Source: Capitulum mitella (taxonomy: Eukaryota > Arthropoda > Thecostraca > Pollicipedomorpha > Pollicipedidae). Taken from it: a stretch of DNA of 64,000 nt. Positions 1 through 64,000 of this stretch are shown piece after piece. Position numbers and translations under genes: made by a program. The notes under the pieces were generated by a model that worked only from the letters and a program-made list of their open reading frames with translations, ran no database searches and was not told the origin of the DNA. The stretch spans positions 26,229,398 to 26,293,397 of the forward strand of contig CP099841.1 of NCBI GenBank assembly GCA_030062745.1, given 5' to 3'. Each line of letters begins with the position of its first letter. Within the stretch, counting starts at the first letter, position 1.

Positions 1-1450
1 TCCACGGCTGTCGGCCACCTAACGGATGAATCGAGAGACCAATAACCTCATTCTCTGTAACCTTAGCTATCGCTTTGATAATAGACTGTGCATTGAGCAG
101 TGCAGATGACTCATACAGCTATGACTCAGAGAGCTTTCGTGTAAAGGACTAAAAACACATGAAACGTTTGCACTTGGTGTGTTTTACGATGAGGCAATTC
201 TTACCGGGAGTGAACCGGGGTTTTTCTCTTTTGATCACCTTTATGAGTGCCTGAACGCTGGGCTGTTTGGGTACCGACTTTTTGTCAAAATCTCATAGAA
301 TAGGAAAATTGTGTTATATTATGTTATGCTCACTTCAGATGATTATATGGAAGCATTAGTAATGAAGGGGACGTGATCCAGATAAGACTGGCTTTGAACG
401 TTTTCAGCTGCATGATAAAAGACGAAGTGTTGAAGCCTGTGCAATGCATGCATGACTTCATAGACCTAAAAAATTACGGATAAATGTGCAGATGCCGGTA
501 TAATTAATAACAGTTTTGCATATTATATGTTATCGTGATATGAATAATATGATACGTAATATATAATGATATGTACATATATATATATATATATATCATT
601 TAAATGCGTAATGAAATTATAGGAAGATGCAATCGGATCAATCATCACACTTCTAATTAATAATACTAGTCTTAGAATTATATAATAAGTATGCATATGA
701 TCATAAATGTAACAGTTATGCCGGTATGGAGTTTTCGTTTGATCTCCGATAATAGTAGATCATGTTTTCAAACGGCGGCTGCAGGATGAGCCGTCGGATA
801 TGAGTCCGATATGAATAAACTGACTGCAACTCATGCGTCAAGAGTATAAATTATACCGTTATTGAGATCACTACGTAAACATCTGCGTGCGGCGTATTGC
901 TGCCCCTCGCCTTATTTTCATGTGGGGAAGGGGCGATTCGTCCCCCCACATCCGGTAGCTTTTCCGTAACTAACGTCAAACCGTTTGCGTTATCACAGCA
1001 CTAAAATCTCATAGTTTTTCCTACACAACCTTTTGACATATTGCGCCAAAATTTAAATACCCCTCAAACACTAGGGGCAGCTCCAGCAAACTGGAAGGCA
1101 TAACAGCTCACTGCAGTCTCTTCAGCGACAGCTCACTATTTTAAATGTTATTGATGCGAGCCAATATTATGAGAATCCACCATCCGCATCGTCCACAGAA
1201 TGTCCGGTGAGCGCCGAGGCTGCCGGATGCAGAGTACATCATGGGAAGTAATGTGACGCAATGTGCAACTGTGTTCTACGTGCTGAAACCGACTAATGAC
1301 TCAAGAAATGGGCGTTTTCACACGTCTCAACACTAATATGAAGAACGGGTTGTGTAGAGGGAGCATACATAAGTGTCAAGGACGGAGGCAGGAAGTGGAC
1401 GTATGGTGTAACTACCAGTTGAGGAAAACACTGTTTTGTGGTGTACTTTT

Positions 1451-1500
1451 TCGTTATTTCTATCGATGTACACTACCGCGTACATCGATAGAAATAACGA
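1451..1500. repeat. Perfect 21-bp inverted repeat with 8-nt loop
   Basis: The arms 1451-1471 and 1480-1500 are exact reverse complements, around the loop ACTACCGC. The arm core is TATCGATGTAC. This would form a perfect stem in RNA or cruciform DNA. No flanking duplication was seen. Confidence 0.9.
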
Positions 1501-1997
1501 CATCATTTATGTATGTTTATGGATCTTTGAGGAGATGCTTACACCAAGAGCTTCGCCACTCCATGCAGTTTTGCAAAGCCTTGCAAAGCGCGCAATCGAC
1601 GGAGGAATGCCGCAAAATGCGCCAGTGGGGGCGCATTCGACTGCTGAATTCGCTCGTTGTGCACTCCGTTGTCATGTCCTGGTATTATATGAAAGGTCGA
1701 GGGGAGGAGAAGGTCCAAAGGAGCAAACTTTGCAGAGTCGTTGATGGGGGTTGAGCAAGGTGACAGTTAATTTCTACTTCTCCAAGATACGGACAAAAGC
1801 TTTAGGTTATTTACTAGCTTATTTACTAGCTAATTATGACTGTTACAAGTACTGTTATTGCGGTTAATTGATTGTAATTTCTTGTTAACTACGCAGCAGG
1901 CGCCTGCAGGGGGCGCATTTACTTGGGGCACATTTAGAGATTGATGCTGATTGAAGGTTAGGGTGGCCCTGAATGCCCTCAATGAAACCCTTCAAAG

Positions 1998-2660
1998 GTG
2001 CTCTTCCGTGCCTTTGTTGGACTCATTGAAAGAATGCTTTGCGCGAAATTTCACCAATTGTGGTAGGCGTTTACCACTGTCGCATGAACGCTGAATGTTG
2101 CTCGCTGGGTGTTGCAGTCTCAAGTGCTGTCTGAACGGGCGGCCAGCCGCTAGCACCAGGTACTCAGGCACGGGTCGGCTCGGATTCCCATACGAAGCCG
2201 CCGGAACCCATGTTGTTGAGTTTTGGACTATTGTGTGGCATGGGCTGGGTTAGCACTCAAGGAGCGTGATTCTGACTACTCCATGGATTGACTGGCAATC
2301 CTGGCAATCCAATCCAGGAACACAGTTCCTGAAACACTGGGGTTGTGTTTGTGGACTGTCATCCAAACCGTAAAATGGCCAAGATCGCGTCCTTTGAGTG
2401 CTAACTTGGCCCATGCCAAACAATGCTCCAAAACCCAACACCACTGAACCTGACGGCTTCGTATGGGAACCCGAGCCGACCCGTGCCCGCGCACCTGGTG
2501 CTATCGGCCGGCCGCCCGCACAGACAATACTGGAGACTGCAACGCCCAGCAAACAGCATTCATCCTCCATGTGACAGTGGTGGACGCCGATCAAAATGGG
2601 CAAAAATTGGCACAAGCCATTTTTTCAGTGGCTCCAACAGAAGCATGGAAAAGCCCCTCA
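1998..2660. repeat. Long imperfect inverted repeat (arms about 275 bp)
   Basis: The plus-strand sequence from about 1998 to 2275 reappears on the minus strand from about 2660 down to 2385, with a spacer of about 110 bp. Shared blocks in the same order include TTGCAGTCTC, TAGCACCAGGT, CACGGGTCGGCTCGG, TTCCCATACGAAGCCG and GTTAGCACTCAA. By eye the arms are roughly 75-85% identical. It may be a foldback element or a nested duplication. A transcript across it would fold into a long hairpin. I see no transposase. Confidence 0.8.
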
Positions 2661-3091
2661 GAAAAACTTCAAAGGATCATTTGAAGACAACTCTACTGAC
2701 AGTCTTTCAAATATCAGAAACCTAGACTGGCTAAGCACTCCAAACATCAAACGTCAGTATCTTTTAGTTTTCCGTTCGCTGTATTACAGTCTGTCTCCAA
2801 CATTTTTTACTTCTACGCTAAAGCGTTTCCAAGGCCATGTTACGCCATGGCGAAGATCGTGTCCACGGCACGCAGTATAATGGGAAAAAACATTGTTTAT
2901 GGTATTTGTTCATTGCAAATCCACGGTAAATGCTTACTCAAAAACCGCATTTTGTTTCCAGTGGTGCCGCCATTAGGTAGGTGTCCAAAGCATATAATGA
3001 GTAAAATGTCAAGTGAGACGGTTCCGATGGTCCTCGGACACGTATTGACCTGCATAGGCACCGGGACTTAGTTAGGGTACGGGCCTTTCCG

Positions 3092-3120
3092 TGTCTGACT
3101 TGCCAAGGGCAAGTCAGACA
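3092..3120. repeat. Perfect 13-bp hairpin
   Basis: TGTCTGACTTGCC is followed by AAG and then its exact reverse complement. The context is otherwise unremarkable. Confidence 0.85.
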
Positions 3121-3263
3121 TAGACGAATTATCCCAACAGGAAAACTGTCCCCTAAGCACCGTATGCTTACATCCTACGACCCAGTCATCCTACTGCAAT
3201 CAACAAATGCGACGCAAACAAAACCACTATCTCAACTAGAGCAAGGCTCCAGTCGGACCTCAC

Positions 3264-3543
3264 CTTCAGGTAGCCGCGCGTATGAGCTGAACCCTGCGTC
3301 CAGACCCCTGTCGACGTGAGTTCAGACTTCTCCCGGCGTGGCACGGCCCACCAGTCCGAGTGCCGTTCGAGCGTCTGCCGCGAGTCTGGCGGCTGACTGT
3401 CGAGAGTCGTGGCGTTTGCTGTCCCCTGCTTCTGCGGCTCCTCGCCGTCCGCCGGCGGGCACGGCGCGCGCGCCAACTCGAACTCCGCCAGCAGCGTGTC
3501 CAGCCACCAGACCGGGTCCCAGTCCTCGTCCAGCTCGTCCCGA

Positions 3544-3576
<33 letters not shown>

Positions 3577-3683
3577 ACGCAGGAGTTCCTGGCGAGGTTG
3601 CTTATGGCCATAGAGGCGGCCGCCGCCGCACCCGTGGCCGCCAGAGGGGCTCCGAAGCCCTGCAGACAGCTCAGGAAGCTCAT
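3264..3683 (-). CDS. Likely first coding exon of an unrecognised protein
   Basis: The minus strand opens with an ATG at 3683 and runs 140 codons to a strong donor (AAG then GTGAGG at 3263-3258), in phase 0. The product begins MSFLSCLQGF, has an Ala-rich stretch, then a (Ser-Gly)5 run encoded by a GGAGCC-type hexamer repeat (about 3548-3575 on the plus strand). An acidic, Trp-rich segment follows (DELDEDWDPVWWLDTLLAEF). I do not recognise the family. The other strand is also open in places because the region is GC-rich, but its product is low-complexity. The Trp-rich motif and the good donor favour the minus strand. Following exons would lie to the left and were not found. It could also be a fortuitous open frame in a CpG-rich promoter region. 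Confidence 0.45.
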
Positions 3684-6267
3684 GCCTGCTGCCGGAGCGC
3701 TGGGCGACTGCCGCTGGCGGAGTCACGATCCCACTCCCACGACCTCCGCTTCGGCGAGGACACACTGCCGATGCACGGCGAACGTGCTCGAGCGCAGTCG
3801 TCGCCCCCCTCCGATTTCTGCACCACTACTCCGCATGGACTAGGCACTGAACAGCAAACATCTTTGTCATCCTTTGGTTCCGTCGTGAACAGTGACTCAG
3901 CGCTGGGGTCGTTCATTGGCCGCCGCGGACTTCGGTGCTCGAGAACTCCTCCCCCCTGAGGGCGTGTCCAGGACAGGATGTGGGTTCTCTCCACATAGCC
4001 TCCGGACAAGCTTCACGAATCGGATGTAATACAAATCGCGCTGTAGTGTCGGATGGAGGCTAATTCGATGAAAAGTGCTATGATAACATTAGCTCGGCGC
4101 GTTAACACGCTGTGACGTGAGCAAATAGTAAGACGGAAACGTAGCAGATGGCAGGAATGTGTTCGCGACAGGTCGAAGTAATGCTACTCCACGGTGTTTT
4201 CTCAGAGTACCGCGAAAGTTACTTTTCGTGAAAACATTATTACATGTTTTTTATATCTAGGCCACATCGTTCTTCCGAGTCCTGTGTTAAATACTCTGAT
4301 TAAAGGTCGGCGAGAACCCTGAGGACTTTTCCATTCATGAATACGGTTTCTCATCACATGAGGACTAGGATCACGCTTTTAACCAGACAATAAACATTTA
4401 ACAATGCCCATTCACAGCACTATGGACCTGAGGAATGATTGGGATTGCGTGGCTCTCACAGTTTTGCAGGGATGGAAATGGCTGAAAACTTGGCCTACAC
4501 ATAACCAAGGCCAGGAGCATCTATATCCATGAGCGAGAACTTCCCCACGGTTGGGGAAAAAGCACTTTGGACCATTTCTTTTCAGTCATAGTCCATAGAG
4601 TCGATGCTAAGTCCCAAAAAAGTTGGGGTCAGCTGCATCTCCCCTCCTTCCGCCCGATTCCCTAGTCCTTGCCTATATTTCGTGAAGAACCAGTGGCCTG
4701 AGCGCTAGGCCATTTGAAAGTGTTTCTTTGATGGCAGCAAGAGTGCAAGATCAAGAAAAGTCTGCCCGAAGGAAACCACATCGATCAGAGCACGTGTCAA
4801 CCTAGGCCTGTTCGTACCACAATCGCCTTGTGCCCTCCGAGTTTTCTATTAATGGCTTGGTGTTTATTCGCCTCAGGCCTGATGAGATACTCTATCATGC
4901 CCAGAGCGCCTAATGTGACAGTAATCGCCTCGTCACCTTTCAGGACTTGGGCAATGCAGGAAACTGCCGCACTGCTGCACAGCTCATCTGTGGTCCAGAT
5001 ATCCCGCATTGCAGATGGCCGGTTCCTGGCACCAATCGATCGTTGGCATAGCAGCTGCCTGTCGCGAGGTAACGCTGAGGCGATTCTGAAACCGAGGTCG
5101 GATGGCCTGCAGCGTTGCCATTCGCCTAATCGGTGCATTTGACCGGACCATCAGATGTGTCATACAATACCTCATCATACCATACCATATGTACCACGTT
5201 TGTAAGTACAATCGGTATTCCTAAACTATGCTTCTGTTTAGACCATCCATTCTCAAATGGATATCTGGTCCGTGGCGATTGTGATACAAACAAAAGCAAG
5301 ATAATGGGGACATATGGAGGATTTGAAAACATCTATTTTGGGACGTACAAGTACCGTGTAGGTTTTGATACCAAGTCACTTTCTTTAAGAAATTTTGCGA
5401 AACAGGCAGCGTTTCTTGGCCAGGAAAATGACGTACCTTGGTGAGATTTATGCAGTGGAGAGATACGACTGTCTGTCCACTATTCGGTTTGTCGAGGACT
5501 TGCACAGTTTTTTCTGCACCCCGTGAGCAACATGACTGACAGTCGCAGACGCCCAGCTGAGATATTGAGCATTTTGCCATGCTGCCTCGTCACACGCGAT
5601 TTTCTGTGGCGCACTTTGCTAGACTGCATTGTATCTGGCGTGCTCTTGCCTGCGTCGCTTCATGACCTCAAGCATTCCGTTGTGATCAGACAGTCTATTG
5701 AACTCTCGAAGAGACTCAGGTGTGCTCCATCCTCTCTTTTGCGCTAAGCTTCATCCACGCGCGATATTTCGTGTCGTGATGAGGCAGAGCACACCCTCCG
5801 AAGCATGGCTTCTAGCCCAGGCTCCGTCAGACGTGTTCAGCCCCCCCCCCCCAGGCGGCCGCGTCCAGTCCTGCGGCCCGCGAGGCGCCCCCCGGCTGCC
5901 CCGGCACCATGGTCACCGCCCATTGATCGCGGCCGACGCGACCAGGTGCGTCGGCGGGCGCCAGGGGCACGCCTGCGAGGCCGCGTCGGACGCGACGACG
6001 ACGCAGTGCGAGCCCGATGACGCCGACGCACGACGGGTCGGGCGCGGCTCTACGGCGGCGGGCGGTGCGCGCGTCTTCACCACGTGGCGGGCTTCACACG
6101 GTCACGGCCACATGCAGCGGCCGAGGCGCGCGTGATGAGGTCGCGACCTCGTGACACCGTTTCCAGCACGTGAGGTGACGCTCCAAAATACGAAGTGTAC
6201 CTGCCGGTGACTTGTGCCAGAAGATTTGTTTGTAAGGGCTTTGCAACACCGGTACGTAACTGTTATG

Positions 6268-6363
6268 CAGTTTTGCAGTCGCAATGGATTAATAGTGTTT
6301 TGCATAGCTGTCATATACAGTTTTGCAGTTACAATGGATAAATAGCGTTTTGCATAGTTGTCA
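6268..6363. repeat. Two-copy tandem repeat, 50-bp period
   Basis: The block CAGTTTTGCAGT...CAATGGAT.AATAG.GTTTTGCATAG.TGTCAT occurs twice with an exact 50-bp offset (6271 pairs with 6321) and only a few substitutions. Confidence 0.85.
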
Positions 6364-7530
6364 TGATGAATGCGCATGCACCATTCTGTGTGGGATACAG
6401 TCAGATGTGAACGTTCTCTAGAAGCAAGAAATGTTTAAGGTTTGAGCGCAAGGTATGAATATGATAGCCCATAGGCTGCAAAATAATTCAGAATACTGGC
6501 AGTGACTCAAGAAACGTCGCCCATTTCCTTTTTTCTGACTAATGACTTTCTACGGTGTTGCTTTGCATGCTTCCAGTGCGGCGTTCGCGTGCATTGATTA
6601 AACACGGCATCGAATACACGTACACTGCCAGGCACGGCAGGGATTACAATGCAGCAAGGTATCATGACGTCATGCCGCGCCGGCGCGTGGCTCCCAGAAC
6701 GCGGGGACAGACACTGGCCGCTCCACGCCCCACAGATCCAGGTGCCCGGAGCCCCGTTAGAGGCGCCTTTCACCACGCGCTCTCGGAAGGCGTCGTGTCC
6801 CCCTAGCGGGCGTCGCCCCAAACTGTCCCTGCTGCCTTCTCCGCTTCTCCGCTCCGACACTGCTGTTGCTGGCAGCCACTCAGCCATCGAAGGAAGGGGC
6901 CTGGGCTCGGCAGTTTTGGATGCGGTCAGCTTCCTTGCCATGGCGCTGTTGGCCTGCGGGATGGGGGCAAAATGCGCCGAAGACCAGACTCACACAGAGA
7001 TCGCCGTCAGTCGCTGTGAAGGGGTACCGAGCTCAATGATTGGCGTCGGAAACGGGGTAGATGATGCATAATTGAACATCGTGGCCTTTTTAGATTGTTT
7101 GTTCAAATTATGCGTGTTTACCAAATGCCATTCAGTTGCTGTTTCCGCCCGACTGGGAGCAGGGGTGTTGATTTCTGTAAACGATTGGGGAGGGGGCGGT
7201 CAACCCTCGCCCCCAATCTAACTCACGAACGTCTGGTCGCACGATTAAAATAAGCACTCCGATGGAAAGCTCGTGACAAGCAGAGCTCGAAACTGGTTCC
7301 ATTTTTAGTTTGGGATTATATCTAAATCACTTACATTCTATATATGTTTTCTCGCAGCCAGCTGTGTGAAAACGAGAAGCGGCGTGGATTTCAAGGGCTG
7401 TTTTGCGAGAGTGTGCTTTGGCCATGCCGAGCGCCAACTTAGACAGACGAGAGCGACAACTTAAGCTCCCCCTAAATATGCGTTTCTAAACGGATGTAGG
7501 CCACTTTATTTTGACAAACAGAAATTTATA

Positions 7531-7532
<2 letters not shown>

Positions 7533-7566
<34 letters not shown>

Positions 7567-7640
7567 GCATAAATATATATAAATATATATAAATAAATGT
7601 ATAAAAAGATTATATATAAATTTATAGAATTATATATTTA
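7533..7640. repeat. TA microsatellite and AT-rich low-complexity DNA
   Basis: An uninterrupted TA run of about 28 bp starts near 7533. It is followed by degenerate AAATATATAA units. Confidence 0.9.
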
Positions 7641-10419
7641 TGGGATAAGAAATTGCATTTGTCTCCATGTTCATAGGTACCTATATGCACAAATAAAAGA
7701 CAAAAAGATAGATGTATATTTCGCTTTAGAGTTTAATCTTTACTTCCCCCATCTCTTATCATTCCGCCCGTTTTTTTTGTTATCATTACTCATTTTCCCT
7801 GAACACTAGCAAAAATATTGGGAGAGTCCAAATCAACATCGGGTGGACCAGGGCCCTCTCAGAATAATACAAAGCGACACTCCTTACTAGGTTTGCTATA
7901 TTTAGGTGATCGGCATCATTGTAGCCTCATTAGCAATTCATGGAAAACATTCATCTAACCGCGTGACACTGACAACAAATAGCATCGCTGACAAAGAAGT
8001 GAAAGATGACAGTGATGACGCGGGAGAAAATTCAGCTTTGCAACTTCAACGGTGTCATCTTAATGTGATGAATTTGATGACTTTGATAAGTTAAAACTGC
8101 GCGGTTTTTCACACTGCATAACTTGGCAACAAGATAACGTTTGAGCAAAGTCCCCGGGAAGACGAAGCAGATCCATGAATTGTTCTTACACCAGTTAGGT
8201 TGTAAATGCGTCCTGATATGACTCCTTAAATTTATAATCTTTACATCGCAACGGCAAATTTTCAAGCATACCTCACCGCTGTCACTGATTTGAAAATGTT
8301 CTTACGTTTAAAGTCTCAAGGTTAATCTGAGGTCAAACCAATGTTAAACTTAACCAGTCCCCGACGGGGGGGACCGTTGACCCCCCTCGAGGTTTTTCCA
8401 AGATTGCGAGAGAACGAACGAACGCAACACCTAAGAACTTTGTGTACCTTTTGCTTGATCATTTTTACAATTTGTGCCAAAGTTTTGACTTCAAGTTAAG
8501 TCAGGTGTCTGGCCTAGGTCAGGTCAAGTGGACCTATGTCCAAAAAGTTTATCGTCATGTAACTTTTTCGGAAAACATGATACCGCAGTAAAACTATCAG
8601 GGAATGGAGATCTTGATGAATGCACTGCGTTTTGGGAAATTAAAAAAATCATATCTCGGATTTGTCCGGATTTTTCAGGGCATTGACCTGAGGTCAACCC
8701 ACTTTTAAAGCATGTCGTCGTTTTTTCGGTTTTTGACTGAACTTTTTATAGCATTTTCAGTGCGCGTTGGTGCAGATATCCATTTGCCGTCAATGCACAA
8801 AGTGTCAATGACTTCCGGCCATTGACCTGAGGTCAGGTCATGCACCGCTGTCAAAATCGGCGATAAATTTTTCAGAACGGGTTGGAAATGGCAGAACTGG
8901 CCTGCAGGCCTGCACAATTGCGAGTGACACCAAGAAGCTGAAAAAGTATAAAAAATTGCGTACTTTGAAAATAAGCAGACTATCGTCAATAAAGCTCCGC
9001 CAGCTGCCGACATTGATAACTGCTGAATTTTTCCAAAACCTAAGCATGAGAAACCACAACAAAACCACTAGTATAAAGAAAAAAGGACATGGAAAGACCA
9101 ATGTCGCGAAAATAAAGGAACGGTTAAATTAGTTTCCCGTTGATTTCATACCACGTTCGGTTACGGCGTCCGCCGGCGGTCGGCGCGAAAACCGTCGTGT
9201 CTTTAACCCAACGTTTCGGCGCATACATTGAACAAATCAGAAAAATTAGGCGTGTATCGGCATCTACGGACTTTTACCTGTTCATTGGTTTCTTTACCTA
9301 GACTTAAGTAATCACAGCCCCTTGAGATCCACGCCGCCTCTCGTTTTCATAGAGTCGGTTTTGAGAAAACATGTATAGGACGCAAATAATTTACATATTA
9401 TTCAAAACTAAAAATGAGACTAGTTTCGAGCTCAGCTGGTCGCGAGCTTTCCATCAGAGAGCTTATTGTAATCGTTCGACCAGCCGTTCGTAAGTTAGAG
9501 GGGGCAGTCAGCCGCCCTTCCCCTCCAGTCGAGCGTGATCGGCGCCAACTGCCAGTCGGCTGCGGGTTAAAAGAAAAATTAATGGCCTTTTTTGGTTACA
9601 TGTGTAATTACATCTAAAAATGTGTTGTTCAGAAAACGACTTTTGTTATTCATGACATAATCGTGGATAATAATTCTAAAGCAGTGTCCTGATGGCGTTA
9701 ACGTAGTGTGTTTGCAACTTTCAAGGGATGGTCTAGGGTGCCTATGTGACTGGGATATCCCCTTCATGATGGGGCCAAGGAATCCCTCGAAATAAATCTT
9801 AACTCTGGTGCAACAGGTCCACACGCCATACCGACCATTTGGTCTTAACGTTAGTTTTCGATGTTGAGTGCTGGGTCCGGTCAAGTCGTCCAAGGCGTCG
9901 TTACCAACTACAAAATTCATCCTGGATTTATACGTGTGAAAACGCAATCCAAATATTCAATGTCTGATAGTGGAATGTTTTCAGAGAACATCGAGAAAAT
10001 GCCGTTTTGGAGAAGTTGTCTTCCATGCAGTGGCATTGGGCCAATGCCGCTAAATATCCCTTCTTATCCTGGGGAGCATAGTTAGTTATTTCTACTGTTA
10101 TCGCTTCCGCCGCCCTGTGAATGCGAAGAGTGCGAGGAAAGGAAGACTGGATTGGCTCAAACTTGGAAGTTCCGCAGCTGCCCATCTACATCAACAGATG
10201 TCCCCGTGCACATCACCGATTTTCCCATCTTAGATTCTAACTTTGCACGTTAAAAGTGCAAGAACATTGCGTGGAACTAGGTATTCAGAGTTGTCGAATT
10301 GTTGTATCATTCCAGTTACATCGCGGAAACCGTGAATTCGGAATTTACCGCCTCAAGCGTCATCTATCGCTACGACAGCTGCGTCATCAAGCGGCAAAAA
10401 CTGGAAGCTTCTCGCACCA

Positions 10420-10474
10420 ATGAAACCCGCCATGGGTCTGCCCGGAGTGGAAACCGTGGAGCCAGTCATCACAG
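10420..10474 (+). CDS. Candidate extra first exon for TRPA1
   Basis: An ATG at 10420 and a second, better-placed ATG at 10432 (GCCATGG) open a frame that ends at a textbook donor (ACAG then GTGAGT at 10475). The exon leaves one base over (phase 1), which is exactly what the acceptor at 19277 needs. It therefore could be an alternative to the exon at 11189 and give a start of MGLPGVETVEPVIT. The peptide is too short to recognise and lies about 700 bp before the CpG-rich promoter. A chance donor is quite possible. Confidence 0.25.
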
Positions 10475-10579
10475 GTGAGTTGCACAAATGGATTCGGAGA
10501 GGGAGGAAGCACCAATGAAATAGTTTTAGGACTGAAATCCGGCGTACAGTTTTGGTGACTCTCACCCCCCTCTTCATGC

Positions 10580-11188
10580 ACCTGACTCCGCCTGTGTCTC
10601 AAGGCCAACGGCTGCCGGCTGCGGCCCGCGAGGAGCGCCTGAAATAGCGGTCGGTAGTAGGCTAGAGGGCGCAGAGGCGGCATCTCGTGTGTGCATCTGC
10701 CGCCTTGTTCGTGTATTCTGCGGCGACGGAGCCCCAGTGTGCTGCGAGTGAGAGCTAGAGTCGGCTGGTTAGCGCCTGCTACTTGACTGGCACCGCCGCC
10801 ACCCAAGACAAAGAGGCGGGACCAGCGCGTGGTCACTTCCGCCGTGTGCAGAGCACGCCGTGGGCACACAGCGGCCTGGACAGTGTCTTCCGCCGCGCGT
10901 GGTTCGTAATCTGCGCACGCACGCCTGCGAGCCGGCTGCGGCGGTGGGAGAGACTGCTGAGCCGAAGTCGGTCGGTGACCGCGGCGCGGCCGCTGCGCCT
11001 GCGCGGTGACCTGTGGCGGCGCGGGGTCGCGCCGGCAGCCGCAGACGCCCGTCGGTCCTCAGTGCCGTCCCACGCGCGTCGTCGGATCGATCGTCGAGAC
11101 CGACGCGTCGGCGCCGACCGCCTGGGGTACACGAGCACGAGAGGGGCGGGCGGTGACGCACCCATCAGCCGACGGACGGTATCCGGTC
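10580..11188 (+). promoter_or_regulatory. CpG-rich region, likely distal TRPA1 promoter and 5' leader
   Basis: The base composition becomes strongly GC- and CpG-rich here, relative to both flanks, and ends at a well-placed ATG (11189). Open frames occur on both strands, as expected of such composition. I saw no TATA box in a convincing position. It is the only promoter-like region near the first coding exon of the distal isoform. Confidence 0.45.
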
Positions 11189-11222
11189 ATGGCGGACGAG
11201 GAGACTTCATCCCAGCGGACCG
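11189..11222 (+). CDS. TRPA1: TRPA1 exon 1a (distal start)
   Basis: The ATG has a purine at -3 and a G at +4 (GTCATGG). It encodes [11 protein letters not shown] and then leaves one base before the donor GTACAG. That phase matches the acceptor at 19277. No other ATG lies upstream in this frame within the open stretch. The donor is of moderate quality and the peptide is too short to confirm by homology. Confidence 0.5.
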
Positions 11223-14200
11223 GTACAGTTTTGCAGTGCACTTTGTCTTGTATGCTGTGTGTAGGGGGGATAGGACTTAATTTTTTCCAGCAATCCGTTT
11301 TGTAACGCTACGTGAATTTGTGTCTTAAACCTTGCGCCGTTTCAAAATTTCATCACATCAGCCAGCTCCTTTTCCATCATTGCTGCGTAGCAGGTACATG
11401 TCCGGATTGGTTAACATGCTAGTAACGTCAGTTCGGGAACAGACCATGCGTCTTAACAGCCACCGCGAAGCTGAGATCGGGATATTTATGTTTCCTACCC
11501 GGACAGTCTCGACAGTGTAAACGTTGACCGGTTCTTGCGTGGTTCAAGGAACCGGTCATCTGTTAGGTCATGTCTTCTGAAGTCTCACACGTTAACTCCC
11601 AAATTAATAAACAAAATCAGCCCTCAGCATCATCTCTGGGGAGTTGCACGGCATGATTTCCGTCGACATTGTTCGCGGCAGCAGCAGTCATCTTCCCAGC
11701 GCCCTTGCTTACGAGCACGACGACAGAGACGGGAACCGTGAGAAATCGAGTTTCGTGAGCTTGCGGAATCGCTCAGCGGAGAGCAGGTTGTGTGATTTCG
11801 TGGAACTACGCTGTTGACTGCGAGTTCAATGTGCGCGTAAACGCGTTACAACCTCTGCCTGGCACGCGCGTAACGTGAAAAACACTTCGGCATCCAGGGA
11901 TCTGACTGGAGGAAAACTGTTTGCATTGGCGTCTTACTCATCGGAAGTGGATTTTGCTGCGATGGCGCGCAGCGGGAATGCCATGAAATGAACGCATCGT
12001 TATCTCTCGTGTAGAAAGGAGGTTTAAAAGAGAACTGTTGGACCTGGGGAGATCTCCACTCTGGATCTGCACTGTCTCAAGCGTTCAGATTCCCCTCTGA
12101 GTGGGCGTGACTCGACAGTTCGAGAAACAGCTTTACGCGTGACCCTGAGCAAAGCTCAAGTGGTGATCTGTGAAGAGAGCTCCGACCGCGGCTTACCGTT
12201 CCCGCCCGATACGGCAATGAACGCAGAGGCTGGCGAGTGGAGGGGATACACGTGCATCGGCAAGGTCTCCCCGCAAGGGTGTAGCCAGCACGCCGCGCTG
12301 CTGCTAATCTTGCAGAAAAACATATCTGCGGAGGCAGCCTAGTCCGGCTTTCGGCCTGCAGGACGACCGTTCGTCTGAACCCAACTGAGAGAAGCCTGCG
12401 GCAGCTTCTGACAGCTGGGGTTCACTCTGATCCGCGAATTGAACGACCGATGCCGTGTTCTGCGGCGTTTTTGCCGGGAGGGCAGGGGCGGAACTGGTTA
12501 GCCTTGTGTAGGAACTCGCGGCTCGCGAAAGGCACCAATTAACTTGGTCAAACACACATAGTCAACCGCTGGACGGCGTGTTCTAAAACATTGTTTTTCT
12601 TTCATTGGGATGGAAACGAGATTCGGAAGCGAGATTCCGCAGTTTGTGTTTGTTTTGGTTTAGTTTTGGGTTTTATTCTTGTTTTTGTTTTTCGTTTTTC
12701 TTGCCCGTTGTTCGCAAACTAGTGCTGCCATATCCGTCGTAAGTTTATTTAACTCGGACATTTCAGCTGCGTTAGACGTCCCTCTAATTCCACAAATCAG
12801 ATTAGCTGGCACATTTCGCAGATGTTTTGATCTGTGATATCCCCCACAAGGCCGGTGGAGATTCTTCGAAAGATCGAGTTAAATGTACTAATGGCAGATG
12901 TAACAATCCGATTTTGCAATCAATGAACACGCGAAAAATTTCATTAAAAATTCTTTACAAACAGTTTGAGTGTTCGACCAGCTTTACCGGTCCGGCTAAA
13001 GTGAGGGACCGGGGGGCCTGAGTCCCCCCCTTAGGCCCGCATTTTTGTGAAAGCCATTGCACATCGTCTTCTTAGCAGGCGGTTTTCGTATGATTTCAGT
13101 TCAGAATGAAACTCCAGAGTCCCCCCCCCCCGAAGGAGATCCTGGCTGCGTCCCTGGCCGACTTCGAAAATCATCCCAAAAATAAGTGACCACGCACGTC
13201 CGATTTCGTCGTACGATAGAATGGCTCGTATTGAATGACCGTTGCCTCTCGTCTTCGTAGGCCAGCTAGTGATCTGCACGTTGCGCATTCCTTGCCATAA
13301 AATGTAAAGACGATTCGTAAATTACTCTTCGTATGTGTGATCGCTTGTCGATTTGTTAACGATCTTCCCCTACCCATAACGCTAGGGCGCATCTCCGTAT
13401 GAGGGCCTATCCCCCCCCCCCTGAGATCTCAAGAACTACCCATCTAATTTTGTCGCAACAAACGGCAATCGATTCACCATGAAATAACACATGTAAACGG
13501 TAGTTTTGCAAATTTGGAAGGGGGTGGTACAGAGGGCAAACAAAATCAGACGGGGCAGTTTTTGAGTTCTTACAACCCGCTGTTTATGGGGTGGTTTTGA
13601 TACAACTGGCATGAATCGAGAGCTAATCGACGTGACTTTTCCCACTGACCCGTTCGTTTGGAATTCTTAGAAGATCCATAGGCGTTCACAGGGCGTGGAA
13701 AATGGGAGGAGTGTTTTTCTAAAACTGAATTGATATAAAAGTTAACAAAATTGCTAGCTATCATTAGTCATGTTATACTCACCAAGTAGGGGAGAGTGGG
13801 GTAAAGCGCACACCCTAAGGTAAAACGGCAATATCATATGTGGTTGCAATGCTGCAGAGGAATGAAGGGTATGGTAAGAAGCTCTGATAAATTGGGTAGC
13901 TGTTGTAAAACACCTGTTTTGAAGGAATGATTCTAAAATAGATTAAAATCGTTTTGCCCAAAGCGGTTCAAAATGGCGCTTTACCCCCTATATGGGGTAA
14001 AGCGCCCGCTGGTGTGGGGCAAAACGCCCCCAATCATAGCTCCGCCATAACCGCGATATTCTGTACCTTACCCCGATATTATTTCTTCAAAAGGGTGAAT
14101 GAGCAGTCACCATATGTGTTGTTATTCCAAGCACACGTTTGCCAGCAAAACCAAGGAGTTCTGGACCCGATGCGTAAGCAGCAGCACGTCAATAACTCTA

Positions 14201-17200
14201 ACCATCTCAAAACGGAAAGCTCACCTAACTTCATCCTCTTCGATGTTGAAAGCGTGATTGCCAAAATTTACTGTTATCGAAGTCTCGTTGGCAACACGAG
14301 AGACAAACTTGGTCTGTGTTGGCAAAACTGTACGCCTTTAAATCATCCAAACGTAACAGTGTGTATTCCTTCACAAAAGGTCTATCAGCACGCATTTCTT
14401 GCAAAGTAAACTTGCTAGAATACATACGTACACGTAGAAACAAGACCTGAACCCCCCACCTGCAGAAACGGAATGCCCAAAGGCTTTTCGCTCGCTACAA
14501 CGTACGAGGACAAGAACTCAGTATCGCGTTCCTCAGAAATGTACCAACGTATCTACCAAACAGAATCGTGGCTCCCCACTGCCACAGCGGGAAGCCACGA
14601 TCCCAGTCTTCAGTCACCGAATCACCGAATCACCGAAGAAGGACTGCCATAAAGAACGAAGAAATGTTAAGTTTTAGAACAAAATCGACCCTGCTGTTTC
14701 CACGAATGACTTCCACCGGTGGTTACGGCTGCTTTTGCAGATTTTACGGCAGATGTCACCGACATACGACTTCTGCTTTTCGTCTGCATCTGTGCACGGC
14801 TTGCAAGCCCAGGAGCTGCACTCCATGCACTGGATCTAGCGCTCACAAGAGCGCCTAAAGAGCATGCCACAGACGAAGCAAGTGATATCGTCACTCTTAT
14901 CGTTGCGCACTGTGCTTTTGTGGGCTTTCTTCTTCACTGCTGGCACTTTTTTCTTCTCCTCGAGACGCCTCTTGTATGGTGAAGACGTGAGGAGTTCGGC
15001 CTTCTCCGCCTTCCTCGTTCTCGTTCTGACCGCTGTTTTGACTGGCGAAAAGATGTCAGCTAAGCCTGAAGCTGAGGTGCTAGGTATGGCCGTTGACGCA
15101 CAGAACCCCGGGGCCTGCTCACAGGTCCTCTTCTCTGCACTGCTCGTAGTCGCCGAGTCTTGCACGGAATGCGCTGTTGCCTCCGCTTGCTGTCCTAAGA
15201 CGATAAAATTGGTGCTGCTGGAAGCGTCCTGCTCTGTCTGGACGGCAGAGGACGTCCTGCTCTGCTGCTCACAGACACCCGCGGGACCATCCGGACAGTG
15301 GGGATCTTCCTCTTTAGTTAGCATTGACGGAGTGAAGTCTTCGTCGGTGAAGATGCTGGTGTCCAGGGGCCACAAACCCGTACACCGGAACCCGTTGATA
15401 ACTTTCTCGATGGTGGCAGCTTTGCTGTAGGCAGCGCAGAAGATTTCCGCGACCTGGTAGTCCGTAATGCGCTTGCCAGGATGGCAGTGCATCCAACAGT
15501 CTGCAGCAGTGTTGGCACTTTTCAATGCCTTGTAGATACTTGCGTCTAATGGCTGCATGCGATGGGTGCAGTGAGGCGGAAGAGTAATCATTACGGTTCC
15601 GTACTCTCGCGCAAAGTCGACAGCGGCTAGTGACATGTGGCTCTAGTGTCCATCTGTAATGAGGATGTGTTTTGTCTCTTCACTGGGTTTCACGACGCTT
15701 GAGAAGTGCTTGAGCCACATCAAGAATGGATCGCAATCCATCCAGCGGGAGGGTGTTATTGTGGCTAGTGAACCAGGCGGAGCACCTTTTGAGAGTGTTT
15801 CTACCATCCTCTTGCGCTGATAAATCAGCATTGGTTGGACGTACTGTCCGCACGCATTGACGGCGCACATGACTGTCACCGTCCTACCTTTCTCTGCGCT
15901 AATTACCTTGCCCACTCGGCGTTGTCCCCTGGTAGCCAACACAGTCTGGCTGCTGTACCGTCGTCAGTCCTGTCTCATCAGCGTTCCATATTCGCATCGG
16001 GTTCGCCTTGCACGCGTCGAGCTGTTCCCGTAGTTGTCAAAGAAGCGTTTCACTTGTGGGCGATTGAATCCTACAGTTCGAGCCAAACTGGTCGCCTCAG
16101 GCTTCCGGATAGAGAGATCAGGATGGCGTTGAAGGAAAGAACGTAGCCAGTCTCGCCCGGCCATCTCCTGCTCTATGTTAAATCGGTTAGTGATGCCTTC
16201 CATCTGGACGAGCTCGTAGGCAAGGCGCCGGACATCGGTAGTAGTTAGGCCAAAGAATGCCTTCTCCATTTCCAAAATGTAATTTTTAAGCTTCTCCTCA
16301 AATGCTTCATTGATGTCTGGCCTGAGACGTCCCAGCTTCGGGCGTCCTGGAGATCGGACAACCTTGTCTCTATGGCGGCGGAGCGTCCTGCGGGGGATAC
16401 TGTATCGGGTCGACACGCTTTTCAGCTTTTCGCCATTTCCTAGAGCAGTCAACGCAGCTTGTAGACTTTCAGCTTGTCTTATAACTTATATATAACTTAA
16501 CTTATAGCTTGACAACGTAGTCTTCGTTATGTATTTTCGAGACATGACATCTGCAACAGTACACCCCTGACATCACTGAAAGTTGGTGCATCAGGACAAA
16601 TCAGCGCAGCCCTTATGCGTATCATTATATGCGAGGGGAGGGGCAGTATCACCTTGAACTAGGTGATAGGTGATAGCTCTCACCAATTTGCGTCACGCCA
16701 TGCATTATTTTGTTAGTAAAAAACAAGATCATACTTTGAAGCGGAGGGAGAGGGAAAAAGTGTACTGACCTTCTACCCCTCGGTCAGTTTTGTCATAGGT
16801 ACTTTCGCTCCACTGCCAACCAAGCACCGATTCTAGCTCCTGACTTCCGGAATACATAGATGCAAGGATGTCTTTTTTTATTTGCACGAATGTTGGGTAA
16901 AGAGCCCATCTAAGTGCGGTTAAAACGCCCACTGGGCGCTGTACCCCAACCCTGGGGGTGGGCGCTTTGTCTACAGCAAGATACCTTTACTTACAGTCTA
17001 CAGGCGCCATTTGCAATTATTTCAAACGTATCAGGATGACGAGACAATCACGACGCAAATAGATCATACCATACACATGTTCTTACGCAAGGCTTTTTGC
17101 CACCATATGTTGCTATGCGTAAGCTAACGGCCAGATACACACAAACGTAATCTTAATGTCTGTATTTTTTACATCGCAGCGTATGAAAACAAACATCGCT

Positions 17201-20200
17201 TCGCCGTAACTAGCTCAAACTCACCAGGTGCCCCAAAATCCACCCCGCCGCCTTTCCGAAGGGTTTCTACTTACCAAGAATTCTAAAATGGGGGTACGTC
17301 GTTTAGTTTCGCCGCTGGATGATGGTGGGCGCTTTACCCAAGTGGGCGCCTTACCCCACTCTCCCCTACATATTACGTTACATTGTGTAATGTTGACAGG
17401 TGGCGTCAGGGTAAGGGAAATGAGAGAACTGTCATGGCTGCATGTTTTGCCGGGTCACCCTACGAACTTTTACCTCAGATGTCCTCAAATAGAACTGAAT
17501 CACATGGAATGGCCTTGAGTTAATTTCACAGTGAGTGAAAACGACTCCAATCCATTTAATTCGGGTGTATTTCTAAAATTCCTGTTTATGGCCGTCGTGA
17601 TATAGTATAAGCGTGCGGACATTGTCATAGCTCCGTGACCCGACCTGTTATAGATCCGAAGTTTGAAATGCAAGTAGAAAACACTGTGCTGAGTCATATG
17701 GGTTCTGGGTTTTACGTTCTCAAAAGTGACGTTAAAAGTACCTACGTAAACAAAATTTTGATTTTTCACTCTGGCCTGGCCTTTTGAAATGATCTCAGGT
17801 GAACAAAAATAGGTGTGTATTTGCCCGTTTATTTGCCTTTTGACGCATATAAAGGTGTACGTTTCATCTTAAGAAATCCATTTTTTGACAGCCATTTCCC
17901 TCTTACCTTCAATAGTGCTACAAATGGCCTGTGGTGTCTTCCAAAGAAATGAATTGGCTCCGCCCCTAGGAAAGATGCAGTTATGAAAATTTTTGACATC
18001 ATACGGAGAAAGGATGGAACGTTACGTCGTGAAGATAGGAAATTCACCAAATTTCACGTACCTGCTTTCAACAACCCTGGAAATGGTGGGAAAAAAACCG
18101 GAGCGGGACTTCTGAAGTCCCCCATCCCCAGACGGGAATAGGGGTAACAACCCCCGGCCCTCAAAAACCGGCGTCTTAGATCGTGGCTAAGAATGACGCC
18201 AAATTAATCATCGTATCGGTGTCATCTGACCATAAGAATGCCAGTGATATCGTGATATGACTGCCAACAGCCATTAATGGCTGTTTGATGATACGATATC
18301 CACCGTCCATCGGTTAGTACGTTATTCATGCCAAGTTTTGTGACAGGTTCACGGGATCTGCGGTAGCCCCGGGCAGACACGTAGCAGGATTTTCCTGAGG
18401 GGGGCGGCCAAATGTCAAATTTTGTCATATGCCACCGGTGTCTGACGAAATTTATGGGAAAAGGCAGCAATTTTATGTACTTTACCTCATATTTAACGCA
18501 CAAGAAAATATATAATGTTTGCTTTTGCGACATATATATGACCGCTATTACGTATTCCTGTAAAATCGCTATATATCTAGTGTAGACCGCTTGGTTCGGG
18601 AGCATGGCCCCCTTGGTCCCCCTTGGCTACGTCCCTGGCGACCATCCCCTGTGCGATTGTGGTAACTAGTGTTGGGTCTACACTATTCAGATCAGTGTCT
18701 GTAGCCAGCGACAGTGCCTCCACTTCGGAACCGCCCGGCATCTACTTCCTCTTCTCGAAACTTCAGAGGCGAAAATCATCTCCGTGGGGGGATATGTTAG
18801 TTATTCGACGGCCTGTGTGATTCTGCGAGCTTTTTGTAATCCCCATAGCCTTGTCTCGCGGTCTTTCTGGTGTTCGGTGACCTCTGTCGACACGTAGTGA
18901 TCTTCGAGGATATCATTTGTGACCTTTGTCAGCGCTGAGTGAGCTCTGTTGACACCCGTTGACCCCGTGGCCGCTGTCTGTGATGATAATGCCGTCTGTG
19001 ATTTCTCCGTTGACACCTGGTGATCCCCGTGGCCGCTGTTTGTGATGATAATGCCGTCTGTGATTTCTCCGTTGACACCCAGTGTCCCCGTGGCTGCCGT
19101 CTTTGGCCCCTCCGGTGACCCACGTGACTCAGGTCTGTGAGTCCTCCGTGACTCGGCGGTCGTCGTCTGTAACCCCACCGTTGACACCCGGTGACCCCGT
19201 GGCTGCCGTCTGTGACCCCTCCCTCGACCTCCGGTGACCCCGTGGCTGAGTTCTGTGACCGGGCCGGTGCCGGCAGTGAGCGATGACACGGCGGCGGGCG
19301 CCGGCGCCGCGGAGGAGGCGCCGGCTGAGGAGGACCAGCTGGACGTGTCGCCGGAGCTGCCGTACGAGAGCAACACCGACATGACCGAGGAGGAGCTGAA
19401 GAAGGCCCGGTCCAGCAGGTGGGCCGAGCGGCGTCGCGCGTTGCACTGGGAAAATTCGGACCAGCCATTCTCCTCCACCCTGATGACTCACAGGATGACG
19501 CAGAAAGCTGCGTATGTTTTCGGTTTAGGGGGTGCTGATATCTCTGTCCCGTAAATGTGTGACCTAATCCTAGAAAAATGTTCAGGATTGGGTATTGTTT
19601 AGATCTTAATAGAAAAAAATCACGTTGGGCATTTCATCATTTACCTTTGCCTGCGTTTGGTCCGCTCTCTTAAGGTTGTCATTTTGGTCTGCCCCTCTGT
19701 CCCTGAAAAGGAACTGACCGTGCAAACATCGAAGGCACAGAAGAATTGCAAACACTGGAAACACTTCCTTTTTGATAATCGTTGTCGAAAATGTACATTC
19801 CTACTCTTGGAAATCGCCTTGCGCCTCTGATCGGCTAAAAATAAGCGGAGAGCTATAATCGAGGATCTCCTGTCATATACGTAACACTGTTTCATTGTAA
19901 CACTGTGTGTATGTTACCAGTCTGATGTACGGTAAGGAAGGTAATGTAAGGCGTGCAATTGTCGTGCTCAGAAATGTGTTGGCTTTATGTGTGCTTGTTG
20001 ACGACATGCCGGGCCGAATTGATTCTCGTGCACGTCGTCGCCACGCATTACGTCATGATTCATTGGCTTTTTATTCTTGGTTGGCTGGTCTTGGTTGTGG
20101 TACGTTCTTCTTTTTCGAATTTATTTTTTAAAAGCCTTTCTGGTTTCTTACCTGGCATCCTGGCTTTGGTTTCTGTGTCTCTGTGTCGTCGCTCTGCTTA

Positions 20201-23200
20201 TCCGACCGTCGCGGCAGGCTGGCTGATATGCGTTTGATGGCAAGACGGGTTGTCATCATTTTGTCTTTTTATCATCTTATCCTATCTTATCATCTGATAT
20301 TTCTTATATCTTATTATCTTATATGTTATCATTTTCTAGCACCTTATATATATACATGTATATATATATATATATGCATATATCTTATAACACCTTAAAG
20401 GCTTATCATCAAGGCGGTAAATTATCAGAAGGTAAACCAGGGACTTCGTGTCTAGCTTTGTGCTAAAAGTTGCCCCTGTGGCGTAGTCTGAAGTTGAAAC
20501 GTTCAAAATGGGACGCTTGTGCTATTTTTGTTTCGTATGCCACTAATGCCATGTAACGTAATTCGTCTAACAGACAGAGATTGGGTAAGAGGAAATGTAA
20601 AACGCGGAGCGTATATGTAATTGGGAATCACGACAAGGTCGGCCTTTGTCGATAACGCGTCCCGCCTACCAGTCCTGACGTTATCTGTTATCTCGGCGGT
20701 GCCCGCTCATCCCCTCGCTGACCTGATAAGTACTGCAGCGCTGGGCCGCGGGACAGGTGTGGTGGCGGCACCTGGGGCGCTCGTTCTATCGGAACAGTAG
20801 CCGCCGAGCAGGCAGACACGAGGCGCGTGGTGCAAGGCGCAGTGGTGGCGGGCTCGCTGGGGCGCCAGGCTGGGCAGGCGGAGCGGGCGCGACTCGCGGC
20901 AGGTGCAGCGCGGCGGTGTCCGGACAGGGCGCCGCGGGCGGAGGCGGCGTTCGCCGGTCAGGCGGAGCGTCGGCGGCCGTCGAGCGCGGCAGGCTGAGCG
21001 GGCTGGCGCCGCGCCTGCCGCGCCTGGGGAGCGTCGTCCGACCGGAGCGGCCGCTGACGGAACGGCGGCATGTGGAACCGCAGGCGCAGCTCCGACCGGG
21101 CGCAGGCGGCGCGGGCGGCCTACGGCGCCCGGAACCGCTCCCACTCGGTGGACGAGCTGCGCGAGCGGCCGCTGCTGGAGCCGGCCGGCTCGCTGGAGCA
21201 CCTCGGCAGCGGCCGTCGGTCGGCCGACCAGGGCTTCCTGCAGTACATCGCCGGCTTCCTGACGAGTGATGAGAGTCCGCCGGAAAGGTTACCGACCCGC
21301 CGACAGCGCTGGCGCGGGGGTGCGCTGTGGCGGGGATGCCGTGGTCGAGCGTGGGCGTCTTGGGAAATGGGAGCCGCGCCACGGGTGGAAAAGGGTGTCT
21401 TGTACGCGGGTGAAACCAGACTCCCGATAACGCTGAAATTTAACATTGTGCCTTCTGCGGATGCATGCGAAGATATAACGTAAAGCATACGTGGCAGCTA
21501 TTTGTTATGCTGTCCTTTCAAAACAGTCGTATTGTCATCGGCGTAGAGCGCCGGCTGCTTTAGAAGGCGGACGGTGTACGGGGACACATTGCGAGGCTTG
21601 CTGCCGGAGCTCTGGTATTTCTCTGATGCGGCCTTTGAGACGCTGAATAACACATTACTACGGTTCCAAAGGCAGAAAGGAGGACGCGGTTTTCGTACGT
21701 TATCCCGTAACGCACGTCACATTCATCCGTTCAGACGTCCTCGCAAATATCTGGGCTAGAGCAAGGCACGAACTAATGTCTTCTTAACCCTTATTATAGT
21801 GGGCAGTGCACTTGCTGCATGTTTTCGTTGTGCACGCCTTGTAGAATGTTGAATTAGTGGCTCAATTTCACCGTCAGTTTTGGTTTTAGTTCTGTTTCAC
21901 GCTTGCATGCTTTTCGTTGGCATTCTGTTTGCTTGCGCCACCAGATCGATCAGTCCTTCGTCAGCGTTTTTTGTTCCGGCGACGATTTCTGCTTGGCTTA
22001 TGTCACATTTCTGCGAACTGTCATCTGATGCAAACCCGTGACACACCTGTGTTGGCCATTGGCTGGTGACGTTTGTCGTTCCAGGAGCTGCAGCATTGTA
22101 AACGGCCTGGAGCGAGCGGTGCTAGACATCTACGACCCGTTTCGCAGCTCTCAGCTGGATCTCACCAAGAGTCTCCATCAGGTCCGTACTGTACTGGCCG
22201 ACGCTTGTGCTCAACACCGCATACGGAAACGCCCTTCGGTCGTGATCATTGGTTGATACGGAGTTTGGATGGTTTGAGGAACAGAGCAACGCTGATGGAT
22301 GTCAGGGCAGTGGGGAAATGTATGCTAGGAGTGGGGATATGATCGGGAATAGTCTGCCGTGGCCCGTTGCACAACTGCTGCGTTAACTTGCGCGCTGTCT
22401 GGAGGTTGCATTGGCATCAATACTTGTTGCATTGACTCAGAACGCCCTTATTGTCGGCGGCGGCCAGTGAATCCTTCTAAAGCCTATGCTGCACCGTGGA
22501 TGAGTCACCAATGACGTCAGCTTGACGACAAGCACTTCTGGTGGGATCGTGGTTTAACAGTAATATGCGTGGGTCGACAGCACATGTCTTTTCGAATCTG
22601 CTCTGTAATACCGCTCGCGGCAGCGAACGACGTGCAAATTTTAACGCCGTAGCCTGCTTCTGCATCACAGAGGAGTCCGCCGCATGATAAATGCCGTGGC
22701 GTCACATGATTGCATCACACAGACCTTAGTCACGACGACGATCGTTGCAGTCAAGGCCAGCCTGCGGAATATGCTGTGTTGAGGCACATGAGTTCTGGAG
22801 GTGTTCAGTTAGATAAACACTGAAAATCCATCGCACGAAGTTCATTGCGTTGCAGCATGAATGATTCTTTATACCAGAGGATGGATCTTCATCATGAGGC
22901 AATTTGTATTACGAGTAGTTTAAGGGAAGTACGGCTATCTATGTGACAATGTCAAAAATGTGCTTGCCACGGTATTATCTTTCGGAACATATACGTACCT
23001 GGCGTGAGGAGCAGTGACGAAAAATCGTACAATGCTCCAGACGTGGTGTCCTTTTGATCTCAGAAAATTATTTCAGTGATACTTAACAATATTATATGTC
23101 ATCCCTCACAATCTCGTCTTACAGACCCCACCCTCTGACTCCGATCCCAACAGCCTGACTCATCTCACAGTCACGTCTCCTCCCCGACCCCGCTTCCGCC

Positions 23201-26200
23201 CTCTGACTTCGCCCATAGGCCCCGGAACGGGGGGGGGTGCACGGGGGCTCTGTGTCCCTTTTAACTGGCGAAAGTTAACATGAACCCTTTGACGTTGCAT
23301 GGAAAGAAATGGTTCTAAAAGTAGCCGGTGCCCCCCTTGCCGGAAGACGTTCCGTCCCTAGTGACTCCGTCCTCCACGTCTGACGTCATTCGACTCCCTT
23401 CACAGCCACGTCTTCCGGGCTCGGCCCTTCGCCTCTGACTCTGCCCTCTTATTCCACCCTCTGAGTCTGACCCCGGCCGACTCGCTTTACAGTCACGTCT
23501 CCCAGACCCCTTCCTCCACCCTCCGACTGCTCCCTCTGACTCTGACTCCGCCCGGCCGCCTCGGCAGGTGGCTCGCGAGGGCGACTCGGAGGCGATGCAC
23601 CACCTACTGGAGACGCTGATGAACCACACCCAGCGGCTGCAGCGGCGACTGAACCAGCTGGACGCCGACCGGCTCTCGCCGCTCCACTACGCCGCCCGCT
23701 ACAACCGGCTCGAGACGGTGCGCATGCTGATCAAGTACGGCGCGCGTGTCAACATCCGTGGCGAGGACGGCCTGACGCCGCTCCACTTCGCGGCCAGGTG
23801 AGCGCCGCCTCGGCCGCCGCCGTACAGGTGGCGTCGGACGCCACAGACGCCGGGCTGGTGCTGGCAACGTGAGGTAGTTGTCCGTTGGTTCACACTGAGA
23901 GCTTGGGGGTTTTCTGAGGTTGGAATGGACCCCTTGGTTCGGCTCCGCCTTACTGTCGGGCCGTTTTTTTGCCGAGCTGCAGCGAAGTATTTGACGAGCG
24001 TTTTCCATTTTCTTGCCGTTCTCGTAACACTGGCGGAACGAGTCCAACGCAAGGCGTAACTCCGTCTTGACGCCCCATTTGTCACGGCACTAAAACTGCG
24101 CCGCAGCCGCCAGTATCGGCTTGAGTTTTACAGACATTCACCGACACGTGGCGTGGTAAACGTTCCAGCTGATCCGCGTCATTTATCGACCGTTGTGGCC
24201 CCTGCCGTTCATTAAAGGACAATACACTGGGACAGTGCGGGGGGGGGGGTCGTGGACTGAGTCGCACGAGGCCGCTCCAGGTCTCGCCATCCATATTCCC
24301 GGATTTCGGACAGTTGAACTTTATCCTGTTGGTAACGCGATTGTCAATGGCCGGCATCGACGCGATCAGTACTTGAGAGCATGACATTGGACAAAAAATA
24401 AGTGAGGTCCTTAAGCTTCAAAGGGACCGCTTCATATGCACAGTTGTACTGCGGACTTATAGTCTATGTGATGTTGGACTGTTCGTGAAAGCTGGCCTTA
24501 CCCATGCTTTCTATTCATCTTTTCCGCACCCAAAACCAAAATGCGGCTGGAAACGTTTCCATCCACAAACAACGTTCGGTTAGAAACGTATCCTGAATTG
24601 CAGGTGGAACGTGTTTGGTCCCGTCCAACGTTTGCGTTTGGTTTATTACGTGCACCAACTTAGAAATGGACCGCAGCAATTCCTAAAACAAGTATCAGAT
24701 GAGTCCCTTCCCTCCACCACGGGACGAGTGTCCAGGAGACGCTGCGTTCCTTTCCCCCTCCCTCGGTCGCTGAGAACTCAGCGCCGACCGTCTGCTGCAG
24801 GTACCGGCGGGTGCTGAACTCGTCCGCGTCCGGCTCCGACGAGGAGCACGAGCCGCCGCCGGCAGACGACGAGGAGACCGTCATCCAGATCCTGGTGGCC
24901 CACGGCGCGGACGTCAACGCCAAGGACGTGTACGGCCTGACGCCGTTGCACTACGCCGCCATGCGAGGCAACGACTTGGCCGCTCATCAGCTGCTCAAGT
25001 GCCCCAACGTCAACGCCGAGGTACCGAGTCCGCCCGCTTGAAGAGGGAGAGGCTCGGAGTTGAAATGTTCCAGGAGCGGAACTTTTTTCTTGGGGGGGGG
25101 GGGTCGGCGCACACATCATTTTGAACTCTGTCCTTGTCATACAACATCACAGTTGTAATGATAACTTTTCGTGAATCGGGGATGCATTTGCATTGGGTTT
25201 GTAACGATGGCTATGAGTTTGTTGAGAATGATGATGATAGTAATGGTTCTGAAATTGTAATGATTAGTGTTCAAACCGCGTGGTATGTAGGAAGATTTTG
25301 GTGTTCTATCCGTGAGATGACTCAAGAGAACATGCCTAATTTTAAGTACCATCATGTTTTTGAATGAGCTCAATCGTCACTTCCAAAGCCCCATGGCCAA
25401 CCCAGCATCCCCCTCCCCCGCCTTCATATCCAGGGAGTTTCTAGTCCTAGCGCTCACAGCCCACAGTTAATGCCCATCCAAACCTACGCCTCCGTCGTCC
25501 TCTAGTCCCCCGCCGTGACCTAACGCTGGTCCGCGCAGGCCAAGGACAAGCAGCAGATGACGCCGCTGCACATGGCGGCCACCTACGGCTACCCGACGGT
25601 GACGCGCCTGCTGCTGGAGCTGTACGTGCCACTGCGCTGCGTGGACGAAGAGCAGCAGACTCCGCTGCACAGTGCCGCCAAGGGCGGCCACGACCGCATC
25701 GTCAGCATGCTGCTTCAGGCCAGCACCGAGGTCTCGGGGGAGGAGGCTACCAAGCTGGTCAGTAGGGAGGACGCCAGCGGAGGACGGGTCATTACGGGTC
25801 ATTACGGGACTGGCACGATGACAATAATTCGCCGTTAGTTGGCAAGGTTTGGTCAAGCATTTGACTGTTTCCGTTGGAGATTGGGCTAACGTTCCTGTCT
25901 TACGTGACGTTTAACGTACGGCACTGGTATTTTTAACATTATTTTTTACCTTGGTAAGATTTTCGAAGTCTGCTTTTCCTTCAGAGCGATATGTTTGTAT
26001 TCTTCCACTGAAACCGGTTTTGCTGGTGCTGCTCTCCATATATGGAAGGTATGTCGAGTTTGTCCTGAGAGATAACAATCAACGATCCTCCACGTAATCC
26101 AGTCAGCTGACTAACTAGCAGGCCAGCCGTCTCCACCAACCCGTGTCCCTCCGTGCTGCGCCCAGTGTGTCTGAGCCTCCTGCCGTCTGTGTCTGATGTG

Positions 26201-29200
26201 TCTGAGCTCCGTGCCCATCTGTTGTGTCTGGTGTGTCTGGGGCTCTTACCTGTCTGTTTCCGATCCCCCTGTCCGTCTGTGTCTCATCTCCCTTCCCGTG
26301 CGTGCCTGATGTGTGTGAACTCCCTGTCCGCCCGTGTCTGATTCGTGAGAGCTCCCTGAGTTCCTTCGCGTGAGCTGCCTGACCAGCCGGCCGGGCCGCC
26401 GGCAGATGGTGGCCGACAGGGACCAGAAGCTGAACACGCCGCTGCACCTGGCCGTCGACAGCGGCAGCATGACCACCGTCGAGTTGCTGCTGGAGGCCGG
26501 CGCCGACGTCAACGTCTGCAACGACACGGGCGACACGCCGCTGCATGGCGCCGTCGTCAGCGGCCAGCTGGGCATCGTGCAGCTGCTGGTCCGGGTACGC
26601 CGAGGTGTCTGGTGGGCTTGGCAGGCCTGGCGGGTCAGCTGTGGCGGGTCTGGTGGGTCAGATGTCCGGCGGATCTGTCAGGCGTGACAGGTCGGCTGTC
26701 TGTCGGGTTTGCCGGGTCTGACAGGTCAGCTGCCTGCCGGATTTGTCGGGCCTGACGGTTATAGCGGGTCCAGGTGTTGGACTGGGCTTGTGGAACAGTC
26801 TGGCTGGCCTTCTGCCGGGCGCACTGTGTTTTATGGTATTGTATCGTACTAACATGAAAAGATCAGTCGGCGAAACACTGTTCCTAGTCTCAATTCAGAC
26901 ACCAAATAGTTCAGACATTGGTTCCAAAAGGAGACGCATGCATTCACATCCGATAAAAGACCGCAGTCAAGCGGCCAAATATAAACATAAAAGATACACT
27001 CGACCGGGAAGACCTAAACATCAGTCATCTTGCAGAGCGTTTTTTTTCACTAGCACACGTCTTTTTTGGTTCGGTCCTTAAATGCGTCAGATCCAAATCT
27101 CGTAAACGTTGGGACGAAGATTCGAAATTGGGCTGACTGGGGGGTAGATGACTGGGCGGTGGGGTATGTGTTTTTGCATGCTGTTTTTTGTCTTTGTCTG
27201 CCTTTCTGTGTAGTTTTCTCTTCGTTTCTCTGTTAGTAAGTCCAATCAAATGCCGGTTCCCATCAGCTCTGAGAGGCAGCTTGTGCTGCCTGGTCTGTCT
27301 TGTGACACATGACACATGACATATGTCTTGTCGAATGCGAACGGAGTGCATCTGGTCATTGTTTCTTCCCGGGCAGGACAGACCTGCCTGTTCAGATTCG
27401 GACTGCTGCTGGGGGCTGCTCACACGACTGGCGCTGTTAATTAGGTCTTGCCTGAGTGGTGGCTAGTCGTGTTACCGCCCAGCCACCTTGCGTCTGCTGT
27501 TTTGCCACGCCTCCATTTGCGCCAACAAACTGGCTATTTGTTCGTCCACTGGCACGGCGTGTGGTCCATTCGCAGCATCACTCCGCCATCAACGTGCAGA
27601 ATTTCCAACACCAGACTCCGCTTCATCGTGCCGCCATGTTCAACCACGTCGACATCATTGAGTACCTGCTGAGCAGGTAGGCAGTGCCTCTCAAAGGGCA
27701 GACGGTCGTTCAGGCGCCTACACGGCCGGTGTTTTTTTAAGGCTATGTATTTATATTTATATTATTTGTATTAACTACACCGGTGTTTTTTAGGGTCTCT
27801 GCAAGGCTCTTGGATCTGCGCACCGTCCCGTTCAGGGCCTGATATTGAATAACGAGGTCTTGCCCTGTGTGTCATCCAAAGAGCAAGTCGACTTTATAAG
27901 GACAGTTGAAGAACACTCCTAACGTCTCATCCTCTCGGGGTCGCAGTTTCGTTCCATGCACCGGCTGTGACTGTCTGACGACGCAGTATGACGACGACGA
28001 CGACGGAGATCGATTCATCACGTTCTTGCCTCGCGTATACCCTTAACCCCCCCCCCCTCGCTGCGTCGTCGACAGGAGGGCGAACATCGAGCGGCTGGAC
28101 GCGGACAACTTCACGCCTCTGCTGCTGGCGGCGGCGGCCGGCCACTCGCGGGCCGTGCAGACGCTGCTGGATAACGGAGCCGACATATCGGCCGTCGACA
28201 AGTACGACAAGACGGCCATCTACTGGTGCGCCCAGGAGAACAACATCGGGGCGCTGGAGGTGCGAACTGCCAGATGGTCGGACCTGGGCCGAGCGAACGT
28301 TGGAGAAACGAGATGGGTGGTTTCATTCGTGCGCTGCCTGGCGCGCGATTCGGCTGCCCACTGCGCGCTAAATACCAAGCTAATGCCGCTGCGTTTAGTA
28401 AGAAACCATGGCCATTGGCTTTGATATGTGATGGGAACTTATTCCTTGGGCTGATGGAAAGAGCGTATTTGGGTACGTTAACTTTAGTAAGGGCAGGGCA
28501 CTGCTGTGGGGGGGGGTTAAAAATTACCTTCACACCACAAAATACATCTGTTATTGTCAAAACCAAACACTGTCTCATCTGTTCTCGGGCGTTTGTCCGC
28601 TGCCGCCCGCTCCCCTCCTCGCGGCACCAGCCGGCTCTTCCCACAGCACCAGCTGATCTCAGCACCAGCCGGCCCCCCCCAGGACCAGCTGATCTCAGCA
28701 CCAGCCGACCCTCCCAGGACCAGCTGATCTCAGCACCAGCCGACCCTCCCAGGACCAGCTGACCCTCCCAGCACCAGCCGACTCTTCCCACAGCACCAGC
28801 TGATCTCAGCACCAGCCGACCCTCCCAGGACCAGCTGACCCTCCCAGCACCAGCCGACTCTCCCCACAGCACCAGTTGATCTCAGCACCAGTCCCCCCCC
28901 CCCCCCAGGACCAGCTGACCCTCCCGTGCCCCGCAGGTGCTGCTGCGACACCGGCTGGCGCCCTCTCTGGTGGACCGCAGTGACAAGTACGACAACTCGC
29001 CGCTGCACGTCGCCTGTCGTAACGGCTACCTGGCCGTGGCGCGCGCTCTGCTCGACGTCGGCAGCGGCATCGACAACAAGAACGAGGACGAGCAGACGCC
29101 GCTGCACGTGGCCGCCAAATACGGCCGCACGGCGTGAGTGGCCCCTGTTCTGGGCGGCAGGCGGACCCATACTGGGTTTGCGTGATGGGAGAGCGTATTG

Positions 29201-32200
29201 TGGTACGTTAACTCTTGTAAGGGCAGGCCACTGCTGTGGGGCAAACATTACCTTTGCACCGGGCCACGCAATGTCAAATGTTACACAAACATTCCGGCCA
29301 ATCCCCAGGGGGGCAAATGGCGTGCCTAGCGGCCAGTATTGACGGGGCAAATTGGCTCGTGCGTGGTGAGTAAGCGCAGATCCAGCGGATCGAAATGTTG
29401 TGTACTGGGAAGTTCACGCCCATTGGAGAGGAGCCAATGAGTGTAGTGGTGAGGTCAGGGGATCGATACCATCTATTGATAGGAAGATCGATGCGAGATG
29501 GTTGGTAGTCGTAAAATGGTCATGCAGAAGCCACCAGCTGTTGAGTTATGATCATCTTACGCTTTACCTGGACGGTACTTTATGTTCGGCATGATGTCAC
29601 AGACATTTTAGCGTTCTTTTCTGGGGCTTTTGCCTGGACCGTGCCGTCTTGAGCATTTATATTAGTATCTGTGTTTTATCGCGTTTTAAATGCTCCTGAT
29701 GAGGATGTTTCACTATTTACAGTGCTCCTGTTTGGTGGAATTTAGTACCAGTGCAGTCACTGTGAGCACGACAAAAATTAGTATTATGGTAACCCACGAG
29801 GTTATTTCTCCTCTTGCTGTATTCCTACAAGTATTGCTAAAATGCTTCAGTAATTCTGCGTGCCAGTCCAAAAACACCTGTACACCCGGCACCATGGCAG
29901 TGTCTGTGCCGCCGACGCATGGCCCGGTCGTCGCCGCAGGGTCGTCAAGGACCTGCTGCGGCGGGACAAGCTCATCATCACCGACCAGGACGAGCAGCAG
30001 AACACGGCACTGCACGTGGCCGCCCTGGAGGGCCACCAGCTGGTGGTGGAGGCGCTCATCGAGGCAGGCGCGGCCGTGGTGGCGCGCAACGCCCACCTTT
30101 GGACGCCGCTCGACTGCGCCTCGGCGCGCGGCTGGAAGAACACAGTCGAGGTTTGTCCCGGCTCGGTGGGAGGGGGAGGGGGGTGGCGCGGAGCTGTGCC
30201 TGGGACGGTTGTTGTTGATGGAGAATGAGGTTGGGGCGGCGGCGACGGCTGGAGCTTGTCAGTTGAGGCAGATTCATTGTTCGTGGCTCTGTGCGGTTCG
30301 TACTAAACTGGGCACACGATTGAAGCACTGCAGGCAGTGTTACACCCAGGTAGACTGAGGGCGGAGGGACGGCAAAGACGAAACCTACCGCAATACTAAA
30401 TGTCATAACCATGAGTGAGCAGCGCTGTTTAAAGTAGTCGTTTATCACGGCAGATTCTGCTGGCGAACGACTCTCCGGTGGACCCGGTCGACAAGTCGAA
30501 GACGACGCCGCTGCACCTGGCGGCGCGCGAGGGCCACCGTTCGGTTGTGGAGGTGCTGTTGGCGTCCGGCGCGCGGCTCAGCGCCTGCGACAGCGCCGGC
30601 AAGAACGCCCTCGAGCTGGCCATCCTGCACGGAAAGAGGTGCGCCGAGCCGGCCGGCGGAGGGACGCCTGTGCGTGGACCCGGGCCGTGGGGGGAGGGGG
30701 CACAGAGGGAAGGCAGGACGGTGGCTGATGCTACTTCTGTGACGCTGAGGTAATGTCGGAGGTAAAGATCGGACGCCGGTGACTCTGCAGCGAAAGCGTT
30801 CTCATTCCTGACGTTATTTGCTCTGTTTGCTCTGTAAGCAGTTCTTTGGAATATGTGACGGGACAAAACTCACTTGCGGCAAGTTGTTTTGCGGACAATT
30901 TGCCTTAGCTTTATCACTTACCTAACGACTGAGACTACTTCGCCAGCTTGGAAACCCTAGCCTCAGAGCCGTTATTCGTCGGAGGCGTTCCACGCCATTT
31001 GTCGAGATCCATTTTTGTAGATGGCATGGCTGTGGGCTGGTCAGCCGACTGCTCCGGCCTGATTTCGCTCGTTGCTTGGTGCCTCGTTACCCGGTCTCTG
31101 GCTGCCGCAGGGAAGTTGTGTCGGCTATCCTGAAGTCGGAGCAGTGGCAGGACGCCATGGACAACGAGAGCGTGTCGGCCCGTGGCGCTCGCGTCACGCC
31201 CATCCGGATGCTCATCAAGAAGTACCCGGACCTGGCCGGCGAGGTGTTCAACATGTGCACCAGGACCAACGGTCTGGAGGTGGGTAACAACATTAGCACC
31301 GGGACCATTGGTCTGGAGGTGGGTAACAAGACCATGACCGACGGTCTGGAGGTGTGTAACAACATGAGCACTAGTACCAGGTCTGGAGCTGGTCAGCAGC
31401 GCCATGGGAAAAGGGTTTTGATAGGTGATGTGTTCGTGATCTATGAGTCTTGGAAATGGGCACAAGTTTAGTATTCAAAGGGAGATGAAAATGCAGCGAC
31501 GCGCATAGTCAGTGTAGGTAAATGTGATGATATGTCAGCATTCCCTATACCGCAACTGCGCCATGTTCTAACGCCATGCTGTTCCCCGTGGTGGTTGAAT
31601 TAATGTTCGCTTGTTTTCATCTTCCAGCTGCACGACAAAAACCTGGCCGTTACTTTCAACTTCGAGTACATCGACGATACGTACTGCAGTTTGATGCACG
31701 ACGAAGACCTGGAGGTTACAATGAAGGAGGAATCCGGCCTCCCAGGTCTGTTTAGACCTCGCGAGTTTTCTGCCTAATTCTGGCCGCTTAAATCAAAACA
31801 CGTAAAGAAAACATCGGCTGGCTTAAGAAAAGAGTTTTGAAGCTTGCGAGGGATAAACACATTGTTTGTAAATCAATATTCTGTCGTCTCAGTACCGCAC
31901 GATGGTGTGTGAATTGAGAACGCCTCATATAACACGCAGATATTTTAAAAGAGTCGATAGAAGATTGGGCTGTTATTGGAAAGATAATCGACCTTTTATT
32001 GTATCACGCAGGGACGACATCGCCGTCTAAGGTTGTCCTGTTCGCACCATTCGTCGTTTTGGATGAAACTCGTTACATTCACGTAAAAACAGTAACGTGC
32101 TTATAAGCCACTTCGAACGCCTTCATGTAGTAATAAAAGTTTCCCCGCCGGACTGTGCGCGGTGGAAATTCGCAGTTGACCAGTGGCGTCGTGCGGGTGT

Positions 32201-35200
32201 CGGTAATCATCAGCCGGTTTCAGGCGATGCCGTTTCCGACCATTCGGCGTACACCGACGACGGCAGGGTGAAGGACACGGCCCGCCCGTACACCCGGGAC
32301 TCCTCAATTCGGAAGAACAACCACCCGCTCATGATCATGGTTCGAGCCAAACGAGTTGTAAGTAACTCTGGCTGCTGCCGGGAACACTCTGAGACCTGAC
32401 GAAGGGAGCTTCGTGGTGCAGTGTACGAGGTGTAAGTGTTGACCGTGATGTCATATGTGATGTTACCCGGGTTCTCAGACGGGGAGGGACTAGTTGTGGG
32501 AAAAGACGCTTCTTCCGCCCATGGGAATTTCACGTGTTTGACACAGTCAAATTGTTGTGTTATCGGCCGAGCGCCTTTGCACTACATTCTTCCCCACCTG
32601 CTCCCTTTCATTGTGAACGAGTTACGTTGTATTTCCATTACTTCCTGACACTTTTTGACGACAGTCGATGATGCCAAGTTTTCCGGAAAGATGAAGCCCT
32701 TGAGTGTCTTGAGTTGCTGGCTGTAGCGCACGTCCGAGCCATTGGCAATATTCCAGGCACTGCTAGGTCACCCGCTGTGCATCACGCTCCTGCATCTGAA
32801 GTGGCACAAGCTAGCCCGGTACCTCTATTACACCAACCTGTTTCTCTTCATCACCTTCCTCACCTTCTTGACTGGTTACATGGTCACCACGCCACCACCC
32901 GACGCGTTCTCCAACCGGAAACCGTAAGTGTTGAAATGTTGCGCGTTTTCCGCTCGTTTTTGAACCAAACAGACCGACTGACTGAGACTTTCATACCGAC
33001 CACTGAAGTGACAGTATGGAATGTTTCCTGATGGCGTACACCTATGCACGCATTTCATTAGAAGTTTCAAGCTGCGACGCAAATACTGCGAGCAAACTCG
33101 TTTGCTAGATACCGAAGACTGGGGCGAGCCGAACCTGCTTTGTCAGGAACTGGCAGAACCGTACTCTCAAAACTGAGCTTCTGATTGCGCAGACTGGCCA
33201 CTACGTCTGCTGACCGGCCCCGATCATCACCGGCAGGTCCACAGAAGGTCCCTCGGAAAACGTTGACGTCAACAAAACGTTCGTCCCGTGCGAGCACATC
33301 AAGGTGCTGTTCAGCGTACGCCAGAGTGCGTTCGCCGACCTGGCTCGCTGGGTAATCACGGTGCTGGCCTGCCTGCAGCTGGTGAAGGAGCTCTTCCAGG
33401 TGTTCCAGGTGAGAGGCGGCGCAGCGCCGTGCGGTTTGAGGGCGCGGTCCTGGGGCAGGGGCTGGAACGCCGTGGAGGGAAAGGAGGGCCCAACACGGCT
33501 GATACCACTTCGGACAGGGGTTGGGTGTGCCATCATTGGTGTGGTCGCTGGTACCCTGTCACGGACGTGGCTGTGTCGGAGCTGCCAAGCGCTCCGTTTG
33601 CGTGTGTCAGAGGTGTTATCTTTTCTGCCTGGATGATGAAGGGGTTTTTATGGTCGGAAAGAAATACTGCTGTGCTGTTTGCGTTCCCGATACCATGCAC
33701 CATTTGTATAAAATGTGACTATGTAGTTCAAAGGCTGTTGGCAGCTAGATACGAATGTGCCTTGTCAGACTGGTCAGTTACTTCACGCACGATAATATTT
33801 AATTATCACGGATTGACGGATCTTTGTAAATGCCTGTGAATGGTGGCCAATTTGTCCAGATGATAGTCGACATTGGCAGTCTAACCACAGGTATCTGCTC
33901 GTTAATCTCAGTATTTGCATTTACTGGTCGACACGGTAAGCCTCCTGAATCGAGTGGAGTGCAGCTTCGGGTGGCTTTGTACATGACAAGGACTTGGTGT
34001 GACAGGAGCTGCCGCTTATCAGAACGATGCCTGCCCCTGAGCTCATCTGCCACGCGTGTTGCATAGTGAGAATGCTTCCGCTGGATTACAGGAGAGGGTG
34101 CAACATATTTTGCTACTTTTATGAACTTACTTCCCAGAAGCCCTGGGCATGGTTAGATTGGTCCTAACCGTGCGCTGTTTTTACGCCATTTAGTTTGCGA
34201 AACAAGCAACGTTTTCGTCATTTTGAGCTAACGTATGTGAAACCAGCCCTGGCATCCGTATCGACGGTACTCTCAGACCGCGTTGGTGCAAAACACGTAG
34301 TTCCACCTACCTCCATGCACGTAGTGAAGCAGAGGAACAGTGACCCCTAGAAGCAATGGTAATGCCATCGGGATTTCGCGTCGTGTGTGGAAAGCAACGA
34401 TTGACGTGGGTAGAATGGGTAGAATGGGTAGAAGCGTACTCCGCGACGTTAGTTTGCATAGCGACCTGCAAGCCGTGAGGACATGAAGGGCGACGGAGGT
34501 TTCCGGGGGCTTTCAAGGGCTCCTTCCTCCCAGAGACTTCTGGATCCCCGATTTCCAGTGCCACCAGCGAACAAAGGAAGAGAGCTACAGAAGCCGTCGT
34601 AAAGGATCACTTTAGTATTTTAGTACCGCGTCGATCCTGATTTGTGTGGCATAAATGCTAAATGAGATGTCGCAGTGAAGGCTGGGAATTTCCCACTCAG
34701 TGCCGTAGTTGTGACATATGCCGTCTTCATTGCGGTTTACTCGCCGGCTTAGAGAAATGCGTGGACCATATGATGGGAGCCGCTGCAAGTCGCCTTTGCC
34801 TCCTTGTTTAGACGCGCGCTCTTATCGGATATCATAATTATATTCGGCGATTTATTTAGTTATTTCATTGTTTCGTATTGCTCTGCTCTGCTGGGAAAAA
34901 TTGGGTTACGTTGTGCCGAGAAATAAAGTGGCAATCTCAGATGCTGATTTTCAAGCAACAGATCCATTCAGTGAATAATTTCGTTACTGATTTGCACCGG
35001 AGATGATGGCAATCGTAAAACACAAGGGTTGATTTTTCAAGGCAATATTCACATTACTGCCGTGATAATGCTTTTATCCTTTATTTTACAACACAAGTGC
35101 GTTGTTTTCCGGAGTGCCGTGTGCTGTTCCATTGTGTGTCTGACTGAGCTACCACCGTGACTGAAAGTCGAGGTAGTCCTTCCGGGCGGCATGGAATCGC

Positions 35201-38200
35201 AACCGGAATAAATTGCACCGAGGAAGCTGTATAGACCTCTTGGCGCCTTGTGGCATATTGTACGCTAACGGCCACGTCGTAACCTCCTATGTCTTGACCT
35301 TACAGCCGTACTGCAAGCTGCAGGTAACCGATCCAATCAGTCAGTGTCACGGACAAATATCTCGATGTTGCACCGTGCTGGTCTCGTCAAATTGTTGGAA
35401 CTTGTACTGGGTCACTCACATCCTCCTCCTCGACGGCACGGTGTCCAGTGAGCGCTATTGTTTCACGACTCGCGGCTTTATGGTCGTTGTAATCGGGGCG
35501 CAAAGGCTCGAGTGCGTGGAAGGATGGGATTCCGCCATCGCAATGTTTTGAAGGGTGTTTATCTTGGTCGGCGCTAATCCACTCTCTGTAGTTTTCGCCC
35601 AGCTTCCCCTTTACTCTTTTTAAGCAGGGTTCGTCCCACGCTGGGGTGGTCTGTTGAGAATCTTCTCATTTCCGTACACCAGGCACCAAAAGCTGACAAA
35701 TATTCGCAGTTGTCTTACACGCTATTCGCAGCAGTATGTGCACCCCGCCCGTATGTAATAGCCTGCCAAGAAGTTTGTGAATCAGTTAAACCATGTTCTG
35801 GGCAGTACTGGCGAATAATGTGTTTGTCGAAGTGTGTTTCACGCTTTGCCCAGGCAAGTGTTGCTGGGTGTTGCTCTCCCATTCGCTTTGCTTCCACATT
35901 TTTGTTTTGTCTGGTCAGACGCTTCGTACATGCTCACCAGCACCCGCCGCAAAGCTAATTTCCACTTGAACGGCTTCCATTTTATCACTGGGCTGACATT
36001 ATTCACGTTCTCGCTATTGCATATCTGCGCTTCTCAAGAGAGGACCGCCGAGCGTCAGCGTGCAGCCCGCAGTGCCGGTCGCCACTACGTGTTCGGATTT
36101 CCAGAGATTTACTCCGCGATTTGATGATGTGATGACGGCAGCCATTGAAGCAGTGGATCTCTGCTGCCTAGGGGTGGAGCTTTGGGGGTTTGGGAGGATC
36201 CAGACGCCGGTGGAAAGTAATGGGCCCTTCTAATATTTGGGAGATTGAACTTCGGGGCAATGGTTCACTTCTACACTGAAGCAGTTGAATTTCAGAATAC
36301 CGTCTCGACGTTTAACATCGGGGCAGTGGTTCATTTCTAAACTGAAGCACTTGAAGGCTACAGGCCGTCTCGACAGCCGACCCTTCCATTCTTCTCCGGC
36401 CTCCCGAAAACCCCTCCCATGCCTGGACGCCCCTGAACCCCGGCCGGTAACCTGTGTGACCGCAACCAGGCGCGGTGGCACTATTTCGGCTGGAACAACA
36501 TGCTCGAGTGGACGTGCTACATCTGCGCCCTGCTGCTGGTCTGGGACTTCGACCACTGTTCTCGTGCCACCGGCATTCGACAGGTGAGTCGAGGAGTCTC
36601 CTGCCCTTGGGGCTCGCCCATCCGGCGCGCACCGGGCAGGTCACGTGATACGCAGCAGCTCTCGCTACAAGTGACCTCTATTCGGGGTGGAGCCCACCAA
36701 GGTGCTGTTGCGTACCTTTCCTGTGGATCGGTTTAGAACTTGTTGAGTGGTTTTAAATGGAGAGTTCCATTGTCGACCTGCGTTCATGGCGCACTCGGCA
36801 TTGTTAAATTCTGCTGTGTTAGCCACTCAGCATTCTAAACTCAGTGCTTATCCGTTGACTTCAGAACAGTTTGGAGATCTGTTTTTAGTGCAAGCGTATG
36901 GAGTAGCTTTGAGTGCAGACAATGTCTTGCTGTCTCTGCGCACAGAAAACAGACGAATAGTGAAATGCCAGGTCACGAAACGACCATTGTTTTGCTGGAA
37001 ATGCTTTGTACCAGAACCTCGGGTATTCGCCTGCAAGGCACCTCACTGGATCTCTCGTTTAGGTGTGGCAGTGGAAGATCGGGGCCGTGGCCGTTTTCCT
37101 GGCGTGGATGAACCTGCTGCTCTTCATTCGCAAGTTCCCGGTGTTCGGCATCTACGTCGTCATGTTTACCGACGTCCTGTCCACGTTCAGCAAGTTCTTT
37201 GTGGTCTTTTTCCTGTTCATCACCGCCTTTGCGATCAGCTTTTTCGTTCTCCTGCAGAATCAGGTGATAATGATCGTGCTGTAAGTTTCTGAGACGTTGC
37301 AGTGTGGGATGAGCGGTCTTGATTCCTATGCCGTCTATGCCGTTATTGGCATACCTTTGAGCTTTCCCTTGCACTGGTGCCAAGCGTCATCGTAACAATT
37401 TCCGTTTTAGGTTAGATTTCTGTTATGATGGTTGCTGAATTTCGCATTTGACATGTCCTCAAAAATATTTTAAATGCTACGGGGTTTTTAAGCGGCGGTA
37501 TGTGATGCCGTGATGTCACTTCGCAGCAAATCTTGCATTTTGCTGCGTTATATCGTTTCCGTCGCTAAATGCTTGGACTTTTTACGACTTTGGACTTTTA
37601 TGTTGGACTATTATACATTAACTTTGGACATTTATATTCAGGGACATATCGTGTATTGATGTAACGAATGTCCGTACTGACTGGCCTTTTTGTCATGTAG
37701 GTGGCCTTCTCGACTGTCGGCAAGTCTTTATTGAAAACTTCTGTGATGATGATCGGGGAGTTCGATTACACAAGCATCTTCGACGGGGATGAAAATGTCC
37801 CATTTTCCGGCGTTACGTACGTGTTGTTCGTCGCCTTCTTGATCCTGATGTCCATCATCATCATGAATCTGCTGGTGAGTGATGTTTAATCTGTGTCTTA
37901 AGTTATCAGTAAATTTCCAGTTAAACCTTGTTAGATACTTCACGGTATACATTTAATGGGAAGCCGGACGGCATCTGACTCCTGCCCACAGCGCCCATGA
38001 AGCAAATTTTTTGCGCAGTCTGCATGATAAACGGCTCTTTTTCGTACAGTTCTTCTAAGTAGCTGGTACAACGATGAAAAACGTGACACTTTCGACAAGT
38101 TAAACGCCATTCCCGGTAGTGGGCTGAATCGGCCCCCCTCGGTTTTTTTGTTCGCCAATTCCAGGCTTTTTGACGCGGCTTTACGACACTTGCTGACTTC

Positions 38201-40191
38201 TCCTAGGTATTCTTTCTACGTGCCGTGACAAGATTTCATAATTCTATTTTGCTCAGGGGCGGAGCCAGGAAACGTTTTTGGGAGGCACCTCAGGCCATTT
38301 TTGGCCATGTTGAGGGTAAAAAGGAAAATGTCTGCCCAAAACAGCGTTTTTAAGGTAGAACTTAAAACGTTGTATGGACTTATATCAAAATAGTTGGGAA
38401 ACGTGCAGATACAATTTTGTTCATGTTAGGTCACTTAACAAGGTCAAGCCAAGGTCAAAGACAACATATGTTTTTTAGCAATAATTTCGGCGCTATTTCT
38501 CCAAATGCCACACCTGGAATGTGTATGACGTAGGAGGGTGCCCCCTACTTGTGTATCAAGTTTCAGCTTGATATCAGGTCGGGTCACGGAGTTATGACCT
38601 AAAATGTCATATGCAAAATGTCCCATATATCACAATAGCCGTAAAATGGAATTTTTGAAATAGAGTGAATTCATATGATTGAAAAAATTGCAGATAGTAT
38701 TAAATGCACACGAGATCATTCTAAGTGACTCCAAGGTCACTGGAGGCCATTTTAGGTCAAAGGTCACAAGTTGATCTGAAGAATGTGTGACCATGACAGT
38801 TCCCTCTTTTTCATGTCCCTGGCATCGCTTATGCTAACATTATACAAACATTGTAATGCGATTTGCACTTCTTCTTCTGCTAGCATGACTAGCAGAAGCC
38901 AAGAAAGTGTTTTTACCTTTTTTGTTCTTTCAATCGTTGAAAAAACTAATCCTCCTTTTTTGAAACCCTGTGAACGCCCAAGAATTTTCCCAAAATTTCA
39001 GATGTGTGTACCATTGGTAAAAGTCCTATCCATAATCTCTCGATTCATGCCAGTTTCATCGAAAGCGGTCCAAAAACATGGGAGTTATAAGAAGTCCAAA
39101 AATACCCCTAATATTAACATTTTTGCCCCCTGTATCCGTCGCTTTGAAGATTTTGAAAATTTCTTTCTTTTGAAAATGTAGTTTACGTCTTGGCGAATCG
39201 ATTGCCGTTTGTTGCGACGAAATCGGATTTGTAGTTCTCGAGATCTCAGGGGGGGGGGCCAAATCGCCACCCCCCCTGCCGGGAATCGACCATATTGTCT
39301 AGCCCTCCGGGAATAGGGTTCACTAATAACGTGTCAGTGACTCGAGAACCTGCATGCGTATCATCTCCGTCGTTTTGCCCTCCAGGTGGGCTTGGCCGTC
39401 GACGACATCAAGGCCGTGCAGGACCAGGCGTCGCTGAAGCGGCTGGCGATGACGGTACAGCTGGTGCTGGACGTGGAGGCCGTCGTGCCGGACTTCATCA
39501 TCCGCAAGCTGACCGTCCGCAGCGTGAAGGTGTACCCGAACCGGCGCAAGAAGAACTTCGTCGCCAAGCTGTGGCGCGGCGACTTTGCCATGAAGGAGGT
39601 GGCGGAGAAAATGATACAGGATGCGGAAAAGGTTGGTACACCGCCCGGCTGCGTCCAAGCTGGCTGTTGTGTCCACCGAACGATACCATCATGACGGCGA
39701 GACGTGAAACCAGAGTAGGTGTTGCCGTTAAGGAAATGAGCGAAATGGACAATGTCTCAAAATTGTCAATGAGACTTCCTCTTGCTTACGCTTTCTCTCG
39801 TTTTCATTGTTGATCAGCAGATACTAACCTACTGTTCATTTTCTACCACTCTCTAATACATACAAAAAAGTCGTCGCTGGCCTGGAGCGTCCTGCTCCAA
39901 TGGTCTACCCTGCGTTTAACCTCTGAAGACTTCTGACCAAACGACTTCTGATCCTGCAGTCTGCCGTCTGTGACGTCTTCGTACCCCGACCTGCTCTCCG
40001 TGACCCGTATTCTCTGACGTCAGATCGAGGCAGACCAGGCGCAGGAGAGCACCATGCACCAGCTGCGCTCTCTGAAGCAGGAAATGCGGCTGCTGGCCGA
40101 GCAGGTGCAGACGATCCGCGCCATGTCCGAGGCGCTCATCAAGAAGAACGACATCGACTGGGAGGCGGAAGACCAGTACCAGTTCAACTGA
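11189..40191 (+). CDS. TRPA1: TRPA1 ankyrin-repeat cation channel (whole gene)
   Basis: TRPA1 channels are tetrameric, Ca-permeable plasma-membrane channels opened by electrophilic chemicals and, in many invertebrates, by temperature. Joined exons give 1,237 residues by the proximal start (21 coding exons) or 1,223 by the distal start (22 exons). Every junction keeps frame and uses GT/AG. In order: variable N-terminus, about 17 ankyrin repeats (TPLHxAA motifs, residues 105-740), a linker, S1-S6 with a pore reading [12 protein letters not shown], the S6/TRP region [18 protein letters not shown], and a charged helical tail. Length and architecture fit TRPA1, not the shorter painless or pyrexia type. 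Alternative promoters and tandem donors at exon 12 suggest isoform control. I am very sure of the family, less so of the first exons. Confidence 0.93.
13412..13760 (-). repeat. Interspersed repeat, copy 1 (minus orientation)
   Basis: The reverse complement of this block matches 38935-39258. Shared blocks are CCCTGTGAACGCC, CTCTCGATTCATGCCAGTT, AATCGATTGCCGTTTGTTGC and GAGATCTCAGGGGGGGG, in the same order with similar spacing. It ends in a poly-C/G tract. Neither copy shows coding potential, so it is likely a non-autonomous element. Confidence 0.75.
13789..13809. repeat. Left terminal inverted repeat of the pogo-like element
   Basis: It starts GGGGAGAGTGGGG directly after TA and runs into the first GGGGTAAAGCGC motif (13798-13809). 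Further copies of that motif lie at 13976-13989 (inverted), 13994-14007 and 14016-14029. Confidence 0.9.
14674..16483 (-). pseudogene. Broken pogo/Tigger-type transposase
   Basis: The transposase would bind the element ends and cut them. Reading on the minus strand: a psq-type helix-turn-helix ([19 protein letters not shown]), a second CENPB-like DNA-binding region, the DDE catalytic core and a Cys-rich C-terminal finger (CFVCGMLF and later [12 protein letters not shown]). Catalytic Asp residues appear at WNADETG, ITDGH and MQPLDASIY. Four lesions break it: one-base losses near 16028 and near 15938, an in-frame TAG at 15643-15645 just after ITDGH, and a TAG at 14836-14838 at a likely Trp codon in the finger. 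No in-frame ATG precedes the helix-turn-helix, so the N-terminus is also missing or sits in another exon. Confidence 0.88.
17346..17366. repeat. Right terminal inverted repeat of the pogo-like element
   Basis: It is the reverse complement of the left end, with one mismatch, and is followed by TA. Related motif copies lie at 16893-16906, 16916-16930, 16934-16947 and 17327-17339. Confidence 0.9.
18245..18302. repeat. Palindrome with nested inverted flanks
   Basis: AACAGCCATTAATGGCTGTT (18266-18285) is a perfect 20-bp palindrome. The outer segments GATATCGT and ACGATATC are also inverted, which extends the symmetry imperfectly to about 58 bp. Confidence 0.8.
18940..19262. repeat. Minisatellite running up to a TRPA1 acceptor
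   Basis: Units of the type CCCCGTGGCCGCTGTCTGTG recur in diverged form. Two units starting at 18963 and 19025 are nearly identical over a 62-bp period. The array ends about 15 bp before the 3' splice site at 19276. Confidence 0.8.
19277..19418 (+). CDS. TRPA1: TRPA1 exon 2a (distal isoform only)
   Basis: The acceptor CCGGCAG precedes a two-base start, completing a Val codon with the last base of exon 1a. It encodes an acidic segment with [20 protein letters not shown] and leaves AG before the donor GTGGGC. That phase matches exon 2 at 22085. There is no ATG in the open frame upstream, so it must be spliced to something. The polypyrimidine tract is weak. Confidence 0.55.
20341..20390. repeat. 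TA microsatellite
   Basis: TATATATACATG and TATATATATATATATGCATATA make up an imperfect dinucleotide run within an ATCTTAT-rich stretch. Confidence 0.85.
20700..21069 (+). promoter_or_regulatory. CpG-rich region, likely proximal TRPA1 promoter
   Basis: The composition switches from AT-rich to CpG-dense just before the ATG at 21070, and an in-frame TGA lies 15 bases before that ATG. This is what a transcription start region with a short leader would look like. No TATA element was seen. Confidence 0.5.
21070..21287 (+). CDS. TRPA1: TRPA1 exon 1b (proximal start)
   Basis: It begins [19 protein letters not shown], preceded by an in-frame stop, so the start is well defined. It encodes 72 codons, basic then acidic, ending in DESPPE plus AG before the donor GTTACC. 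The phase fits exon 2 exactly. It replaces exons 1a and 2a. The donor is unusual at its third base but acceptable. Confidence 0.75.
22085..22181 (+). CDS. TRPA1: TRPA1 exon 2 (first shared exon)
   Basis: It encodes [19 protein letters not shown] and on to DLTKSLHQ, ending in phase 0. Both N-terminal variants join here with the same split Arg codon. The end forms the first helix of ankyrin repeat 1. Confidence 0.85.
23100..23560. repeat. Pyrimidine-rich minisatellite before TRPA1 exon 3
   Basis: Diverged units built on CCCTCTGACTCCG and ACAGTCACGTCTCC repeat through this interval and stop at the 3' splice site at 23567. Confidence 0.75.
23568..23797 (+). CDS. TRPA1: TRPA1 exon 3: ankyrin repeats 1-2
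   Basis: The first codon is GTG, read as Val after the acceptor GGCAG. It contains [19 protein letters not shown] and [10 protein letters not shown], ending in phase 2 at GTGAGC. Confidence 0.95.
24801..25020 (+). CDS. TRPA1: TRPA1 exon 4: acidic insert and ankyrin repeats 3-4
   Basis: It continues [12 protein letters not shown], then an acidic, Pro-rich insert ([13 protein letters not shown]) that splits an ankyrin repeat, then [20 protein letters not shown]. The insert is probably a surface loop and looks disordered. It ends in phase 0 at GTACCG. Confidence 0.93.
25539..25757 (+). CDS. TRPA1: TRPA1 exon 5: ankyrin repeats 5-6
   Basis: It encodes [20 protein letters not shown] and [15 protein letters not shown], ending EEATKL before GTCAGT. 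A GAG/GTCTCG donor 27 bases upstream would also keep frame; I chose the better consensus. Confidence 0.88.
26150..26370. repeat. TGTGTCTG-type minisatellite before TRPA1 exon 6
   Basis: Diverged units around TGTGTCTGAGCTCC and CTGTCCGTCTGTG repeat up to about 35 bp before the acceptor at 26405. Confidence 0.65.
26406..26594 (+). CDS. TRPA1: TRPA1 exon 6: ankyrin repeats 6-8
   Basis: It encodes [20 protein letters not shown] and [20 protein letters not shown], in phase 0 at both ends (acceptor GGCAG, donor GTACGC). Confidence 0.94.
26600..26765. repeat. GGTCTGxxGGGTCAG minisatellite in a TRPA1 intron
   Basis: Short diverged units with GGGTCTGACAGGTCAGCTG repeat directly after the exon 6 donor. 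Confidence 0.65.
27576..27676 (+). CDS. TRPA1: TRPA1 exon 7: ankyrin repeat 9
   Basis: It encodes [20 protein letters not shown] and DIIEYLLS, ending in phase 2 at GTAGGC. Confidence 0.93.
28076..28259 (+). CDS. TRPA1: TRPA1 exon 8: ankyrin repeats 10-11
   Basis: It encodes [20 protein letters not shown] and [18 protein letters not shown], a TRPA1-specific stretch. Two acceptors three bases apart (GACAG and GACAGGAG) would give one more or one fewer Arg. Confidence 0.94.
28451..28540. repeat. Interspersed repeat pair, copy 1
   Basis: It matches 29171-29265, with shared AGAGCGTATT, GGTACGTTAACT, GTAAGGGCAGG, CACTGCTGTGGGG and ATTACCTT in the same order. Copies lie in consecutive TRPA1 introns. 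Confidence 0.8.
28625..28925. repeat. CAGCACCAGC minisatellite before TRPA1 exon 9
   Basis: Units alternate CTCAGCACCAGCCGACCCTC and CCAGGACCAGCTGAT, many exactly repeated, with C-runs of 8 to 14 bases. The array ends about 11 bp before the acceptor at 28936. Confidence 0.92.
28937..29133 (+). CDS. TRPA1: TRPA1 exon 9: ankyrin repeats 11-13
   Basis: It encodes [34 protein letters not shown] and [16 protein letters not shown]. It ends with two bases over, at GTGAGT. Confidence 0.94.
29171..29265. repeat. Interspersed repeat pair, copy 2
   Basis: It is the partner of 28451-28540 in the same orientation, about 80% identical by eye. Confidence 0.8.
29940..30150 (+). CDS. TRPA1: TRPA1 exon 10: ankyrin repeats 13-15
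   Basis: It completes an Ala codon, then encodes [35 protein letters not shown] and [13 protein letters not shown]. It ends in phase 0 at GTTTGT. Confidence 0.94.
30454..30638 (+). CDS. TRPA1: TRPA1 exon 11: ankyrin repeats 15-17
   Basis: It encodes [20 protein letters not shown] and [19 protein letters not shown], ending in phase 2 at GTGCGC. Confidence 0.93.
31111..31279 (+). CDS. TRPA1: TRPA1 exon 12: end of ankyrin domain and linker
   Basis: It encodes [20 protein letters not shown] and [20 protein letters not shown], then CTRTNGLE. The donor GTGGGT at 31280 is the first of three near-copies, listed separately. Confidence 0.92.
31271..31390 (+). repeat. Tandem duplication of an exon end with its donor site
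   Basis: GGTCTGGAGGTGGGTAAC at 31271 recurs at 31310, and as GGTCTGGAGGTGTGTAAC at 31343, with a decayed copy near 31378. Spacings of 39 and 33 bases are multiples of three, and the frame stays open across all copies. Each copy therefore brings a potential GT donor in the same phase. Confidence 0.85.
31628..31745 (+). CDS. TRPA1: TRPA1 exon 13: linker before S1
   Basis: It encodes [20 protein letters not shown] and an acidic end, leaving one base at GTCTGT. This linker region carries the reactive cysteines in studied TRPA1 channels. Cys residues are present here, but I cannot assign them one to one. Confidence 0.88.
32224..32357 (+). CDS. TRPA1: TRPA1 exon 14: pre-S1 helix
   Basis: It encodes [20 protein letters not shown] and [14 protein letters not shown], a TRPA1 hallmark just before S1. 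It ends in phase 0 at GTAAGT. Confidence 0.92.
32757..32923 (+). CDS. TRPA1: TRPA1 exon 15: membrane segment S1
   Basis: It encodes [20 protein letters not shown], followed by the hydrophobic S1 ([19 protein letters not shown]) and a Pro-rich loop. It ends in phase 2 at GTAAGT. Confidence 0.93.
33237..33408 (+). CDS. TRPA1: TRPA1 exon 16: S1-S2 loop and S2
   Basis: It encodes the extracellular loop with NKTFVPCEH (a possible N-glycosylation site at NKT) and then S2, [19 protein letters not shown]. The donor is GTGAGA. An in-frame GT nine bases upstream is a weaker alternative. Confidence 0.92.
33409..36469 (+). other. Longest shared TRPA1 intron, nothing else seen
   Basis: Three kilobases separate S2 from S3. 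I looked for duplicated or mutually exclusive exons encoding S2 or S3 and found none. Confidence 0.5.
36470..36583 (+). CDS. TRPA1: TRPA1 exon 17: membrane segment S3
   Basis: It encodes [20 protein letters not shown] and LLLVWDFDH, in phase 0 at both ends (donor GTGAGT). Confidence 0.93.
37063..37263 (+). CDS. TRPA1: TRPA1 exon 18: S4, S4-S5 linker and S5
   Basis: It encodes [20 protein letters not shown], then the strongly conserved [20 protein letters not shown] and the hydrophobic S5 ending FFVLLQNQ. Phase 0 at both ends. Confidence 0.95.
37701..37874 (+). CDS. TRPA1: TRPA1 exon 19: pore and S6
   Basis: It encodes the pore helix and filter ([18 protein letters not shown]), where the acidic residue after Gly sits at the selectivity filter, then S6 ([12 protein letters not shown]). 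Phase 0 at both ends. Confidence 0.95.
37875..39385 (+). other. TRPA1 intron filled by repeat DNA
   Basis: No exon is visible. About 1 kb of it is an interspersed repeat (38254-39258) with many AGGTCA half-sites, including an exact AGGTCA-A-AGGTCA at 38754-38766. Confidence 0.55.
38254..39258 (+). repeat. Interspersed repeat, copy 2 (plus orientation)
   Basis: The left end CAGGGGCGGAGCCAGG resembles a hAT-type terminus. The right part (38935-39258) matches 13760-13412 on the minus strand and ends in a G-tract. No coding potential is seen. I could not find a matching right-hand terminus, so the true limits are uncertain. Confidence 0.6.
39386..39631 (+). CDS. TRPA1: TRPA1 exon 20: TRP-like helix and C-terminal domain
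   Basis: It encodes [20 protein letters not shown], the post-S6 helix, then [19 protein letters not shown] and [10 protein letters not shown], typical of TRPA1. Phase 0 at both ends. Confidence 0.95.
40024..40191 (+). CDS. TRPA1: TRPA1 exon 21: C-terminal coiled coil and stop
   Basis: It encodes an amphipathic heptad-like helix ([20 protein letters not shown]), which in TRPA1 forms the central tetramer coiled coil, then an acidic end DQYQFN and TGA. Confidence 0.93.
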   Translation: MEADQAQESTMHQLRSLKQEMRLLAEQVQTIRAMSEALIKKNDIDWEAEDQYQFN

Positions 40192-41761
40192 ACGCTGGCG
40201 CTGCCCTGACACGCCAGTCCGAGGCTAACGCCAGGGCCCGATGCCTCAGAGCGAGCCTGGTGTTGTGCGGACAGCCCCTGTGCGTCTTCCATCACGGGGG
40301 TGTGGAGCGAAGCGTTCCTCTCTCGAGTTGTCTGGCCTCGAAGAAAGTGACGGCGGCCGGCAATGACTGCGCGCACCCGTGGGGTTGAGGCAGGATGCAC
40401 GTTATTTACCTGCGACCGAAAGGACTTTATATCGTTTTTTTAGTCTGAACGTGGCATGGTTATCCGAGGGCTTGTGCTTGCTGAGCCTCTGTAATGATAG
40501 TTGGTTAAATTCTTTGCCGATAGATTTTACACCTATCAGCTAGTCGTCGTTGGCCACGCCGAACGCGATGCGTTTTTCATATTGCCTGCATCCAGCATTA
40601 GTGTTTCTGCGATGCACGGATGGGCCAGTGTTAGATCTGTTGCACATGCTCAGCCTTTCTGGGTGTTTCACGTACAACAGCCATGCCAAAACGGGTCTTG
40701 TCCCTCCGCGCCCACGATTCAGGGAGTGGAGACCTGACAGAGAACTGCTGACGTCTGCTTACAGTTGCTGGTAATTACGTGTGTCGCTGTGTACTTGACC
40801 ATGGTTGGCGCTCTTAGTTTTGCATCGATGTTGACTTTTCGACTATATGGCCATTTTTGTTCATTGTGTCTAAAGTACTCACTGTTTGGACTCCGTCGTT
40901 TTTATTAGTGTTGACGATTGCTGTGAAACACGTGGGCATTGGAAGGGAATGCATGCACCTTTAAAACGTTTTTGCTGCCCAGCGCTGCCAGTTACTGCAT
41001 AGTTGGTATGGTAACCATCCGTGGTTGGATCTCGTGATTTAGACTATGGAAGGCCTTGCTTCCTGCCAAGGCTATATGCGTCATTGTTGCTAAGATGTGC
41101 CTACGGTTAAACGATGCTGAAGTCCTAGAACGTACTATGTATCGCAATGGTTACGGGAAACAACGGTAGTTTTTTCACAACTGGGGATAGGCGGCTTAGC
41201 GAAGAACCCGTGTTGGCGTCAGCGTTTGCTGACACGTTTGTTCCGAGTGTGAACAGTGATCGGTAGCAACCTTATTCATGCTTAAATCGGCGGGAATCGT
41301 GGCACAAAATTGTGCTGCTTGTGCGAGTGACACGTACTTGGCCGCCCATCGGGATTTATGATTGTTCATTCGGAAGATCAGGTGGCAATTTGTGCCAGTG
41401 ATTCCTCAGCGATTCTGCGCAAAAAACCGTGTTGCCTTGCCCTGTGCCACTTCTCACTTGGCGTGAAATAACGTTTTACCATTGAACTGAAGTCTGGCGT
41501 AGTACTCATTTTATGCGAGAAGTCATTCCCTGGGTTATTTTATCCAGTAATCCACGGAATTAAAGTCGTAAAGTTCACCGCGCGTGACGGACACCTGTCT
41601 GCAGTGTTTTGTGCTTGTGGCGTGCATCTGTGCACAATCGCAATGAAGCCATATTGAAATTGCAAACTGCGTGATGTTGAGTCGAATATACTTTACATAA
41701 AAAACGTGGAAGTATGCGTCTGAGCGTATCCGTTTCGGGCGTTCTCTGCGTTGAGTGGTAA

Positions 41762-41767
41762 AATAAA
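41762..41767 (+). terminator. Candidate TRPA1 polyadenylation signal
   Basis: AATAAA occurs here, with ATTAAA at 41559-41564. Either would give a 3' UTR of about 1.4-1.6 kb. No transcript evidence is available. Confidence 0.35.
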
Positions 41768-42273
41768 TTTGTCCAGCAGACGTCGCCATATTCCCATTTT
41801 CATCTCCCGCGTATCTAAGCACTACGATAATGTGAAGCTCATATAGAGGGGTATTCTGTGCTCTTCCGTTGAACCCTAAGCTCTTCCGCTGTTACACAAC
41901 GCCCAATGGTTGTTGGATGAACAGTGCTAGAATGGTCCGGTCTTGGCGTATGAGCAAAACCGGTCCACAGGCCTTCAATCAGTCGTACAAGCCGCAAGTT
42001 ACCGGAAAAAGCCAGTACTCGACGCATGCCTGTCAAAGGCTTCCTCTTCCATGGCGCGTGCTGTGACGGAGGGACTTGGAGCGCCAGTATTAACTGCTTC
42101 TGTATCGTGGACGAAGCATGCCCAGCAGAGAACACCCTCGAATGCTTCATCCAAAGCAAATGTGACAGTGGTCTGCTCCACGCCATGCTCGGCAGCCCTC
42201 TCAGCCTAGCGCACGCTCCCAGCCCTCGCGCCGTCCCCCCTCTTTTCCCGCGACCAGTTCTACGACCACCGCC

Positions 42274-42300
42274 CCGCCGCCGCCGCCGCCGCCGCCGCCG
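42274..42300. repeat. CCG trinucleotide repeat
   Basis: About nine consecutive CCG units lie directly after the LRRC9 stop codon (CGG on the transcript strand). Confidence 0.95.
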
Positions 42301-45300
42301 CTAGCCGCGGAAGGTCCACACGGAGGTCTTCTGCGGCCGCCACCAGACGCTGCGGTAGCCGCGCAGCGCCGCCACCACCGCCTCCTCGTCAGCCGAGTCA
42401 CCGTCGCCGTCGAGCCCGGGCCGGCTGCCGGACACGTCGGCCACCGGCGAGCCGTCGAGCACCTGCAGCGTCGGCTGCGACGCGCACAGGATCGCCTGCC
42501 ACTTGACGTTGCGCGTCAGCGGGTTCTTGTAGAGCGAGACGCGGCGCAACTCGAGCCGGCCGCTGAGCCGCGTCAGCTCCAGCGGCTCGCTCAGCTTGTT
42601 GTTGGCCAGGTAGAGCGCGCGCAGCTGCGGCGGCCACACCGTCGGCAGCCGCCGCAGCCGGTTGCCCTCCACGTGCAGCGCACGCAGGTTCGCCAGCGAC
42701 GGCAGCGCCTCGGCCGGCAGCGACTGCAGCTGATTGCGGTCGGCGACGAGCACCTCCAGCGACGCGCACGCCGCCACGGCATCCAGCGCCTTGATCTGGT
42801 TATCCTGCAGGAAGAGGGTGTGCAGCGCGCGCATGGCGCCCAACTGCAGCGGGCCCAGCTGTACCAGGCCGTTGCCGGCCAGGATCAGCACCCGCAGCGC
42901 CGGGAAGCAGACGGTGCCGGCCGGCGGCGGCGGCTCGGCGCGCTCGCGCAGCCGACGCACGGCGTTGTTGGTGAGGTTCAGCACGCGCAGCTGGCGCAGC
43001 TGCTGCAGGCCCGACAGCAGGCCGATCTCGTTGTCCTCGAGGCTGAGCGAGACCACGTGCTGCAGGCAGTCGATGGGCAGGTCGATCTCGCGGATGGCGC
43101 ACGCCGGCAGGTCGAGCTGCGTCAGCGAGCGCAGCGCCTGCGGCGCCACCGCCTCCTGCAGCCGGTCCAGCGAGAGCAGGCCGCTCAGCGCGTTCACCGC
43201 GTCGGCGCGCTCCTCGGCGCTCACGCAGCCGCCGTCCAGGATCTGCAGCGGCGCGCACTTGTACAGCGCGAAGCGCCGGTAGTTCGGCTCCGAGCAGACG
43301 GCGTTGCCGGACACGTCGAGCGCCTGCAGGCGGCGGCAGGCGGTCAGCGGCGACAGCGCGCCGAGCCGCTCCAGCCGGCCGGCCGTCGCGTACAGCTCCG
43401 TCAGCGACTGCAGCCGCTCCAGGCCGCGCAGCGACGTCACCGGGTTGCCGGAGACGTCCAGCAGCTCCAGCAGCGGCACGCTGATCGCCGCCAGACTGTC
43501 CAGGCCGGCGATGGCGTTGTGCCGCGCGCTGAGAGAGCGGAGCTTTAGCGACGACGGCGCCAGCCCGTCGAAGTCGACCAGCTCGTTGTGGTCCGCCGAC
43601 AGGTACTCCAAGTGCGGGAAGCCCTCCAGGCCCTGCAGCGAACAGAGCAGGTTGTCGTTGAGTGACAGCTTCTGGAGGAACGGGATGTCCTTAACGCACT
43701 TGAGGTTCCGCAGCATCTGGCCGTCGAGGCAGACCGCCGTCAGCTTTCGCGGATCCAACTTGGTGGGAACTTCTGCCTTCGTCGAGATCTTCGGCAGGCT
43801 GATGTCGCCTATCTCCATAGGGCACTCGAGTTTCTTGAAAGTCGGGACGGCAGGGTCCGGGTAGGAGAGTGTCTGCCCCTGAAGTTCTTGCAGACCGGGC
43901 AGGTAGACTGCCACCAGTCGTCTCTGGCGCTCTTCAGGGACCTTCCAGGGATTGGAGACGATGTTGAGGCTCTTCAGCTGCGGACAGACTGTCGACAGGT
44001 GCCGAAGGGTCTCCTGGAGGTGCGTCAAGCGGTTCCAGGAAACGTTCAACGTGCTGAGGCTAGGAAGCTTCGGCATGCCCTTCACACTTGTGATGTAGTT
44101 GTAACTAAGGTCGAGAATCGTCAGGCTCAGCAAATTTTTCAGAAATTCAGTCGTCCGGAGCTCATTAAACGACAGATCAAGTTCTACGACGCGAGCCGAG
44201 TTCTGGCTGCCTTGCACGAGCGATATGCCTTTGCCCGACAGGAGCACGCGTGTGCCTTCCTTGTCGGACGGCTTGAGAACAGTACCCGTCCCGGGCTGGG
44301 CCGGGGGCTGCTCTTCCTCCATCGGCAGACACACCGAGTTCAGCAGGTCGTCGTCCAGGGATGCGCTGGACAAGCAGGCCAGGGACCGCTCGTTGTACGA
44401 GTCGCCGATCGTGTAGAGCAGGACGAACTTGGGCGCCAGGATCAGGCGCCGGTTCACCAGCTCCTCAGAGTTTATGTCCAGCCAGGACGGTACCTTGGTC
44501 GGCACCGTCAGCCCCTGCGGTAGCGCCAGCACCTGCACCAGGATCGCCTCGCGGAAGTAGCCCAGGTAGTCCCTGAGGCTCGTCACCGGGCTGGTGGCGC
44601 TGTTCTCGTCGACCGTGTCCAGGTCCACAGTGACCCGTACGCGCGTCGTGATGCACCCCTTGCACGCCTCCAGGATCCAGTCGATGTCCTTGCCTTTCTC
44701 GGCCGTGACGAAGCGGTCTAACACCTTAACCTGGCGGTTGGCGCCACTCCACTGCACCATCATGTTCTCCAGAAAGCGGTTGTTGACCTTGTACACGGCG
44801 AGCACGTTCACCTTCTTGGTGGCCGAGAGCGCGATTCTCTCGCGTCCCAGGTAGCGGCTCAGCGCCGCCACGCGCCCGCCCGGCGAGCCGTCGCCGACGT
44901 TCATCTCCTCGAAGCGGATGTTGCCGACGGTGCGGTACTCGAGCTCGAGCAGCGCCTCGACGAGGCGGCGCCGCTTGGCCAGCATGTCGAGCCGCTCGCT
45001 GCTGTGCGCCAGCTGGCCGCGCACCACGCTGCGCACGCAGTCCATGCGCCGGCAGATGGCCTGCCGGAACGCGTCCAGCGTCTCCTCGGAGGCGGGCGGC
45101 TCGGCGGCGTCGGGCGCGGCCGCGCGCGCCGCCGCCGCCGCCACCTGGCCGGCCTTGGCGTGCAGCAGTCGCAGCCGGCGGCCCATGGCGGCCAAGAAGG
45201 TGTCCCAGTCCTGCCAGACGTGGCCCACCTGCTGCTGGTAGCGCGCCTGCACGTGCCGGCAGAGGGCGCGGTAGTAGACGAGTCGCGAGGACAGGTGTTG

Positions 45301-45972
45301 CCGCGCCGTCAGCCGCTCGTGCTCGCTGATGGCGAGCCCGTCGAACTCCTGCAGCCGCGGCAGCAGCTGCACGCAGAAGAGCCGGAAGTTGCAGAGCCGC
45401 GTGCACGGCGCCGGCCGGTACATCGGGTCCTGCAGGTGGAGGGCGGTGAGCCGCGGCAGGCGGGTCAAGGCAGGCAGGTCCGTCAGCGGCAGCGGGTTGC
45501 CGCTCAGGTTGAGCCACTCGAGGCTGTCGCCCCAGTCAACGGCCGACAGGCGGCTGATGTTGTTCTGCGCCAGGTTGAGCTGCCGCAGCGCCGGCAGGTA
45601 GCGCAGGCCGGCCACCTCGCCGATGCTGTTGTTGTCCAGCCAGAGGGTGTTGATGGCGGTGCAGCGGTTCAGGCCATCGATGACCTCGATCCGGTTGGAG
45701 TAAAGGAAGAGCTTCTCGAGCTTCTCGGCATTGTCCAGGTGGCTGATCTGGCGCAGGCCGCACTCGACCACCCACAGCTCCTTCAGCTGCGGCAGCGTCT
45801 CCATGCCGCGCAGGCTGGTCAGCTCCGGCTGGCCGACGATCGTCAGCTTCGTCATATGCGGGTACCGGGCCGACAGCGTCACGAATTCCGGCACCTCTCC
45901 GAAAAAGAATTCGAGACTCTTGCAGTGTGGCATTGTGCGGAGAAGGCTACGTTGTTTAGCCGCCACTGACAT
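42301..45972 (-). CDS. LRRC9: LRRC9, leucine-rich repeat-containing protein
   Basis: One frame of 1,223 codons runs without interruption from an ATG at 45972, with TAG as the codon immediately before it, to TAG at 42303-42301. The N-terminal third has SDS22-like repeats (LEKLFLYSNRIEVIDGL, INTLWLDNNSIGEVAGL), then a helical non-LRR middle (about residues 235-560) and two more LRR blocks, ending with LQVLDGSPV. Order, spacing and the N-terminal motif LTIVGQPELTSLRGMETLPQ fit LRRC9, which from memory is about 1,450 residues in human. Its role is poorly known; it is mainly retained in species with motile cilia. The lack of introns is odd, because vertebrate LRRC9 is split into many exons. The gene converges on TRPA1. 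Confidence 0.9.
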   Translation of the reverse strand: MSVAAKQRSLLRTMPHCKSLEFFFGEVPEFVTLSARYPHMTKLTIVGQPELTSLRGMETLPQLKELWVVECGLRQISHLDNAEKLEKLFLYSNRIEVIDGLNRCTAINTLWLDNNSIGEVAGLRYLPALRQLNLAQNNISRLSAVDWGDSLEWLNLSGNPLPLTDLPALTRLPRLTALHLQDPMYRPAPCTRLCNFRLFCVQLLPRLQEFDGLAISEHERLTARQHLSSRLVYYRALCRHVQARYQQQVGHVWQDWDTFLAAMGRRLRLLHAKAGQVAAAAARAAAPDAAEPPASEETLDAFRQAICRRMDCVRSVVRGQLAHSSERLDMLAKRRRLVEALLELEYRTVGNIRFEEMNVGDGSPGGRVAALSRYLGRERIALSATKKVNVLAVYKVNNRFLENMMVQWSGANRQVKVLDRFVTAEKGKDIDWILEACKGCITTRVRVTVDLDTVDENSATSPVTSLRDYLGYFREAILVQVLALPQGLTVPTKVPSWLDINSEELVNRRLILAPKFVLLYTIGDSYNERSLACLSSASLDDDLLNSVCLPMEEEQPPAQPGTGTVLKPSDKEGTRVLLSGKGISLVQGSQNSARVVELDLSFNELRTTEFLKNLLSLTILDLSYNYITSVKGMPKLPSLSTLNVSWNRLTHLQETLRHLSTVCPQLKSLNIVSNPWKVPEERQRRLVAVYLPGLQELQGQTLSYPDPAVPTFKKLECPMEIGDISLPKISTKAEVPTKLDPRKLTAVCLDGQMLRNLKCVKDIPFLQKLSLNDNLLCSLQGLEGFPHLEYLSADHNELVDFDGLAPSSLKLRSLSARHNAIAGLDSLAAISVPLLELLDVSGNPVTSLRGLERLQSLTELYATAGRLERLGALSPLTACRRLQALDVSGNAVCSEPNYRRFALYKCAPLQILDGGCVSAEERADAVNALSGLLSLDRLQEAVAPQALRSLTQLDLPACAIREIDLPIDCLQHVVSLSLEDNEIGLLSGLQQLRQLRVLNLTNNAVRRLRERAEPPPPAGTVCFPALRVLILAGNGLVQLGPLQLGAMRALHTLFLQDNQIKALDAVAACASLEVLVADRNQLQSLPAEALPSLANLRALHVEGNRLRRLPTVWPPQLRALYLANNKLSEPLELTRLSGRLELRRVSLYKNPLTRNVKWQAILCASQPTLQVLDGSPVADVSGSRPGLDGDGDSADEEAVVAALRGYRSVWWRPQKTSVWTFRG

Positions 45973-47565
45973 CTAGCCCAGTCCCGTATGCAAGGTGATC
46001 CGCGTGTCAGAAGGTGAGACTTGGCTCGTCATGACTTTTTATGGTCCGCAGGCCAGTCATGTACATACCATTAATTCACCCGAGCGCGGGGCCTCGTGGT
46101 GACAGCTAAAATGTTTTCCAGACACCATGCGCCATTGAGTGTCTCGAACATTTGATGAAACATTAACGTCTGAAGCTTCTCATAAAAATCAGCCCATTCA
46201 CATCGCGAATGAGAAAACGTGCCGTCATTGCCATGATGACCTCGTATCCGGCTGACGACAAAGAGCTAACGAACATTTTAGGCTCTGACAGATATCCACA
46301 TTCTAGCTGACTGGCTTGTCGGCATGGTGGGGAACAACTAAAGACCATTTCCTCCCAAACGCTTAACGTTTCTTTTCTCCGCCAACTTCAGAACATATAG
46401 ATGACTTACATTTTTCATTTAATTGGTGACGAACGGCACAGGCGTGTCTGGCTACGAGAATGCCAACGAAGGCAAGTGATATAAGACGTTAAAGGTGCCT
46501 GATCGACCAGTGTGAAATAGATAAACGGTACTGGGATTCGCAAGAAGTCGACAATGTTGTTTATTGGTTTTCGGGCGCGCCGACAACTGACGTCATTTTG
46601 CGCCCAAAGCCGACAATGTACTTCGTCGGTCCTAGTGAGAACGGTGGCGACTCCTGGCAGACCGTACCACAGACCGGAGTCACATGTTCGCAACTGAGAA
46701 CAAGTCCGGTCCTCCAATCGCGAAGTGATACTGGTAACGTAGCGGTCTATGGGGCAAATCAGATGAATTTAGCATGAACTGCCCTAAACCAACGCGTTTC
46801 GCACACCGACCGGATAGTCAGTGCTATGAGTCAACAGCCAGCTGTCATCTAAAGGCCAAACAAAATATTTCTGTTTATTGAAATAATAGGAAATAAGATT
46901 TGAGCTTGAACTACAAGGTGGAATAACTCGTTAAGCCCTCTCGTGAATGACACATAACACCCATGATCCGGCAGCAGCAATCCAGACTAAATAATAGCAG
47001 CCTGCAAACGCTACAGAACGGCTCTTCACGTTCAACACAATTTATTACCGCTTCCCCGAAAGAAAGAACCACCTGTTGTTCTTGACAGACGGGCCAGGCC
47101 GCCCACACGGCTACCCGGCGGAGGTCAGCCGAGCTCTCCAGTCGTTCGCCAGCGCGCGCTCGTCGCCGTGGCGCGCGCCTCCTCTCGCGTCCCGTGCACC
47201 ACCGCATACTACAGAGGCTAAAACCGGACCAAACACACGGGGAGAACGGAAACAGGCCGCCCCTGTTCGGACTGCCAGCTCACGCGCGCCAAATGCCCGG
47301 CCGGCGGCTGCCGCACGCACACTCCCGAGTATTCTGCGCGGCGGTCGGCGCCGCGGCGTGCCGATCGCGCGGCTCGGGCGGCCGCCGCCACCCGCTGCCC
47401 GCCTGCCCGCCGTCCGTCCGTTCGTCGTACGTCCCCGCCGGGCACCGCGCGGCTCGGTGGCGCGCGCAGGCAGGCCTCGCTCGCTTCCAACGCTATCTCC
47501 CTGTGCAACTGCGTCTTCTCTGGGCTACTCTCATCTCGGTCGGCTGGCCGTCCGGAGGGCGGCTC
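45973..47565. other. Space between PRRC2 3' end and LRRC9 5' end
   Basis: It should contain the LRRC9 promoter and the PRRC2 3' UTR. I see no other gene. The GC-rich open frames on the plus strand at 47.1-47.9 kb are antisense to the PRRC2 last exon and its downstream DNA. Confidence 0.55.
47041..47046 (-). terminator. Candidate PRRC2 polyadenylation signal
   Basis: TTTATT on the plus strand reads AATAAA on the transcript strand, about 520 bases after the stop. A second copy lies at 46874-46879. Confidence 0.4.
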
Positions 47566-47846
47566 CTACTCGGCGGCAGTGGGGGCGCCGGTGTCGGCCG
47601 GCGCCTCCGCCGGCGGCGGCTCGGCGACGGCCGGCGCCGGCGCCGGGGCGGCAGCGCCGGCGCTGGCGGCCGCGGCCGGCTCGCCGGCTCCGGCGTCCAC
47701 GTCGGCAGCCGGCGCGACAGGGGAGGGTACGCTGGCGCGCGGGGCCGAGGCCGGCGCCGCCGGCTCGGCGGCCGGCGTCAGTGGCTCGCTGGGAGCCGTC
47801 TCCGCCGCCGTGTCGGCGGACGACTCCTGAGCGGCGCTCTTTCCGC
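47566..47846 (-). CDS. PRRC2: PRRC2 exon 9 (C-terminus)
   Basis: The acceptor TCTTTCAG precedes GC, completing a Gly codon, then GKSAAQESSADTAAETAPSE and an Ala/Pro-rich acidic tail ending GAPTAAE and TAG. I prefer this acceptor to CTCAG 18 bases later because only it matches the phase of exon 8. Confidence 0.72.
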
Positions 47847-50800
47847 CTGAAAGAACGGGGGTTCACGGTTATCCAGAGCTCTAGATCTCTACCAAGAGCT
47901 CTAGATCAGAGCTCTAGATCTAGATCATAATCATTTCACATCTCGGATTATGACAGGACAAAACCGAACAGTTGACAGTGCGTTCCGCATTGCCAGAGGA
48001 CGCGCCCCAATTTCAACATTTGGGTCACCAAAGACTTCAAACTCGTTAGCTTCCATTTCGCGGTTTTGGTCTCATGAATGAGAAATCCGCTAACTCACAG
48101 GAAGGTGAAAAAATGCATTTGCGGTAAAAAGTCTCTAAAATTATGAACACTAAACCCAGCTAGAAATGACATAAATCCTTACCATCAGTATGAGAGGAAT
48201 CAGTAGTGAAAGTAGTAGCTCTCGCTGAAACACGAATTCATACAGTGAAAAAAACGAAGAGAAAAATACATCACACCAAATAGGGCAATTTAAACTGCAA
48301 TCCACCAAACTGCCATTATCCTTACCACATCACTACCACTTCTCAATATCACTGCATTGCGATTCCGCCTGTCATCGTCATGAAACATATCTGAATTATT
48401 TGTCAACTTCGCTTCACTCACCCTCTACATTTCCATTATCGGAGGACGTAAAGACGTTCGATCTCGCTGAAAAAGATCAAGAATAAACTTTGAAATCGCC
48501 ACGTCCAATTTGTCTCACTTAACATGACAGCCTGCTAAGTTAGGGAATGCAGTGGCAATGAAAGTTGGTAACAATGGCAGGTACTTAGAAAGAACTTTAC
48601 CACCGCCGCTTTCACTTTTCTCCCTTCGACAAGAAAAACTAAATTAGGAAGCCCAGTGTCAATGTACGTCGGTGACAACCCCGAATCAAATTAAATCGTC
48701 TCCACCAATAAAACCGCTCCGATCCCCCACCGCGACCTACACCTTCACACGTAATCGTAAACGTAATCGACAACACCGCTGCCTTAACCGCTGACCGCGG
48801 CGCGGCACCTACCCTGCTGGCTGGCGGAGCTCTCGCTGCGGAAGAAGCTCTGAGCCGACTGCAGCGCCGCCTCCCGCAGCTTGGCCTGCTCGGCCGAGCT
48901 CGGGTTGGCGCGCTGCGGCCCGGCGCCGTGGCGGGGCGACTTGCTGCCGCCACCGCCTCCCCCGCCTCCGCCTCCGCCTCCTCCTCCTCCGCCGCCGCCG
49001 CCGCCACCGCCGCCGCTGCCGCCGCCCGCCGGCCGCTGGATCGGATTCTGGTAGCGCGGCGCGGCGGCCATGCCGCCGACGGCCGGGCCGCCCGGCGCGC
49101 CGCCCACGCCGCGGAACTGCGACATCATCTGGGAGCGGGCCACGGCGGCGGCCGCCGCGGCGGCGGCGGCCGTCGGCGGCGGCGGCGGGTACTGCACCAC
49201 AGCGCCCGGCGGGCCGGCCGGCTTCGGCGACAGCGGGTGCAGGCCGGAGCCCTGGCCGCGCGAACCGGCCATCAGCGAGCTGTTGAGCCCGCTTGTCATC
49301 AGGTTGCGCGCGTTCTCCGATTTCCAGGAGGTGTTCTGCAGGCCGACGGCGGCGCGCAGCTGCTGCATGCCCAGGCCCATGTTCTGCGTCGACTGGCCCA
49401 GGTTGTTGAAGCCCTGCAGGCCAAACGACTGCACGGCCGGCTGCTGCACCGATCCGGTGCCCTAAACAAGACAGCGCCAACGTTACGGCGTCTACTTACA
49501 GAGATCAACCGTACGAAAAAGCCAAGAGCTATGCTAACACATTAAAAGGAAACACGTATTTTAGCGCAATGCGCCAGGCCTCACACCAGCACGGCGAACG
49601 AGTAACTAATCCCACTGAACGGAATCATGCACATTCAGTTACAAAATGATTGCACATTTCCTCGTCCATTCATTCATCTTTAGCTACTTTCTCTTCTTTT
49701 ACGTTCAAGGTCAACTTGAATAACGACCCAGTACCGTCTGGATCATAGCTGGGCCATCTCGCCAGAGTTCGCCACTGACCTGGAAGTAGGCGGAGGTCTG
49801 CGTGCCCGTGTAGAAGCTGCTGGTGGGCGTGACCGGCTGCTGGCGCTGCAGCAGCTGCGAGCTCAGCATGTGCGGGCTTAGGCCCTGGCCGAGCAGCGTC
49901 GGGTCGTACTGGACGAACTGCAGCGACTGCTGGTGGTAGGGAGCCGCGGGCTTGGCCGGGCCGGGCGCGGCGGACGGCGCCGGCTGCGGCGCGCCGGTCG
50001 GCTTCACGCCGGCCGACATGAGCGAAGCCGAGCTGCTGATGAGCAGCGGGTTCTGGGCGGCCGGCTGGTGCGGCGACTGGCCGTACGGGTTGCTCTGCGG
50101 CATGCGGAACTGCGAGAGCAGGTCGGCGGCCGGCCCGTGGCTGGGCGGCGGCGTCTGCATCAGCAGCGACTGCTGGCTGTACGAGTTGCTGCCCATACCG
50201 TACGGGAACTGCGAGTACTGCGACGGCTGCCGCTGGCCGATCAGCGGGCCGGCCGTCTCCAGCTGGAACGGCTGGTACAGGCCGGCCGTCTGCGACTGCA
50301 GCTGCTGGCTCGAGCCGAACAGCACGCCCGTCGGCGGCGACGGGATGGCCGAGATGCCGCCCAGCTGCGGCGCCGACGGCGCGAACACGCCGGCGCCCGG
50401 CATGCCGGCCGCGGCCGCCGCGCCGCCCACCGTGCTGGCCGTGCTGCACATGCCCAGGCCGGCGGCCGACGGCGGCGCCGGCGAGAACACGGACGCCGCG
50501 CTGTGCAGCTGTTGCGGTTTCACCTTGCACACATTCGTCGACGCGGCCGACACGTCGACGGGCGCCGTTTTGGCCGCGCCGCCGGTCGAGAAGGCCAGCG
50601 ACGCGCCAGGTTTGTCAGTCCAGTCCGAAACGGCTGGTGGGTCCTTGTCGGCGGCCGGATCGCCGCCGCTCCCGCCGCCGCCGCCGCCGCCCACCAGCTC
50701 CTCGGCGTGGTGATCGGCCAGCGAGGCGGAGAGCGCCGGCACGGCCGGCGTGTCCCACACTTTCTTCACCGAGGCGATCTTCATGTTGAGGTCGGCCGTG

Positions 50801-53800
50801 CCGGGCGACATGGTGGCGGCAGCGGAACGCGGCGCCGCCGGCGCCACCAGCGTCTTCTCGGCCAGCAGCGGTAGGTCCGAGTCGAACGTGAACTCGAGCT
50901 TCATCTCGCGCGTGTCCTCGTTCTTGAACATGAGCGGCAGCTCCGAGTGGGCCCGGCTTGGAGCGCTTCTCCGCGTCGGCAGGCTTGCCGGCGTCGGCGC
51001 GGTGCACGGAGGCCGGCTTCGCGCCGCCACTGTTCTTGAAGTTGGTGTTCTCGAAGATCATCGTCTTAGTCGGCACGCTGGCGCCGTCGAAGTTGGTCGG
51101 GTCCAGCGCCGACTTGCGGTCGGCGGCGAAGCCGGACACGGGCGCCACGTCGGCGGCGTCGAACAGCTGGTTGGGAGCGGCCGGGTCGACACTGCCGAGG
51201 TGGGCCTGACCCGATCCGCCGCGCAGCGACGCCGTGATCGGCTTGTCCCACGCGTTGACGGCCGGCGCCGGCGCCGGGATCGAGTCCTTGATGCCGAACA
51301 GACCCACCGACTGGTCCGCCTCGGCGTCGGGCAGCACGCCCACCGGGCTGACTGAGGCCGGCAGCTGTTCGGCCGTCTGCTTCTGCAGCCGGCTGTTCTC
51401 GCGCTGTTTGGCCAGTCTCGGCGGCAGCTTGCTCTGGCGGGAGCGCTCGTGCTGTTTGCCGCGCGCCGCGCCGGCCTCGCGCTCGGCAGCGCGGCGGGCG
51501 GCGCGCTCCTCGCGCTTCTGCATCTTCAGCTGCTCTTCCAGCTGCGCCTTCTGCCGCTCCTTGGCCGTCTTTTTGCTGAGCACCTCCTGGAAGCCCTCCG
51601 CCTCCTGGAACTGATCCTCGGACACCTCCGGGTGGTCGTCTACGATCACCACGCTGCCCGAGTTCAGGTCGTAGTTCTCGAAGCCGTTCTTGTTCTTCTC
51701 GGCAGCCTTATCCGCAGCCGCCGCCGCGCCCTTCTTGTTGGACACGTCCGCCAGCGCCTGCTGGGCGCCGGCAGAGTCGTTCAGCTTGATCTCGTCCACG
51801 CGTGCCACGGTGGTGGCGGCCTGGTCGGCCGGCTTGCCGGTCTTCTCCCCGGCGGCCGGCGGGGCGCCGGAGCCGCCGCGGCGTCCGCCCTCGCCGCCGC
51901 CGCGCCGCTCGCGTCGCGGCGGTTCGGCCGAGCGCTGCCCAGAGAAGCTCTTGCCGCTGCTGCCACCTCCGCCACCACCACCGCGATTCTCCTTGTTGCG
52001 GTTGGCGCGGCGTCCCTCCGGGTTGCTGCTCTCGGAGGCAGTCTCCCACTCGCCGTCCTCGTTGGTCTGCTCCGAACTCTGTTTGGTGTACGTCGGCCGG
52101 CCGGCGCCAGGCTCGGCCGCCGCCTGGCCATTCGTCTCGGACGGCGGCGCGCCGTCGGTGACGGCGCCACGTCCGCCGCCACGGCCGCCGCCCCCACGCG
52201 CACCGCGACCCCGATAAGCGCCGCGGCCGCGGCCTCCGCCGCCGTCGTGCTCGTCGCGCTCGGCGCGGTGCCGCTGGAAGCGCGGCGGCACCTGGTCGTA
52301 CCGGTTGGACCACTTGGCCGTCTTGCCGTCGCCGTTCTGCTCATCGGAGGCCGGGTAGGTGCGCTGTGAGCGGTACTCGCGCCGGCCGCGGCCCTCCCGG
52401 TAGCGACCGCCCTCGTAGCCGCCGCGGCCGCCCTCGTAGCCGCCGCCGCGGCCGCGTCGCGACGGCTCGCCCCGCGTGGCGTACCCGCCGCGCGCTCCGG
52501 CGCCGCGCTCCTCAGTCTCCTCGCGTGGCGAACGGCGCTCGCGGCTGGCGGCCGGCGCCGCGTGCTCCGGCTCCTCCTCGCCGTCTGGCTTCTCCCTGCC
52601 GTCCGTGCCGTTCTCCCCGGCCGCCGGCTTCCGCGCCTCGTCAGCCGCCTTCTCCTCCGGCTTGTCCGTCCTGGCGGTCGTCACCTCGGCCGGCTTCGCC
52701 TCGACGTCGGCAGCCTTCTTGTCGTCAGCGGCGGCGCCCTTGGCAGCGGCGGCCGCGTCGCCGGCGTCGTCGCGCGGCGGGCGCCTTTCGCCATCGCGGC
52801 CACCCTTCTGGTCGCGGTTCTTGGCCGACTCGGCGCCCTCCTGACGGCGCGGTCGGCCCTCCTTGTCGCCCCGCTCCTGGCGCCGGTCCGGACGGTCGCC
52901 GCGCCGCTCCCCGCGTTCGTACCGCTCGTACTTCTCGTACCGCTCCGGCTTTTCGCCGCTTCGATCGTCCTGTGGACAAGAAAACACCGCCTCTATAGTG
53001 TTATGAACCAGCAAAAACAGTGATATGTCGCTTATGATTACTGACAGACTTCCACGCCAGAATACTACACGACAGCTTACGACACGAGACAGAGACACGA
53101 CGAAGAGAACGCCTCAAATATGTGATGACGATGACAATGGAAAACATACGCGTCTACACATCTTCGACAACACAAATAAAACATATCGCTCCACTCAGAT
53201 GCATACGCCTTCCCACCATGCCGATCACCGACGCCGCGACACTCACCCGTCTCTGTCTCCTCTCCTTCCTGTCGTACTCGTAGGCCTGACCCTGGCCGGC
53301 GTAGCGGTCGCCCTCCCAGGCACCGCGGCCGCCGCCCCGGCCGCCGCGGCCGACGTACCGTCCACCGCGGCCGCGATCGCGGTACACGGCCAGGCCGCGT
53401 CGGCTGGCCGAGTCGCCAGTCTCGTGCCGGCCGCCGCGGCCGGCGCCGCGCTCCCGTCTCTCTGCCGGCCGGTCGGCGGCCTCGGCGGCCGGCGCCGGCG
53501 CCGCGGCCGGGGCGGCAGCGGCCGCAGCCGGAGCCGGCGTCGTCACCTGGCTCGGCGCCGACGACGCCGTGGACGCGCTGGGTGCCGGCGAGCCTTCCTT
53601 GACGGCGTCTGCCGGCGCCGCGGCCGCGGCCGCTGCCGGAACGGCGACCGGCGCCGGAGACGGAGCCGGGGCGGGCGCCGCAGCCGCGGCCGCCGTCGGT
53701 GTCGCCGCCGGCGTGGGAGCGGGCGCCTCTGCCTCGGCCGCCGCTGGCGGCGGCGACGGGCGCCGCTCGTCGCGCGTCGCCCACGCGTTCTTGACCGGCG

Positions 53801-56800
53801 CCGGCGCCTTGTCGTCGTCGTCGGTTGTCTCGTCGGCCGGCTTGGCGGCCAGCGTCAGCGGCAGCTTGACGGGCGCCTGCTTCAGCGCTGTCATGCCGGC
53901 GTTGGGGTTGCGCTCGCGCTCCATGGCCTCGATCTTCTCGCGCGTGAGCGGCGTCGGGCCGTGGTGGCGTGGCTCGCGCCGCTCGCCGCCGTCGCGCCGC
54001 TCGTGGTGGTCGCGCCGGTCGTGGAAGTCGCGCCGCTCGTGGCTGCCGCGCCTGTCTCCATGGTGGTCGCGCCGCTCGTGGCCGTCGCGCTTCTCTCCGT
54101 GATTCCCGCGCCTCTCCTGGGCGTCCCGTCTCTCGCCGTGGTATTCGCGCCGCTCGTGGGCGTCGCGCTTCTCTGGGTGGCCGTCGCGGCGTTCGCCGCC
54201 CTCCTGGTCGCGCCGGCCGTGGCGCCAGCCCTTCTCGGCCGAGTCGGCGCGCCGCTCGGCACGGTCGCGCCGCCACTCGCCGCCGGCCGGCTCCGACTCG
54301 GCCGGCTCGGCCGGCTTCGCCGCCGTCTCCTGCTGCGACTGCACCTCGCTCTCCAGCTGGTCCGCCCACGACGTGCCGTAGTCGTACTCTTCGTTCGTGA
54401 AGTCGATCGCGTCCGTTTTGGGCTCGTCGGCTTTGGTCCGTTCCGCCCGCTCAGCTCGCTCTTCGAACGGATCGCGCTGTACCGGCTGAAAGGGAAGCCA
54501 CGGAGTAACTGGCCGCATCCGTTAATCACAATTACAGGACGTTAACAAACGCCACGTCCAGAACATACATTATACGAGACATGAAAACGACCACCAATAA
54601 CGTATTGGACTACACAAACGTGAAAACTTCCAAGTCGGGAGTTCAGACACTCCAGAACTATAACTACCACGCTGCCAGAACATCCCCCTCTCCCTTCCCC
54701 ACACAGCGGTCCCGACCGGCGTCTCACCGGGCTGGGCTCGTGTGGCCGGTCCGGCTCAGCCGAGCTGTTGCTGCGCCGGCCGCGGTACTCGTCGCGGCGG
54801 CCGTGGCGGCCGTGCTCGCCGTCCTCGGTGCCGATCGTCGTCGCGCGGCTCGTAATAGTCGGCCGGCGGCCGCGGCGGGCGCCGCTCGGCGTCCCGGCTG
54901 GGCGGTCGCTCCTCGTAGCCGCCCGCCCAGCGGCCGTCGTAGCCGACGCCCCCGCCGCCGCCGCCGCCGCGGTACCCGCCGCCGCCCGACTGCTGCCGCT
55001 TGAAGCGAGGCGGCAGGCACGACTGGAACTGGCGCGAGAACTGCGGCGGCGCGTCCTCCTTGGCCGGCGGCCGCCGCTCGCCGTCGCTGCTGCCGCGCGA
55101 GCGGTCGCGGCAGGCCCGGTCGTCGTCGGCCGGCGGCGCGCCGTCGTCGCGCGCCATGCGACTGCGCTCGTAGCGCGCCTCCTCCTGCTGGCGGCGCTGG
55201 CGGGCGCGCTCAACGGCCACAGTCACCTCCTCCGACTGGCGCCGCTTCCAGGCCTCCTCGTCCTCGCCGCGGCCGGCACCCGCGCCCGCGCCAGGCGGGC
55301 GCATCCCCGCCGCCATGAAGCCCGGCATGCCGCCGCGCATACGCATGTGGGGCGGCATGAAGCCTGCGCGAAAAGAACAAAATTGTCACAGGCTGAAAAA
55401 AACACCACCTTCACCTCATCCCATAACCAAGCCCCATATCAGGAAGCAGGAAAATCGCAGCCAGGAAAATCCGGAGAAACGAACTGAAGCAGCACAATGG
55501 ACCGTCGAACAGTAATAACAAATCCCATGCGCGACCAAGCACAAGAAAAGAACACGCGACATCCGCACCCCACCGCAACAATCTTCCCGGGAATCCTCAT
55601 CGGCCCGGCCCGGCGCTCACTGACCCGGGTGCGGTGGTGGCCGGTAGTCGAACGGCAGCGGGGCGCCGGGGCCGCCGCGGCCGCCCCAGTGCGGGCCGGG
55701 CCCGGGCGGCGGCGGCGGCGGCGGCGGCGGCGGGCCGTGGCCGCGCGCCGGCGGCCCGTGCCGGCCCGGCTCGGCCCGCTGATCGTCCGACGGCAGCCGG
55801 TCGCGGCCCTTGGCCGACCCGGCGCCCTTGCCGCGCCGCTCGTCGTCCGGCTCGCTCTCGTCGTCCGAGAACGTCAGCTTCTTGCTGCGGGCGCAACAAC
55901 ACGCCGGCGTTAAAGCTGGACTGGAAGATGCTTAAATAACAGCAGAGGAGGGTCCAAAGAAGCGGTGCGGTGTTCGAGGGTAGGTACGTTGGTGGATACA
56001 TTTACAAGAAATGTTCGTGTGCTCGTTCGTGTCGGTCGTACACACCCGAATCCATTCATAAGGAAAGCTTAAGCAGCTGAAAAACCACGTCAGCTATACT
56101 GGAGAGCATGAACACTCTCAGCACGGCACGCCATAGGGCGGATAAGCAATCCATAACTCTGTTTCGACTTTTGCTACGGCCCACTTTTGTTCTGGCTGAT
56201 CCTGGTACCACGCCATTTCAAAGAGTCTCATTACCGCATGGCTCCCCTCCGTTTGGCAACTGGAACTTACTTGTAGTCGACCTCGGCAGTGGTGCCGGCC
56301 CAGCCGTCGTCGCGCTTGTTGGCGATCTCGTCGAAGCTCTGCAGGTCCTCCGCCTTGATGATGGGCCGGTGGTCAGCCGGCGGGCGGTCGCGCTGATCGC
56401 GGTACATGGCGGCGCGCGGCGGCATCGGGCCCGGGTAGCTGGGCGGGTAGCCGCCCGGCGCCGGGAACCCGGGCCGCATCATGTACGGCGGCATCATGCC
56501 GCGGTACGGGTGCGGCATGGGCCCGCCCGGGCCCATCATGGGCGGGCCCATCGGCCGCATGGGCAGGCCGGCCGGGCCCAGCGGCGCAGGTGGGTGTGGC
56601 GGGCCGGCCGAGCTGACCGAGCCGGCCTCCGCCCGGCCAGACGCGGCACTGGCGGCGGCCGCCGACGGCCCCGGCTCCGGCCGGCGGCCGCCGCCCTGCG
56701 TCCAGCTGCCCTCGGTGGTCGGCCGCAGGCTCGGGCCCGGGCCGAACGGGCTTTCGGCCGCCGGCGGGACGCCCGCCGTTGCCGCCGCCGACGCCGCCGT

Positions 56801-57911
56801 CGGGCCCGAGCCCGTCTTCTTCTGGCCCGACGAGTCGCCACCGGCGTCGCCCGCCGCCAGCGACGGGAACTCCTGCTGGAAGAAGGGCGACTGGTGCGCC
56901 AAGTAGGAGGGCGCGGGCCCGCCGTCTGGCGGCCCGGAGGTGACGCTGCTCCAAGACTTTTCGGCCGTCGACGGCGCGGGCGCACGAGCCGCCGCGGCCG
57001 CGGCGGCCGGCGGCGCCGGCCCGGCGCCCGGCGGCGCGGCCACAGCCGCCGCGGCCGTCAGTGGCGGCGCAGCGGCAGCAGGCGGCGGCGCCGGCCCCGA
57101 GGCGGCCGACGAAATCGCTTTGGCGGACGGCTCCGGTCCGGCGCCGGCCTGATCTTTCGAGCCCCATCCTTGGCCTCCGGCTGGCACGAGGTTGATGTTC
57201 GGGTCGTTTCCGCAGTTCTCCGATTTCAGGCTGCGGAGAAAGGCCAAACCTGAGGCGGTCCCACTACACAGAAGTAGTGCGGTACTTCAGGAAACCATAT
57301 CAACAGACAGCAGCGGCCTCATGATGAATCAAAACATTCGAGGTCCACAAAGTCAGTCGTTATATCTTTTCAGCAGGGCGTTTCTGAACACGCTATCTTC
57401 CTCCCGCGCCGACCGTGCCCAGTCACGCGACAAACCGGAACACGTCACGAAACAATCAGATGGCCTGCCTCCGCCCAGCCGACGCCGACCGGCCGGTTCC
57501 CTGCCGCGGTACTCACCTAGGCAGGTTAGGGGGAGGCGGGATCCGGCGAGTCGGCACAACTTTACCCAAACTCTGGAAGCCATGCTTGGTGATCGGGTTC
57601 CGCTGCTGGATCTCAACCGGCTTTCCCTGCAACGGAGGTCGAGCCGCGCAATGAACACGGCGCCCCGCTGAACTGCGCAGTTATCAACTTATCAGACGGT
57701 TCTGACTCAAACCTTCGGCACAACCACTTGGCTCTCAAATCAGAGAACGACGGCCAAGACTGCAACTCCTCCACTGAACCCCAACGAGACGCAACGAGTC
57801 TGAGAATACTCCAAACGGGCTTACCTTGAAAAGATCGTTGATTTTAACCGCCGAGTATTTTGACTTGGAGTTCTTGTCCCCCTTGCTTTGAGTCGCTGAC
57901 ACACCTGACAT
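47566..57911 (-). CDS. PRRC2: PRRC2 / BAT2 family protein (nocte-like), whole gene
   Basis: PRRC2 proteins are large, mostly disordered cytoplasmic proteins linked to mRNA translation and stress granules. The Drosophila member nocte affects temperature entrainment of the clock. Nine minus-strand coding exons give about 2,469 residues. Evidence: an N-terminal BAT2 domain (MSGVSATQSKGDKNSKSKYS, then RNPITKHGFQSLGKVVPTRR and NDPNINLVP), three PPRF/PPRL motifs (CLPPRFKRQQ, VPPRFQRH, LPPRLAKQREN), GFQEVLSKKTAKERQ, KIASVKKVWDTP and RGG-rich stretches. All junctions keep phase, but exons 5 and 7 each need one surplus base removed. Total coding length minus two is an exact multiple of three. Those are probably assembly indels, not gene death, since sequence quality is high on both sides. 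Confidence 0.9.
48813..49461 (-). CDS. PRRC2: PRRC2 exon 8: QFN-rich segment and poly-Gly tract
   Basis: It encodes VQSFGLQGFNNLGQSTQNMG, a Gly/Pro/Ala-rich region and a near-continuous run of about 27 Gly (plus-strand 48949-49029), then ANPSSAEQAKLREAALQ. It ends with one base over, at GTAGGT. Confidence 0.85.
49780..52969 (-). CDS. PRRC2: PRRC2 exon 7: RGG regions and conserved core
   Basis: It starts DDRSGEKPERYEKYERYERG, followed by Lys/Ala/Glu-rich and RGG-type repeats, VPPRFQRH, GFQEVLSKKTAKERQ, LPPRLAKQREN, MIFENTNF, then (after the frame break at about 50950) LPLMFKNEDTREMKLEFTFD, KIASVKKVWDTP and a Gln/Pro/Ser-rich end. Length is 1,063 codons plus one base. The frame before the break would stop at 50615 after about 110 unrelated residues. 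Confidence 0.88.
53247..54485 (-). CDS. PRRC2: PRRC2 exon 6: acidic motif, HERRD repeats, Ala-rich
   Basis: It encodes PVQRDPFEERAERAERTKAD and IDFTNEEYDYGTSWADQLE, then about five 13-residue units of the type HERRDxHGxRRD (53973-54158), EKIEAMERERNP, an Ala/Pro-rich stretch and an RGG-like end. Phase 0 at both ends (donor GTGAGT). Confidence 0.88.
54728..55363 (-). CDS. PRRC2: PRRC2 exon 5: helical RQQEEARYERSR segment, frame break
   Basis: It encodes FMPPHMRMRGGMPGFMAAGM, EEAWKRRQSEEVTVAVERAR, FQSCLPPRFKRQQ and a Gly-rich part. Near 54822-54832 the frame must move by one base to read EDGEHGRHGRRDEYRGRRSN and reach the donor CCCG/GTGAGA in phase 0. The length (636) is one base too long for the joined frame. 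Confidence 0.82.
55625..55884 (-). CDS. PRRC2: PRRC2 exon 4: acidic FSDDE motif and poly-Pro
   Basis: It encodes KKLTFSDDESEPDDERRGKG, a poly-Pro run of nine and LPFDYRPPPHPG. The donor GTCAGT at 55624 gives the phase that exon 5 needs. The stronger-looking GTGAGC four bases later would break frame. Confidence 0.82.
56271..57230 (-). CDS. PRRC2: PRRC2 exon 3: rest of BAT2 N-domain, Pro/Ala/Met-rich
   Basis: It completes a Ser codon, then LKSENCGNDPNINLVPAGGQ and GWGSK, an Ala/Pro-rich part, SPFFQQEFPSLAAGD, a Met/Pro/Gly-rich stretch and IIKAEDLQSFDEIANKRDDG. Donor GTAAGT. Confidence 0.92.
57517..57626 (-). CDS. PRRC2: PRRC2 exon 2: BAT2 N-domain core
   Basis: It encodes GKPVEIQQRNPITKHGFQSL and GKVVPTRRIPPPPNLP plus AG, the most conserved stretch of the family. 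Acceptor TTGCAG, donor GTGAGT. Confidence 0.95.
57825..57911 (-). CDS. PRRC2: PRRC2 exon 1: start of BAT2 N-domain
   Basis: The ATG (A at -3) encodes MSGVSATQSKGDKNSKSKYS and AVKINDLFK, a classic PRRC2 start, ending in phase 0 at the donor GTAAGC. Confidence 0.94.
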
Positions 57912-59820
57912 TATGCCCAGCGGCTCTCATTTAGCTACTGCTTGCCTCAATGGAACGCCCCAGCGTCTGCGAACAACGAATGACGTCACCGACAAAGCAG
58001 GATCCCAGGGCACTGGATGACGTCACCGAGACGACAAGGCCAACACATACGTCACAGCTGGTGAGCACGATGAGGTCATTTCAATACAGAAGAGCTCCGG
58101 CCGGCCGGCTCGCTGCGGCACGCGCCGATTGGCAACGTTCTGGCGGCTCTCCTCCCCCCTCCTTTCCAGTCACGACAGGACGGCGTTCTGCGGCGATCCT
58201 GGACTGCTCCGTCCGTACTGCGGCCCGCCTCCCTGCTGCGTCTCCCGGCGGCGGCGGCGACGACGTGACCGGTGTCGCCCCAGCGGCGGCCGGCACCTGT
58301 CGGCGCCGCACCTGCGCCGCTCGGCGCCGGCCGGTCGATGGCGGCCGGCCGGCCGGCCAGCCCTCGGCGCCGCTGCCGGCTCCCGGCCGGGCTCGGCCGC
58401 CGCCGCCGCCGCTCCGCTCCGAGCGCTGACGGACTCGGTAAACACGCACGCCGCCGCAGCCATGAAAACAAGCCAAGGAAGCCGGGCCGGCGGCGACAGT
58501 GGGCGGCCGGGACCGGCGTGGTGTGCGGTTCCGCCTCCCGAAAACGGCCGCCCGGGTGGCCGACGACCCCACACCAAGGCGGAACGGGAGGTATTCACGT
58601 CCCGAGACGGCATCACGTCAACCGGCAAGATCCGCGGTCAGATAAATCAGGGCCATTCAGCCTCGAACCAGGAAGAAATACCCGGTAACTGCCCTACAAT
58701 GTCGTACGAAAATAAAAATGGCAATAATACAATAAAGACCAACCGATGGAATTGACGACGTTTCGCACGTCATAACATATGAAATTACTGAATCGCGTGG
58801 ACTAATTGTGTAACGACCCAAAGCAAATAAGTTGGACTCATATAAACCAATATATACTAATTCCTGTAGGCGCCCGATCTATCCGACCGAATTACACAAG
58901 ACGCGGGAACACCGGTGCAGATTCCGATTTGACCCCAATCCCAGAAAGCGTGCCGCAGTCTGGCACAGCCCTAGTTTGGCACGGCAGCCTGCCTCCGGCC
59001 AAAAAAGGTCGGCATACGGCTCAGGACCAGCCGACCGTCACGGCCGCCGCGTAATCGGCCCAGAATGGAGACTCATTGTCTGGCCGTGGTCTACAGACGG
59101 ACAAAGGCCGTCGCCTCCAATGGCCGCTGCCCGTCCGCCGTCCTCGCCGCGATTCCAATCCTCGCGTCCGCCGTCGGCCGCCGCGACGGTCTCCGCGGCC
59201 GGCGGGCGGGCGGCCGGCGCCGGCCGCGCCTGGCCGGTGTCGCCGCACGGCTGTGTGCGGTCGGCGCTGCATCGGGCGGCCGAGCGCGAGAGGCGGCGGC
59301 CCGTCTCCGGGCGGCACGTCGTCACGATTCGCGCCGCCGAGCCGGCGGCCCGCCGTCGAGCCGGCAGCGGCGGCGGCCCGCAGCCGCGCCCAACCGGCGC
59401 GGCCGCCGAAGCGCGACTCACGGCCGGCCGGCCGCGGCCGTACGCACGCCGCGGCCGGCCCCAGCTGACGGCACGACGCCGCGGCCGAACACAGCCGGCC
59501 CGACAGGTTCCGGCCGGGTCCGCCGGTACGGCGGCGCCGGACGCACGGCCGCCCGCGACGGCAATGACCGACAACCGGCTGTGCGCGCGCGGCGCCGCAG
59601 CCCGGGGCGGAGCCGGGAGGTTCCGGCCGGCGCCAACGGTCCGGCCCGGGCGGCCCGCTCAGACACAACCACAGCACGGCGCCGCGACACGGCAGTACGA
59701 CCGCGCGGAACAGCGCCGGCCGGCGTACTCCCAACCGTCACTGAGACACCGACGGGAGTCCGCCCACCGACGGAAACGGGACACGCTGGATAATATGTTT
59801 GAACGGAAACACCCGTGAAA
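57912..59820 (-). promoter_or_regulatory. CpG-dense region, likely PRRC2 promoter and leader
   Basis: Two very CpG-rich blocks (about 58090-58600 and 59040-59770) carry many CCGGCCGG motifs. All reading frames are open because stops are rare in this composition, and their products are Arg/Pro/Ala-rich without domains, so I do not call them genes. The near block fits the PRRC2 promoter; the far block is unexplained. Confidence 0.5.
57981..58025. promoter_or_regulatory. Pair of CRE-type TGACGTCA palindromes
   Basis: TGACGTCA occurs at 57981-57988 and 58018-58025, 70 and 107 bases before the PRRC2 ATG, both followed by CCGA. CREB/ATF proteins bind this palindrome. Function is inferred from position only. 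Confidence 0.45.
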
Positions 59821-61606
59821 CGCTTACAGAGTGGGGGAGGGGGGGCTGCGCGAAGCGCCCTTTTCCATTCAATGCTTAAATGCTTACGATAGGTTTTTCA
59901 ACGTTATGGGAGACGCCAACTCTTGGATGCACCGGATCGGGATTTTTGTGATCCGGTCGGATGTTGGATATCATTCTCCCGTATTTTTTTTATTATTTTT
60001 ACTGAGAAATGTAACAAAAAGGTCTAAATTGAAAAGGAATGATCTGAAAAAAAAAAAATATTGACTAAAATGCTCCGAGTGTGGATCATTCACCCTAATG
60101 CCTACACTTACTGTGAGGCTGCCATAGGTTTCCTTGTAAAAATAAATAAATAAAGAACACAATCAGCATAGTAGAGCTCACCGTCACTCACTGCATTCCA
60201 AGGCATGGGTGTAACCACAGTCCAGAAATTTGGGGAGGGGGAATAAGCTGGCTGCAGTCCTCCTAGTACAGGTAGCGAGGGGGGGGGAATTAAAAACACC
60301 TTTTTTGGTCGCTGCATGATAACGTACAGTAACAGTTCCTTTGTTGGATTTCAAAGTTCAAGAAACTGTGTCGCCAATGGGAAGTATCTACTTGATACTT
60401 TAAAAATTAGGGACAAATCACCACTTCTGGAAAACTATATGGGACATGCCCTCCCCCACCGCCCCTGCCGACATTACACCCATGGACAAAGGCTCCACAA
60501 TATGCAGAATACCATTATGGCACCTTGGTAGAACTAGACTACATGGCTTCATCAGCATTCTATACCAATAATAAAGTATGTTTCTTGAAGTAAGCTGTCC
60601 CTTAATGCATTTGCGGCATAAAATTTGAGAAAGATGAATGTCTGAAAAACAAAACGATAATACACCACAAAGTGGGCTGCTGAGCAAATGCTGGCTATTG
60701 TTTCACAGCTCTGAGCCTGCGACCCACTCTTGCAAAATATGTCTCAAACCTCCCAAACCAGGAAGGAAAAGTGGTACTCCAGACAGACCTTGGAACTGCC
60801 AGTTACATTGACAACCTACTATAACAAGGCACATTTCTCCTGAAACGGTTTTATAGACAGAACCGGGAGGCTAAACATCCGACAACATCCGGCCAGATAT
60901 CGGAAGCCGGATAATCCCTAGTACCTGGTCGGATATCAGGCCGGACCGAAAAAGCACAAAAGCAAAACGCAAATTATACACCACATTCCAGTACGTTAGC
61001 CTGAGATGATGCGCACAGAGGACGTTGGCAATGGCCGGCAGCCCACAATTTCAAAGCGGAAAAAATACGAGAACAACGAGCTGCAACAGCTTCCATTAAC
61101 ATTTCTCGACGCTCTCGACTGTCTGGGTCACTTGGCGTCGGAACCTCTGACGCCGGTTGTCGCGGGGAAAGCGAAATGTCGCTATGGATCCGCACTCCCA
61201 CCGGGCACCTTTTGATTACAACGCGAAGATAATAGCCAATATTTCACGCCGACCCCGAACGGCAATTCCGCCCAGCAGGTAACATGACACTCTTCCCATA
61301 ACTTTACCTACAACCTAGTTAACTACACAAGTCAATTTAACACCTTTTCTGCTCCAGAGAAAAACATGACGCCAACTACGACATTACTGAAAACGATGAT
61401 AAAATTACAGTCTGAGCATGCTACGTAGCTAAAAATAACGAAATGACTCGCTTTGACCTGCACATACCAGGAGGTTGTGTTTTTGTAACACTTTTCCTAC
61501 AAACCTGACCTCAGGACTGCTGACATCGCCTCAACATATAACGTTCTGCTTGAAATAACTGGTGGCAAGGTGTAAATCAATACCTGTGTCAAGTTTTCTG
61601 TAGTAT

Positions 61607-61645
<39 letters not shown>

Positions 61646-64000
61646 CACTACAGAATATATATATATATATGCACAGTTATGTATACATAAAGTAATATAT
61701 ATATATATATATATATGTAGCTGTATATATATGTAACTACACACATATATATATATTTATATATATACATTTATATATATATACATATTTATTTACAACT
61801 GTGTGTAGTATACATAATACCTATCCAACCTGGGAAAATGCAAATACTTGTACTGCAAATCAAGTAAAACTCGACTGATGCCTGGAAAGACGCACAACAA
61901 AAGATGCTTACTTCGTCGCTGCTCGCATCACTTGATGTATTTTGTATTGATGTATTCGCGCCCTTGATGTATTTTGCAGTATAAAAGGTTTTTTAACGAT
62001 CTACTTCAGCCTTTTCCACTGCCAAGGTTCGGAGAAATTTGAGAGAATCCCACGTTTAAACAAACGTCCTTCATATTGTTTCCTGCCATTACTGAGAAGT
62101 CCAAAAACATAAATGGAAAATGGGACTTAGAGTAAAACGTTACTCCTGGCAAGCTAACACACTGCAAATGCAACTACGCAAAAATCGAAGAACTGAGCTA
62201 TCTTCTGGTAAAAATTTTATGATCTGGTGCCCAGTGGTTACAGTTATTGGCATCCCAAATACGTCAGGGCCAGGCCGTGTCGGGCCGCTCAATTTGATTT
62301 GTTCTGCTAACTGAAGTAAGACGCTCGGCCTCGCTCGTAATCAAAGATAATTTCCAGGAGATGGCATAGTCAAACAATCACGTGACCGAACTCAGCACGG
62401 GAGTGTCTGGTCTGGTGGCCGCTGACTGCACATTTTGCCATTCTGTGAAGTAAACCTGCATGACATGTTACAACATCACATGACCAAAGCAAACAATATA
62501 CCATCAAGAACATGGTAGCAATAATAAGAGCCTGAATTTCTATGCAAGTCTCTGGCTCTTTGTTGACAAAAACGTCTTTTGCTCACATCACGTAATTTTA
62601 AAACAGGCAGCAATGAACATCATTTGATACCTGGTTCTCCTAATCAGCCAAACATGCATTGTCAAAAGGTGGATTTGTCAGGTCCTACCAAATAAGCCCA
62701 ATCACTTTTGGGGACCAAACAAACATGTTAACATGTTATTAGGGTGCTGTGACAAAATGGCCAGAAATCATTATCAAACATACATGAAGCCAGATGGTAC
62801 AGTAAAGCTCTAATGGCACATTTTCTGATGATTATGGATAAATAACCTTACATGAGTGGTGAAACAATACTTATATTCTCCAGTGTCACAATTATTGAAA
62901 TAAGTAATAATCTCACATCCCAAGTCTCATATCTCATGCCCTATCAGAAGTATCTGACATAGCCTACACTGAACTGGTATTCCCTGGCCTAATTTACAAC
63001 AATCTTTGCCACAAAACTCTCTAGATGACCTTGGTATGTCTAGGCACTTAAACATGCCCACTTCCAAGTCTCTGCACATTCATATCATGTATTTTCACAA
63101 AATGCTGCACAGTGCTGCAGGGGCTGGTATCTCTGCAATGGTCATCCACAGCATCTAACAGATCCCATCAGTTACTCAGAAAGCTAAAATTTGCATAAAC
63201 TGCCCAAGACCAAGACTGCAAAAATGTGACAGTGCAGTATGTTCATTAGCTCAAGGGGATAAGAGGGGTTGCTTGACCACACCCCCTTATGATCAGAGGT
63301 TTCCACAAAATTGTGTATTATAAACAAATTGCCTATTTAAAAAACAAAACAATTTTGAAAATAAAATGTGTAAATTTTCAAAAACTGCAGGTGCATGCTA
63401 TTGTATAGGACAAATTTCTGCACATCTGCAATACAATGTCTTATGCAATGACAATCAAGCCTCTTTATTTGGCTTTGACCCCAACCCCAACAAAAATCTC
63501 CATTATGCTACTGAATACACTACAAAAAACTTTAAGTTGGTAAGCAAAAATCAAAAAGTTCAGGTTCCCTTTTGACATCTGGACCACATGACTGTTAACC
63601 TAGGTCATGATGCATTATCTGCATCAATATGCTGACTGAAAAGACAAAACAAATGAGGAAGTGAACAAGTGTAGGGACACCTTTTACCCAACTCATATTT
63701 TAAAATTGTTGGTATATCTCAAAGTACAGCAAACTCCAAGGATTAAAGCTTTTTACATCTGGGCCCCACACCACCATTCATCTGGCATATTAGTTTTTTG
63801 CCCAACCATAGCCCTACCACCCAAGTGTTCCTGAAAATTAAACAATGCTGCACAGGTACAAAGCCAGATGTTGCTGAAGAATTTTTCTTATGCCATGCAA
63901 TTCCACCACTTGTGACTGATTGACCCCTCCTGTCTCTGGCCAAATGCAGATGCCTGTTCTGGAACTGGAACTCAGCATCTGCTACACACCAAACAGAAAT
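59821..64000. other. Right flank, no supported gene
   Basis: AT-rich DNA without credible exons. It has a poly-A run near 60049-60058, A/G-rich low complexity, and CA/TA microsatellites. No tRNA-like or other RNA gene was recognised. Confidence 0.5.
61608..61795. repeat. Compound CA/TA microsatellite cluster
   Basis: A CA run of about 8-9 units passes into several TATATA runs separated by short unique pieces such as CACTACAGAA and TGTAGCTG. Confidence 0.92.

Follow-up and report, generated by a model that had tools for sequence, protein, structure and literature searches.

Does a short tandem repeat that straddles the end of an exon give a gene several usable 5' splice sites, or only copies of one? 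This question is raised by exon 12 of a TRPA family gene in the barnacle Capitulum mitella, which lies in the window analysed here (the whole stretch of 64,000 nucleotides). The putative extra donors might make the channel protein longer in a fraction of its transcripts. If they are used, replication slippage would have led in one step to variant proteins of a sensory channel. If they are idle, the minisatellite has multiplied strong donors without evident effect, and these idle donors would be a natural test of how the cell chooses among near-identical 5' splice sites.

The gene and its relatives

The model of the gene consists of 20 coding exons on the + strand from 21070 to 39631, with consistent phases and no stop over 1198 residues. 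The exon boundaries were set manually, guided by GT and AG dinucleotides, phase and homology, and the open chain is thus partly by construction. The chain covers the gene as far as 39631. The introns flanking exon 12 are 472 and 348 nt long. The features around the exon end are given in Table 1.

Table 1. Features at the end of exon 12, in positions of the window
Feature	Position	Strand	Remarks
Coding exon 12 (E10)	31111..31279	+	Linker after the ankyrin repeats; from the phase-consistent, hand-built 20-exon chain; probable end at 31279
Unit 0	31241..31276	+	Exonic; encodes 12 residues including a cysteine
Unit 1	31277..31315	+	39 bp; GAG/GTGGGT at the start, donor 1 at 31280
Unit 2	31316..31348	+	33 bp; GAG/GTGGGT at the start, donor 2 at 31319
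Unit 3	31349..31385	+	37 bp; GAG/GTGTGT at the start, donor 3 at 31352; frame broken beyond
Degenerate partial unit (GAGCTGGTCAGC...)	31386..31406	+	Unit boundary without GT
Intron	31280..31627	+	348 nt with donor 1, 309 nt with donor 2, 276 nt with donor 3
Next exon	31628..31745	+	More of the linker; acceptor ttccag/CTG at 31628

Pfam ankyrin families, N-terminal in the protein, and the ion-transport domain PF00520 were detected in the gene. With a query built on provisional exon joins, the best PDB match was Drosophila TRPA1 (7e-45), followed by human TRPA1 and then TRPV. Together these results place the gene in the TRPA family. The initial annotation had called the gene TRPA1, and this identity was not supported, as two other loci of the assembly, C4 and C5, were nearer to TRPA1 in the pore pieces. 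With the Drosophila TRPA1 query, the pore pieces of C4 and C5 showed 58–80% identity versus 38–45% for the window gene; with the human query the gap was smaller (45–60% versus 43–47%). The closer pore matches of C4 and C5 therefore suggest that the window gene is probably a divergent TRPA paralogue and not the TRPA1 orthologue. The linker piece did not separate the loci, with 22% identity to human for the window gene and 21–24% for C4 and C5 (E values of 1.1–2.6). Single-exon paralogues, whose matches no intron interrupts, gave more bits in one piece (up to 105, at 38% identity, for L006). Both C4 and C5 (L023 5557 and L025 3594) are TRPA1-like, lie on separate contigs and have a similar exon end at this place.

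A repeat array across the exon end

The array occupies 31241–31385 on the + strand in units of 36, 39, 33 and 37 bp, beginning within coding exon 12 and extending into the intron. Tandem Repeats Finder reported it at 31249–31392 with a period of 39, 3.9 copies, 73% matches and 12% indels. The longest exact repeat within 31109–31627 was 20 nt, versus a maximum of 13 in 1000 first-order Markov sequences. When the exon ends of the gene were compared with their own introns, the end of exon 12 scored 40, above all 200 shuffles, and was the only one of 20 to stand out; the remaining 19 scored 21 or less, with the boundaries of X2 and E16 being off in this test. Over the 6 unit pairs, the identity was 82–93% of the aligned bases.

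The word GGTCTGGAG stands before a GT at 31271, 31310 and 31343. The word occurs a fourth time at 31380, where CTGGTC comes next and the boundary is without GT. The repeat unit holds the exon end together with the intron start, which indicates a tandem genomic duplication across the splice boundary. The proposal that a splice boundary had been copied was borne out, as unit 0 is exonic, the later units follow donor 1, and both the exon end and the donor are duplicated. In the assembly searched (477 Mb in 16 contigs), a 181-base query of the array matched its own locus alone, very common words being skipped. At C4 and C5, the region around the corresponding junction held no direct repeats of at least 18 bases.

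Other arrays, with periods ranging from 19 to 76 bp, are present in introns of the same gene. One, at 26656–26756, has 3 copies of 34 bp and lies a little 3' of the donor at 26595. Another, at 28617–28925, has about 4 copies of 76 bp, finishes just 5' of the acceptor at 28937, and carries acceptor-like CCTCCCAG words in its units.

Three similar donors and the choice among them

The donors at 31280 (GTGGGT), 31319 (GTGGGT) and 31352 (GTGTGT) lie at offsets of +0, +39 and +72, all in frame as the initial annotation had stated, and the first two are identical over nine bases. With hand-chosen boundaries, the chained protein has 1198, 1211 or 1222 residues with donor 1, 2 or 3, each stop-free. 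The predicted inserts, 13 residues with donor 2 and 24 (13 + 11) with donor 3, were also confirmed, as was their place in the linker between the ankyrin repeats and S1. The earlier point that no stop intervenes is true but is weak evidence, as 9 of 19 other exon frames stay open for at least 24 codons. The open frame was likewise rejected as a sign of coding, since the 63 codons past donor 1 are exceeded at X1 (65) and E14 (75).

On the gene-specific donor matrix, each of the three donors scored 9.62, the fifth best value of the 20 in the gene, although the matrix is small and built from this gene. On it the copied donors match the original, of which, being copies, they are not independent. 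Sites reaching 9.62 numbered 27 in 128,000 nt, counting both strands. With an earlier matrix, in which some exon boundaries were off, the three donors ranked at the top of 38 GT sites between 31200 and 31627. The predicted U1 pairing was −11.6 kcal/mol for donors 1 and 2 and −7.9 kcal/mol for donor 3, the last being barely stronger than that of the strongest background site nearby, a GT at 31512 (−7.8). A CTG/GTCAGC site at 31392 scored 8.19 on the matrix with U1 pairing of −3.9 kcal/mol, and its use would shift the frame. Unit 0 itself holds an exonic donor at 31244 (GAG/GTGTTC, in frame at −36), which was weak, with a matrix score of 4.96, and was discarded. Judged by sequence, exon 12 thus has at least two same-frame donors of adequate strength. 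In three folding windows, we saw no RNA structure masking one of the donors; the mean unpaired probability from −3 to +6 was 0.51–0.53 for donor 1, 0.50–0.51 for donor 2 and 0.42–0.44 for donor 3.

The length of the encoded loop distinguishes the donors. The spacing between the conserved C/H and NF/DL positions is 20 residues with donor 1. All four comparators, namely the human TRPA1 protein, the paralogue L004 (a single-exon gene) and the two loci C4 and C5, have this spacing too, the end points being picked from the alignment and C4 and C5 being joined by hand across one intron. With donor 2 it would be 33 residues, and with donor 3 it would be 44. As the loop length of the family is kept, donor 1 is likely the main site and 31279 the likely ordinary exon end. 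In a PDB search with provisional exon joins, the donor-1 query had a match at 0.00033 outside the linker, and the donor-2 isoform had none at 0.001; as the match did not involve the linker, we give this difference no weight.

Donor 2 or 3 could nevertheless be the main site. Constitutive splicing from donor 2 or 3 (exon end at 31318 or 31351), with a longer channel loop in this lineage, would agree with the similarity of the three donors and with intron definition, which is described in PMC9225289 as favouring the donor closest to the acceptor and would favour donor 3 here. However, the loop is as long as in the four comparators with donor 1 alone, and we consider this explanation unlikely. 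According to human data in the same source, donors of like strength are chosen upstream when the flanking introns are long and downstream when they are short. Applied by analogy to introns of 472 and 348 nt, this rule favours donor 1, and it may not hold here. In C4 and in C5 alike, a phase-0 intron lies 7 codons 3' of the position in the window gene, and no shared ancestral intron position emerged.

Origin of the copies and their possible use

Changes among the units give little reason to think that the longer forms are maintained. The cysteine encoded in unit 0 aligns with human C641, as counted along an alignment whose query had provisional joins. Human TRPA1 C641 presumably takes part in electrophile sensing. 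The matching codon is Ser in units 1 and 3 and a gap in unit 2 by hand alignment, and therefore the copies have not kept the Cys. Two other cysteines of TRPA1, C621 and C665, are named in PMC10073219. In the same hand alignment of the units, the 6 unit pairs gave 26 codon pairs that differ, 24 of them non-synonymous, and random single changes would be expected to be synonymous in 23%; these counts are small and the 6 unit comparisons are not independent. The length steps among the first three units (+3 and −6) fit selection for frame, but two events are too few. With mostly non-synonymous copies and a unit 3 that breaks the frame, we see no evidence that longer forms have been selected. The suggestion that the repeat is a way to make channel variants was accordingly not supported, given the 20-residue loop in 4 of 4 comparators and copies without protein-level constraint.

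These observations bear on a regulated switch, in which the three donors would give two longer channel forms whose linkers gain 13 or 24 residues and whose gating differs, as it does among the exon 10 forms of insect TRPA1. The donors are alike in matrix score and hold the frame, and the insertion falls where the TRPA1 of Drosophila and Anopheles swaps mutually exclusive exons in the region between the ankyrin repeats and the transmembrane segments, which changes the electrophile response (PMC11471635, PMC10073219). The insect TrpA1 exons 10a/10b are thus alike in placing splice variation there, but they are mutually exclusive exons of about 36 residues in TRPA1 proper, whereas the barnacle case concerns a choice of donor in a paralogue. 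We regard the shared linker as a resemblance of place, not as functional evidence. Because the copies lack a synonymous bias, unit 3 breaks the frame, and the matching junction of C4 and C5 is without a direct repeat of at least 18 bases, a regulated switch is quite improbable.

It may also be imagined that the junction-straddling coding minisatellite is a ladder of equal in-frame donors, whose copy number sets the length of the gating linker at the same place where insects independently evolved mutually exclusive exons; we hold this to be very improbable. An artefact of assembly or haplotype as the source of the repeat is hardly credible, since assembly error is frequent in tandem arrays but these copies have diverged rather than being identical, and the query matches one place in the assembly.

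The reading that we prefer, with a probability of about 0.72, is that a duplication across the exon–intron boundary left redundant donors, with donor 1 as the main site and at most minor use of the others. From the repeat, the frame, the donor scores and the loop length that were observed, we infer the mechanism, the order of events and the donor usage as follows. A segment of 33–39 bp, holding the end of exon 12 and the start of the intron, would have been copied in head-to-tail order some three times. Two GAGGTG words, one in the exon at 31241 and one at the junction at 31277, probably allowed this by slippage or by unequal exchange. Each time, the exon end and the GAG/GT donor would have been copied, giving similar in-frame donors at the three offsets. 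Donor 1 (31279/31280) is most likely still the main site, and donors 2 and 3, if used at all, would insert their residues shortly after the linker Cys, probably in a minority of transcripts. In evolutionary terms the array is thus likely a by-product; minor use of the extra donors is plausible and may give minor isoforms, and regulated use is hypothetical.

A comparable event is described in potato RdRp, where a tandem duplication over the intron 1/exon 2 boundary led to intron gain (PMC4974935). Both are direct duplications that run across a splice boundary and take splice signals with them, but the potato duplication made a new intron, whereas here the copied exon end and donor would provide alternative donors. 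Neighbouring in-frame 5' splice sites, the choice of which adds a small number of residues, are also known from c-KIT GNNK+/− (PMC12818652) and from tandem donors (PMC2279118). In c-KIT the gain is 4 residues, and the tandem donors surveyed are 3, 6 and 9 nt apart, whereas the unit here is 33–39 bp; donor use is demonstrated for those systems, and use of the extra barnacle donors is putative. Among the titles and abstract openings of the matches listed for splice-site duplication and boundary repeats, we found no donors multiplied by a repeat. The titles and abstract openings of the barnacle TRPA1 literature likewise held no such donor array, and the available text of PMC6497305 reports a TRPA1 transcript of Balanus improvisus without mentioning isoforms.

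Two further features of the window were observed. The exon after the array has an internal repeat, in which 31629–31653 and 31695–31719 (LHDKNLAVT and MHDEDLEVT) lie 66 bp apart. On the − strand, 42301–45972 is an open frame of 1223 codons that has a leucine-rich-repeat look by eye.
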